DNA of 64,000 nt from positions 10,542,348 through 10,606,347 of the forward strand of contig CAIIXF020000006.1 in assembly GCA_903813345.2 (NCBI GenBank). Reading direction: 5' to 3'. How positions within the stretch are numbered: the first letter of the stretch is position 1; every line of letters begins with the position of its first letter. The position numbers and the translations under genes were made by a program. This DNA comes from Owenia fusiformis (lineage: Eukaryota > Annelida > Polychaeta > Sabellida > Oweniidae). The notes beneath the pieces were generated by a model that did not search any database, had not been told where the DNA came from, and was given only the letters and a program-made list of their open reading frames with translations. Below are positions 1 to 64,000 of this stretch, piece after piece.

Positions 1-1927
1 TGATATCTAAAGCTTGATTTTTGTATTTTCTGTCTTGATTATTCTAGAAAATTTAAATATACAATTATAAGTGTTTTTCTTGTTCCGTTTCTTGTTTACT
101 ATGGCAGAGTCACCTGTTGTGAGGTCATTAATATAACCATGATTCGCTGTGGGTAATTGAGTTTTTTTGATTTACTCATCCACATGTAGTATATACTATA
201 GTATGTCCAATGTGGGTATCGCTCTAATCATGAACATCATTTATATATTTAAATAAACTGAAAGCTATGCTCTAAGACTTGTTTACTATTCCTTTGCCAT
301 TAATATTTTCACAATATCTTATATATTTGCGGTTATTTAAATAAAATGAACAAAAATGCAAACCCCAACATCTCTTATATAGTCTCATGCAGCTTATATA
401 GTACACATTAATGATTTTGCCCTCCATAGACTCAATGGAATTGTCTTGCAACAAGTCATTGACTTCCTTGCCCATTTTATCTATTCCACCAACCTTATTT
501 TGAAAGAATGGAAGGAGATATATTATTAATGATATATAATGAAAAGGATAACAAAAAGCTGCATAACATATTTAGCCTAATGTGTGGTGTTGAAATTATG
601 AATTTCTGATGTTAATTATTAGTGTCATCACTAGGATACAAGATGCCTTTTGACTTGTTATAATGAAGTAATCTCCCAATATGTCTGTATTTCTGGAATT
701 ATTTCCTCAAGCATGCTGAGAATGATGATTGATTCTAAGTTTTCATAGGTCAGTGTGACCTATAGGTCTGAAATCATCAGCTGGTGTACTTCTCCCTTAC
801 TGGGATCTATCGTGGTTTATATTGGCAATTTCAGAGATTGTCTATAGTTGGAAGAAAGGTGATATGATGAGTATTAGAATGACAAGCATATGACACTTTA
901 TACTTTGAGTTTCAATCACTCAGATAGCACCAACACGCATCTTTAATATGCTTTTTTTTATCTACATATTCAAACATTTTGGGAACCCATCACAATTGAG
1001 TCTGATTTGAGTTGCTAGCTTTATTTCAAGTTGATCCCTCTTGCAAGGAGTATGTATAAATGCCATCATATTTGAAATCTCATAATTTTGAAAAGTTAAA
1101 TGACAGCTTTGATGATATTGATTTTCAATTGTTCTCATCATCCTTCCATCTGTGTCTCATTAAGGATGTTCTGATCATATTAGGGTGACCTTACAATGTT
1201 ATGAGCCATCACTTGTTTCTACCAAATGAAGTAACAAACGGGCCCATCTCACTTTCATCCATTTCCAAACTTTTGTTTGAGAGAGAATGAGGGGGGGGGG
1301 TTGTTAAAGACAACATTACAGGCTTTCAAATATTATGAGGCAGGAATTGAAGGAAGATGTTCTAGCAAATAAGAAGGAAAATTGTGAACAGGATTATCTG
1401 ACTAATTCTAAGGTTATCAGGGTAGAATGATCTAGGCCTGCTGAGCATAAGGACAATTATTATGATATATCTGTTATTTGTTCAGATGCTGTTATTTGTT
1501 CAAAGGCAAACCAGAATATAAACTATCAGGATTTGTCTAACTATTGCTCCACAATTCATCTTTATCTATTTGATTCATCAATGTGTTTTGTATGATTGAA
1601 TGAATTCAGTGATATAAGAGTTTGCTGTCAGTCATACTCTGAGTATTAGAGCCTAGTATATTAGCAGATGAAGCTCTCTTTTAAGGTAGAAAAATCAAAC
1701 TTTTTGAAAGGGTACCTTTATCAGAACCTTCTGTGATATTTTATAACATTCACTGCATTATCAGTGCTTTTTAAGTACTTCTACTTCTTAGATATGACAA
1801 TGAGGTGAATAACTTACGTCATAGGTACTTCCTTTGTTTACTTAGTTAGTAAACATTTTTTCTGAGAATTTCATAGATATGAATGTGTATCTTGGATATA
1901 GGAAAGAATGCCATGATTAATAGAGAA
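1..1927. other. Non-coding AT-rich DNA upstream of the MOB2 exons
   Basis: I see no exon, RNA gene or clear repeat family here. The longest open frames are short and AT-driven, without splice context or recognisable protein. There is a poly-G run at about 1291-1300. The stretch may be intergenic or part of a long first intron of the MOB2 gene downstream, whose start exon I could not place. Confidence 0.5.
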
Positions 1928-2353
1928 TATCCTATGATTTATGAGTGATATGATTTTTATCCACGAATGGATATGATATCTGCACGAGCGAGCGTAGCGA
2001 AAGAGTGCAGATATCAATATCCATGAGTGGATTAAAATCATATCACGAGTAAATCATAGGATGTTCTTTTTATTCCATAGTTAAAGTCATCATCAGAATC
2101 CTCGGAAATTAAGTTATTTAATTTGAATTTCCAAACGATCCGGCGATGTTGACACTTAGCCTCGTTTTGAGGCTGAAGTAGCAAAAATCCATAAACCATC
2201 GCATACGACGTCGTATGTCATGGCTAAAAAAACATATGTTATGGTTAAGTGAAAATTTGTCAAAAATATCATATTTTACCACTGATTACAAAAATACCGT
2301 TTTTATTTTCACATGTTATCCTATGAATATCATGCTAACTATGGAATAAAAAG
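1928..2353. mobile_element. Fold-back / MITE composite
   Basis: Two inverted-repeat structures abut. The first is a hairpin with arms of about 58 bases (about 1928-1985 and 2003-2062) around a GC-richer loop of about 17 bases. The second is an element with an 18-base terminal inverted repeat, CTTTTTATTCCATAGTTA at 2066-2083, with its exact reverse complement at 2336-2353. Between these lies a perfect 16-base palindrome, CATACGACGTCGTATG (2202-2217). No transposase frame is present, so this is a non-autonomous element or a nested pair. Confidence 0.7.
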
Positions 2354-5300
2354 AAATATGACTTAGCCTAGAAATGGCGACCTCATGCAAAAGATGAATT
2401 AAGAGGAGAAATGAAGATGTTCATCAAGGATCCAAAAATTATATTGATATTATCATCCACCTGAATATAAAAGTATGAGGGGTCTCTAATAAGTCATTTA
2501 AGTTTTGCTTTCAATAAGGCTATGAACCAGTAGGATACATGAAAACTTAAGTATATGAAGTCCCATGTAATTAGGGCATGTATAGATATAAGATGATCTG
2601 AAGATTGAGCCATCATATCTGATGATTTCAAGTCTTGTGACAAATAACCATGGCTTGTCAGATGTTGGTTATAATTTGCTATCATATGACATATATCTCA
2701 AGTCTTTGTTTACATGTGTTCACCTCACACATGAGGATCTCTTCTCACACCTGCTTTTAAGTAAAAAATGACATAATATAGAGGATTTTCACAATGGGAC
2801 AATTGTGAAAGTATGATGAAATATTTATATTTGAAATTCATATTTCCTCAATGAATATAGAAATTGATTCAAGGGTTATTTTATTGGTTAGATACCAGCT
2901 TTTATCAGTATGTATTTGTAAAATTAACAGGTATCAAAGTCACAAGTTGTGTTCATGAGTGTTGTGGTCTCAAATCACCAACTGTTTCATGATAATTTAT
3001 CACGTTATACCTGTCAAAATAGCACACGTTTAAAACTTGTTTTGTTGCATTTTGCCAATGATTTTTTCACCTGATTTATGATAGACCCACTTCTAAGTAA
3101 TTTACAGTCTATTTTTTGTCACATGAACTGTTTAAAAATGGGCTCGGCTGTCTGATAACAGTATAAGCCAATGATTTGCAAGGTCAAAGATTTGGAATTA
3201 TCGGCCCATCTTATCCAACCAATAACAGTTTAACGTACCTGGCCAGGTGACTCTATATGTACACAAGCGGTAAGTCAATAGTATTACTTAAGGGAGAATA
3301 ATCCCTACTTAACTCAATGGATAAGGCCACAAAGAGAGTCCTTTTATAAAATATTTGGCACTGTTGTGTATAAATGTGTATATTCATGTGTTTAGAACTA
3401 TACGGTTTATAAATAAATCTAGATTTTGAAACCACTAAACTAATTAGCTGGAAGTCATCGCAATTCTTGCTCTTATTTTAGTCTTGAATGTAAACAGAGG
3501 AAATAGCATAAAAACCAAGGAAGCCTTAAAAGTAACTCTACGTTTCAAACACCTTCATTTTCTACTATAGGACTGGCTGGTAAACATGTTTATCATCAGA
3601 GATAGTAATTAAAGTTTTATCAAACGTTGGTACAATACTGATGTACGAGGATCACATGCTATTAGTTGGAGTCCTTTTATGACTCACACACCGTCATATG
3701 CGATCGATCTGCAAAATTGCTTCACATCCGATCAGTGAATGTCTTTTGCGAAGAAACTCATTTCAACACAAAGGCAAAAAAACAAAACTAGAAACTAAAG
3801 AAACCATCTGCTGCTGATTGGGATTCACAAATAGCCTAAACATATTCTATATTAGTTCATACTAATCATATGATCTTGAAGAACATAGGTGAATGAAGAT
3901 AAGTGAAGGGTTCTAAGGAATATTCAGGGATATCTAAGATTCTCAGAATTAAGGATCTTTACCTAAAGACCATATCATCTACTGATCAGGGTAATTCAGT
4001 GTAAGGATAGTGTTATAGGATAGTGTTATAAAGACAGATTGGGACAATGGGTGATCTTGGTGTTTCAGCTGGTGTTATGGTCAGCTTGGGAAACAAGAGG
4101 AGATATTTCTGGTCTTCTATTAAACTTTACCTCTGGTGAGTAATGATATTTTGCATAAACTTAGTCTGGTACCAAGTCTCCGCTCTTTCTACAAGTCTAT
4201 TGTCTGATATTTTCCTAGCCAGCCTGTATAAGAGAATGTTGGGGGTGATGTAAGACTATTTATTAGTGATTCATTAAGTACAAGATTATATCCCAGCCTA
4301 TTCTTAGTCCAAGAGTATTCCACTGATTTCCATGTCACATAAACAGTGGTAAGTGGTGAAGAATGATCGCATTCATTCAAATAAATGTCCTATCTTTGAT
4401 TTATTATCATTTTTAAGACCCCGGTTTTTTGGTTGAAAACTCTGGTACAACACATCAATATACTGCAATCTATGTTCTGTTCAATCACATTTGTAAAATT
4501 CTACAATCTTATGTAATTATCATTGGCTATTGGTCAAGGTTAAAATCAAATTCTGATAAAATAAATAAATCTTTCTAACACAAACACCAAATGCTATAAG
4601 TTGCTGTAATAGCAGTTAGATCTATTTAATTAAGTCTAGATGCATCCTGTTATTGTAAAAGAACGGAAATAATTCAACTTAATTACCATGTTTTTCAAGG
4701 ACTGTGATTATACTCTATGTTTTATAGAAAGCTAACCATGCATGTTAAGATATCAAAACTTGCAGATTCGGCAAATATGCTTTAACATTGTAAATATTAA
4801 GATATTTCCTTTTTGGCGATTATTCCAAATGTCTAGTAGAGCTTATTGAACAAAGAGTTCCCCATGAATATAACAGAAGTTTGTTGACCTTCATTTGGAC
4901 AAGGCTTTAGGCCTTTGGGAATCAGATCCAGATTTATACCCTGAATGGCTGATGTTTGTGAATATGTTACCCTGTATTTTGACAAGGTCATATGCAATTA
5001 GCTCTAAATTTACATAATATTGACAAGTGATATATGCAGCTCAACCCACACAGTTTAGAATTGTTTTGCTCTGTGATATAGCACAACTTCAGAGAGCCAA
5101 ATACTTCAATTCTTATTTGAATTTCCCAGAGAAAGATTGCAGAGTCATTCAATAATGATATACATTTTTTTTTATATAAGTTTTGGAAAAGCTATTAAAG
5201 CTACCCATTGCATTCAATTGGCTTAATTCTTAAGAGAAACTTTTGACCATATTTTTCTCAAAGGGAAACAAAATCATATAGAGCAATTTTATTGGATGGT

Positions 5301-8300
5301 CTGGTCAGTATACAGATAGAGTTAGTTCAATATATTGTAATTAGGTCCACAATCAGTAATGATAATTCAATAGAATTGATTCTGGGAGGAAATGCCATGT
5401 ACATCATTCATTAGTCTCTAATTAGCAACAAGCCGTACTTCATCAAATGGACAACATTCATCAAAGGATGAATGATTAGGGAGGAGAAGAATCAAAGGGT
5501 ATTGATGTAGATAAAAACCATGTGATGTCCATGTATATATTTAGAAAACACAACATTGGTAAATAAAGCGTGTGAATCATCTGCTCATAATGTGAGGTCA
5601 CCTTTATAAACTGACCATGCCCTCGCATATACAAAGTATATTGCAGTTAAGAGATCTAAATTGACTCCTGAAGGAGTAGTCTCCTGAAGGATGTGATGTT
5701 AAAAATTGTAGCCAGACTTCACTTAGATCTCCTGGCAAAATATCAAAATGGGGATACATCTCTGCAATCTCTTTTATATATAATGGACTAATAAACCAAC
5801 ATTGACATTAAACCAGCAATTAGCACAACCTGTATGTTATCAAAGGAATGCCAACATAATCTGTGTTTCTAAATTGGTATCATCCTTGACCTGACACTTA
5901 TCTATCTCAGACACCAGAGACACTTGTGTCTAGTTATATAGCTATTCACGTTTTTTTTCAATGTGTTCATTCAGGACATTGATTCCTCTTGTTTTGGGTG
6001 TTCAGAATGTGGTAGGGTGGATGGTATAGTACATTTCAAGACACTGATTTCTGGATACAATATGATCACTCCTGATATGTGATGTTTCTGATATGTTAAG
6101 ATATTAAATCAAAACTTGCTGATTCAGAAAAAATAGCCTTGCATTATTGAAATATTTACTTAAAGGCAAATTCTAAGATGTTTCCCTGAAACTGACAGGC
6201 TAGTTATGCGGATTACTTCAGATGAACCCCCTTCTCAGGACACTGATTGCAAAATTAGATCAATTTTATCTTCGATTTCTTGTTGATTCGAATCCTTGAT
6301 GTCAAAGGAGTTAGTAATTTCTGTATCCTCTAGGGTATGTTTATGGGTAATGTAGTTACAAGACCCATCAAGTTCTCTGCTCGTTTTTTTCTCAGATTTG
6401 AGCAAAATTCTGTCTGACTGATTCAGTACAAGGGAGAAAACTGCAATATCATTGTTTGGGATTTGGTGTTTGTTCTTCTGTTGACTGGTTGTACTTCATA
6501 ATGTTATATTGTCATCAAAGTATTGATTCAAAGTGGTTAAATTAGACCAAGTTTACCACTAAATATAGACATGATGGTTCAGGAAATATAGGCACTGTAC
6601 TTCAAGACATGCAACTGAATACATAACACCATTCTATATTAGAATGAATGTAAAGCCCACAGCTTGTACTCCTGATTGCATTCTTTGTGATAATGTATAC
6701 ATGCACCAATTGTTTCAAAGCTTCAGCGCTCAGATTTCTAATTACTGAAAAGGTCACTTCATTATTGTTATAGTGAAACATATGTTTTCTTTTCCTCTGG
6801 GATTATCTTACTAAACTAATGGATTCCTATTTGTACATATCTGATACCAGGGGATGTTACAAAACAGTTGAGCTCAGTTCATATGGGAAAACTCCCAAGT
6901 GGCATGTTTTGTTAGATTGAACAACCATTGAATCCTAATCAAATGGGAATTGAGAACATGTAATGTTTGTGTAATACCTGGGAATAACATACGAACTCAA
7001 GATTACACTAATGAACTATTTAGCTTCAGAGATGTTACCTTTTCTATCATTAACCAAAAGTTGGGTTGCATTTCAGCAAAAATGTCATTTCAAGTGGTGA
7101 CATATTGTTCATGATGGTGTCCAACTTTTTTATGGATGGTGTTCAGCAGTTGGCAATCAGAGTTTGGTGGTTGGCAATTAGAATTTGGGCATCTGTTACA
7201 AATGGCAGGTGGTAACATTGCCTGTTAATGCCTTGTTATTTATGCATTCTGTCATATGAGTTCCATCATGATGAATAGATATTCAGTCATAATATGACCT
7301 ATTTCATCAATTATGTAGTTGTAATCATTAAAATTTGACAAAGATACTTATCATGCATGATCTACCTTCGATCTTAAAAAATCGGTTTTTATTTTAAATA
7401 CAAGAAGCTTGTCAACAGTTTATTATAGATGTAGATGTCTGGTGGTTTTCAATTATTTCAGGAGATGAACAACAGATAGGTATTTTGTTTCAGTTTGAAT
7501 TCAATAACAATGTAATTTGAATCTGACTGTCAGTAGTTGATTCTGATTGTAATTGTTTTAATGTCAATAAAATATTTTGTGACATGTGTTGCTAATACCA
7601 TTCTTTTCCCTTACTGAACTGGATACCTTTAGATATCAACATTTAATTATGTTAGTTAGATATCCCATTGATTCCTATGTTATCTTAGAACCCCTTATAT
7701 GAATATTTCTCAAAGTAAATAATTAATCATAGCAGTGTTCACTTAATATTGTGAAAAATGAAATTATATTGTAACTCTGTCAATATTCCTTATCAATTTT
7801 ATCCAAACGTCCGTAAAATAGAGTAAAACAATATTTCTGACATCAGATCCATTTATAGCAAGTAATGTCAACATCTCTAGGATGATTCATCGTTTGATGA
7901 TGTTGCTATGGTAATAAACTTACAAAAGTTAATTTGTATTTCTGCATATATTACCATTCGATTTTTACAATTTGGATTGATATATAGGATTATTTCAATT
8001 ATTCACTGACGCTGGTGACATCACTGACATCATATCTATTTGTTCTTAGTCATTCAAGGAAATTAATTGAACATTATAGGAAGTGCATTGCCAAAGAGAC
8101 AAGTGATTCATTGAGGCAATATGGGCAATCAGACTATGAGGAATATTTATTTTGAATATTAGTTTTTCATATCTCGGAAAGTGATTAGTCCATAAAGTTA
8201 TATGCATGAAGGAATGTGTGAATGAGATAAATCTCCAATATTTCAAATGAACCATCCTGCCACTAAATTTTGTTGATGATAATATTATAGATTTTCAATG

Positions 8301-8577
8301 TTTTTGTGGCCTTGATTAAGATTACTTAAAGCATTTAGGCCTCAGATTTCAAATATGCTGATTATCTAACAACTAATTTATAAACATGCATGTTATTTGA
8401 ATCAGCCAGTTTTTATCAATTTTTCATCCTCCATGGTTCTCGAAACCAAAAAGGAACATCTCAAGACTGTAAATGGGTTCATAATTATTTTTCATCTGAT
8501 TGTGACATCAACATAAGTTTTACACACTACTGTATATACTCAATATCTAAATTCTGTTTTTGTCTTGTGTCTTCCAG
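2354..8577. other. Long non-coding stretch before the first visible MOB2 exon
   Basis: No exon with family similarity was found. This is probably intron or 5' flank of the MOB2 gene. A start exon that ends two bases into a codon, to match the acceptor at 8576-8577, should lie here or left of the window. I could not identify it with confidence. No tRNA or structured RNA was recognised. Confidence 0.45.
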
Positions 8578-11500
8578 GAAAGGCAGGCGTAAAGAGAAGG
8601 ACTCTCCTTCACCACAAGCAGAAGAAACCAAACAATACTTAGGAGAAAACTTTGTGTCTCAGCGATCAATCAATGTTGACCTGTGCAGACTGTCAGAAAT
8701 CCCTGAACACCTAGACACAAATGAGTGGCTAGCTACAAATAGTAAGGATAATATACAGTTAATAATTGATTGATGAGTCTTGCATCTACACCCTTTACCC
8801 CCCTAGACTATGGAATTGAAATCCAGATATTAAGATGAAAATACAGTAGTTCACTTTTATTACTACTTTTGTTTTATCCTGCTTGAATAAGTTAATAGCG
8901 ATGCAAACCTCTTTAACTGCATGTCTAGGAGTCAAATTAAATGATTAATCACTAAAATTTGGGATCATTTCAAATTATCAATGAGTTTTTTCTGCAAAAA
9001 GATATTTAGTAAGAATGTGAAAAGCCCTCTTTTGTTTGTAAAAAACTGAAATCTACATGAGTACTATGCTGTCATTTTAATACTCATACTTATTTAGTTT
9101 CAACAACGTTGGAGCTAGGATCTCATATTTTTGATTAATTTATGTTAAACGGCAGTTGATTTCGATGCAGCCCCTTTTTGTGCTAATCTATCATGTATAT
9201 GTCTTGATGTAAGTGTATTGTGTTTGTGTACATTCAACTGCTATCAGAAATGACGTTTGAAATTAAACAGTTGCCAAGAATTCTGTTTGAGTGCCTCTCC
9301 TTGGAAACCATAGATTCTAAAGTGGTATTGTAATATGATTGTTCATTTCATGTTATCTTGTTCTCAAACTATTATAAATCACTTATATTTTTATTATGCT
9401 CATTTTTATGTTTCAACTTCCTGGTATAAAAGTAACCAATCAATGGCATCCTTGATATTGAGAATAAAACAACATCACCTGAACCTTTTTTGTTCATAAT
9501 TTATCAGTCTATGCTAGATACGTGTCATTGCGGTGAGTGGGGTGAGATGTTATTAAAATCCAGTCTCGACTTTGATAAGATAGGGCGTACTTGAGAACTG
9601 AAAGTTAAGGTTAAGAGAAAGTGGATTAGACATTCTATTATTAGGAGGCCCTTCCAAGGGGCCTCCTATAGTTTTTGTAGTTATTCTTCTTCTTCTTCTT
9701 CTTCTTCTTATTAGACTCCAGATGAAATCTGGAGTCTATTGTTTTCGTCAGTTTTCTTATTATTCTTTTTCTTCTTATTATTATTATTATTATTCTAAGC
9801 AAGTTTTCTCAATAACCGTAAGGTTTTCAGTAAAGTCAGTCATTTGGTCAATTTAGGTCCAGAATCTAGTTCCTCGGAAATTGGGTCAAATTTTTATCTA
9901 GGTCAAAGGTCAAGAACTAGGTCAAATCCAGTACTTTGTCACTTTTTTCGATTTTCTCGGTCGTCCTTCAATATTTTCGATCCGGGTTTTTTTCATTGTG
10001 TTCCTTATAAAAAAGTAGGAAACCTAGGGTCGATTTAGTTTTTTGATATCTCAAACCGATTTCGAGATATCAGTGTCCGAAAACGAGGTCCAAAAAAAAG
10101 TTCTCCGAATCAAATGTCCAGGATATTATTCTTATAGGATATTTTCTCAGGATTCCGAATCTGAAAACAAAATTTGGATCTGACTTCCGGTTCGGAAGTT
10201 ATGGCGTTTTGAAAACCCAAAAATCGCTAAATTTGGTGCCTATGTTAAGTCAATGGGAAAAAATATTTTTTTGAAGTGAAAAATACGGAATATAGACTGA
10301 GTTCAGCTTCATATAATCAAAGCCTTTAAAAGAAGGGGACCTCAAAAGCCATCTAGCTTCACAATTTTGACACCGAAATGCCTAGGTCAAAATCTAGGTC
10401 AAATTCATAGGTTTTTCTTATTTTTTCGATTCTGACACTACACTTTAATTATATTCTTCGAAATTGTGTATACATGTAGCCAAGAATATGCTAATAGTGT
10501 TAGCCTTTTGCCGTCAGAAAGTATTTTGACCCACTTTTGAGATATGGTGTCCGAAAAGTAGGTCAAAATAAAAAGTTCTCCAAATTGAATATATGAGTTA
10601 TGAATTAAGGGTAGAATTCTGTCAGGAATCCGAATCTGCAAACCAAATGTCGATCCGACTTCAGGTTCGGAAGTTATGGCGTGTCCGAAAAGTAGGTCAA
10701 AATAAAAAGTTCTTCAAATTGAATATATGAGTTATGAATTAAGGGTAGAATTCTGTCAGGAATTCGAATCTGCAAACTAAATTTCGATCCGACTTCCGGT
10801 TCGGAAGAAATGGTGTGTCCGAAAAGTAGGTCAAAATAAAAAATCTCCAAATTTAACGTATGAGTTATGAATTAGGGGTAGAATTTTGTCAGGAATCCGA
10901 ATCTGCAAACCAAATTTCGATCCGACTTCCGGTTCGGAAGTGATAGCGTTTTGAAATTTTGAGAAAAATCGATCTGATGGTATCCTGATAGAAAGTCAAG
11001 AGTAGAGAAGAAAATATTGAAAAATTCATCCATCCTTCCTATCTCATCCTACCCTATCCTTCCTATCTATCCTTCCTTCATATCTTTTCCTTCCTATCCT
11101 TCCTATCCTATCCTATCCTTTCTTCCTATTCTATTCTATCCTATCCTTCTTTCTTATTCTATCCTATCGTTCTTTCCTATTCTATCCTATCCTACCTTCC
11201 TATTTTATTTATCCATCTCTTTCTAGATGACTCAGCTTATTTTGGATGACTCGGCTTATTCTGGATGACTCGGCTAAAAAAAGTCTAGATCTGGAGTCTG
11301 AAATTGAACTTCGTTCAATTTCCAAAATCTAGTTATTATTCTTTTTAGCATTTTTTCTCCTACTTCTAGCTAGGTCTGAATTAACTCTTATATGCTCCTA
11401 CTAGGGACATGAGCTGGACTTGTCGGGAAATTAGTTCATATCTAGGTCAAGGTCAAAGGTCAAAATCTAGGTCAAATCTAAGTTTTTTTAAGTTTCTCAG

Positions 11501-14500
11501 ATTTTGTCCTCATACTTCATTATTTCTTGCGATGAATTAAAATGTAACTAGATATAAGCATTCTCTACAAATTGTCCACTATATGTACGCGTTAATTTTT
11601 TACCGTTTTTGAGATATTTGACGTCAAAAAACGGTCAAAAAAGGTCATTTTTCAACTTGCTTCAATTTGACCAATTCTTTTTTTAAAAAGCATCTACAAA
11701 GTCTCAGGAGTTCAAATCTGACCTCAGATTTGACCTTTGACCTTTAGTTGACCTTCTGTGACCTTCGAAAGGTCAAAAAAGTTGATTTTTCAAATTGATT
11801 TTTTGGATTCAAATTTAGGTCAGCTTAATCACAAAGGACATACTGAGCTCTGAAAAAGTAAAATTTTCAAGGTCAAAGGTCAAGGTCATCAAATAAGATA
11901 ACAAACTGTGCTATCTAAGTTTCTCAAAATTCGAGACTACAAATCAATATTTTTGGTTGAAAGTCAGAATATATATTCCTCTAGAGGTACTACACATATT
12001 AGCAATTGACTATCTATTAAAATTTTACACCAGTTTTGAGATATAAGAGCTCAAGAACTGAAAAAAGGTCAAATTTCGAAAATTTTGAAGGTCAAATTTC
12101 AACTTGCTTCAAATTGACCAAATGTTTTTTTAAAAAGCATCTACAAAGTCTCAGGAGTTCAAATTTGACCTCAGATTTGACCTTTGACCTTTACTTGACC
12201 TTCTGTGACCTTCGAAAGGTCAAAAATGTGGATTTTTCAGATTGATTTTTTGGATTCAAATTTAGGTCAGCTTAATCACTAAGGACATACTGAGCTCTGA
12301 AAAAGTACAATTTTTAAGGTCAAGGTCATCAAATTAGGTCACAAACTGTGCTATCTAAGTTTCTCAGAATTCAAGACTACAAATCAATATTTTTGATTGA
12401 AAGTCAGGATATATATTCCTCTAGAGGTACTTCACATATTAGGAATTGACTATCTATTAAAATTTTGCACCAGTTTTGAGATATAAGAGCTCAAGGACTG
12501 AAAAAAGGTCAAATTTCGAAAATTTTCAAGGTCAAATTTCAACTTGCTTCAAATTGACCAAATGTTTTTTTAAAAAGCATCTACAAAGTCTCAGGAGTTC
12601 AAATTTGACCTCAGATTTGAGCTTTGACCTTTACTTGACCTTCTGTGACCTTCGAAAGGTCAAAAATGTGGATTTTTCAAATTGACTTTTTGGATTCAAA
12701 TTTAAGTCAGCTTAATCACAAAAGACATACTGAGCTCTGAAAAAGTAAAATTTTCAAGGTCAAAGGTCAAGGTCATCAAATTAGGTGACAAACTGTGGTA
12801 TCTACGGGGCCTCCGTAAGATTGCTTGCAATCTTAGATCGTTAGATCTCTAGTTATCTCTATATAACATGTCTAACTTCTAGCTACTCTCACTTAATAAA
12901 TGCTAATTGCAGATATTCAAAAGATTGGGTTTGTTAGAGCATGAGTGCAACATTTTACATCACATTCTCTCACAAGATTGACTATATCAAGTCATACATA
13001 ATGTTTTTAAATTTGGAATATGATATTCACTTTTTGTATCTCTTGGTCTACAGAGTCTTGGTTATTACAACCTCATATCATCATTCATAGCACCAGATAA
13101 AAGTGACAAAATCATTGTTACTGGGTTGTAATAATCTTTTGTCATATCAGGGCATGTCGCATTGTATATCATTTTCCTTCTTGTAATTAGCATTAATGTC
13201 CCTATCATTGAATATATACCTGAGGTCTGTCATCAATATAGCCCGAGCTTGCTCCATTGACTTCCATACAATTGCTTCGCTAGGTATGTGAAACTATATT
13301 TACTTGTAATGATGTAGTAATCATAATCACTGATGTTTTTCTGCTTTCAGCCATATCATTCTTCGACCACCTGAACCTTCTGTATGGAGCCATCTCAGAG
13401 TTCTGTACCACAAGCAATTGCTCAGCAATGTCAGGCCCAGACAACATGTAAGTAGTCAATAACAGGTGGTAGGAGCATCTTGGATTTCCAAAGTATGATG
13501 TTTTTGAAAATCAAACTGGGAAACGAGTATGTGGTAGGAGAGGGCGATACAAGAAATAACTGAAGCAAAGTCATACCCATGCAACATTATCAAGCCAATC
13601 TTTTAAAATCCATGCATTTTTCTGTGACAATCTTAGTTATTTTCTTGTCAGAAATTAAGATGTCAGATATGGAGGTCATTGAAGTTCTTCTAATAAGATC
13701 CAGGGTTGAAAAGGGGGATGTTCTCATATTACTTGCTAATAAACATTAAAATCAAACAATTAAAATTAACCCTGTCAAACTCCTCATTGTAAAATTGTGA
13801 CAATATTTGAGAAAGTTACTTTCAACTCGGAACTAGTCCTTGCTACATATTATTTAATCTATTTGGTACAAGTCAGAACCAAATGATGGATTATCTTGAA
13901 CAAAAATGTTATTGATAAAACGAAAATGCTATGTTAGTCTCTTAAGTGTGAATTATCTTTCCACCTGAAAGCTCTCTGATGAATATAACATAGTAACTAT
14001 GGTCACTAAGGTATAATCATCAATGTAATAAGGCCTATCATTTCTGGGAATAAACACTAATGATACCATGCATATGTTTCTTTGAGTTGACTTAATGTTT
14101 ATTATGAATCGATATTTGTACTCAACTCTTATTGCGCAGTTCTCAGATAATGTTCCTAGAGTGTTTTTAGTTGTGTTTTACCTAATTTAGCTGTACTCTC
14201 CCATTAATGATCTCGAATACGCCCCTTGGGGTCTCTTTTCATGTTATTGATAAAATGTTGTATGATGTAATTTTGAATGATGTAATTTTGAATGAATGAA
14301 TTGAATTGAATTGAAATTGAAAAAAATTGAATTGAATTGAATCAGATATCTTGTCGCAGAAGCTGGCTGTTGTAGATATTAGAAGAGAAGACTGCACGAT
14401 TAAAAGAGCTCGTACTTGTATTTCCTTATCTGTTTAATTTGTGTTTTGCATGTATTATTTACTCAGAATTTAATTTTTTACTTTTTTATACTGCAGGCAA

Positions 14501-16581
14501 TATTTATGGTTTGACGAAAAAGGGAAGAAGTGTAAATGTGCAGCCCCGCAGTATATAGACTACGTCATGACGTACATACAGAAAACTATTAACGAAGAAT
14601 CAATATTCCCATCAAAATATGGTAGGTGCATGTAAATACTGAAGCTACGAGTAAATAATGTAGCTACATTTAACTATTTTAAAATGTATATCTACATGTA
14701 AGTATTGTCGCCACATGTAAATATTGAAAACCAATATAAACCTCATGATGTCTATGTGTAAAGTAAAAATGGAAATGCTATCATCTAATTCATCAATTAT
14801 GAGATGATACTGTCTGATAATATTCTGGGTTGGGGTGGGAGTTGTGGAAGATGATCAAATAATATACATTACTACCTAATGTTAATAAACTAGTACACGA
14901 TGTAAATTATTAACAAGGTTTTCTTAATGCATGGCAGAAGTCAATGTGTAGTCATTCATCTTGGATAAAATTCTTGGTTATATTGTTTATTAGGCCTATA
15001 ATGCCAAGCTGTTGCAAAACATTGTCTGACCTTACAACTCATTTATATCAGTTACATTTCCAATCCATTCAGTATTGTGTTCATTATTATGTATTTCCAA
15101 ATGTCATATCTACTGATTAAGTTGAGAATGGGTCAAATTAGCTATTTATGTGCAGGTCTGTCATTAGTATTCATTTATTATTATTATTAGATTTTGTTCT
15201 TGACATTTTTCTATGATATCCTTCTGATGTACAGATTTATTGAATGTCTCTGTGCAAAACAAACATGTACTTGAAATAGAGAACCAAGGAACCTAAAACC
15301 CTAATTTTCTATATTTGTTCCTTATAAGATATCTGGGGTCCTTTTTAGAAACAGTAACAACTTTCGATTTAGTCGCAAGCCATTGTTCATCTTAAAGTAG
15401 ACAATTGTTTTCTAGGAATCATAACTTTCATCCTTGATGAACTCCTTTCATTTATGATAATATCAAATAATTGACCACTAAACGGATGTATGAATTTGTT
15501 AGTTGCTTTTTTATCCCCTAAGAAGTGACATCAATCTTATACCTAATGCATTAATGGGTACTTAAAATGTAGAAGTATGAAAACTGCAAACCTGCTTCAA
15601 AGATTTTATTTCCATAACAGAACATGACAGGCATCTTAATAACTAAGTATAGCTGGCAGGGATAATTACAAGAAAACATATTCATATAATAGACAACTTT
15701 TTGACCTGAGGAAGCCAGTCTGTAACATTCTCTTAACTCATTGATCAATTGATCGTAAAGTTACATAGCTGTGTACAAATACTTTTTGTCAACATCTTGT
15801 AAATGAATGGCAGTAGAAATAACGCTGAATATGAAGCCTCATAAGGGGAAGCATACGTAAAACCACTCTACATTTGTGACTGCTTGACCAAATGATAATT
15901 CGAGAAATCTTACCCAAGGCCATAGACTTCAATTCTTTGTTTTCCATCAATTTGCACACATTTTTCCCTTTTCAAATAACAAACACAAAATATCCACTTC
16001 TTGAAATTTCAGACACTAATTTTCTTGCTTGATCAACAGACTTTAAACGTAAACTCTTTCAGGTATAACCGCAATAAATAAACTCATAAAGGTAAAACTT
16101 TCTGCAATCTCCAACGCATTTTGGCCTGATGGGAAACAAAGAATTTCAGTCTGTATTTTATTCATATGTTTTTAACAAGACTTTTTCTTTGCTTTCAGGT
16201 TCAGTCTTCCCAAGTACCTTCGAGTCAACCATTAAAAAAATCCATAAACTCTTGTTCCACATATTTGCACATGTTTACCACGCACATTATAAGGAATTAG
16301 TGCTACTGAGCCTGCATGGACATCTGAACAGTGTATTCCTACATTTCATGATCTTCAATCGAAAGTTTTCATTGATCGACCAGAAAGAGACTGAAATCCT
16401 CGATGATTTAGTGAAGGCTTTAAAAAATGGCCTGCTGCCAAAAAACATTGTGTCATCAGAGACAACTGAGGTGGCGGGAACAACGGACAATATGGTTGCG
16501 GCTGGGGGGTCAGAAAATAAGGAAAACATTGAAAATAACCACTGCATCCCAGCTGTTCATACATCCCCACCCACCACATAG
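8578..16581 (+). CDS. MOB2: MOB kinase activator 2-like (5' partial, four coding exons)
   Basis: MOB proteins are small zinc-binding adaptors that bind NDR/LATS kinases; MOB2 binds NDR1/2 and competes with MOB1. Exons are 8578-8741, 13351-13447, 14497-14621 and 16199-16581, each with AG/GT borders and joining in frame to give 255 residues plus stop TAG at 16579-16581. Exon 1 carries NEWLATN, as in MOB2. Exon 2 carries the first zinc pair in FCTTSNC (C-x4-C). Exon 3 has the YLWFDEKGKKCKCAAPQY stretch typical of MOB2 rather than MOB1 or MOB3. Exon 4 has the His pair in AHVYHAH (H-x4-H) and HGHLNSVFLHF. The C-terminal tail of about 50 residues is Thr/Ser/Asn-rich and not recognisably conserved. 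The N-terminus is missing: the first visible exon starts at the third base of a codon. The open frame from 8390 upstream of the acceptor is intron read-through. Confidence 0.92.
8742..9639. other. MOB2 intron sequence left of the composite repeat
   Basis: This is ordinary AT-rich intron following the donor GTAAGG at 8742. I see no gene or repeat in it. Confidence 0.5.
9711..11340 (+). mobile_element. AGACTCCAGAT-end repeat element, copy 1
   Basis: It begins with the palindrome AGACTCCAGAT..ATCTGGAGTCT (about 9713-9738) and ends near AGATCTGGAGTCT and a CTAGTTAT motif (about 11285-11338). A second copy lies in inverted orientation at about 59762-61252, inside ZIP C intron 1. The body holds several direct copies of a block of about 120 bases containing ATCCGACTTCCGGTTCGGAA, then a polypyrimidine CCTAT/CCTT tract and three GATGACTC(A/G)GCTTATT-type 22-base repeats. 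It carries no coding capacity and has TTCTTC and TTATTA microsatellites at its left end. Confidence 0.75.
11031..11225 (+). repeat. Polypyrimidine CCTAT/CCTTCC tract
   Basis: About 195 bases are almost purely C/T with a few A, built of CCTATCCTT-like words. The strand asymmetry could favour triplex or H-DNA. The inverted copy of the host element has the complementary purine tract at about 59880-60075, so the tract is an integral part of the repeat. Confidence 0.85.
11600..12800 (+). repeat. Three tandem copies of a ~440-bp unit
   Basis: Units begin near 11600, 12035 and 12475. The last two are nearly identical with a period of exactly 440, and the first is more diverged. Each contains dense AGGTCA or TGACCT half-sites. 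The two matching 69-residue open frames at 12036-12245 and 12476-12685 are this repeat read in one frame and show no protein family. Confidence 0.85.
14282..14342 (+). repeat. TTGAA-type microsatellite
   Basis: A run of ATTGAA/TTGAA words lies in the intron between MOB2 exons 2 and 3. It is a simple repeat without coding meaning. Confidence 0.8.
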
Positions 16582-19500
16582 TTGTCATAGCAACCTGTTG
16601 ATTGGCAGTTGCCATGACATCTCATTATTTATTAAGTTGGCTGTGGTTGCTATGGACACAGATTTTCCTTGAGATCATCATAACATAGCAACGCATGATG
16701 TCACAAGGGGGTATCATTGATAGTTAGATGCAATAAAGAGTCAACTGGACTCTAGGAGGGGATTAGGAGTTGGTGGTGCTTGAAGACGTTGCAGTTACAC
16801 ACACTCTGTGATTGGCTCAATTCTCAGCTCATTTAAGCAATATGTTTTCAGTAGACTGTATCTTTATCCTCTGAACTACTGTGTTACATGGTACAATTCT
16901 CTTAGGAACTCAACAACAGTCTATTTCATCAAATTCAATCTGATTCCATAGATGGTTCAAAATTGTATCAGTATCTGTTAAATGAAATCATTTGAAGTAC
17001 ACTGAGCTTAGAATGGCTGTACTTTACTTTACAGTAACCAGTCTCTGTGACACACTTATTTTAAACCAACTCGACTATGATGTTTTAAGACCTAGAATAC
17101 GATAAATTCAGACTGTTTAGAGTTTTGAGTTGATATTGAGAGTACTGTAATTCTGTAAATCAGAGTTATTTTGTACGCTGTTCAGACCTGTAGCCAGCAT
17201 TTGCCACTTGAAAAATGCTCAGAATGGTGAAAAACTGCATGATTTTGAAAGAATTTTGCTTTGAACCCCTTGAACTGGGTGAACCTGGCTACGGGCCTGC
17301 TGGTCTGTGCTCTGAAACCTGTATGGGTTGTGGATTGGGCCAATGTTTTCAGGGCTTAAGTGTCAGGTCTATGAAGGCCATTGTTATTTATCTGAAATGT
17401 GCAGTTTGTTATGCGATATCTTGTTACATTTACCAGTTGAACATAATAAGCATATATATTATATAGCTAGGATGTGTCTTTATGTACCATGTACAGCACC
17501 TACATCTTAAATAAGATATTTTGCAAAACTTACATTTCAATTTGTTTTATAATTTTCACTTCTGGTTGGCGATGTATGCAACATATGTTGAATTTAAACC
17601 AAAAATTGAAAAAATTATCAAACAAATAGAAATGATGCAAAATTGAAATTATTTGATTTTAACTTGAAGCAATTCCTATTTGTTCACACTAGTTGCTGTT
17701 CTAATTGAAACTTAGATTAAAGACAACCAAATGAACCACTTACTTATAAAGCTGTGCAATTGTTAGGCCAATCTTGACGCGAGGTACTTTGGTATTAAGC
17801 AACAATTCAAAATGATTACCACGTTATATATAAAATGTAATTCATTTGCCTGTTAACACCACACAAAAATGTATGAAAAGGAATTATAAATTGATGTGTT
17901 GTCTGGAGCCAGAATGTGGTAGCAGTCATAATGAGTTCATTTCTGACTGGATTTGATTACAATGTAGTTGAGAATTGTAATTTATGAGGTGCCCAAGTGC
18001 ATTTGGAAATCAGATAGATGGCGATAGTAAATAGACCATTTGTAGCACACGTGGCAGCTAAAGGTTGATTTAAGATATTGATTTGTGCCAAATATATAAA
18101 TCATTTATTGATGAATATGCTTTAGTTATTTGTGAATGATTTTCGTTGAGTTAGTACCTGTATATTAACTATTACTAGCTGTTTTCTTTCTTTTAGTTAA
18201 CTTATGCCTATTATACTCTTACATATTTCATATTTTTCACCAAAATCTCCCATGATATTTACCTTGAATTACTTTTGTATATTGGATTATGAAAACACAG
18301 AAGTGTTAATGTTGGAAAACACAGTGACATGTCCTATTATCAACAGTTTTGAAGGGAAGGATATAAAAGCCATTTTGTATTATGAAATTCTAATTTTCTA
18401 AATTTAGGTCATGTATACTCAGCTTTTGACATTTGAACATGTATGTTATTTAGTTTATTGATAAATTCCAATAAGTTGTGAGCAGTTTCCATAGGGACGG
18501 GTACATGAAGGTCTAGTCAAGCCCAACAAGGGCTATATGGAATCCTTTGACGATCATATTGTTTGAAATTAAATACAAAGTCTCCAGAACTTAACTTACT
18601 TTAAAGACCAAGCCCCATGCAGCAAGATACTTCACTGGAAGAAACTTGTGAAACAAACTTCTTAGAATGTTTTGTGGGAGCTCTAGAAGACATTTCTTGA
18701 ACAGTTCTTGGGTCTTATATTCAGGGATGAGATTAGGTACAATTGGTGATCATTTATTTTAGTGTAGAACTATAGGAAAATAGGCAGTGTAATGCTGTTA
18801 TTCTGTTTTTAACTCTCAACATTTTATGATTCGAAGGTGCTGTATGTAACTTGACACATAATTGAAAGTTTGAAAGCAACCCAAGTGAAAGGGTTAAAGG
18901 ATATGCACTTTATAACATTAATGACTTGTCTTACATTCTAGTCTTACATCAAGTCATGTTGTTACCCCCCCCCTCTTCATTCTCCAGGCACAATGCAAGG
19001 TGGAGAGTCATATATAAGCAAGGAGTGGTGCTTTGAAGACACTGCAGTTTCCAGAAGTTTTAAACCTCAGATTAGGGGCAGTTAGACTGTGCACCAAACT
19101 GACACTGACACATTTGTAATGGTAGTAAATGCAGACACATTTGTAATAATAGTAAAAGCAGACACATTTATTTTTTGCCAAATTGACACATTTGTCACTT
19201 GAGTATTGACACATTCATTTTCATTATCAAATATAAAGGCTGCCTCACAAGAAATGTACCCATAACTCGTGAAGTTTTTGGGATCAGATCTTATTTCATC
19301 CTACTTTCTAGAGAGCAAGTTATGGTCTTTATATGTACTGGATAATCCTGGCATATGTTCGAATTGAATTGTTGAATGTCAACAGAACTATTTACCCATA
19401 ACATTTTTGAGATTTTGTTTGGGAAATATAGCCATATTCAAAAATGCTACTTCATGTACATCTTTTTGATCTTCCTTTAGGATGTTCTGCCATCAAATGG

Positions 19501-19920
19501 CGCATTGTCAAGTTTTCATGTCACTAATGATTTCACGCACAGACCACACAAACTGACAAATGTATTTTGCATGCAGCATACCATGTCAACTTCACAGTGT
19601 TACATTTAGTTTGTGTTACCATAGTTAGTAAGCTTATGTTGTGTAACATGGTTACCATGCTTCTATTGTACTATTATATGGTTACTAAGTATGTCTGATT
19701 TGTTGATCTTAAGAATGGTATATCAGGGATGACAGAGTGCATCCTTACAATAAAGGAGTCTATAAGGCTAAAAATTTCAAAAAATTTAATATATTTTATT
19801 TATTTTTTATTTGAACTATTAACATTTTTATCCAAGGATAAGGTTGAAAACAATCCATATTCAACAATACAAGCTGAGATATAATATCCATAGTATTTTA
19901 AAAATGTTATTGAGGTCCTT
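16582..19920 (+). other. MOB2 3'UTR and convergent intergenic DNA
   Basis: The MOB2 stop is followed by candidate poly(A) signal AATAAA at 16732-16737; the true 3' end could lie further on. Around 19085-19215 a GACACATTTGTAATA-like word recurs three times. The rest is AT-rich without exons I can support. ZIP A comes from the opposite direction, so this is a convergent 3'-3' boundary. Confidence 0.5.
16732..16737 (+). terminator. Candidate MOB2 poly(A) signal
   Basis: AATAAA lies about 150 bases after the MOB2 stop codon. It is the first canonical hexamer downstream, but usage is unproven. Confidence 0.5.
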
Positions 19921-19924
19921 CATT

Positions 19925-22900
19925 TCTTGAAGCTAACGTCAGTTGCATAAAGTGCTTTAATCATAATGGGAACCTGGCCTATTAGCAGATAATGTGACTT
20001 TCAAAAAGCACTATTATAATCATAATTGAGTCCTGAACTACTTCAAGCTAATGCCACTTGCATAAAGCACTATTATAATCATAATTGAGTCCTGAACTAC
20101 TTCAAGCTAATGTCACTTGCATAAAGCACTATTATAATCATAATTGAGTCCTGAACTACTTCAAGCTAATGTCACTTGCATAAAGCACTATTATAATCAT
20201 AATGGAGTCCTGAACTACTCCAAGCTAATGTCACTTGCATAAAGCACTATTATAATCATAATGGAGTCCTGAACTACTCCAAGCTAATGTCACTTGCATA
20301 AAGCACTATTATAATCATAATGGAGTCCTGAACTACTTCAAGCTAATGTCACTTGCATAAAGCGCTATTATAATCATAATGGAGTCCTGAACTACTTCAA
20401 GCTTATGTCACTTGCATAAAGCACTATTATAATCATAATGGAGTCCTGAACTACTCCAAGCTAATGTCACTTGCATAAAGCGCTATTATAATCATAATGG
20501 AGTCCTGAACTACTCCAAGCTAATGTCACTTGCATAAAGCACTATTATAATCATAATGAAGTCCTGAACTACTCCAAGCTAATGTCACTTGCATAAAGCG
20601 CTATTATAATCATAATGGAGTCCTGAACTACTCCAAGCTAATGTCACTTGCATAAAGCACTATTATAATCACAATGGAGTCCTGAACTACTTCAAGCTAA
20701 TGTCACTTGCATAAAGTGCTATTATAATCATAATTGAGTCCTGTACTACTCCAAGCTAATGTCACTTGCATTAAGCGCTATTATAATCATAATTGAGTCC
20801 TGAACTACTCCAAGCTAATGTCACTTGCATTAAGCGCTATTATAATCATAATTGAGTCCTGAACTACTCCAAGCTAATGTCACTTGCATAAAGCACTATT
20901 ATAATCATAATGGAGTCCTGAACTACTTCAAGCTAATGTCACTTGCATAAAGTGCTATTATAATCATAATTGAGTCCTGTACTACTCCAAGCTAATGTCA
21001 CTTGCATTAAGCGCTATTATAATCATAATTGAGTCCTGAACTACTCCAAGCTAATGTCACTTGCATTAAGCGCTATTATAATCATAATTGAGTCCTGAAC
21101 TACTCCAAGCTAATGTCACTTGCATAAAGCACTATTATAATCATAATTGAGTCCTGAACTACTCCAAGCTAATGTCACTTGCATAAAGCACTATAATTAT
21201 CATAATGGAGTCCTGAACTACTTCAAGCTAATGTCACTTGCATAAAGCACTATTATAATCATAATGGAGTCCTGAACTACTCCAAGCTAATGTCACTTGC
21301 ATAAAGCGCTATTATAATCATAATGGAGTCCTGAACTACTCCAAGCTAATGTCACTTGCATAAAGCACTATTATAATCATAATGAAGTCCTGAACTACTC
21401 CAAGCTAATGTCACTTGCATAAAGCGCTATTATAATCATAATGGAGTCCTGAACTACTCCAAGCTAATGTCACTTGCATAAAGCGCTATTATAATCATAA
21501 TGGAGTCCTGAACTACTCCAAGCTAATGTCACTTGCATAAAGTGCTATTATAATCACAATGGAGTCCTGAACTACTTCAAGCTAATGTCACTTGCATAAA
21601 GTGCTATTATAATCATAATTGAGTCCTGTACTACTCCAAGCTAATGTCACTTGCATAAAGTGCTATTATAATCACAATGGAGTCCTGAACTACTCCAAGC
21701 TAATGTCACTTGCATAAAGCGCTATTATAATCATAATGGAGTCCTGAACTACTCCAAGCTAATGTCACTTGCATAAAGCACTATTATAATCATAATGAAG
21801 TCCTGAACTACTCCAAGCTAATGTCACTTGCATAAAGCGCTATTATAATCATAATGGAGTCCTGAACTACTCCAAGCTAATGTCACTTGCATAAAGCACT
21901 ATTATAATCACAATGGAGTCCTGAACTACTTCAAGCTAATGTCACTTGCATAAAGTGCTATTATAATCATAATTGAGTCCTGTACTACTCCAAGCTAATG
22001 TCACTTGCATTAAGCGCTATTATAATCATAATTGAGTCCTGAACTACTCCAAGCTAATGTCACTTGCATTAAGCGCTATTATAATCATAATTGAGTCCTG
22101 AACTACTCCAAGCTAATGTCACTTGCATAAAGCACTATTATAATCATAATTGAGTCCTGAACTACTCCAAGCTAATGTCACTTGCATAAAGCACTATAAT
22201 TATCATAATGGAGTCCTGAACTACTTCAAGCTAATGTCACTTGCATAAAGCACTATTATAATCATAATGGAGTCCTGAACTACTCCAAGCTAATGTCACT
22301 TGCATAAAGCGCTATTATAATCATAATGGAGTCCTGAACTACTCCAAGCTAATGTCACTTGCATAAAGCACTATTATAATCATAATGAAGTCCTGAACTA
22401 CTCCAAGCTAATGTCACTTGCATAAAGCGCTATTATAATCATAATGGAGTCCTGAACTACTCCAAGCTAATGTCACTTGCATAAAGCGCTATTATAATCA
22501 TAATGGAGTCCTGAACTACTCCAAGCTAATGTCACTTGCATAAAGTGCTATTATAATCACAATGGAGTCCTGAACTACTTCAAGCTAATGTCACTTGCAT
22601 AAAGTGCTATTATAATCATAATTGAGTCCTGTACTACTCCAAGCTAATGTCACTTGCATTAAGCGCTATTATAATCATAATTGAGTCCTGAACTACTCCA
22701 AGCTAATGTCACTTGCATTAAGCGCTATTATAATCATAATTGAGTCCTGAACTACTCCAAGCTAATGTCACTTGCATAAAGCACTATTATAATCATAATT
22801 GAGTCCTGAACTACTCCAAGCTAATGTAACTTGCATAAAGCACTATAATTATCATAATGGAGTCCTGAACTACTTCAAGCTAATGTGACTTGCATAAAGC

Positions 22901-23511
22901 ACTATTATATAATCATAATTGAGTCCTGTACTACTCCAAGCTAATGTCACTTGCATAAAGCACTATTATAATCATAATTGAGTCCTGTACTACTCCAAGC
23001 TAATGTCACTTGCATAAAGCACTATTATATAATCATAATTGAGTCCTGTACTACTCCAAGCTAATGTCACTTGCATAAAGCGCTATTATAATCATAATGG
23101 AGTCCTGAACTACTTCAAGCTAATGTGACTTGCAAAAAGCGCTATTATAATCATAATTGAGTCCTGTACTACTCCAAGCTAATGTCACTTGCAAAAAGCG
23201 CTATTATAATCATAATTGAGTCCTGAACTACTTCAAGCTAATGTCACTTGCATAAAGCGCTATTATAATCATAATTGAGTCCTGTACTACTCCAAGCTAA
23301 TGTCACTTGCATAAAGCACTATTATAATCATAATGGAGTCCTGAACTACTCCAAGCTAATGTCACTTGCATAGAGCGCTATTATAATCATAATTGAGTCC
23401 TGAACTACTCCAAGCTAATGTCACTTGCATAAAGCGCTATTATAATCATAATTGAGTCCTGTAGTACTCCAAGCTAATGTCACTTGCATAGAGTACTGCT
23501 TTATTTATAGT
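19925..23511 (-). repeat. 59-bp tandem array derived from the ZIP A terminal codons (about 60 units)
   Basis: The period is exactly 59 (for example, successive units at 20041 and 20100). Read on the minus strand, each unit is ATTATG...GAGTAG plus 11 bases: the codons for IMIIIVLYASDISLE and a stop, then TTCAGGACTCC. The ZIP A last exon ends in the same 16 codons (IMIIVALYASDISFE and stop) followed by TTCTGGACTCC at 23512-23570, which is unit zero of the array. Units lie immediately downstream of the ZIP A stop. A few units are 61 bases (about 22905 and 23025). The leftmost unit, near 19925, is degenerate. Units also combine into higher-order repeats. Confidence 0.95.
23500..23505 (-). terminator. 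Candidate ZIP A poly(A) signal inside the first repeat unit
   Basis: AATAAA on the minus strand lies 18-23 bases past the ZIP A stop. It is in the repeat unit nearest the gene; the bulk of the array lacks it (units have ATAATA there). ZIP B has the same hexamer at the same distance (34206-34211). Confidence 0.5.
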
Positions 23512-23522
23512 GGAGTCCAGAA

Positions 23523-26500
23523 CTACTCAAAACTAATGTCACTTGCATAAAGTGCCACAATAATCATAATGGAATAACCAGCCAAGATTCCTAGATTTTG
23601 GAGAGCAAATATCTTCAGTTGTCCTTTCACTGTCTTTTCATCATCCACTTTTTCACATATCTCCGGCAACTGTAATTATACAAAAATGGATTTAACTCTT
23701 CAAAGGATAGGCCTATTCATTTTGGATTCTATTAAGCAAAATCAAGAAATACTGATTGATAGTGTATTACAGTTAGAACATGTTGAACATAATGAAGAAC
23801 ACAGGTGGGGTTGGTGAAAAACTGAGATGCTGTTTCTATAATTAGTTCTAGACTGTACTGATCATAAATCATGGGTAAGTGATAGAATAGTGATGTCTCA
23901 TAGGACATGAAAAAAATCTCCATGGGAAAATAACATGGAAAATTTTATTTCCACTTTCTAATTTTCCTGCATCAAAATTATTCTTCATGTGGATAGATAA
24001 ATTAAAATAAATTAAAATGAGTCAGGAATAAATATATGGAGATTTCTCATATGATTATGTTTACAGGTGTTAGAACAATTTGTGGTTGATAATAAAGGGA
24101 TCATCTATAATTTTGAGGCATTGTAGAACTCAACTAATAGAACTAATGAAAATAGCATCTCAAAGTTATACAACTTTAAAGTATATCAATATTGAATCTA
24201 CTTAGTGTTCGTTATGCCATCTATGACACACTCACTGTTTTCATATTTCTGAGAAATAGCACATTGTATAGATGCACAGGGTTCTATGTTACATACCATA
24301 TCTACAAGGCCAATGTAGAGGAAAATCCCAGCTGCCAATGCTAGTATCCATGATGTAGCATCAGTGAGTTCCCCCACTAGTATCCCCATTGTGAGGCCCA
24401 GGTAGCACATAGTGCCTGCTAGTACAGTGTATAATGCAGCTTGTTTCACACTCATACCAGCATTTACTAAGATAGCAAAGTCACCTGAAATGAAATCAAA
24501 GGAAGACATGGAGAGATGGAGAAGGGGGAAATGGTAGAGATGTATCAGTGGGCCCAAATTTTGAAAGATTAAGGCCCATTTTTTGTCAAATTATGCCCAA
24601 AAAGGACCGCCAAATTAAATACAGGGTGTCAAATAAGTCTGTTCTCCCCCCTTAACTTTTTTATCTTTTAATTTATCATACATTCCCATATATCATTGTG
24701 AAGCTTATGGAAAATGCTGATCACCCTCAAAACATCAATCATAAACTCCTCCTAATAAAATTGCTACAATGTTTCTTGTAAGGTTGTAGTTGACCTTTGA
24801 TTACGTCAAAACAAGTAATATTACCAGGTAATAGTGATTGAAAAGTGAATATGATACTGCAGTGACAATGCCAACATTGGGTGATTTTGATGTTTCTCAA
24901 TATTCTACAGAGTAAAATGTGTTACATTCAGGGGAGCTTTTGAAGCAGGGTCATCTTTCATTAAAAAATAGTTGATAACAGCCAAAGTTAAACGTTCTGT
25001 ATGATTTAAACGGGATCATATCCTTGTAGAATTGAGGCCATCCGGGCTGCTTTGGGAGACATACAGACTATTAAAAAAGTGAAATATGGACATCACTAAA
25101 AATACTCTAAAAATTTGGGAATTTAACCAATAGCTCTGAAATTTGGTGTGTGATCAGCAAATTGAATTCCCTTTAAGATGGTATATACCAACCCTATGTT
25201 ATTTCTGAAATAAAAAACTTAAGGGGGGAGAACAGACTTATTTGACGCCCTGTAGAAGGCAACATGTTCAATATCCCCAAAAAACGCCAAATTAAGTAGC
25301 GCCAAGATTAAAGACAAATACAGTACTTAAAATGCCAAACTCACCAACTTTGTGTGGTACATGTTCACATATGATACACACAGATAGACCCACTCCTGTG
25401 AGAATGCTCTGAGCAAAGCCTGCTCCTACTGCTATCCCATCTACAAAGTTATGCAGGGCATCCCCCAGTATAAGCACCCAGGCTACTGAATCTACTTGCT
25501 CCTTGCGAAGAGACTTCATTCCTTCTGGCACTGCCATCTTCTTCAACAAATATTAAAGTACAATTACTGAGTTACAAAAGGGAAAACTCAGAGTACTGAT
25601 AAGCACAACTGGTTGCAAGAAAACAAACTCCATCAACGATTTAACACACACAAAAAAAGTCAAATGACTGCACTACGACAAAATGAGTATTTTTCAATAA
25701 CACAACTTGTGAGTGAAAATGCTTTTAGACAATTTAACCTCCAGAAAGACATTTGTTATTCAATCAACTAAACTTTGAAGATTATCTTGCCCTTAAGTTG
25801 TCTGTATGTTCATAGTATTTTCTGAAACCAGATGATTTTGGCGTTTTTAATGCCTCTGTAATGTAAACATCAATATCATGAAGTGTCTTGATGGAAAGTT
25901 ATGATAGTCTGACGGCCTCAACAGCTCAGCCAGCCGAAGGAGGTATTCCAATGCACAATTTGTAAACAATTTAACACAAAGTAGTATGGCATTGGGACAT
26001 CTCCATGACTGGGGACAGACCTCCTGTGGTGTTTGTTTATGGAAGAAAAGTTAGAATCTTCCATCTCAGAAGAAAGTACGTATTTTGCCTCACCAAAAAG
26101 AGTATTCCGAGGAGGATATCGTTCAATTCTGAGATGGAGGATTCTACAATGTGCTGAGATTTAGAATCATATAAATAGAAAGGGAAAAGGTGATTTGACA
26201 GAATTTTAGAAAAGCTATTGAAGAATGAAGTTATGAAGTGGTTATAAAGTATTAAAGAGAAATTGTGAAATTATAGAAAATTGAAAATAAGAATTTTAGA
26301 CTGAAATAATAAAGAAGGAAAGACAATAAAATAATTTAGTTTTATGTTGAGGGAGTTTCGGAATATAAGAGAGAAGGGTCAAGACGGACATACTACATCG
26401 AAATATTTTAGAATTCATACTTTATCCTGTTCTCTGTTTTGCCTAATAGGTTCAAGAGAATTCATGTGATTTTGTTCATTTTTCAAATGTTGCACATTGT

Positions 26501-29500
26501 ATTATTTAATTCAAAAGAAGCAAATATATATACTATACCTGTTCCTTTGTGGGACTTTCAACAAGCAACTTTGCATTTGAATTCACCTGCTTGATTCTGT
26601 GCTGAAATTGTGAAATAATTGCCATAGTACACTATACAATAAAACAGTTTTAATATTTTAATTCCTTTTTAGATCACCAGAAGCACTAATGATCTTGAAA
26701 TAAATAAAATACAACTAGTCTATAAGTATATGTTATATTTTGTAAATAGAGACATATTTGAACATATTCTGTACACAGGTGCCTTGATAATGCCAATGTA
26801 GTATAATGTTTCAAAGGATTAAAGGCAGAATCCATAGGGAGTGACAACATTACAAGCAATATGTAATTGATATACCAATGTGTTCCTTACAACCTCATAT
26901 CTAATATCTCCCAAAAGATCCATGAATTGAAATGTTATCAATTGGTGAAGTTATTTAGATTCAAAGTGCAAAAATGGGGGAAAATATTTAAATTCTCCCA
27001 AATAATAAGAATGGTAACCATTCTTATAGACAAATGATTGCATTATTGTAAAAATCTTAATTTCTTCTCACATAAAGTATATACTTGGGGTATTTCTAGA
27101 AAAAAGACATGACAAGTAATAATATGAGCCCAAAATATTCTAAAATTGAAAAAAATTGTTGGTAGTTGTCATCAGTATCTTGTTAGATCTGATTGTGCTT
27201 TATTGTTTCTCATTGCCACCGTATTATAGCTCATTTAAAGGAAAAGTCAAACCTTATTCTATTCATTTATTTCTGCTTATGATTACACACAAAACCTACC
27301 TGTTTTGCATGTTTCAACACCTTAATGATTCTTTCAAAGATCACTAGGAAATAGAGTCCCCCTGCCACACACGTCAGCTTCCATATATACTCTCCCTTAT
27401 CATAATTCTCTGACAGTTGAAGAGCCTAGAATACAATATTTAAGTATACAATTATTTGCTTTCTGTTTAGGCTATCATTATTTTCCTTTCAAACAATGCT
27501 TGATTTGATAATATAAAACATGTGTAAAAATGTGTGTAATAATACAAAACATGTGTAAAAATGTGTGTAATAATACAAAACATGTGTAAGAATATGTGTA
27601 ATAATACAAAAGATATGTTAAAAGAGTATCAATGATAAAACCTAGTTCTTGCATATTATCAATAAATACATTGGTACCAAGCATCTGATGAAATTTAAAA
27701 TGTTCATATGAAATAAAAAAATAATTCTATCAATGGGCTGGGAGCCCTAAATAGGGCTGCCCCATAAAATATTAATTAATGAGGTGACAGAGGTTTCTAT
27801 GTAAAAGAATTAGGTGGCAAATATTTTTAACCACATATTTTAAGCTTCTCTCCAATCTATTTAATAATATAATAACATGTGAAAGGAGTGGTATGGATAT
27901 GGAGAACTGAATTCAACAATGTTTTTCTCTTAAACCAATCATTGAAAACATTCTGTAAAAAAAACGGTATTTTATGTAATGTTGACTGATTGTTTTTTAA
28001 GTGCAATTGTTTTTGCTCCTTTCTACCAATTCTTCGGAATGAAATACAATGTCTTTCTGAACCTTTTTGGAACAAAATAGCATATACAACATGTTTTTAG
28101 AACTCTCGATATTATAGTAATACAAAGGAATTTTTGGTTGATTTTAAAAAAGTATTCGAAAAATTAAAACAAAATCCCCCCAAAATAGATTAAAATGAAG
28201 ATAAACCTTTTATTTCATTAACAAGATACTTTTTTAAAATCAACCAAAATTTCCTTTGTACAATTACAATATTGAGAGACCTAAACATGTTGTGTTTATG
28301 TCGTTTTGTTCCAATGAGGTTCGGAAAGATGTTTCATTTTACTCTGGAAATGTGATACCAAGAACAAAACAAGTGTTTGATGTGTTTTCTTAAACAATAT
28401 AGATGGAAGTATATATATTATTATATTGTTACCATTCAAAAGATGACTATTAAATTGACGATGTGTTAAATTTTTAGATTTTCTTATGACTAGTTTAAAA
28501 GAAACGTGTGTTCAAAAAGTTCTCCATATCGATACTACTCCTCTAAAGGAGTTTGTTTTAGCCAGTTTTTCAACAGATAACCCAAAACAAATATGTACAT
28601 AACATTTATGATTAATTACTTCAAGCATTTCTGCAGTCTCAAAAATGCACACGAGGCAACATTCAAAATGATAAATAGATAATGAAAATAAATATTACCT
28701 CTGGTATGAGAAACAGGAAACCCATACCAGTAAGAACCCCAACTGCTAGGGAGACCATAGTCATGAGCAGAATGGCATAAACATGAGGGTTGGCCACACA
28801 TACAAAGATCAGACATGCCAGTAATCCAGACCCTACAACAACTGTAATACTCAGCATCCCATAACCCCAAACTGTAACGGAGAAGTACACATACATGTAG
28901 ATATACTTTAATAACATAACCATCTTTTTATGAATAAATTGCTGCAACAAAGACTTGATTGATAATCTTGATTTTAAAGTTATCAGGCAATAATTTGGAA
29001 AAAATTAACTTTCTCTTTTCAATTCAATTTACATCATATTCTTTGTTACTGTACTACTTTAAGGTAGGCAAAGTGGGATGACTACCAACATTTGTAAAAG
29101 GTCCAAATTACTCAAACTGCCTCCTAAGCAACTTTGGGTCAAATGATTTATATTATAGTTATTGGTTTTGTTTATTTAATCCATGTTCTGATTAATATGA
29201 TAGGTAGTTTTTGTGTTCTATTTAAAAATACAATCTGCCACATGATCCTAGAATCATTTTTGCTATTTTATCTATTGTCAACTTTTGGCATTATTATCAA
29301 AATAATTCTAATATATCAGAATGTGTTCAATCAAACAAAGAAAGATCAGAGTATCTTTATTGCAGTTACCTTCACTTTGAGTATATGTAGAAAGGGCCTC
29401 TTCTTGTTTATTGTCATCGTTACAATGTTGTAATGTTGCCTGATAAAGCAGACCAGGTGTGAATTGTTGTAATTCTGCAGAGTTAATGGTCCCATTCCAG

Positions 29501-30008
29501 TTGTACAGAGCAAGCAGTTCAGCTGCAGTTAGACACTTGAAATAAAACAATTACATGCTGTAAATCATAATCAGAGATGTTTTTCTGATGTAATACATGT
29601 ACTTCAAAAATTTATCTTAAATGTATAGGTCTACATAACTATGTAATGATTAAAGTGTTTCAAAATAAACATTAAAATGTTGATAAATCGTTTCCGTACC
29701 TCTGGCTTTTTAGATGTATTAAAGAGATCATATGTTCCATTATACAACCGATCATATCCATTAGAGTTTTCTTCAATCTGATAAGCTACATGGCAACTGT
29801 CCTTTTTCTGGGCAACATCTAACAAATGCTGCATTTGGTCAACATGCAACTCTTTATTACTTCCAAACTGTTCCATTAAATTATCCAGAAAATATGATGT
29901 TATCTTTGAAGCCTTATTTTTTTCATCTTCATTTTTGGAAGAATCTATTAATTGGTAAATACAACTGAGAATAAACAGTTCTACTAAACTCATCCTGAAG
30001 AAGTGCAC
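23523..30008 (-). CDS. SLC39A14-like: ZIP family zinc/metal transporter A (SLC39A8/A14-like), 8 exons
   Basis: Exons, 5' to 3': 29700-30008, 29370-29535, 28699-28871, 27300-27425, 26539-26601, 25345-25540, 24297-24484, 23523-23669. Together they give 455 residues and a TAG stop. ZIP proteins import Zn, Fe or Mn into the cytosol. An N-terminal signal peptide (residues 1-23) leads into an ectodomain with CLTAAELLALYN and N-glycosylation motifs. TM1 starts at VWGYG (about 159) and TM2 ends in FLFLIPE (216), as in ZIP14. TM4 holds HNFVDG (H309, N310, D313). TM5 holds CEHVPHKVGD (E338, H339, H342, K343). The end, NLGILAGY..IMIIVALY, matches the ZIP8/14 C-terminus. The TM3-TM4 loop exon is only 21 residues and not His-rich. 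Exon 6 could start at 25540 or 25537. The TM5 motif departs from HEXPHE and EEXPHE. Confidence 0.94.
24550..25325 (-). mobile_element. Degenerate GCCAAATTAA MITE interrupted by a mariner-like insertion
   Basis: The two flanks (about 24550-24619 and 25255-25325) carry CGCCAAATTAA, TAGCGCCAA and a TACAGTA end. They match, in order, the intact MITE at 62984-63441. The copy lies in ZIP A intron 6 and is split by the element at 24622-25252, so the mariner-like element arrived later. Confidence 0.7.
24622..25252. mobile_element. Non-autonomous mariner-like element (631 bp)
   Basis: Terminal inverted repeats of about 40 bases begin CAGGGTGTCAAATAAGTC on the left and end GACTTATTTGACGCCCTG on the right, with TA on both sides (24620-24621 and 25253-25254). 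The TA duplication and the CAGGGTGTC end are typical of Tc1/mariner. No intact transposase frame is present. It sits in intron 6 of ZIP A. Confidence 0.85.
27484..27610. repeat. 31-bp tandem repeat, about 3-4 copies
   Basis: CATGTGTAAAAATGTGTGTA recurs at 27519, 27550 and 27581 with a period of 31, within ZIP A intron 3. The matching open frame on the minus strand is an artefact of the repeat. Confidence 0.85.
27884..28543 (+). mobile_element. Long palindromic MITE, copy 1 (ZIP A intron 3)
   Basis: The ends are inverted: GGTATGGATATGGAGAACT near 27890 faces AGTTCTCCATATCGATACTAC near 28519-28537. A second, inner inverted pair flanks the centre (TTTGGTTGATTTTAAAAAAG against TTTTTTAAAATCAACCAAA), so most of the element can fold back on itself. 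A second copy lies at 32367-33095 in the opposite orientation. No coding sequence was seen. Confidence 0.75.
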
Positions 30009-30239
30009 AGACTGGAGCTGTATCAGTACCTATTTATTCGCTTGCTGTATTTAATTTAAACAAGTTTTATTCAAAGTATTACTTATATACCTTCAACTTT
30101 ATTCTAGTACACAGCTTAAAGAATTGTCTCAACTAAAGCAATTTTTGCTATCATTTACATTGGCAAATAACTTTTTTCAGTGACGTTGCTTCAAACTGTT
30201 TTAGAGAACAATAACAAAAAACTGTGTGCCCTTGGATAA

Positions 30240-30575
30240 ATCACCGAAGCTAAAAGTTTGATATTCAAGGCTTAAAACATGATGGTGACTCATCAAGAAT
30301 AATTCTAATTTTAATGGGATCACGTTTACACATCTTTCAAATTGCCATATGTCTAAATAAAGGTAATAATACATTAATACTTACCGGTAGGTATTTTTAT
30401 TGCGCGACATGCGAATAAAAATTCATCATTTAACAAATCAACAAATCACTGAAGCTTAAAGTTTTATGTTCACAGCTTAAAACACGAGGCTGTCTCACTG
30501 AAATACAATTCTAATTTTAATGGGATCACGTTCACATCACATATCTTTCAAACTGCTACATGTCTAAATAAAGGT
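30240..30575. repeat. Direct duplication of a ~130-bp block upstream of ZIP A
   Basis: The block with CTAATTTTAATGGGATCACG and GTCTAAATAAAGGT occurs at about 30240-30366 and again at about 30445-30575, offset by about 205 bases. It lies 230-570 bases upstream of the ZIP A start codon, so it may be promoter or 5'UTR sequence. Confidence 0.75.
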
Positions 30576-30597
30576 GAATTAGTTCACTTATAAATTT

Positions 30598-31002
30598 AGC
30601 TTGTATCCGCGAATGCAAATAGCAGTTACCAGATTAACCTATTGATTTGCATTAATTAATCCGTCAATTTGAAGTTGCAATATCGAACAACCCATTTGTG
30701 GACTAACAGTGATCGCGTTACTTTTTATGCCATTGTCACATAATCAAACAAACTTGTGTCCATGCGCATGCGCCAGGTAAACTTCCGCCATTTATAATTC
30801 CGAACACCTCAATAGTTGGTGTAAGTTACTGCTTTAATACCAGATTAAATCGTTATTTAGCTCAGCTACTGGGTTTGGGGCAAGAGCTGGCAACTAACGG
30901 GACGCATGGCAGGTACTTTTCATATTTAAATGAGTTTGCCATCAAATTGCAATCAACCCGCTAGCCGGTAGCCGCGATTTGCATTCGCAAATACAAGGCA
31001 TA
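30598..31002. mobile_element. TIR element upstream of ZIP A carrying promoter-like motifs
   Basis: Inverted ends of about 35 bases share CTTGTATnnGCGAATGCAAA (left about 30599-30635, right about 30965-31000, reversed). Octamer motifs ATGCAAAT/ATTTGCAT occur at 30613-30620, 30645-30652 and 30977-30984. An NRF1-like site and a YY1/ETS-like motif lie inside it. Confidence 0.6.
30763..30795. promoter_or_regulatory. NRF1-like plus YY1/ETS-like motif pair
   Basis: TGCGCATGCGC (30763-30773) is a canonical NRF1 palindrome. About 10 bases on, ACTTCCGCCAT combines an ETS core with a YY1-like GCCAT. Such pairs are common in TATA-less animal core promoters. It is about 755 bases upstream of the ZIP A start codon and could mark its promoter, perhaps with an upstream 5'UTR exon. 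There is no transcript evidence. Confidence 0.4.
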
Positions 31003-31059
31003 GCATAGCCCGGTACGCTGGGTACGTACAGGTGTACCAGATGGTTGCTCCAAATACAA

Positions 31060-31775
31060 CCAAAGGAGCAAGTAGATTATCGCAAACAATTTCAGAAGGT
31101 TACATCTTGGATTATGACTATTTTCTGACAATAAAGACAGTTTTATCTTTTAGATCAATTCATTATCTCAAAGAAAATTTTATTTGTACAGTAATAATAA
31201 AGTCAAATAAACTCGGAGATATTTAACTAGCAATCAACCCATCAACACTTTCAAAGATGTTGACCCCATTTCACTAAAAATGCAATCATTTTTTACAATG
31301 TTTAATACATTACTATTCTTTATTTTGATGTATCAAATAGTTCTTGAAAGAAAAATTTAATTGCTTTAAGATAAGTGTTCCCCATGTTCTTTCTCCATTG
31401 AAAAATCTCATGCTATCCATTGGTTTCAGTTCATTTTGGTCATCCAAATTCAGTATCTTTAAAGTCCCTGGAGCAATCAACTTTTCCTTTTAGGAAATCG
31501 AACATGTCTCAAAGCACATTCTAATTATGCATTCAACAATATAATAAAAGGTTGCATTTTTGGTGAAAATTAGGTCAACATTTTTGAAAAGCATATTGAT
31601 TGGTCAAATGCCCCTTCAATATCACTTAGGTCTGATTAACTAAATTATCATTTTATATACTTTTCTTAGAGATAATGAATGAATCTAAAAGATACACCTA
31701 TGTTCATGATCAGAAAATATTCATAATTCAAGTTAGAATCGTTTGAAATTGTTTGCGATAACCTACGTGCTCCTT
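31060..31775. mobile_element. TIR element with ~110-bp inverted ends
   Basis: Left arm (about 31060-31170) and right arm (about 31665-31775, reversed) share TTATCGCAAACAATTTC and a long stretch at roughly 80% identity. Read outward both give RLSQTIS...YFL...SFR.IHYL, which explains the two similar short open frames on opposite strands. A poly-C/G stretch (about 31784-31815) follows the right arm. It lies between ZIP A and ZIP B. Confidence 0.7.
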
Positions 31776-32366
31776 TCAGAATTTTCCTGGGGGGAAACCC
31801 CTCAGACCCCCCTAAATGCTTGTTTTTTGCTTCGCTCAACTCTTGTTCCCGCGGTGGCGTCCTACTTAGAAATATAGCGCTATGCCCATGCAAGCTTAGG
31901 TACTTTTATTGCAAAACACTGGTATGAAACTGTATTTTAAAAGGGTCAGTAATTGTACATATACATAATTTTCATAATAGTAGATAATAGTTGGCATAAA
32001 ATTGTTGGCTAAAATGACATTTTATTTTGTTTGGAAGTCAAAACTACGTACTTAAAATGAATATAAAAACAGCAATAAAGTTATAAATAGCATGAGTTCA
32101 AAAGCCATCAGTCCTTTACAACATTCATACTTTTTTTTAAATGCAAAAATAAAAGCATGATCTATGCTTTACTTTAATTCTTGTCAATTCTCATTATTTT
32201 GATCACGAAACATGTCAAAGGCCACAACATTCAAATAAAATAAAGGTATATGCACTTGTACATTGTTTATATCTAACACATACGCTTACATGTATATCTA
32301 GAATTCCAATGGACCAAAAAGTTGGTTGATTTTAACTTTAAAGTTAAATAATTGATTCAGAGGATT
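31776..32366. other. Intergenic DNA between two MITEs
   Basis: AT-rich DNA with no gene seen, beyond the short C-rich patch at its left edge. Confidence 0.5.
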
Positions 32367-33095
32367 AAAGGATGGGTGTCGATACGGTGAACTTTTTGAA
32401 CACACGTTTCTCTTAAACCAGGCAACAAAAAACTCTGAACATTTTACACCTCGTCAATTTAATGGTCATCTTTTGAATGGTAACACTTTTAAATAAATAT
32501 ATATGCTTTTCTCTATATTGTTTTAGAAAACACATCAGACACTTCTTTTGTTCTTGGTATCATATGTTCGGAATGAAATGAAACATCTATCCGAACCTCA
32601 TTGGAACAAAATGACATAAACACAACGTGTTTAGGTCTCTCAATATTGTAATTGTTCAAAGGAAAGTTTGGTTGATTTAAAAAAATATCTTGTTAATGAA
32701 ATAAAAGATTTATCTTAATTTTTATCTCTTTTGGCATGTTTTTGTTTTAATTTTTTGAATATTTTTTGTTAAATCAACCAAAATATCCTTTGTATAACTA
32801 TACTATTGAGAGGTCTAAGAAAATGTTGTATATGCTCTTGTGTTCCAACAAGCTTCAGAAAGATATTTTATTTCATTCTCAAGAATTGGTAAAACGGAAC
32901 AAAAAACAATTGCACCAAAAAACAAAAAATGTTAACAAAAACAGTTATTTAAAATGCACATATAATTAATTTTCGCATTAAATTGTTGTCAATCAGTCAG
33001 AAAAGGACCATGTTTTTTTACAGAATGTTTTCAATAATTGGTTTAAGAGAAAAACATTGTTGAATTCAGTTCATCATATCGGTACCAATCCTTTT
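32367..33095 (-). mobile_element. Long palindromic MITE, copy 2 (intergenic A-B)
   Basis: This is the same family as 27884-28543, inverted. Its right arm (CAGAATGTTTTCAATAATTG, then GAATTCAG, 33020-33095) matches the left arm of copy 1, and its left arm (GAACTTTTTGAACACACG) matches the right arm of copy 1. It also shares the central TTGGTTGATTT/AAATCAACCAAA inverted pair. The open frame 32766-32969 is repeat read-through. Confidence 0.75.
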
Positions 33096-33118
33096 ATGTC
33101 ATTTGTTTTGAGTTTGGT

Positions 33119-33347
33119 AATTACTGTATACTAGTAAGTGGTAATTTTGCCTAATCATTTAATTTGCCTATTTCCTAATTTTTGCCAGGTTCGGAAAATA
33201 AAATGTTGGAAATATTGTCTATATAATGTTATCCAATGGGAGGTTTCTTGTCATTAGGAAAATTAAAATTAGGAAAATGATAAAATTTGACCATTCGGAA
33301 AATTAACCACTCGGATTAAATACCACTTATACAGTAAACCATCAATT
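33119..33347. mobile_element. Short MITE (about 225 bp)
   Basis: The ends TTACTGTATACTAGTAAGTG and CACTTATACAGTAA are inverted copies sharing TTACTGTATA..AAGTGGTA. The interior is AT-rich with TTTGCCTAAT words. It has no coding capacity. Confidence 0.65.
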
Positions 33348-33954
33348 ACACCAAGACATGTTTCTCTCTTCAATAAAAGAAACTGTATTTAAATGTTCAT
33401 GATTTTACAACAATTTTTTAAACCACATTGAGATGTAATTTTGTATAGATTTCAAATTTCATATATTGGTTTTTGGTTATTTCATGAAAACATACATACT
33501 TCTATTTGCATCTAATCGGTTGTTTTCATTTTCCCATGAGAATAATCATAAATTTTCAATGGTAGTAACAAGCCATTCGAGGAACAAGGATTTACAAGTA
33601 CTTCAACTTTTACACGACTCAATTTGCATTTTAACTAGTGTTGGATCATGACTTTGCAAAAAGGAACATATTTTAAGAAAACCAATAAAATATATTGGAC
33701 AATAAAATGTAATGTCTTCATGAACTAAAACAAGGTATTAACATGCAAAATGTCACAACCTGCCATTTCTTACTGACTCCGAACGCAGAATGCTCGATGC
33801 CGCCAATGGCTATCACAAAAAATGGAGACCATAATAATATGTCAACACTTTTGCTGTTGACATAATTATGTTCTGTTTTATTGATTTCATTTACAGCCCC
33901 TTAGTCTTGAACTCTTAGTAGCACTATTACTGTGAGAAAAAATGTTTTGAATTT

Positions 33955-34228
33955 TTTTAAAAGCACTTGCATAAGCAGTATTCATAATTGAGTTCAAGAC
34001 TTCTTGAAGCTAATCTAACTTGGATAGAGTGCTGCTTTAATCTTAATGGAGTCCTGGACTACTTATACTTAATGTCACTTGCGCTGCTTTATTTATACTG
34101 TAGTTTTGGACTACTCATAGTTAATGTCACTTGCATAGAGTGATGCTTTATTTAAGCTGGAGTCCTGTACTACTCAAAACTAATGTCACTTGCATAGACT
34201 ACTGCTTTATTTATAGTTGAGTCCAGAA
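33955..34228 (-). repeat. About five decayed copies of the ZIP-tail repeat downstream of ZIP B
   Basis: Between 33955 and the ZIP B stop the words CTAATGTCACTTGCAT and GAGTCC(T/A)G recur about every 53-59 bases. Three units carry TTTATTTA, giving AATAAA on the coding strand. These match the 59-bp unit next to ZIP A but are more diverged from each other. Confidence 0.85.
34206..34211 (-). terminator. Candidate ZIP B poly(A) signal
   Basis: AATAAA on the minus strand lies 18-23 bases past the ZIP B stop, the same spacing as in ZIP A. Further copies lie in the next two repeat units. Confidence 0.5.
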
Positions 34229-37200
34229 CTACTCAAAACTAATGTCACTTGCATACAGTGCCACAATAATCATAATGGAATAACCAGCCAAGATTCCTAG
34301 ATTTTGGAGAGCAAATATCTTCAGTTGTCCTTTCACTGTTTTTTCAGCATCCACTTTCTCACTTACTTCAGGCAGCTGCAACAGACAACATATAGCCTAA
34401 GAGCATTATAATGACAAAATGTTACCAGCTCCTGGAGAGTCAAGCAAATGCATAAAAAGTGTAAGAATCTGTTACAGATACCATGAGTCACAAAAATGGT
34501 TGGCTATTACAATATGTAACCACTTCTTAGTGATGACTACATGTGACAAAGTCAATAAACCAGATATTTAAATGTGCTGTACTTTCTAGTTCAAATAAGT
34601 CAGACATTTTTTTGGGCTTTGGAGAATGAGGCCTTGGGATGTGACCCAGTGACACACAGATTACAGGCATTACATGCTAATCTCTGCATATAGGCTTAAG
34701 ATAAATAACTGAAAAACATGAAAAATGACTGAAAATGAATAAAAGATTTGATATAAAAAGTCAAAAGTCTCTACCATGTCAACAAGTCCAATATAGAGGA
34801 AGATCCCTCCAGCAAATGCCAGTATCCATGTTGTTGCGTTGGCCAATTCACCAACCACAACTCCCACTGCAAAACCTAAGTAGTTCATAATACCAGGCAG
34901 CAGGGTGTATAGAACAGCTTGTTTCAAACTCATCCCCGCATTTACCAAGATCGCAAAATCCCCTAAAAATAATAAACCACACTATTTTTGCACTGCAGCT
35001 TTTGGAGAATTTCTAAACACTCTTGATATATGTTTTTTATGTAATCCTACTTGTACTTTGTACAATAATATAATTAAATTAATATTATTGGTATATTTCT
35101 ATATTAGATCATAAATTAGGATGCTGGGGTTTTGTTTCATTCCGATTTGTTGTATCATTATTATTCCCCTTTCTTACCTCTCGTCTATTGCGATGCTGTT
35201 ACAATGTTGCAATCATTCCCATTTAATTAATGATTATAACTAATATCCTTCATAATATTTAATAATTTAATTCAACAAGTAAGACAAGTCAAGAATGCAC
35301 TCACCAACTTTATGAGGAACATGTTCACATATCATACAGACAGAGAGTCCAACACCAGTGAGTACACTCTGAGAGAAACCTGCCCCTATAGCTATGCCAT
35401 CCACGAAGTTATGTAGGATATCCCCAAGTACCAACACCCAGGCAACTGTGTCAATTTCTTTCTTTTGCATGTGCTTCAGATTTTTGGGCTTCTTTAACTT
35501 TTTGTCCTGTTAAATGAGATATATTGTAATATTAATAGGAATTTGGGTATTTGGCTGTTTTACTAAATAAATGAGCCCTTTTTGCACGTTTTACAAAAAT
35601 ATGAATTAAATTTTGCTTGAAGCAGTTTTAGTTGCCAAATGTTTTGTTTCTTGATTCAAAAAATATAATCCCCAAGTATGTAAATTCACCTCAGCAACAT
35701 CATCCAATGTAAACTTCACCTTTGGAACCTCTGTGATAGACGTCATTTTGGTCTCAATGCTGTAATCTGATTGGCTCTCTAATAGCTTGGCAGAGGAGGA
35801 ACCATTCCCATGAGGCATGAAAATGATATCATTATCACTGCTTATACTTGGTACTGACTTATAGTCATGGGGATTGTGGTTCTTCTAAAAAATAAATGTG
35901 ACAACATACTGACAACACATGCATGTATGTATTGACAAATATAAGACATTAACATGACATCCAACCTGATAAATCATTCCACGTGGTTACAAAGGTTTAG
36001 GGTCAGAGAGAGTCCATAATAATAGCATAAATAAAAGGTTTATGATTGCCTCAATAAAATTAACATTTGGAAGGCAATCACTGGTTTTTAATTTCATTAA
36101 AACAATAAACATGACAAAATATGCAATAAAATTTACTGTGTACTCAAGGATGTTATATAAAAAATGTTCTTTTAGTATATTGATTGATGAAAATAGTCCT
36201 AAAACTCCTAAAGTGTCATCAAAAAGTACTAATGCAATATTTGAATATATAGTGCTTAGTCATAATTCTTTGGTAGAGGACAACATGTTTTACCATCTGC
36301 ATATCATAAAGAGTACTAGTATTTTAATGATTGTAAACATTTTCATCAATATTTTAATCATGTTTCAAAAAATATACTTACTTGTTTAGCATGTTTCACA
36401 ATTTTTATGATTCGCTCGAAGATAAAGAGAAAGTATAAACCACCAGCAACAAAAGATAATTTCCAATAGAATTCCTTGGTCTCGATATGATGTGACAACA
36501 TAAGAGCCTGAAAATGAAAAACAAACATTTAAAATGTATTTATTTATTCATGTCCAAAGCCTTCCCATATAAGGTACATGTACTATATATACGTATTGTA
36601 TATCACAGAATAAATCAAAAAACATTAAAAAACAACAAACATATATGTACTGAGTTGATATGAATAATTGTCAAAAGAATTCATAGAGAACGACTTAAGA
36701 TTTAGTACAATGAAATAAGCAATGATATTGAATTGGAAATGAAGTGAGATATCTTTCCATACCTCTGGTATGAGAAATAAGAGGCCCATGCCAGTGAGGA
36801 CTCCAATAGCAAGGGAGACCATTGCCATGAGAAGAATGTCATAGATACGAGGGTTGGCCACACAAATGAATATAAGACACCCAAGAAGTCCTGAGCCAAC
36901 AACCGCAGTAATGCATAGCAAGCCATAGCCCCATACTGAAAAATAAAAGTGTGGATTTTAAAAAAAGAAATATCAGTTCCGCAATATTCACAAGTTCAAA
37001 ATGTATAAAGTAACATAATTAAATGGTATGTTTTAGTTTGCAATACAGTCACATGAATATATTGTGCTTTTTTAAAAGAGGGCATCTGTAACTATAACAA
37101 AATTAACTAATTTCAACCTGACGAGTTTTATTAGCTGCAGATACAAACTGAGCAAAGAATGATATGAAACATGTAACAAATCTTAGTATACCTTCTCCCT

Positions 37201-38023
37201 CGGAGTATTGGTGTGGAGAAGGGGTCTCTTGGTCTACGATGTCATGGTTACAATGTTGTAATGTTGCTTGGTAGAGCAGACCAGGAGCAAACTGTGGAAA
37301 TTCTGTAGAGTTGATTGTTCCATCCCAGTTGTAAAGAGCAAGCAGATCTGCTGCAGTTAGACACTGAAAATGATGAAAGACTGAGGCAGTGTGTTTCAAT
37401 GTTTATGATGGTGAAATATCTTTCTGAATGTATGCATACAGAGACAAGAATTAGTCGATTTAAGTTCAAATACATATACGGTTCTAATAGACATCTTTTA
37501 GAACAAATCAGCCACTTGGGGAATTAAAAAAAAAAATTGTTATTATAATTGGTTTAGTCAAGGACATCTATCTGAGATAGACGTCCTTGGTTTAGTTAAT
37601 CACACATACAATGTACACAGCGCTTTTCTTGTTGGGGGTGTACGCTGAAAAAATCCTGGACTGCATACATTTTGTCCTATGCAAGAATATATATATTTAA
37701 GTTAGGTGATTGATTTAAATGACAACATAATTCATAATTACCTTGTCATGGAGACATGAGAATTTGTTCTGAGTAGGGTCAGTCAAGTTGCATCCTATTT
37801 TCTGAACAGTGTTCCTATTGTGTGAAGAATTTCCTCTCCAACGTAAGGCATTTAACAATCTCTGCAATTGTTCACCGTTCAATTCCCCATCATCTCCAAA
37901 TGTTTGAACTAAATCATCATAAAATCTAGCAGCTACTGAAATATTGGATTCTTCAGCTAAGACATCTGATGATACAAACAGCTGATGAAGGCATGTGTAC
38001 ACTAATAGTTTGACAAGTGTCAT
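34229..38023 (-). CDS. SLC39A14-like: ZIP family zinc/metal transporter B (SLC39A8/A14-like), 8 exons
   Basis: Exons, 5' to 3': 37742-38023, 37192-37363, 36763-36935, 36382-36507, 35690-35884, 35305-35506, 34775-34962, 34229-34375. The joined frame is 494 residues plus TAG. A signal peptide (MTLVKLLVYTCLHQLF) starts the ectodomain, which has NIS, NSS, NLT and NST glycosylation sites and CLTAADLLALYN. VWGYG opens TM1 and LLFLIPE closes TM2. The TM3-TM4 loop exon encodes 65 residues, three times longer than in A, Ser/Asp-rich and not His-rich. TM4 has HNFVDG (H348, N349, D352); TM5 has EHVPHK (E377, H378, H381, K382). Intron phases equal those of A and C. The last exon is nearly identical to A at the nucleotide level, although the other exons are clearly diverged. 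Function is inferred from the family: plasma or endosomal membrane uptake of divalent metal. Confidence 0.94.
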
Positions 38024-39232
38024 TTTAACAGTTTTCTGTTTTGTGCTGATAATTTCGAGTTTGAAAAAGAAATACAGTCCAAGTGTTTTAAATATCTTGT
38101 AGTCTGAACATATTTTATCATTTAAGATAAGTGGAATTAAAAAATGATTTTTGTAAAAAACAAAATTTATGAGTTACATTTATGAACATCTTCTAATAAA
38201 AGGATTATCCACATGGAACAAACAATTTTGATAAATGATTTCACTCTGGACATCATGAGAAACTTTATTCACTGGGGAACTTTAACATTGGTCCATCCCT
38301 CCCATCCAAATGTAGCTGTCTCAAAAACACTTGAGCTAACAATGATAAGCTGATTGCCCAATAACATTTTATTTTATTGACATGCAGGTATCCCATATGT
38401 CCCATGAAAATGTCAGAAATGTGATAAGTATTCTCACCCCAATCATATTATGAAGCAGAAATGTAGAATAAGTCAGCAGAAAATTGACATTTCGGGTAAG
38501 GCCAACTTTAAAAAAATATGGCCCAATTTTTTTAAAATCCATGGAATTCCTTTTTGGACCAAACACTTTTTCATGGGTAATATTAGAAATCCCCAATTTT
38601 GGCACCCTAGAAAGGCAATAGTTACAAAGATACAGGTACAGTAATACTGATATGTAATAAATACTCATACAGTATTTATGATGCAATAAATCAGGAATTA
38701 TAAACAATCCAAACTTTTTGAATTGCACAATAAAATTCAATTTTGAAAAAGACAAGCACAAAAAATATTTTACATTTTACTTTAGATAATAATGCATGTG
38801 ACATTAACTTGAACGAGTTCTATACAATGAAGGAACTTTAGATTACTGCATTTAGTATATACATGTATAGAAAGAATTTTGAAAAAGCCAAGCAGAAAAA
38901 AAGATTAGATTTTTTTTACAAGATAATGTATGTGACATTGAATGAGAGCTATATAATGAAGGAACTTTAGATACTGCACTAAGTATATATAGTCTCAAGT
39001 TGTACTTAAAAGATTCATACAGTAGACATTAGACAACAATAGGCCAATGACCTTAGCGGCATACTCAAAGGGCAAAAAACAAAATGTTAACACATGTCTC
39101 ATATTCAGTTACTCTAACTGTTCAGCCAATAACACTGAATATAATATTGCAATGAAAAATACTATCACTGTCAAGCTTGCAATTGTATGATTGGTCAAAA
39201 CTGGATCATGACGTGTCATTATCCCATGAATT
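38024..39232. other. Upstream flank of ZIP B, with a small tandem duplication
   Basis: No exon was recognised. At about 38740-38990 a block of about 125 bases containing AATGAAGGAACTTTAGAT is present twice in tandem. The 130-residue open frame on the minus strand (38369-38761) has no splice context or family similarity. Confidence 0.5.
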
Positions 39233-40786
39233 AACAAGAACACAAATGTGTACAAAATGTCCCCACCAATGGGTGATCCCATGAAATGGTTATCCTGAAA
39301 ATGAGTAGACAAGACTTTACCAACACAATTTTAATTGATCCGTCACACAGTTAACTAGAAAACATGTAAACAAGACTTTACAGACAAGATTTTAGGATGG
39401 AAAATCCAAAATGGCTGCCTTGACATTTACCCAGAATGTCAAAAAACTAATCTGTCTGTAGATTTTCATACTAAGAATCATCCCTGAAAATATGACATTG
39501 ATCTACCAAATGGTTCACCTGAAAACGCGTAGACAAGACTTTACAGACAAGATTTTAGGACAGAAAATCCAAAATGGCTGCCATGACATTTACACAGAAT
39601 GCCAAAAAACTAATAATCAGATGTAGATTTTCACACTAAGAATCATCCCTGAAAATTTGGAATTGATCTACCAAACGGTTCACCTAAAAACGCGTAGACA
39701 AGACTTTACAGGGAAGATTTTAAGATGGAAAATCCAAAATGGCTGCCTTGACATTTATCCAGAATGCCAAAAAACTAATCAGATCTAGATTTTCATACTA
39801 AGAATCATCCCTAAAAATTTGAAATTGATATCCAGAACTGTTCACCTGGAAATGCATAGACAAGACTTTACAGACAAGATTTTAGGACAGAAAATCCAAA
39901 ATGGCTGCCTTGACATTTGCCCAGAATGCCAAAAAACTAATCAATTCTACATTTTCATACTAAGAATCATCTCTGAAAATTTGAAATTGATCTACCAAAC
40001 GGTTCACCTAAAAACGCGTAGACAAGACTTTACAGACAAGATTTTAGGACGGAAAATCCAAAATGGCTGCCTTGACATTTACCCAGAATGCCAAAAAACA
40101 AATCAGATCTAGATTTTTATACTAAGAATCATCCCTGAAAATTTGAAATTGATCCACCAAACGGTTCACCTGAAAACACATAGACAAGACTTCACAGACA
40201 AGATTTTAGGACGGAAAAATCCAAAATGGCCGACAATAAAAAAGTGATTATGTGTTTTTGCTGATTTCTTCTTACAAAATTATCACATATTACTACTGTT
40301 AACAATAACATAGGCTTTTACAACAAAGTAGATCTGAAATTATTTATAAAGCTACTAAATAGTTAAAGTATGAAAACTCAAAAACACCATTCAATATGAT
40401 ACAAAGTATTATCGTGTGCTAACTTTTCTTAAGACATTCAAAATGGCTGACATGACTGAGCTAACAGGTCCAAAACCTAATCAGATCTAGAATGAAGTGA
40501 GCTGAACAAGATGTTAAAGTTTTAAAAGCAACTGTGAAGCCGTTTTTCTTAAAGTTTGCAGACAAGGATTTTAGCATTTGACTTCAAAATGGCCGACAGG
40601 AAGTAGGTATTGAGTTAAAATTTTTTCATCCACATCTGTATGCACTCATAAGTTATCCCTGAAAATTTGAAGGTGATATCTGTAGCGGTTTTGGAGAAAA
40701 CTCCCGGACGTACGGACAGACGGACGGACGGACAGACGGACGCGCCTAGGCCGACAATATGGCCCCACACTATGTGGTGGGGACAT
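39233..40786 (+). mobile_element. TGTCCCCACCA-TIR element, copy 1, with ~162-bp internal repeats
   Basis: Ends ATGTCCCCACCA (39257-39268) and TGGTGGGGACAT (40775-40786) are perfect inverted repeats. About 25 further bases to the left (ACAAGAACACAAA) are shared with copy 2. The interior has about six tandem units of 161-165 bases, each with AGACTTTACAGACAAGATTT and AATCCAAAATGGCTGCC. A unique tail follows, ending in a GGAC microsatellite and GGCCCCACACTATG. There is no transposase. The open frame 39819-40112 is two of these units read through. Confidence 0.85.
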
Positions 40787-43296
40787 AAAAAAGGGCATTG
40801 TTATGATTATACAAAAATTTTGATTTACACATCATGAAATATTGCTAGGGTGGCTTAACATGTATCCACCAACAAAATGCTGTAGATGAAATATATTGAA
40901 AAAATATCTGAATGTAATAGTGAGTTTCAGACTCTAAATAAAGAGTTCCAGACATCATCCACTCTGTTCCTTGAATTCAGAGTATAATATCTGGGGCCCT
41001 GCATACCAGGATGGAGAATGATGTTTAGCCCACAATATCCTACATCATGTTGACAAAAACGTTATTAATAAACCATTCTCCAACCTTCCTCTATCCTAGC
41101 CTAGCATATCACTAACAAAGATTGTTTTAAATGTACACTATTTATTACTAGCATCAACTTAACAAACTGTATACATGTATATAGTATATGCCTGAGCATT
41201 GTTATCATCACTGTGATAGACAATTTTATATAAAAATCATAAAAATTGCGTAAAATGTAACAGACACTGCTGTTGACTTGTAAATCTTCCCCACACCACT
41301 TAACTAGTACTACATATAATAACTATACACACCTTTAAGGGACCTGGGGGCCATTAACAGAAACTTTGTAAAGTTAAGAATTCGTAAAAGCCATTGTTCT
41401 CTTACTGTGAAGTCATTATATCCATGGTTACAACAATTGATTTAAGAATAAAAAGTTTCTGTTAATGACCCCCAGATTAATATTTCAATGTTGCTTCCTT
41501 TAAAAGAAATCTAAATGATAATCAATAAGGACTTTTAGCCCCTTTTTTACCCACATCATGTGAGAGCCTCTATAATCTCCGATGAAGAATTACACTGCTC
41601 CCACCCTCTTACACCATGTAACTATAGTAACCATAACACACACAGTATTCTAGTAACATGATATTATATGAGGGCTAATTGAATGTTTTACAAAGTTTTA
41701 GCAACAAAAGATCAGAATTCTTTGGATTACAGAAAAAAATTCAAGACTTCTTGGATGATCCTTGTGTATTATTTGAAGGCAAACATTGATATACTGACCT
41801 TGTCCCTAAGTAGAACCCAAAGATTTTTGTGATAAAACTGTGCTGACAAGACAAGAAACAAACTACATGTATTAGAATATACAATATCTCACCAAGTGAA
41901 ATACATTCACTGATGTATCATTTTTCATCAATTGTTACAAATTACATGTAGTTGAAACGTACATAACTTGCTCACAACATTAAAAGCCAGAAATCCAATG
42001 ATGGATATATTTTCTACAGAAAAAATGTAATTTCCTTCTGAGACAGGCCATAGGTTATATGGATAAAGGAATCCAAAAATTCTTTTTCTCACTTGTGAAG
42101 AGATCAACAAGGAATAAACATGACAAAATGTTACCACTTAATGTAACTCTAGAAGTGTAACACAGGCTGTGAACACCAAGCTCCTATATTTACTTATTAC
42201 TACTCACAAATAAAGTGACGAATAAAAACAAAATGGTAGTGGTATAAAAATGACTTAAATACTGTCTTCATATTCAGTTTATATCAAAAATAGGTTAGGC
42301 AACAGATTTTTTCTCCCATAATATTATGCTTCACAGTTTTAGTACTGAAGTCTTGTAAGTGGTTAAACCATCACAAATCCTAATTACACACCTTTTTCTA
42401 CCACCCATTACTCTAGCAAGTGAACTGTTTGAATTTTTAGGTTACTACAGTAAATTGCCAATGTTTATAACACATTTATAATCATATGTTTTATTAGTAT
42501 ATGTTAACTACATGAACTTGCACTGTCTGAATTAATAACATTAATAAAAAAATAAACAAAGTTGCTACAGCACATATACTACAAGAAGACTAGTCTACAA
42601 AAATCCAAATAATAACACCCTTACTTCTTGAAAGTTTTCATCTCTACAAATATTTCTATTAAACTATAGACAATACTATACTACAACTATTACTAGCCAT
42701 ACTTAATCTTAGACATGCGTCTAAGGGATTTAATTGATAATTAATTAATTAATTAATTATCAATAATAATAATTTATTAATTAATTGATTACTTTTCATA
42801 GAGATCTATCTAATTTTACAAGTTCGGTATTCTTCTTTGGTTCAAGTCCAACGAACACAGGTTGGCATGCATGTTCTGTGGAGATGTACAATATTTATAA
42901 CATATAGTATGTAAATATATGTATTACATTTACTAATTCAGGTACCAGTTACAATGCATCGTAGGAGACCCTTAGAAAATTAATAGTACATGTATCGGAA
43001 TAACAAAGTTATTGTAAATTAAGGAAAAGAGGACCCTAACATTTATAAAATTTCCTGATCTATATCATACAAATTATATTCTTGTAATTCTAGGTTTTAT
43101 ACTATTTTGAACAATATACAATGCATACATTTTTCAATACATACAATACTTAATACTTACAGTAAAATGTGTTATGGACCCTGCCATAGACACAGATATA
43201 GTACACACAAAATCATGTACAGAATTAGCAAAAATTAACAAGTAGCAATAACATTATAATCATTTAAAAATTATAACAATATTATTGTAAAAATAT
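40787..43296. other. Intergenic DNA between the two TIR elements
   Basis: No gene was seen. It contains a small MITE (41345-41474) and an AATTAATT palindrome at about 42735-42762; otherwise AT-rich. Confidence 0.5.
41345..41474. mobile_element. Short MITE with CTGGGGGCCATTAACAG ends
   Basis: CATTAACAGAAACTTT on the left faces AAAGTTTCTGTTAATG on the right (41451-41466), with CTGGGGG/CCCCCAG at the outer ends. It is about 130 bases and has no coding capacity. Confidence 0.75.
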
Positions 43297-45272
43297 TACA
43301 AGAACACAAAAGTGTACAACATGTCCCCACCAATGAAGAGACAAGATTTTAAAGACAGCAACCTTAAAATCTACCAAGCTTCCCAAAAATGTAACAATCA
43401 GGTGTTATATTTCATACCACAAAACATACCTAAAAATTATAGACAAGATTTTAGGACGGAAAATCCAAAATGGCTGCCTTGACATTTATCCAGAACGCCA
43501 AAAAACTAATCAGATCTAGATTTTCATACTAAGAATCATCCCTGAAAATTTGAAATTGATCGACCAAACAGTTCAGCTGAAAATGCGCAGACAAGACTTT
43601 ACAGACAAGATTTTAAGACGGAAAATCCAAAATGGCTGCCTTGACATTTACGCAGAACGCCAAAAAACTAATCAGATCTAGATTTTCATACTAAGAATCA
43701 TCCCTGAAAATGTGAAATTGATCTACCAAACGGTTCAGCTGAAAACGCGCAGACAAGACTTTACAGACAAGATTTTAGGACAGAAAATCCAAAATGGCTG
43801 CCTTGACATTTACCCAGAACGCCAAAAACCTAATCAGATCTAGATTTTCATACTAAGAATCATCCCTGAAAATGTGAAATTGATCTACCAAACGGTTCAG
43901 CTGAAAACGCGAAGACAAGACTTTACAGACAAGATTTTAGGACGGAAAATCCAAAATGGCTGCCTTGACTGAATATTCAGAACACCAAAAAACTAATCAG
44001 ATCTAGATTTTCATACTAAAAATTATCCCTGAAAATTTGAAATTGATCGACCAAACGGTTCAGCTGAAAACGCGCAGACAAGACTTTACAGACAAGATTT
44101 TAGGACGGAAAATCCAAAATGGCTGCCTTGACATTTATCTAGAATGCCAAAAAACTAATCAGATCTAGATTTTCATACTAAGAATCATCCCTGAAAATGT
44201 GAAATTGATCTACCAAACTGTTCAGCTGAAAATGCGCAGACAAGACTTTACAGACAGGATTTTAGGACGGAAAATCCAAAATGGCTGCCTTGACATTTAC
44301 CCAGAACGCCAAAAACCTAATCAGATCTAGATTTTCATACTAAGAATCATCCCTGAAAATGTGAAATTGATCTACCAAACGGTTCAGCTGAAAACGCGCA
44401 GACAAGACTTTACAGACAAGATTTTAAGACGGAAAATCCAAAATGGCTGCCTTGACATTTACCCAGAACGCCAAAAAACTAATCAGATCTAGATTTTCAT
44501 ACTAAGAATCATCCCTGAAAATGTGAAATTGATCTACCAAACTGTTCAGCTGAAAATGCGCAGACAAGACTTTACAGACAAGATTTTAGGATGGAAAATC
44601 CAAAATGGCTGCCTTGACATTTACCCAGAACGCCAAAAACCTAATCAGATCTAGATTTTCATACTAAGAATCATCCCTGAAAATGTGAAATTGATCTACC
44701 AAACGGTTCAGCTGAAAACGCGCAGACAAGACTTTACAGATAAGATTTGAGGACAGAAAAATCCAAAATGGCCGACAACAAAAAAGTGATTATGAGTTTT
44801 TGCTGATTTCCTTTTACAAAATTGTCACATATAACCACTGTTAACAATAACATAGGCTTTTACAACAAAGTACACCTGAAATTATTTATAAAGCTACAAA
44901 ATATTTAAAGTATGAAAACTCAAAAACACCATTCAATATGACACAAAGTATTATCGCGCGCTAACTTTTCTTAAGATATTCAAAATGGCTGACATGACTG
45001 AGCTAACAGGTCCAAAACCTAATCAGATGTAGAATGAAGTGAGCTGAACAAGATATTAACGTTTTAAAAGCAACTGTGAAGCTGTTTTTCTTTAAGTTTG
45101 CAGACAAGGATTTTAGCATTTGACTTCAAAATGGCCGACAGGAAGTAGATATAGAGTTAAAAAATTTTCATCCACATCTGTATGTACTCATTAGTTACCC
45201 CTGAAAATTTGAAGGTGATATCTGTAGCGGTTTAGGAGAAAACTGCCGGACGTACGGACGTACGGACGGACG

Positions 45273-45303
<31 letters not shown>

Positions 45304-45360
45304 GGACGGACGGACGCGCCTAGGCCGACAATATGGCCCCACACTATGTGGTGGGGACAT
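43297..45360 (+). mobile_element. TGTCCCCACCA-TIR element, copy 2, longer internal array
   Basis: Same ends as copy 1 (ATGTCCCCACCA at 43321-43332, TGGTGGGGACAT at 45349-45360) and same orientation. About eight to nine ~162-bp units (43430-44760) are followed by the same unique tail. The GGAC/AGAC microsatellite (about 45250-45316) is longer. The two copies differ mainly in the number of internal units. Confidence 0.85.
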
Positions 45361-48013
45361 AAAAATGTAAATGATTTTGTTGCGAACACTGTCACACACA
45401 AAATACCAAAACATCAAGAATCAGAGTAATGATATTTTTGTTGTGATTCTTTCACAGACAAAAATATATAAAAATAGAACCATTTATTTGGTATTATACT
45501 CCTACATGTTATTGTACATCATTGGTTCAATCACTGTATAAATACAGAAAATACAGGTATTATAGTATAATGCATGTTATAACAGTATATCAGTCCTCTC
45601 AGTTTTCAGTTTGTGTGGACGGAATTTCAATTTTTGAACAGATTTTTAGAAACTTGATTTGATGAATCATCATGGTAACTATTGTAGTACATGTATTTTC
45701 ATACTTATTTTAATTCAATTCAGTGATTACCATTTTTCATTTGCCAAATTCCTAATTTTTTAATTTGCAAAAAACTGAGAAGAATGACATATGATTACAT
45801 ACAAATTACATATTAGCACAAAATACAATCAGGCAAAATATGATTTTAACATGGTTTTCATTGAGGTAATACTTTGCATTGGATTATTAGTATGTCACTT
45901 GAAGAACTGTTGCTTTAGAATTGTAATGCTATTAACTGCCTATTACGGTGATACTCTCCAAGAGGCTAACAACTAAGCAAGCCCTTTTGAAGTAGATAAA
46001 CATGGCCAGTCTACACCATAGCCCCAAATACAAATCCTCAAATCAAATCCAAATCCAACAATAACCCATCATATCTCTTAGGGCTATGCAAAATACTGTT
46101 GTGTATGCTGTTTATGTGTACAATTGAAGATTCTTTTTCTAATCTTAATTTCTGTATCACCCTATACTTAGTGAGCGTTTCTAAATCGAATGGTTGTGGT
46201 AAAGACGAGACATGCTGGCAAAAATTAAACAAGAATAACAAAATTGAACTGAGCTGACAAATGCGGCCTATTTAAATTAATCTTTAACCTTTCGACTACC
46301 TGGAGTGATGAGATTCCTCGTCACCTCAGAAATGACCTTGAAACCCAGTGACAAGAAAATCTGTCACAAAATTGTTCACTAAAATTGCTCTTATTTGAAT
46401 AATCTTCATCTAATTTACACAATTTAAAGTGTGTAGAAATGATCTCTGCCATCTAATTTTACATTTAAGTTGAGCATATAAAGTTGTGTAGTTATGTAGT
46501 AAAATGTCAAAAGGTGGCAAAAATGATGAATTCTCTGGTTTCAACTGATTTAAGAGCCTGGGATTCAAGAGGTTAATGGATTTCCGTCAGAACTACGCAT
46601 CTGATTACATTGAAAACACACGACATGTAGAATTTAATATCTTCCACCTGTAACATAGCATGAAATTTGATGTAATAATCATCTAGTATCAAGCAAATAT
46701 GACTTATAAAATTTGTGGTTTTATTTTTATTTGATTTTTGTTGTTGCATCTTTGTTTACTACAACCATTTGCGCTCACTTTGTATAGGGAGTACATGAAC
46801 CATCTCATCAGCAAATTTACAGACATATGAGCCTGCTTCATTCTGATGTTTGGCTTACATTAATTAAATACAGTATAAAAAAATGTTAAAGATTGAATCA
46901 CTGTTTTCAATATAGTGACCAGTCACTGATATCACAATGATTGCAAATCATTTGGAAATATTTGACAATCAATGCCGAAATATTCCAATTTTGCTGCAAC
47001 TTAAAATATCATTTGACATTCCATGTCGAAATGCACCTTTTGATTGAGCAATTACATATACACTTGTCAGTGTTTATAATGTTTGTACAGTATATTCGGT
47101 GTTTGAATATTTGTCAGCGTTTATTATATTCAGTGTTTATAAAATAATCATTAGTGTTTACATATCTACCAGAACCAGTGTAAATATAGCTTCCAGGAGG
47201 CTGTTGCATTGATCTTGTTTTTTGAAAATCATAGATTGTAGTCAATCAAACACAAAGACTCCAGAAAAAGCCTAAATGCGCCATTTACTGATTATTCAAT
47301 AAGGCAACTTTTCTTGATGGTCTGCACTAGACTGTATTGGCAAGATCTTTTCTGACTTCCAGTTTATTTCATTTCATATTTGAGTTAATATGATCGTAAT
47401 TTGTAAATTGAATACAGCTGATTAATGCATACAACTCATAAAGACTAGTTTAATTCTTAAGCTCAAGTTCTTACGTTTTCTTTTAGAAAGCTGTTCTACC
47501 CTTTATATATCACATTCTCACTATACTTTCAATACATTTTTCTCTTTTTGTATTTCTTTGCATTAAGTCTTTTGACTTCCTTCCCCTGTTCTGAATATCC
47601 ACTCCCTCACACTGGATTAAAGAAAATAGAGGAAGTAGCATAAAGGCTAGGAGCAAGACTACTAGCATCACCTGGTTTATGAATGATATTTGTTATGTTT
47701 CACTTGATAAACCTTCTTAACTTATTAACTGGAAGCTGCTTCTTGAAACATTGTGATTTATAATTTGTGAAATTCCATTGCCTTTTACTTCTAGTCTTGC
47801 CTGGAGCCCTCTTGATCCCACACTATACAATAGATAGAGAGTGGGGGGTTCAGTGACTTGAGGCAAGTCTACTTTAATGATACTTATATTGTAATATGCA
47901 AAATAAACAGTTCCTAAATAACCCTGCATATGATTTGAAAAGGAAAATAACCGAGGCAAATAATGCTGAAGGTAACACTGACTTATCTAAACCCATATCT
48001 GATATTCCATGTC
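45361..48013. other. Intergenic DNA downstream of ZIP C
   Basis: I see no exon here. ZIP C ends at 48014, and no ZIP-tail repeats follow it, unlike A and B. A possible ATTAAA poly(A) variant on the minus strand lies near 47873. Open frames of 60-80 residues have no splice context. Confidence 0.5.
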
Positions 48014-51000
48014 TCACTCAAAGCTGATATCTCCAGCGAACAGGGCAACAATAATCATGATGCCGTAGCCAATCAGAATGCCAACATTCTGTATGATGAA
48101 AATTTTGATCTTCTCCCTCAAGGAATCTTCCTCCTCAGCTTGTTCACTGATCTCTGGTAACTGCAATATTAAATAAATGAATATAGTTCAAAGAGCAAGG
48201 TTAAGAACTGGATCTCACCAGTAGAGTGACATCTATTTTTAAATACAGTACAAAATGGCACCTGTATTTCATTGTGGACTTTCTCTTCCAACTTGACTTT
48301 GAAAAATGATCATTTTGAAAAAGATAGGATTGACCTACCATATCAACAAGGGCGATATAGAGGAATATTCCCCCTGCTATGGCCAACAGCCAGGTAGTAG
48401 CATCAGTGAGTTCTCCAACTAGAATACCAACTACCAGACCTAGATAATTCATTATCCCTGTGAGGAGGGTGTAGACGACTGCCATACGAAGACTCATCCC
48501 TGCATTCAGCAAGATGGCAAAATCACCTGTAAAAAGTAAATCAATAAATGCAGTGGGTTTAAATGAATTTCTGACAAAAGGCAAATTGAATGAAAAAAAA
48601 CAACAGGCTAATTATTGAAAATTATCATTTTAAGATGTAAATGATTCTGGTAAAAATGACTGGGAGAAATTGCTGCTGATGAAACTCTGACATTAATATA
48701 TAAAATAGAAATACACTTTGGGGCTAGTTGGGACAACAAACAAAATAAAACATACTAAATGAGAATATCAAGATTTATAAATGAACCAATTGGATGGAAT
48801 CCACATAACCATTCCGCAAGACCACACTTACATAGGAGTTTTGTGTTTCAAACTTTGAGACTCAATACAAAACAAAAGATGAGTAAATACCCAATTACAA
48901 CCTACCTATCTTATGAGGTACATGTTCACACATGATACACACAGCCAGACCTACACCAGTGAGGATACTTTGTGCAAAGCCTGCTCCTATAGTGACCCCA
49001 TCTACAAAGTTGTGCATGGCATCTCCCAGAATCAGCACCCAGGCTACAGTGTCTATCTCATCCTTCTCAAGAGACTTGATTCCTTTCTTCTCATCTACCT
49101 CCGTATCATCAACTTCCTAAAATATTGAGAAATCACATTAAATGTATCTCCAAGCTAGTCCTCTATAAATACAGGCAAATAAATGATTATAATTATAAGC
49201 TCTGTGGTGCTCCACCTGTGTAATGCTTTCCCGAACATTAACACAACAAAATGTCAGCACTTGGTAAATTATTGTAAAATGTCAATTGTTACAGACAACA
49301 TTTTTTATCTATAAGTTTTAGAAGTGAACCTTTAAAGTTACTATCTTAAAACAAGCTGCTCCTCTGGGTGTAAAAGGGAAAAGTTCCTCGGGGTTTATGC
49401 CCCCCCCTTCTATATTACACTGGATATGTTTTCAAAGGGGGATATCTCACCATTTTTTTCACATCACCATTGGCACCATTTGGAACTTGTATTGTGATTT
49501 CAGGTACCATTGTGGTCATTGTGGCAAAGCTGGCTTCTGATTGGTTATGATTCACAAGCCTCTGTGTGACATCACCATTGCTAGGCACCTCTACGAACTT
49601 GTTCTTCTTCTTCTAAAAAATATTAAAAATCGTTATGGATAAACCCTTCAACATCTAGTGATTTAAAGATAATGCAAGTTTAAGTGTTTCAACCTTCATC
49701 AAAAAGTGGAATATAGATTTCACAGATTAACGAGGAAAAGTAATAATCATCAGCTTTCCAAAAGCAAAGTAAAATCAGAGTACATAATAGAGAGATTAAG
49801 CAACACTATTTTTTACAATGTAAACCGTAAACGGGAAGGCATCTGCAGGTTTTTTTCAGGGCATGACGTCATATTAATCTACTTGTTTCCCCAGTTTATG
49901 TTCATCGCAATGTAAGAAATCAAAGTCTAGGTAGGTGGTTCCATAAAGAATTTAGAGAACTTTATCAAGCTCAATCGAGATAGATATGATTATAAGTCAA
50001 ATGCATCAATATGTTTGACACAAATCTGTGTATATCGCGAGACCATTTGTGTCCAATCTAATCAAATATTGAGCACCAAGGCGACCATTTTGTATGTAAA
50101 ATCTCCTGAGATTACATACATGGCGATTGCTCACATGTCAACTCATTTAAAATCCACAATACATATTGTGTTTCTTCAATCAATTGACCCTGTCCTGTTA
50201 TATCTTGTAAGATTCAAAAATCATAAACACTGTCAGACTATAAAACATCTCCTTTGTTAAACACTTTCATCAGTTTGTCATTAGAATAATGTTTTTATAC
50301 TTTTAAAGTAGAAAACGGAACATAAAGGTCGCAAGCAAAAAGAAAAGGCCATTTTGAGGTTTATGTTTGCTCAGTATCTAAAGTGCTTAGCTTAAAGCAC
50401 TTTTGTTAATAGAACGTAAATGGGAATGTATTGGTTTACGTTTGCAGTTCACGTCATAAAAAATCGTCTTGCTTAACCTCTCTATTAAAACTTCTTTGAC
50501 ATAATTAATGTAGACCATTGATGACTACTTTCTATTTTGAATTCCACATACCTGTTTTGCATGCTTAATCAGCTTGATGACTCTCTCAAATATAAAGAGG
50601 AAATATAGGCCTCCAGCAACACAGGTCAGCTTCCATATAAACTCAGTGGAGCCATGGAACAAATGAGGTAGACCTAGTGCCTGTAATTAAACATTTTCTG
50701 AATAGATGTACATGGACTACAAAAGAGAAAGAAAAAGAAAAAGCAAGACATTTGATTTTCATAATTTTTCTTTTCTGGTTATTGCATGTAATGTGCATGC
50801 CAATTTAGTTTTATGGGAAAATTAATTTGTATGAAAATACAAAGGTATTATACGCTATCACATTAAAAAAACCATTCCGAGATCACTCAATAACAAGCTT
50901 GAATGGAGATAGATTTTAATATATCAGCTGAAAAAAATTGGTTCTAAATGAAAGCAAATGCATGTTAAAGGAAATGTACAACATTTATTATTAAATTATC

Positions 51001-54000
51001 ATAAAAAATCAGTATGTAACTTAAACATAACATCACTAGTTCAAAGTTGGCATGTTCTTGCAAATTGAAATCAATATTCAAAGAAATACCACTAACTCAC
51101 ATAAGTGGCACAATGTATTAGACTCACATGGTGATTCTTTCAATTTTGCTATTTTGACTACAAAAGGCTATTTTCCAAAATAAAGCAAAGGTAGGAGCAG
51201 GGATGTCGACATATAAACAAGTGAAAACATAAATAAGAAATATCAGAAAAGTGTATATTTACCTCAGGTATAAGGAAGAGAAGCCCCATCCCAGTGAGAA
51301 CCCCAATAGCCAGGGATACCATACCCATCAGTAGCATGGAGTAGATCTTGGGGTTGGCAATTCCAACAAAGAAAGCTCGTCCTAATAGACCAGACAAAAC
51401 AACTCCTGTCACGCATAGGAACCCATAACCCCATACTGAAAATAGAGATAAAATTTTCATTTACATGTTTATTAGTAACATAACACAGTTATAAAAAAGA
51501 AAGTCTGCATGAAACAATTTGGAAATTAGTATCAATTTTGCATTGTTTTTGGGGTAGGGGAATTATACCATGCTCCATTATGCAATTGTAGACCTCTCCA
51601 TATATAGGCTGAATACCCTTATAAACTAAATTTTATTGCTGACTATCATTTCACACACCCATCTATCATAGACAACATAGCACTTTTAAATTAATAAAAA
51701 TAAAATTAATCAGTTTATAAATGAGCTCGACATGACATACAGAGTGCAATTTGTGATTTCACATATAACTTCATTATTTAGTATTCATACACATAAGAAT
51801 GTCATATTGGGTTTTAATGCTTTAGCGGGAAACACCAATACAAAAAGGTAAGTAAATATAATATACTTGAAGGATTTTTATTAATAATTCAATTAAATAT
51901 TTGAAGAACATTTTCCGATATTTTCCAATAACTGCAATTTCCTATTTAACTAATGGCATAATTTTTTTTATTAAACGTGGAAAGAAACAAAGAAGGTGAG
52001 CAACTTGTCTTGATTTCAGTCTCCTTCAGACTTATAACATATTACATGTACCGTACATTGTACTCGCTCATTGAAACATGCCCAACTCCTCTGCCAGATA
52101 TTGAAAATCAAATGACTAAATTAAATAATTTCCTGTAATGCCCTTTTACAGATGAGTGGAAAGCCATTGTTGATATTAACAGCCCTAGTAGCATGCATCC
52201 TGTATGCAAACGCAAGTGATTGTAACTGGACAAATCGGGTAAAACAGAGGCGCAGGTGGTGCGACGATGAGACTGACAAAATCCTTCAACTAGCATCTAC
52301 CATCAGTGTAACTATTACACCTCCTACCACCCAGAGCACGACAGAGAGCACAACTGCTGGTTTAGCACCACTACAATGTTTATGTGGCCAGGATGGCTAC
52401 AAGTATATATCTAGTAGCTGTACATCCTGTGGACAAGATGTAAGTGATTTCATTTCAAGATGTCATTTTCGAGAAAATGGGCCTTAAATTAGACCATATT
52501 ATTGAGAGGTTGTCCAAAACTTGCCGAAATATATCTTTGGGGCCCCTTAGTAATCTCTACAGCTACCTGACTGAAGTGTAGTGATTAAGTTTCAAAAATG
52601 CAGATTATAGAAAACCCATTAGATACTCCTAAATTGAATTGAAAAATGTTCATATTTTGAGCTGTTGACTTCAGAAGGGTCTCCATGTACATGTTGATAG
52701 TTAAATTCGAATGTTACCTCTCTGCTAGGCTGGCTGTATAAAGGTCTATGATGAGAAGCGTGGAGATGAAGTGACGAGAGAAGAGGCTGAGGAAAGATGT
52801 AACTTTGATGGAGCACATCTTGTGCGCTGGACCAATGACCAATGTTTGGAAGATATAAAGACATTCCTCAAAGATCAAGGTATGAAATATCAAAAACTGT
52901 TGAAATTAAAGCATAATATTCTAATTAGTCTTATTCAAGGCCCTGCCTGTGACCCCCTTCCTACAGTGAGTGAAGTTCACAGGATGGGGGGAAGGGCAAG
53001 GGGGGGGGGGGTCAAAAGTCTTGATGGAATTTCTCTCGATCAGTATTGCTGTTGTGATCAAGCTGCTTCAATACTACATGCAAAGTGTAGTCTACTTTTT
53101 TATATTTAGGGTACCAAGGGAGAAAAGCAATACAATTCTGGTCATGTGGCGTAGATCCAGACATTACATTCAAAGGTTTTCCTGAACCACTGGGCTGTGG
53201 AGGTAAGAAAATAAGGCCTTTCATTTGAAGAGGAGTCTGTTTTTAGGTGATGAATCTGACCAAATGTGATTCATTCATTAAACGTCCAACAAGATGCTTC
53301 ACTTCATGAGATGAGAATGGCATGCCAATGGGGGGGGGGGAGGGACTAGGACATGGTTGGGTTGTCAGGTCAGGTTTAGCTGACATACATTCAACAAGAA
53401 TCTTCACTTTATGACATGTAGAGATGGAAATGGCATGCCAAGGGGGAGGGGGGGGGGGCTAGGACATGCTTGGTTGGTTATCAGGTCAGGTTTAGCTGAC
53501 ATACATTCAACAAATGCTTCACTTTATGACATGTAGAGATGGAAATGGCATGCCAAGGGGAGGGAGGGGGGGGGGGCTAGGACATGCTTGGTTGGTTATC
53601 AGGTCAGGTTAGCTGAATGAGCATCTCTTGCTGATTTCACACAAATAAAACCCATTTCCTAAATGTTTTCAGAGTAGACCCCATTTCATATAATATAATG
53701 TAATATAATAACATGCTTTCTTGCCTTCAGCAATGAGTTTCCCAATAATATCAATGAAAGGGATGAATACACACACTAAATTATAGACAATGAAATATAA
53801 TTGTTTTTTAGAATGTGAAGAAGGACCAGGTGGACCACCACCACGAAGACCAAAGTGTTATGCTTTTAGTTACACACCAAAGAAAAAGAAAACTGCAATT
53901 GTCAAAACAGATTGTAATAGAGGGAGGAACAGGTTCATTTGTCAAAGGATGTGTGCTTAAGAGAAATTTATTACTCCGAGATATCCTGTACTTATAATGT

Positions 54001-57000
54001 GTGATTCTCCGTAGTCTACAAAATACAATTTAATTTTAAAAGTACTCTTCTGTTTGTTCAACCCATCTTGGATTTCCAAGGTATGATATTTTCTATCCTC
54101 CTAAACAGGTGTCCAGAATCCGTACCTCCTTCTTCCCCCTGCTATAACCAATTTGGAAGTGCCCTATTAAACTGAATCATGTGATCTAATTATGCGCGAT
54201 GACTTATACACGATTCCTGTCGCAGTGTTGCAACAGCCATTCAGTTAATAATCGGGGAAATGCTAACTGCTTATCGCAGGGGGTTAAAAGAAAGAAGTAT
54301 TCTGGATTTTGAAGCCCTGTGATCGGAGGATGGATATTTTCATACCTTGGAATATCAGGCTAAAATTTCTGCCCAAAACCCTATAATTTTATATTTAATT
54401 AATATATTAATTATATTTAATCGTTTATATAAAATCGTTTATAGCGCCACCTGGAGGCCATGACAAATCATGTATAATCCTGTACTTTACAGGAACCGAG
54501 CGCTTTTTAGCGTATGCGCCCATCGGAGAGCCGACGAAATTAGAAAAAGGTTGTGTGATAAACGGTCCTGCTTTACGACCTATTTTCAAATCATTGAGTA
54601 TATTAGCCTCCACGGCTTCGCTATATGTTTGTGTTGATTTCCAATTTTTATGAATTCTTGGACCCCGAGGTCCTGTGTAGCCAAGATTAACTCCAAATGT
54701 ACCACCCTGTATTATATTATTTACAAATTCACGATCAGGATGAGATTTCAACTTATTTTCGAAATATATAACATTCAAAGGATTATAGGGACTTATCTCT
54801 GTCTTACTTTGAACAATCACATTTGGCGTATGGCAACAGGCCAACTTTGCAATTTTTGCAGACGTGTTTTCTAAAACAACGATTTCCGAAGGTACATTCT
54901 CCAGTTTGGAATTTGTTACAAATTTCTCCACTAATATTTCCTGTGCCTTTCGGTTTCTCATTTTTCTCCGCCGTCTCCACCTTATTCGTCTCGAGAAATG
55001 GACATTTAGACACTTGATGATCTCCTTTACACCTGTAACACTTAATGGCAACATGTTTGACTGCAGATGCGTCTAATATAGTGGTATATAAGAATGTATC
55101 CAAATTACCAAACGCAAATGATTTTGCGGCCCCTAATTTCAGTCTAAAACGGATGTCATATTGTGATACAGCTGACCATTGAAATTTCTTGTCGCATTCC
55201 TGAATGTGTGCTCTATATGTTCTCAGATCAGAATAGGCGCTGGGGTTGTGCTCCATAATAATCATTTCATAGACATTCCATGCTGTATTCCATGATAAAA
55301 ATGATTGTACTTGTGTTTGTTTGTTTTTCTTTTGTAATTTGAGTTGACCGTTATCCGAACATAATACTTGTTCATTTTGCCATTGATTGTCAACTGATTG
55401 ATGATGATATAGGTTTGTTGGGAGCAAATCCACCAAATTCACGTACTCACCAGCAATTATTTTATTGGTAACTTTAACTGGCACCCCCATTGTACAGCCT
55501 TCGTAGGAAACCCTATTATCGTTCACTGGTGGAATTGTATCAGGGGTTGGGTTGGATTGTTGAGGTGCATTTTGTGCTGTGGCCCCTTGTACTGTTGGAA
55601 CAACCCCCATATTAGGGTCAGGGAGGTTACGCTGTTGTATTATACCTTCCATTAATTCACGAAGGTTATCCTGACCTTCTTTCAGATTTGATGTTACCAT
55701 TGATAGGTTCGAAATTTGGTCATTCATTGTCATTATTGCATTAGTTATCCAAGACGCTGATGGTTGATTATCACTTACGATCCCTGATGACGTGTCAGTC
55801 GAATCTGGTGTTTCAATTTTTGACTGGGCGTTTCCCTCTGTCTGATAATTCGTACATTTCGGGCCATACGGTCCGTTATGTCCCCTGACCGTGTTACCAC
55901 AAGTGCTGCAACACCTTGGCTTAGCTCCTTGCGTTTCTATATCACTATTAGTATCCATTATACGGTTCTTCAAAAACTTCAAAAAAGCTTTACTCAACTA
56001 TGACTAAGTGTAAATCGAATGAACATACGCATGCGCTAATAATCAGTTATAGTAAGATAATAAAGATGTCGCTATGCTATTAAAAACTATTTACTTTGTA
56101 AATAATCATTAATTTGTCATAGATTGAGGATTCTGATGAATGAGATATCATCTTATCCAGCCTACATTATGCTAATATCTTATATATTAGGGAAATAGAA
56201 GCTGAGCAGTCAACCTCATTAGTAGTCAATTAAGGGCCAATAATTATAGTTTAAAAGGAGTCTGACCAATGAGATTTAAGAGTAAAATGAACAAATCATC
56301 TGATTGTGCGCTGGATTTAACGTGCACTGCTGGATTTAACATGTACCAATCAGATTGAAAATCAAACTGGGAAATGAGTACATGTATGTGTTCAACCAGG
56401 TAGACTTCAAATTTAAAACTTATATGATCATGAACACATTCAATAAATCAAATGATAAGAATTGAATACTGATATTCATTATACATGTACTAGGTTTAAC
56501 CCTCAGCAAATTATGTGAAAAGATACAAAAGTTAGACGTGCATTAAACACAACTGAACGAGGCATTTTATAATTGATAATTTCCAAGAATACAGTGACAA
56601 GAAAAATGAATAATAATATTTATAGGAATAAAATATTATGAATTAATTCAAAACTATTTCTGAGTGGTTTCTTCCATCTCTTGTGCTTTTTTATTATTCA
56701 TATTTTGCAATTAGCATTTTTCTCCATTAAAATGTCTTATCGCTCGCTGTAAAGGGAAATGTATGATTGTATGTTAATGTCATAAAATATAGTCAGCAAT
56801 GAAATTCAAGAAATGTTGCATGTAAGTTTTATCGTATAATATTGTCAACAGCTGGAAGGCAGCGTCATCTCACTTTGCTTGTCTGCACATTTCCGGCCAG
56901 ACAAAATGCTCGACTTGATTTGAAAACAATCATAACAGGTGTTTGTTTTTACAAAAATTGTAAATGTCAATGATCATGCTTTCTTTGACTTGATTTAATT

Positions 57001-60000
57001 CATGGTCTCTTATGAAATATTTCTTTTTAATAGGTTTTCCACATGTTACAATTTTCAGAATTAAAGACCAGCCATTCTGAATGCTAAACCTGATGTAAAT
57101 AAGGATGGATCAAAAACAAGTTTTCTAAATATTCAAGTCAAGGATTACTGAAATGGCTGAGTTCAATGATCAAAAGTTATCATAATTTCACATTAAGTAA
57201 CATTTAAATGCAATGTAAAATGTGTGCCATTTGTCATAATATATCTGGCTGCTATATTTTGGACCTAATAAATATATCAAAATATAAATATGTAATATGA
57301 TAAGTAATATAACATGAAAATCAAAAAACATAAATACAGTAAAACCCTCTAGTTACACAGTTGGGACAAGCTAAAAGTGTTCATATATTAAGAGGTGTTC
57401 GAATTTAGAGCTTCTAAGTAATAACACGTAAGTCGATGGGTCATCGAAAACCAGAGACCACAAAGTGTTTCCTTTTTACAGTTTACACTTTACTTCTATA
57501 TCAAATTAAATTCTCAATTTGGAAAGTATCATTGTTTCAGCTTCAATTCTTTCAATTATTAAAGGCCCACTTTGCGTATTTTCAACATTTTGTGGCGAAA
57601 TAAAGTTCTACGTTTTAATTTCATAGTATTTCCAATGGATTTATAAGTACTTTATCTTTCATTTGACACCAAAAACAGGCCACAAGTTTTCATCAATGTC
57701 AGTGAAAGATGGTGAAGTTGTTTGTATTACATGATACAGTAATTTTTATAGAAGTGTCGCCATCTTATAAATCAAAAGTAATTTAAAACATGCACTTTGT
57801 CAAAAATGTGCATGCACTTCTAATGATATCTGAACTTTAAATGCCGTTTTTACGTGATTTATTTTTTCCTTGGTTTAATATTACTGCAAATGAAACTTTG
57901 TATCATATTTAATAAGTGTGTGAGTAACATGTTTCAATGATTAATTTTTCCTTTTTTTCTTCTTTAAGCATAGTTGGGCTTTAAAGGAATGAGTGAGGCC
58001 TTCAAAATGACAACTTGAAATGGTTTAGTGGATTGTCTAGTAATTACAAAATCAAAACATATAATGAGTGCAAACCTTTGAGATGGCCCCTAAGATTTAA
58101 TAACACTCACCACATCTTTCTATCTTCAACTAGAAAGAAGCTAAGAGAAGATCAAGAGTTTTCATTACTGTACCCAGTAGGGTATCATACCTTCTGCTGG
58201 TGGGGCTTTAATCTTGTGCCCCTCCTCTTTCTGCTCCTGTACATGGCACTTTGGGTTGCGCAGCTGGTAGACCAGCAATGGGGACATTTTGGAGAAGAAC
58301 TGTTCTCCAATCGTCTCATTCTTGGTCAGATCATACAGCTGCCAGATCTCACCTGTTGTTAGGCACTACAACAAAAGGAACATGTAAGGAATCATCATAT
58401 AGCCAGCTATACTAGTCTGATTGATCCTACAATTTAGGTGTAGGGAAAGTTTCATTCACTTTTTCATTCACAAGATTTATTTGAAGATTTATAAATTAAA
58501 TTACATCTGTCCCTATTCCTCCATTAGTTTTAGATATAATATTAAAGATGCAATGATCCATGAGACATACTTTTGATGTTTTGGGGATTGTAGGCAACCT
58601 ACTGATTGTTTGCATGTAATTTTGATTCAATCTTTACTTCACCATCTCTGAATGATGTAAAAGGAGATAAATCTAGCATGGTCCTTATGAGAATAGAACT
58701 GATTTCCAAAATGGTCTCTGTTTGTCAGTATGACTTCATAGCCCAGTTGATATTTATTTTGGTTGGCCGAAACAAACAATTCAAACCAGCTCATGCAGAT
58801 AGAATGCCATCTTTTCATAGAAAGCTCATAATATTTATGTCTTCCAGGTCATATTTTTGTAATGCTTAGATAAACAAACTTCCAAAAGTTGCAAACAATA
58901 ATTTCAGCAATATATCATATTGAAACATGACATCAAGCAAACAGGATGTTGCAGTTTTATGAATTACTTTAACCTTTAGCAGACCACGGGCGCCCGCATC
59001 CGCCCATTCAAAATTACCGCCAGAATCCACCGGCGGATCCGGACGACACAAATCTAACTTTTGAAAACTTTACTTTTTCCCGCCGTTCTTATGATCCAAT
59101 TAGATTGCCCGATTTATTCAGTCCTTAGTAGGTGACTTCCTGTTGACCTAGAAATGGCGATGTTTCGAAAAATATTTCCTAATTCAACAATTTAAACAGT
59201 GTCTAAGTCGTTTTTAGTGAACAAATCGTACAAAATGACGGCCAAATACGATCACAACGAAAATGTGGAGGAAATGGATTGCGATTTCGAGCTCTTTAGG
59301 CTCTTGGAAGCCGATAATGGTCATCGAAAATAGAAACTAGAATATTTTCTGAACTGAAAAGAAGAACATTCGATCGCTGCAAATTCAGTTTTGGATTCTG
59401 ACCAGACGTTGAATCTCCCGAGGGGCGAAACGGCGGATTCCGGAGGAGTATTCATGGTATATTTATGCCCAGTCGTGTTTATGTACAAAAAAAATTCATG
59501 AGAACATTTTTCTCATGAGCCACGCTAGTGTATCTTCCCTTTGTGAAAATTTTATCCAGATTCATTCAGTAGTTATTGAGATATTAATTATTCAGTCCAG
59601 GCATATCATTTTTGAAAAATAAGTCGGATGCGTGGGATATATTTGCTGAAATAAGTCAGAGTGCAGAAGGTTAAACAACACGTTTTCACAGAAATTCGGA
59701 AGGTTGTTACATTTTGTTTTTCCTATAAAACAAATCATTAAAATCAGGCTAAAGTAATGATAACTAGACTTTGGAAATTGAACGAAGTTCAATTTCAGAC
59801 TCCAGATCTAGACTTTTTTTTAGCCGAGTCATCCAGAATAAGCTGAGTCATCCAAAATAAGCTGAGTCATCCAGAAAAAGATGGATGGATAAAATAGGAA
59901 GGTAGGATAGGATAGAATGGGAAGGAACGATAGGATAGGATAAGAAAGAAGGATAGGATAGAACAGAATAGGAAGAAAGGATATGATAGGAGAGGATAGG

Positions 60001-61636
60001 AAGGATAGGAAGGAAATGATACGAAGGAAGGATAGATAGGAAGGAAAGGATAGGATAGGGTAAGATCAGATAGCAAGGATGGATGAATTTTTCAATATTT
60101 TGTTCTCTACTCTTGACTTTCTATCAGGATACCATCAGATCGATTTTCCGAAATTTCAAAACGCCATAACTTCCGAACCAGGAGTCAAATCGAAATTTGA
60201 TTTAAAGATTCGGATTCCTGACAAAATTCTACCCCTAATTCATAACTCATACGTTAAATTTGGCAAATTTTTATTTTGACCTACTTTTCGGACACGCCAT
60301 AACTTCTGAACCGGAAGTCGGATCGAAATTTGGTTTGTAGATTCGGATTCCTGAGAAAATTCTATACTTACTGCATAACTCAAACGTTAAATTTGGAGAA
60401 TTTTTTATTTTAACCTACTTTTTGGACACCATATCTCAAAAGTGGGGCAAAATACTTCCTGACGGCAAAAGGCTAACACTATTAGCACACTCTTGTCTAC
60501 ATGTATACAAAGTTTCGAAGAATATAATTAATCTGTAGTGTCAGAATCGCAAAAATAAGGAAAAACCTTGAATTTGACCTAGATTTTGACCTAGGCATTT
60601 TGGGGTCCAAATTTTGAAGCTAGATGGCTTTTGAGGTCCAATTTTTTTAAAAGCTATCATTATATTAAGCTGAACTCAGTCTATATTTCGTATTTTTCAC
60701 TTCAAAAAATATTTTTTCCCATTGACTTAACATGGGCACCAAATTTAGCGATTTTTGAGCTTTCAAAACGCCATAACTTCTGAACCGGAAGTCCAATCCA
60801 AATTTGGTTTTCAGATTCGGAATCCTGAGAAAATTTCCTATAAGACTAATATCCTGGACATATGATTCGGAGAATTTTTTTTTGGACCTCGTCTTTGGAC
60901 ACTGATATCTCGAAATCAGTTCGAGATATCAAAAATCTAAATCGTGTTTCTTGATACTACTTTTTTATGAGGAACACAATGAAAAAAACCCGGATCGAAA
61001 ATATTGAAGGACGACTGAGAAAATCGAAAAAAGTGACAAAGTACTGGATTTGACCTAGTTCTTGACCTTTGACCTAGATAAAAATTTGACCCAATTTCCC
61101 ACCAACTAGATACTGAACCTAAATATACTGTATTATGATCTTTACTGGATACCTTATAGTTATTGAAAAAACTCTTAAAGAAAAATAATAAGAAGAAGAA
61201 GAATACTGGCAAAAACAATAGACTCCAGATTGACATCTGGAGTCTAATAAAAAGGAAGTGTCAAAAGGTTAAATATGGAACTCGAAAATTCTCGAAAAGG
61301 TACATATTCAGGGACAACTGTTTTACTAATAGCACCTACCTGATCTTGTACACATGTTGCATTAGCAGCCCACATTCCAACCGAGACATTACATATCTGC
61401 CAGACACTCAAGCCATCAGCTTCATCCAATGGCTGTATCTCATGCTTCAGATCTTTCATCAATGTTGCAAACTGACCGTACCCCAACTTTGATTCAGTTC
61501 CATATTTCTCCATTATCTCTGCAGTGAAATATTCTGAGATCCCTTCTGTGTTAATATTGACTTTGGATGTCCCAGTTTGTATTATAAGACATAATGTCAG
61601 AAATAGTGAAATTATTATGTATTTCTGCGGACACAT
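48014..61636 (-). CDS. SLC39A14-like: ZIP family zinc/metal transporter C (SLC39A8/A14-like), 8 exons
   Basis: Exons, 5' to 3': 61340-61636, 58191-58365, 51263-51435, 50552-50680, 49451-49612, 48906-49116, 48339-48526, 48014-48160. The joined frame is 493 residues plus TGA. The signal peptide is hydrophobic (YIIISLFLTLCLIIQTG). The ectodomain has NVS, NAT and NET sites and a CLTTGEIWQLYD segment at the place of the paralogs' CLTAA. VWGYG opens TM1. The TM3-TM4 loop is 54 residues. TM4 has HNFVDG (H347, N348, D351); TM5 has EHVPHK (E376, H377, H380, K381). Intron phases equal those of A and B, which supports the two distant 5' exons. Introns 1 and 2 are very long: intron 2 (about 6.75 kb) contains an opposite-strand lectin gene and a retrotransposon fragment, and intron 1 (about 3 kb) contains a piggyBac-like MITE and the inverted AGACTCCAGAT element. 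C is the most diverged of the three. Confidence 0.92.
52152..53960 (+). CDS. Secreted C-type-lectin-like protein, four exons, nested in ZIP C intron 2
   Basis: Exons 52152-52439, 52729-52879, 53110-53202 and 53812-53960 join in frame to 226 residues and a TAA stop. A signal peptide (MSGKPLLILTALVACILYA) is followed by a Cys/Arg-rich stretch, a Thr/Ser-rich linker (about 50-70), a CLCGQ..C..C segment, then a domain that reads as a divergent CTLD: GCIKVYDEK, EEAEERCNFDGAHLVRW, FWSCGVDP, CYAFSY and the closing RNRFICQ. The usual EPN/QPD and WND calcium-sugar motifs are absent, so sugar binding is doubtful. A CAG sits directly before the ATG, so an upstream 5'UTR exon is possible. The gene runs opposite to its host ZIP gene. 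Likely an extracellular recognition or matrix protein; the ligand is unknown. Confidence 0.85.
53280..53626 (+). repeat. ~120-bp tandem repeat with poly-G, about three copies
   Basis: Within intron 3 of the lectin gene, GAAATGGCATGCCAA, a G-run of 8-10 and CAGGTCAGGTT(T)AGCTGA recur three times. Another G-run lies in intron 2 at about 52998-53011. G-rich runs on the sense strand could form quadruplexes. Confidence 0.85.
54063..54360. mobile_element. Short TIR element beside the DIRS fragment
   Basis: TTCCAAGGTATGATATTTTC (about 54074) faces an inverted GATATTTTCATACCTTGGAA near 54333-54352. TATCCTCC and CCAGAAT words continue the inverted match for about 50 bases. It is about 290 bases, with no coding capacity. 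Confidence 0.65.
54425..55997 (-). mobile_element. Truncated DIRS-type (tyrosine recombinase) retrotransposon
   Basis: Two overlapping frames are intact on the minus strand. The gag-like ORF (54804-55997, 397 residues) has an N-terminal CCSTCGN..C zinc motif, a knuckle CYRCKGDHQVSKC, and a CCCH finger (CNKFQTGECTFGNRCFRKH). The second ORF (54425-55054, 209 residues) overlaps it by about 250 bases in another frame and carries the reverse transcriptase start: GPRGPRIHKN, GPFITQPFSNFVGSPMGAY and the IHDLSWPPG motif. It stops just after INDFI, before the catalytic YxDD. RNase H, methyltransferase and tyrosine recombinase are missing, so the copy cannot be autonomous. It lies in ZIP C intron 2, in the same orientation as ZIP C. 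Confidence 0.82.
56040..58190. other. Remaining ZIP C intron 2, AT-rich
   Basis: No exon or clear element was found between the DIRS fragment and ZIP C exon 2. At about 56356 the words AAAATCAAACTGGGAAA and GAGTA recur from 13507 in the MOB2 intron. Confidence 0.5.
58973..59670 (+). mobile_element. piggyBac-like non-autonomous element (698 bp)
   Basis: TTAA flanks both ends (58969-58972 and 59671-59674). The ends CCTTTAGCAGACC and, reversed, CCTTCTGCACTCTGAC form a short imperfect inverted repeat of piggyBac type. The interior is more GC-rich than its surroundings. A short frame at 59235-59333 (start MTAKYDHNE, then VEEMDCDFELFRLLEAD) resembles the acidic N-terminus of a transposase and stops after 32 codons, so it looks like an internally deleted copy. 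It lies in ZIP C intron 1. Confidence 0.7.
59762..61252 (-). mobile_element. AGACTCCAGAT-end repeat element, copy 2 (inverted)
   Basis: Reverse-complement counterpart of 9711-11340. It starts with CTAGACTTTGGAAATTGAAC and AGACTCCAGATCTAGAC, has three GAGTCATCCA(G/A)AATAAGC repeats, then the AGGATAGGAA purine tract, the ATAACTTC(C/T)GAACC blocks, and the closing AGACTCCAGATTGACATCTGG hairpin. It lies in ZIP C intron 1, just downstream of exon 1. Fewer internal blocks make it about 140 bases shorter. Confidence 0.75.
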
Positions 61637-62983
61637 CTTGTGTATATTCTTAGTCTTGTCTTGTGTTATTTTTGTTATTCAACTGCACCCTGATATGAGA
61701 ACAAACAAATAGTGAAAAATACGAGATTCTAAATGTTGACCTGCTTAGATAAGCTTGTGTATGTTGTATACTTTTGTCTACTCTAGAAATGATAGAGTAA
61801 TTCTTATCTGTTTTTGTGTTATTATTTCAAGTTTCCACTTCCTTTTTAATAAGAATACTTGTGTCAGTCCGAATTTGCTAGAGCGTTTCAAAGTAGATTT
61901 CTTGTTTGTTCAGTTTCTGAAAATATAAAAGTATTTCTATTAATTCTATTGAAGCAATTTATATACAGGTTTTAATAATTCATATTTTCTAATAATCATG
62001 TTTAAATTTCTTTTGATTTGGTCAAGTATATTTACCTGATCAATATATATACAAAATATATGAATTATTTTTCTACACATATCAGAATTAAGATGTGTCA
62101 CTAACAGCTGTAAAGTACTTGTCAATCTTGAACAAGATTATTAATGCAATAACAGAATGGAAGTGGCAAAACTTACCAGAACCTAAAACAAAAACCCCTT
62201 TAAACCATCAGTTTTGAGTCTTACTTTTATTCATCATCATTACTTCATACATTTTATTTGAACTCAATGATCTTATTACATATATGGGTCTCCTAAGTGC
62301 TTTATAAACTTGTAATATTATCAAAATATTAAATCACTTAACATTTACCTAAATATTATTAAACTAGACCAGCCAAGCAAAACAAATCTTTGTAAACTGT
62401 CCTAAGAGGGGGGGGGAAACCCCAGGGTTCAAAGATGACATACGCTTATAATGTAAATCTGTATTGAGATGACATCGTCGCTGATTGGTTTAGCGAGTCG
62501 ATCGTTGATTGGTTTAAAACTAGGTCAATTTGAAAACTTTGAAAACCAAGATGGAGGGAAGTATAAATATACGTACTTCCGGGAAAGGAGGTGCGCGAAG
62601 GAGGAAATCGTATGTCATCAATTGAATCATGGGGTTTTCCCTCCTCTTACTGTCCTTATACTGTGCACACATGGTGGTAACATGGCCAAGTTATTTTTGG
62701 CAAGGTTAACAAAACATAATATGCTACTATATAAATTATAAAATTGACTACAGCCAAACGCAATTGATTACTTTTCATTTATCATAATTATCTCACTAAA
62801 TCACATAGTATATATTAAATAATCAATGTTTTTATATAATAGGCAAAACATATTGTGGAGGATTTAGTTCAAGAAGATTTTACTCCAAGAAAACATAATA
62901 CAGTTGTATTTTCATTATTTTGTTTCTTATTTTAAATTTCTCAGTTTTTTTTTACAGAAATCTAACAGAAGTCCAAAAATGAG
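61637..62983. other. Upstream flank of ZIP C
   Basis: No exon was seen. It contains a poly-G run (about 62407-62416) and the promoter-like cluster at 62480-62600. The 90-residue frame 62469-62741 has no family similarity. Confidence 0.45.
62480..62600. promoter_or_regulatory. CCAAT/TATA/ETS-like cluster upstream of ZIP C
   Basis: Two GATTGGTTTA boxes (reverse CCAAT) lie 27 bases apart (about 62482 and 62508). They are followed by TATAAATATA (about 62562) and ACTTCCGG (ETS-like). The local sequence is less AT-rich than around it. It is about 850 bases upstream of the ZIP C start codon and could also fire on the plus strand, where I see no gene. Confidence 0.3.
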
Positions 62984-63441
62984 TTACTGTAGATTGGGTT
63001 AATTTGGCGCCCGCTTTAATTTGGCGAATTTGGCGAAATTGAAAAATTCGCCAATATAAATCTTCGCCAAAATTTAAAATGAATCCCCGGGAATTATCTA
63101 GAGTATTTCCTCCAGTGTATTTAGGTCACTTCCGGTTTAGTTTCTTTCAAAAATATGAAAAATGTCTCTCATAAATTGGCTCAGAACTGGTCAGTCACTC
63201 ATTAATATTCAGGGAAAAACTAGAAAGGAAAAGCGTGGTATAGTAGCAGCATCGATCGAGGTGCAAAATGTAAAGGATGATCGCCAGTGGTCCTCAAAAG
63301 AAAAATGGACATAGCCAAACTTATCCATTTACATGGTAAGTTAATTTTCTTGCATATCCGCCAAATTAAATAGCCGCCAATATGCCAAAAATGGCAAAAT
63401 CGCCAAATTAAGTAGCGCCAAATTAACCCAATCTACAGTAA
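62984..63441. mobile_element. GCCAAATTAA MITE, intact copy (458 bp)
   Basis: Long terminal inverted repeats: TTACTGTAGATTGGGTTAAT on the left and ATTAACCCAATCTACAGTAA on the right match perfectly and continue into TTGGCGC. The inner ends repeat CGCCAAATTAA words. There is no transposase. A degenerate copy split by a mariner-like element lies in ZIP A intron 6. Confidence 0.9.
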
Positions 63442-64000
63442 TCCTTATATACCAGGAGGAGTTTCAGTATTCTATGTGTATCATATATGTCATATTCAAT
63501 TAAGAAGTCCTAGCATATGACATATTGCATTAATAGGCCTTGGCCCCATGATACAATGTACACACTTGTTTTGATTCAAGATGAAAGGGAAAAAATCACA
63601 AATGTTACAACATGTGCATTATACTTACAGAATAGAAAGTTTAAATTCAAAATATTTTGCTCAAATTATGTTGAAATGACATTACAATTATTTATTTTTT
63701 CTTTCAAAACTATCTGAAAGTGCAGAACTGCATTAAACTGGCATTAACTAGTGGCAGACAGGTTACTAATTAGTAAAGATACCAATCAGTACTCAGACAT
63801 AACTAAAGACCTTCTTAGTCAGAAAACTAGACTTTACTTTTAGACTACATCATGCTATCATGACTTTTCACAGCTGTATATCTCTGTATGTCTCGTAGAA
63901 GTAGCCATTTATTTTAGGGAATGCCATTAGATAGGTACTTGGTAGACGTGTGAATTTGCATGGTATAAAATTGAGGACGTTCTGATACGATGGCATATGG
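63442..64000. other. Right edge of the window, nothing recognised
   Basis: AT-rich DNA with no exon, RNA or repeat that I can support. Confidence 0.5.

Follow-up and report, generated by a model that had tools for sequence, protein, structure and literature searches.

A 59-bp minisatellite behind a ZIP transporter gene of Owenia fusiformis, and its source in the gene's own last exon

Directly behind the stop codon of ZIP A lies a long run of tandem units, each of which resembles the end of the gene that it follows. How does the end of a coding exon become a repeat unit, and does the resulting array do anything for the gene? The locus lies in a window of 64,000 bp (C6:10542348-10606347), analyzed within a single assembly of a 498-Mb genome. 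The Pfam Zip model (PF02535) matches two exons preceding the last exon of ZIP A with 45 and 42 bits (cut-off 35.1), and by this criterion ZIP A is a ZIP (SLC39) metal transporter. Its last exon encodes 48 amino acid residues and was recovered at the same place, 23523..23669, in a genome search. The account that we consider probable is neutral amplification, through slippage and unequal exchange, of a segment spanning the ZIP stop codon, with the ends of ZIP A and its neighbor ZIP B converted separately.

The anatomy of the array is simple. TRF reports a single 59-bp array at ZIP A, extending from 19930 to 23573, with 61.7 copies and 94% matches. Alignment to the unit gives 62 units. The exon end (23573-23515) counts as unit 0, and units 1-61 continue from it without gaps, from 23514 to 19930, with unit 61 being partial. 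The preliminary description of this DNA, made from the letters alone, had placed a minisatellite of about 60 units directly behind the ZIP A stop, and the 61 units aligned at 19930-23514 bear this out. The units are joined head to tail and fall in the 10-100 bp range of tandem units that characterizes minisatellites. The array lies on the sense (minus) strand of ZIP A. It is not a coding minisatellite, of which PRDM9 is an example; that is, no in-frame units add residues to the protein. The ZIP A stop precedes the array, and a period of 59 is not a multiple of 3. The features of the locus are collected in Table 1.

Table 1. Features of the ZIP A, ZIP B, and ZIP C gene ends (positions are those of the window)
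Feature	Positions	Strand	Particulars	Basis
ZIP A last coding exon	23523..23669	-	LPEICEKVDD...IMIIVALYASDISFE; full exon LPEICEKVDDEKTVKGQLKIFALQNLGILAGYSIMIIVALYASDISFE; stop TAG 23525-23523	sequence reading
Unit 0, source 59-bp segment	23515..23573	-	16 codons, stop, 8 nt	alignment to unit
Unit 1, first repeat copy	23456..23514	-	AATAAA 23505-23500 replacing the ATG region of other units; TAG changed to TAC	
Core array, units 2-59	20030..23455	-	58 units	alignment to unit
Degenerate 3' edge units 60 and 61	19930..20029	-		alignment to unit
Distal poly(A) signal cluster	19795..19811	-	three AATAAA (19811, 19804, 19800), just beyond the array	
ZIP B last coding exon	34229..34375	-	stop 34231-34229	
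Short decayed 59-bp array behind ZIP B	33951..34220	-	units B1-B5	TRF, genome search
AATAAA in successive ZIP B units	34088..34211	-	three; first bases 34211, 34152, 34093; spacing 59 bp	
Recent gene-conversion tract	A 23474..23633 = B 34180..34339	-	157/160 identical	
ZIP C last exon	48014..48160	-	homologous C-terminus GIMIIVALFAGDISFE; no array behind; negative control	

The core array is homogeneous, with a mean identity to the consensus of 96.7% (56 units of 59 bp). This consensus draws on 56 of the units 2-59, all with the full length of 59 bp; two 61-bp units were left out. Divergence is greater in units 1, 60, and 61 than in the core. Within the core, a 708-bp block of 12 units has an exact copy 17 units (1003 bp) later, and the self-similarity of the array, over lags of 1-29 units, peaks at 17 units (0.967). 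A homogeneous core, degenerate edges, and an exact repeat of 12 units are what unequal exchange gives. The 17-unit repeat marks a recent large duplication step, and the exactness of the 12-unit internal duplication suggests recent instability of the array.

The repeat unit, like unit 0, consists of 16 codons (SIMIIVALYASDISFE), the stop, and 8 nt. The unit had earlier been described as a coding end that runs across the stop, followed by 11 bases of 3'UTR; the stop-spanning coding end stands, and the length of the tail is better given as 8 nt after the 16 codons and the stop. The array consensus matches unit 0, i.e., the end of the ZIP A exon and its 3' flank, at 52 of 59 positions, and single units match it at 81-88%. 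When the last 100 bases of the ZIP A exon were compared with the DNA downstream, the score was 68, with a maximum of 29 in 100 dinucleotide shuffles. A chance-level resemblance, named in the preliminary description as grounds for abandoning the exon origin, is not what is found.

Where the ZIP A mRNA ends bears on what the array could do. In both ZIP A (23505) and ZIP B (34211), an AATAAA lies in the first repeat copy, 18 nt beyond the stop. On the coding strand of the ZIP A array, AATAAA or ATTAAA occurs twice, in units 1 and 61, the one in this last unit being ATTAAA at 19961; units 2-60 contain neither hexamer. Taking the distal cluster into account, AATAAA is found in ZIP A both before the core array and after the array. 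Because the AATAAA of unit 1 precedes the core array, most of the array would lie outside a short ZIP A mRNA, which probably ends in or near unit 1. A long isoform, transcribed through the array to the distal cluster, is possible from the positions of the signals.

The array might instead be a functional 3'UTR element of ZIP A, with readthrough to 19811-19795 and a 3.5-kb repeat that tunes stability, location, or translation, e.g., in a metal response. We consider this unlikely. The distal AATAAA cluster directly past the array, the lack of AATAAA and ATTAAA in units 2-60, and the position of the array on the ZIP A sense strand are all consistent with it, but the canonical signal stands before the core array in both paralogues and the ZIP B array is short and decayed. 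Further against it, no match to the core of the MRE (MTF-1) or to a Pumilio site was found on either strand, ATTTA is absent from the coding strand (one copy is on the other strand), and the RNA fold of one 236-nt stretch of four units is ordinary, with z = -0.69 and 49 of 200 shuffles at least as good. Of the roles that the preliminary description had offered, transcription as ZIP A 3'UTR is not supported as the main state, given that unit 1, ahead of the core array, has an AATAAA 18 nt after the stop, and the idea of a decoy for regulators finds no support in the few motifs tried (MRE core, Pumilio, and coding-strand ATTTA, all absent) or in the fold.

Neutral amplification, the reading that we prefer, was also set against the reading frame of the units. 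An ATG, 14 codons, and a stop are intact in 51 of the 61 array units. The earlier statement that each unit keeps this frame is therefore correct for these 51 and not for the other ten, as follows: five units have GTG for ATG, two have a 2-bp insertion, and the remainder are unit 1, which has no ATG in place and TAC for TAG, and edge units 60 and 61. The 56 full-length core units contain distinct changes of three kinds, 9 nonsynonymous, 6 synonymous, and 1 after the stop, and none creates or removes a stop; in the two 61-bp units left out here, the insertion creates stops. The ratio of 6 synonymous to 9 nonsynonymous changes does not differ significantly from neutral (two-sided p 0.10-0.23), nor does it when sites 12 and 15 are merged as one event (p 0.18-0.36). 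The synonymous share is above expectation in every setting tried, though not significantly. Counted as distinct unit types, 22 of 25 are intact, compared with 19.2 expected (P 0.12). Counted as copies, 51 of the 56 full-length core units are intact vs. an expected 45.0 +/- 2.8 with kinship ignored, a figure that leans against neutrality yet counts the same mutation many times.

That count and the retention of ATG, 14 codons, and stop in 51 of 61 units are the points in favor of the units being translated micro-ORFs, each encoding a hydrophobic 14-residue peptide, MIII[AV]LYASDISLE, like the last transmembrane segment of the transporter. Such a peptide is very improbable, as neither the changes nor the distinct unit types are significantly off neutral and five units have GTG in place of ATG. 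Moreover, selection is not needed to explain intact units, because the array is homogeneous and took its frame over from the exon. We rejected a peptide function as the main reading because neither test, on changes or on distinct types of unit, reached significance. Most likely, the array is neutral, without a product or a selected function; this was one of the options in the preliminary description, and it is the one that we infer here.

A second, shorter array stands behind ZIP B. Its unit B3 is 52 bp long, and B5 is cut at 41 bp. The colinear alignment of ZIP A with ZIP B runs from the exon on into the array, with 431 columns (81.9%). The last introns and 3' flanks of the two genes give no alignment above 50 shuffles; thus, the block common to A and B here is the exon end plus the array. 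The 3' edge units of A and B have few derived bases in common. Based on the colinearity and these few common edge bases, one ancestral array common to A and B is likely, if short of proven. The ZIP B array had not been noticed in the preliminary description, which also lacked the AATAAA in the first copies, the 59-bp spacing of such signals in ZIP B, and the gene conversion between A and B.

Gene conversion between tandem paralogues is known to leave a short near-identical tract between otherwise diverged copies. In ZIP A and ZIP B, such a tract covers the coding end and the first repeat of both genes (Table 1). In its coding part, A and B agree at 107 of 108 bases and at 35 of 36 third positions. 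Directly upstream (23671-23634, two intron bases included), agreement drops to 30 of 38. Five other A/B exon blocks, with bounds as cut by BLAST, agree at 71-81% (586/763 pooled), and their third positions agree at between 9/25 and 36/52; with exon bounds set by hand, four of those exons agree at 68-77%. In the conversion comparison, 120 of 121 bases agree; at the pooled rate, the binomial probability of at least that many matches is about 5e-13, a figure that treats sites as independent and concerns a tract picked by eye. Near-identity that is local, includes silent sites, and has diverged flanks identifies interlocus gene conversion between the A and B coding ends.

Strong purifying selection in place of gene conversion is a very poor explanation of the near-identical ends. 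The C-terminal transmembrane segment is indeed similar among the ZIPs found, but the 35 of 36 third positions in the tract contrast with 9/25 to 36/52 in the five other exon blocks, and the near-identity runs past the stop into unit 1, which argues against selection at the protein level as the sole cause. The A/B tract differs from the usual conversion between paralogues in where it lies: its end falls within a repeat array that came from the converted exon, and this array also flanks it.

The array may possibly help the two coding ends to evolve together. It could be a homology bridge; that is, the A and B repeats would pair ectopically, and conversion would spill over the stop into the last exon. 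We regard the bridge as a doubtful proposal, with some chance of being right. If it is true, a gene-derived "junk" minisatellite steers the protein sequence of its own gene and of the neighbor. Should related species show conversion of the ZIP coding ends in the presence of the array and never in its absence, the array would drive the evolution of coding sequence instead of being a bystander.

The direction of the relationship, exon to array or array to exon, is addressed by the distribution of the unit and by other ZIP genes. A 118-base query gave 33 matches in the genome, at two candidate places, ZIP A and ZIP B. A 20-mer, with at most two mismatches allowed, gave 66 matches in the genome, of which 61 fall at ZIP A and 3 at ZIP B, the exon copy being counted in both cases; the remaining two, one on C5 and one on C8, each have two mismatches. 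The reversed 20-mer, used as a control pattern, had no matches in the genome, and a 162-bp repeat from the ZIP window, used as a control query, had 137 matches on many contigs (with the best 40 of 1266 first-look candidates scored). The many genomic sites expected of a dispersed satellite or mobile element were not found; within the reach of the searches, the unit occurs only at ZIP A and ZIP B. Nor was it found as the satellite spread genome-wide, away from ZIP genes, that the preliminary description had held up against its own proposal. The case for confinement to the ZIP A/ZIP B pair, with absence elsewhere, is strong but not absolute, since genome searches can miss sequence.

Counted exon by exon, 37 Zip matches are listed for the genome, and the search found eight places resembling the ZIP A last exon. 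The test for downstream copies took in six other last exons: of ZIP C and five other ZIPs, none of the six has downstream copies above shuffles (31 to 91 of 100 shuffles reach the score), and TRF found no 59-bp array in the six stretches behind them. The ZIP A exon differs from the array consensus at six coding sites, of which three have the exon base in ZIP C, one has the array base, and two have neither. Because ZIP C has a homologous C-terminus without repeats, and because none of the six other ZIP last exons tested has downstream copies, the exon is the source of the array and not its product. Along with the 52/59 match and the score of 68 vs. a shuffle maximum of 29, the lack of repeats at ZIP C upholds the earlier proposal that the end of a coding exon was captured and amplified in place. 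An older satellite captured by the gene, with the exon end made of satellite, can hardly be the answer and was rejected on the genome searches, the other ZIP last exons, and the ZIP C site comparison: exon end and array are closely similar, as it would have them, but in ZIP C and other ZIPs a homologous end is encoded without repeats, the six differing coding sites favor the exon over the array 3:1 in ZIP C, and the genome searches did not find the unit elsewhere.

The ZIP A array belongs with gene-end minisatellites, a known kind. The VNTR of DAT1 (SLC6A3) has a unit of 40 bp. In PMC549191, this VNTR is described as lying within the 3'UTR, and its common alleles have 9 or 10 units. Reporter evidence on whether the repeat has a function is mixed, with a negative result in that paper itself. 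DAT1 is like ZIP A in having a minisatellite behind the stop of a transporter gene, and it differs in its 3'UTR location as described and in its 9 and 10 units, compared with about 60 at ZIP A (PMC549191). By analogy, the nearest precedent would be SPANX-N of primates. According to PMC1831492, 39-bp minisatellites stand at the 3' end of exon 2 in several SPANX-N paralogues, after the stop in SPANX-N1 and -N5 and in frame in -N2 and -N3, with 4-7 units in human. The likeness to ZIP A and ZIP B consists in a gene-end minisatellite that is common to paralogues and past the stop in some; in contrast, SPANX-N units are in-frame coding sequence in some paralogues, whereas the ZIP A unit contains a stop, its length is not a multiple of 3, and there are about 60 copies of it (PMC1831492).

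According to a review (PMC5615363), any sequence could in principle give rise to a satellite, and satellites are homogenized by unequal crossing-over and gene conversion. The ZIP A array resembles satellites of local origin in its local seed, its homogeneous core, and its higher-order units, and it differs in that the seed is a stop-spanning coding end and the copies are found only at one gene pair (same source). The part of PMC6947457 at hand has nothing on coding-exon seeds of satellites. Among the matches listed from the open-licence literature, there is no stop-spanning, exon-derived minisatellite and no comparable repeat at a ZIP gene. Relative to known systems, three things are distinctive here: the unit includes the stop codon, its first copy carries a poly(A) signal, and the adjoining coding end was recently converted between the two array-bearing genes. 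The birth of a minisatellite can be read here, since one window contains the segment it came from, its first copies, the amplified array, and the decayed array of the sister gene. With ZIP A and ZIP B one can also test whether repeats at gene ends promote gene conversion into the coding sequence beside them, and whether new poly(A) signals can arise through duplications that span a stop.

For neutral amplification from the exon, we infer the following order of events. A 59-bp segment across the ZIP stop codon would have been duplicated in tandem, in place, giving a locus-private minisatellite, and a short ancestral array would have come to stand behind both neighbors, ZIP A and ZIP B. The unit just behind the stop may then have gained a poly(A) signal used by both genes. 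The ZIP B array would have decayed, and slippage and unequal exchange, with the 17-unit higher-order step as one part, would have multiplied an inner ZIP A unit to about 60 copies. With the end of the short mRNA in or near unit 1, the remaining array would be termination-zone DNA and, occasionally, a long 3'UTR. Separately, gene conversion recently made the A and B coding ends near-identical. A minor observation concerns the sole change in the coding part of the tract, where A has T at 23550 and B has G. The G looks new in B, because 55 of the 56 full-length core units of A keep the T.

Five exons of ZIP A and ZIP C were compared. Two of these display 81% identity, i.e., ZIP A 25350–25524 with ZIP C 48911–49085 and ZIP A 27294–27392 with ZIP C 50546–50644. 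The three remaining exons are only 63–70% identical. As judged from these sequences, an older gene conversion between ZIP A and ZIP C perhaps lies behind the two 81% exons. If so, the ZIP cluster would perhaps be a mosaic.

LIV-1 ZIPs carry the motif HEXPHE. The ZIP proteins of the cluster have EHVPHK at this position, and because it stands in place of HEXPHE, they may have an atypical metal site. An open frame sits upstream of those ZIP C exons that were located at 48–51 kb. Nothing scored above the cut-off for this frame; its only matches, to CCCH zinc-finger and eIF3g, are weak and sub-threshold.

Features in and around the ZIP cluster
Feature	Position	Strand	Details
Stretches encoding EHVPHK	25346–25522; 35306–35500; 48911–49085		in ZIP proteins
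Open frame	54807–55997	minus	397 codons
440-bp unit	11641–12804		2.6 tandem copies, 93%
162-bp tandem repeat	39358–40230; 43437–44772		between ZIP C and ZIP B
~1.5–1.6 kb element	9701–11344; 59751–61258		two copies, inverted to each other

The 162-bp repeat is dispersed genome-wide, with at least 137 matches (40 of 1266 first-look candidates scored). The identical set of matches was found again on other contigs of the genome, twice on C11 and also on C12, a recurrence that suggests a recently moving element. The ZIP cluster is flanked on both sides by the inverted element copies, which are separated by ~50 kb, are 88–90% identical and contain the simple repeats ATCCT/GGATA.
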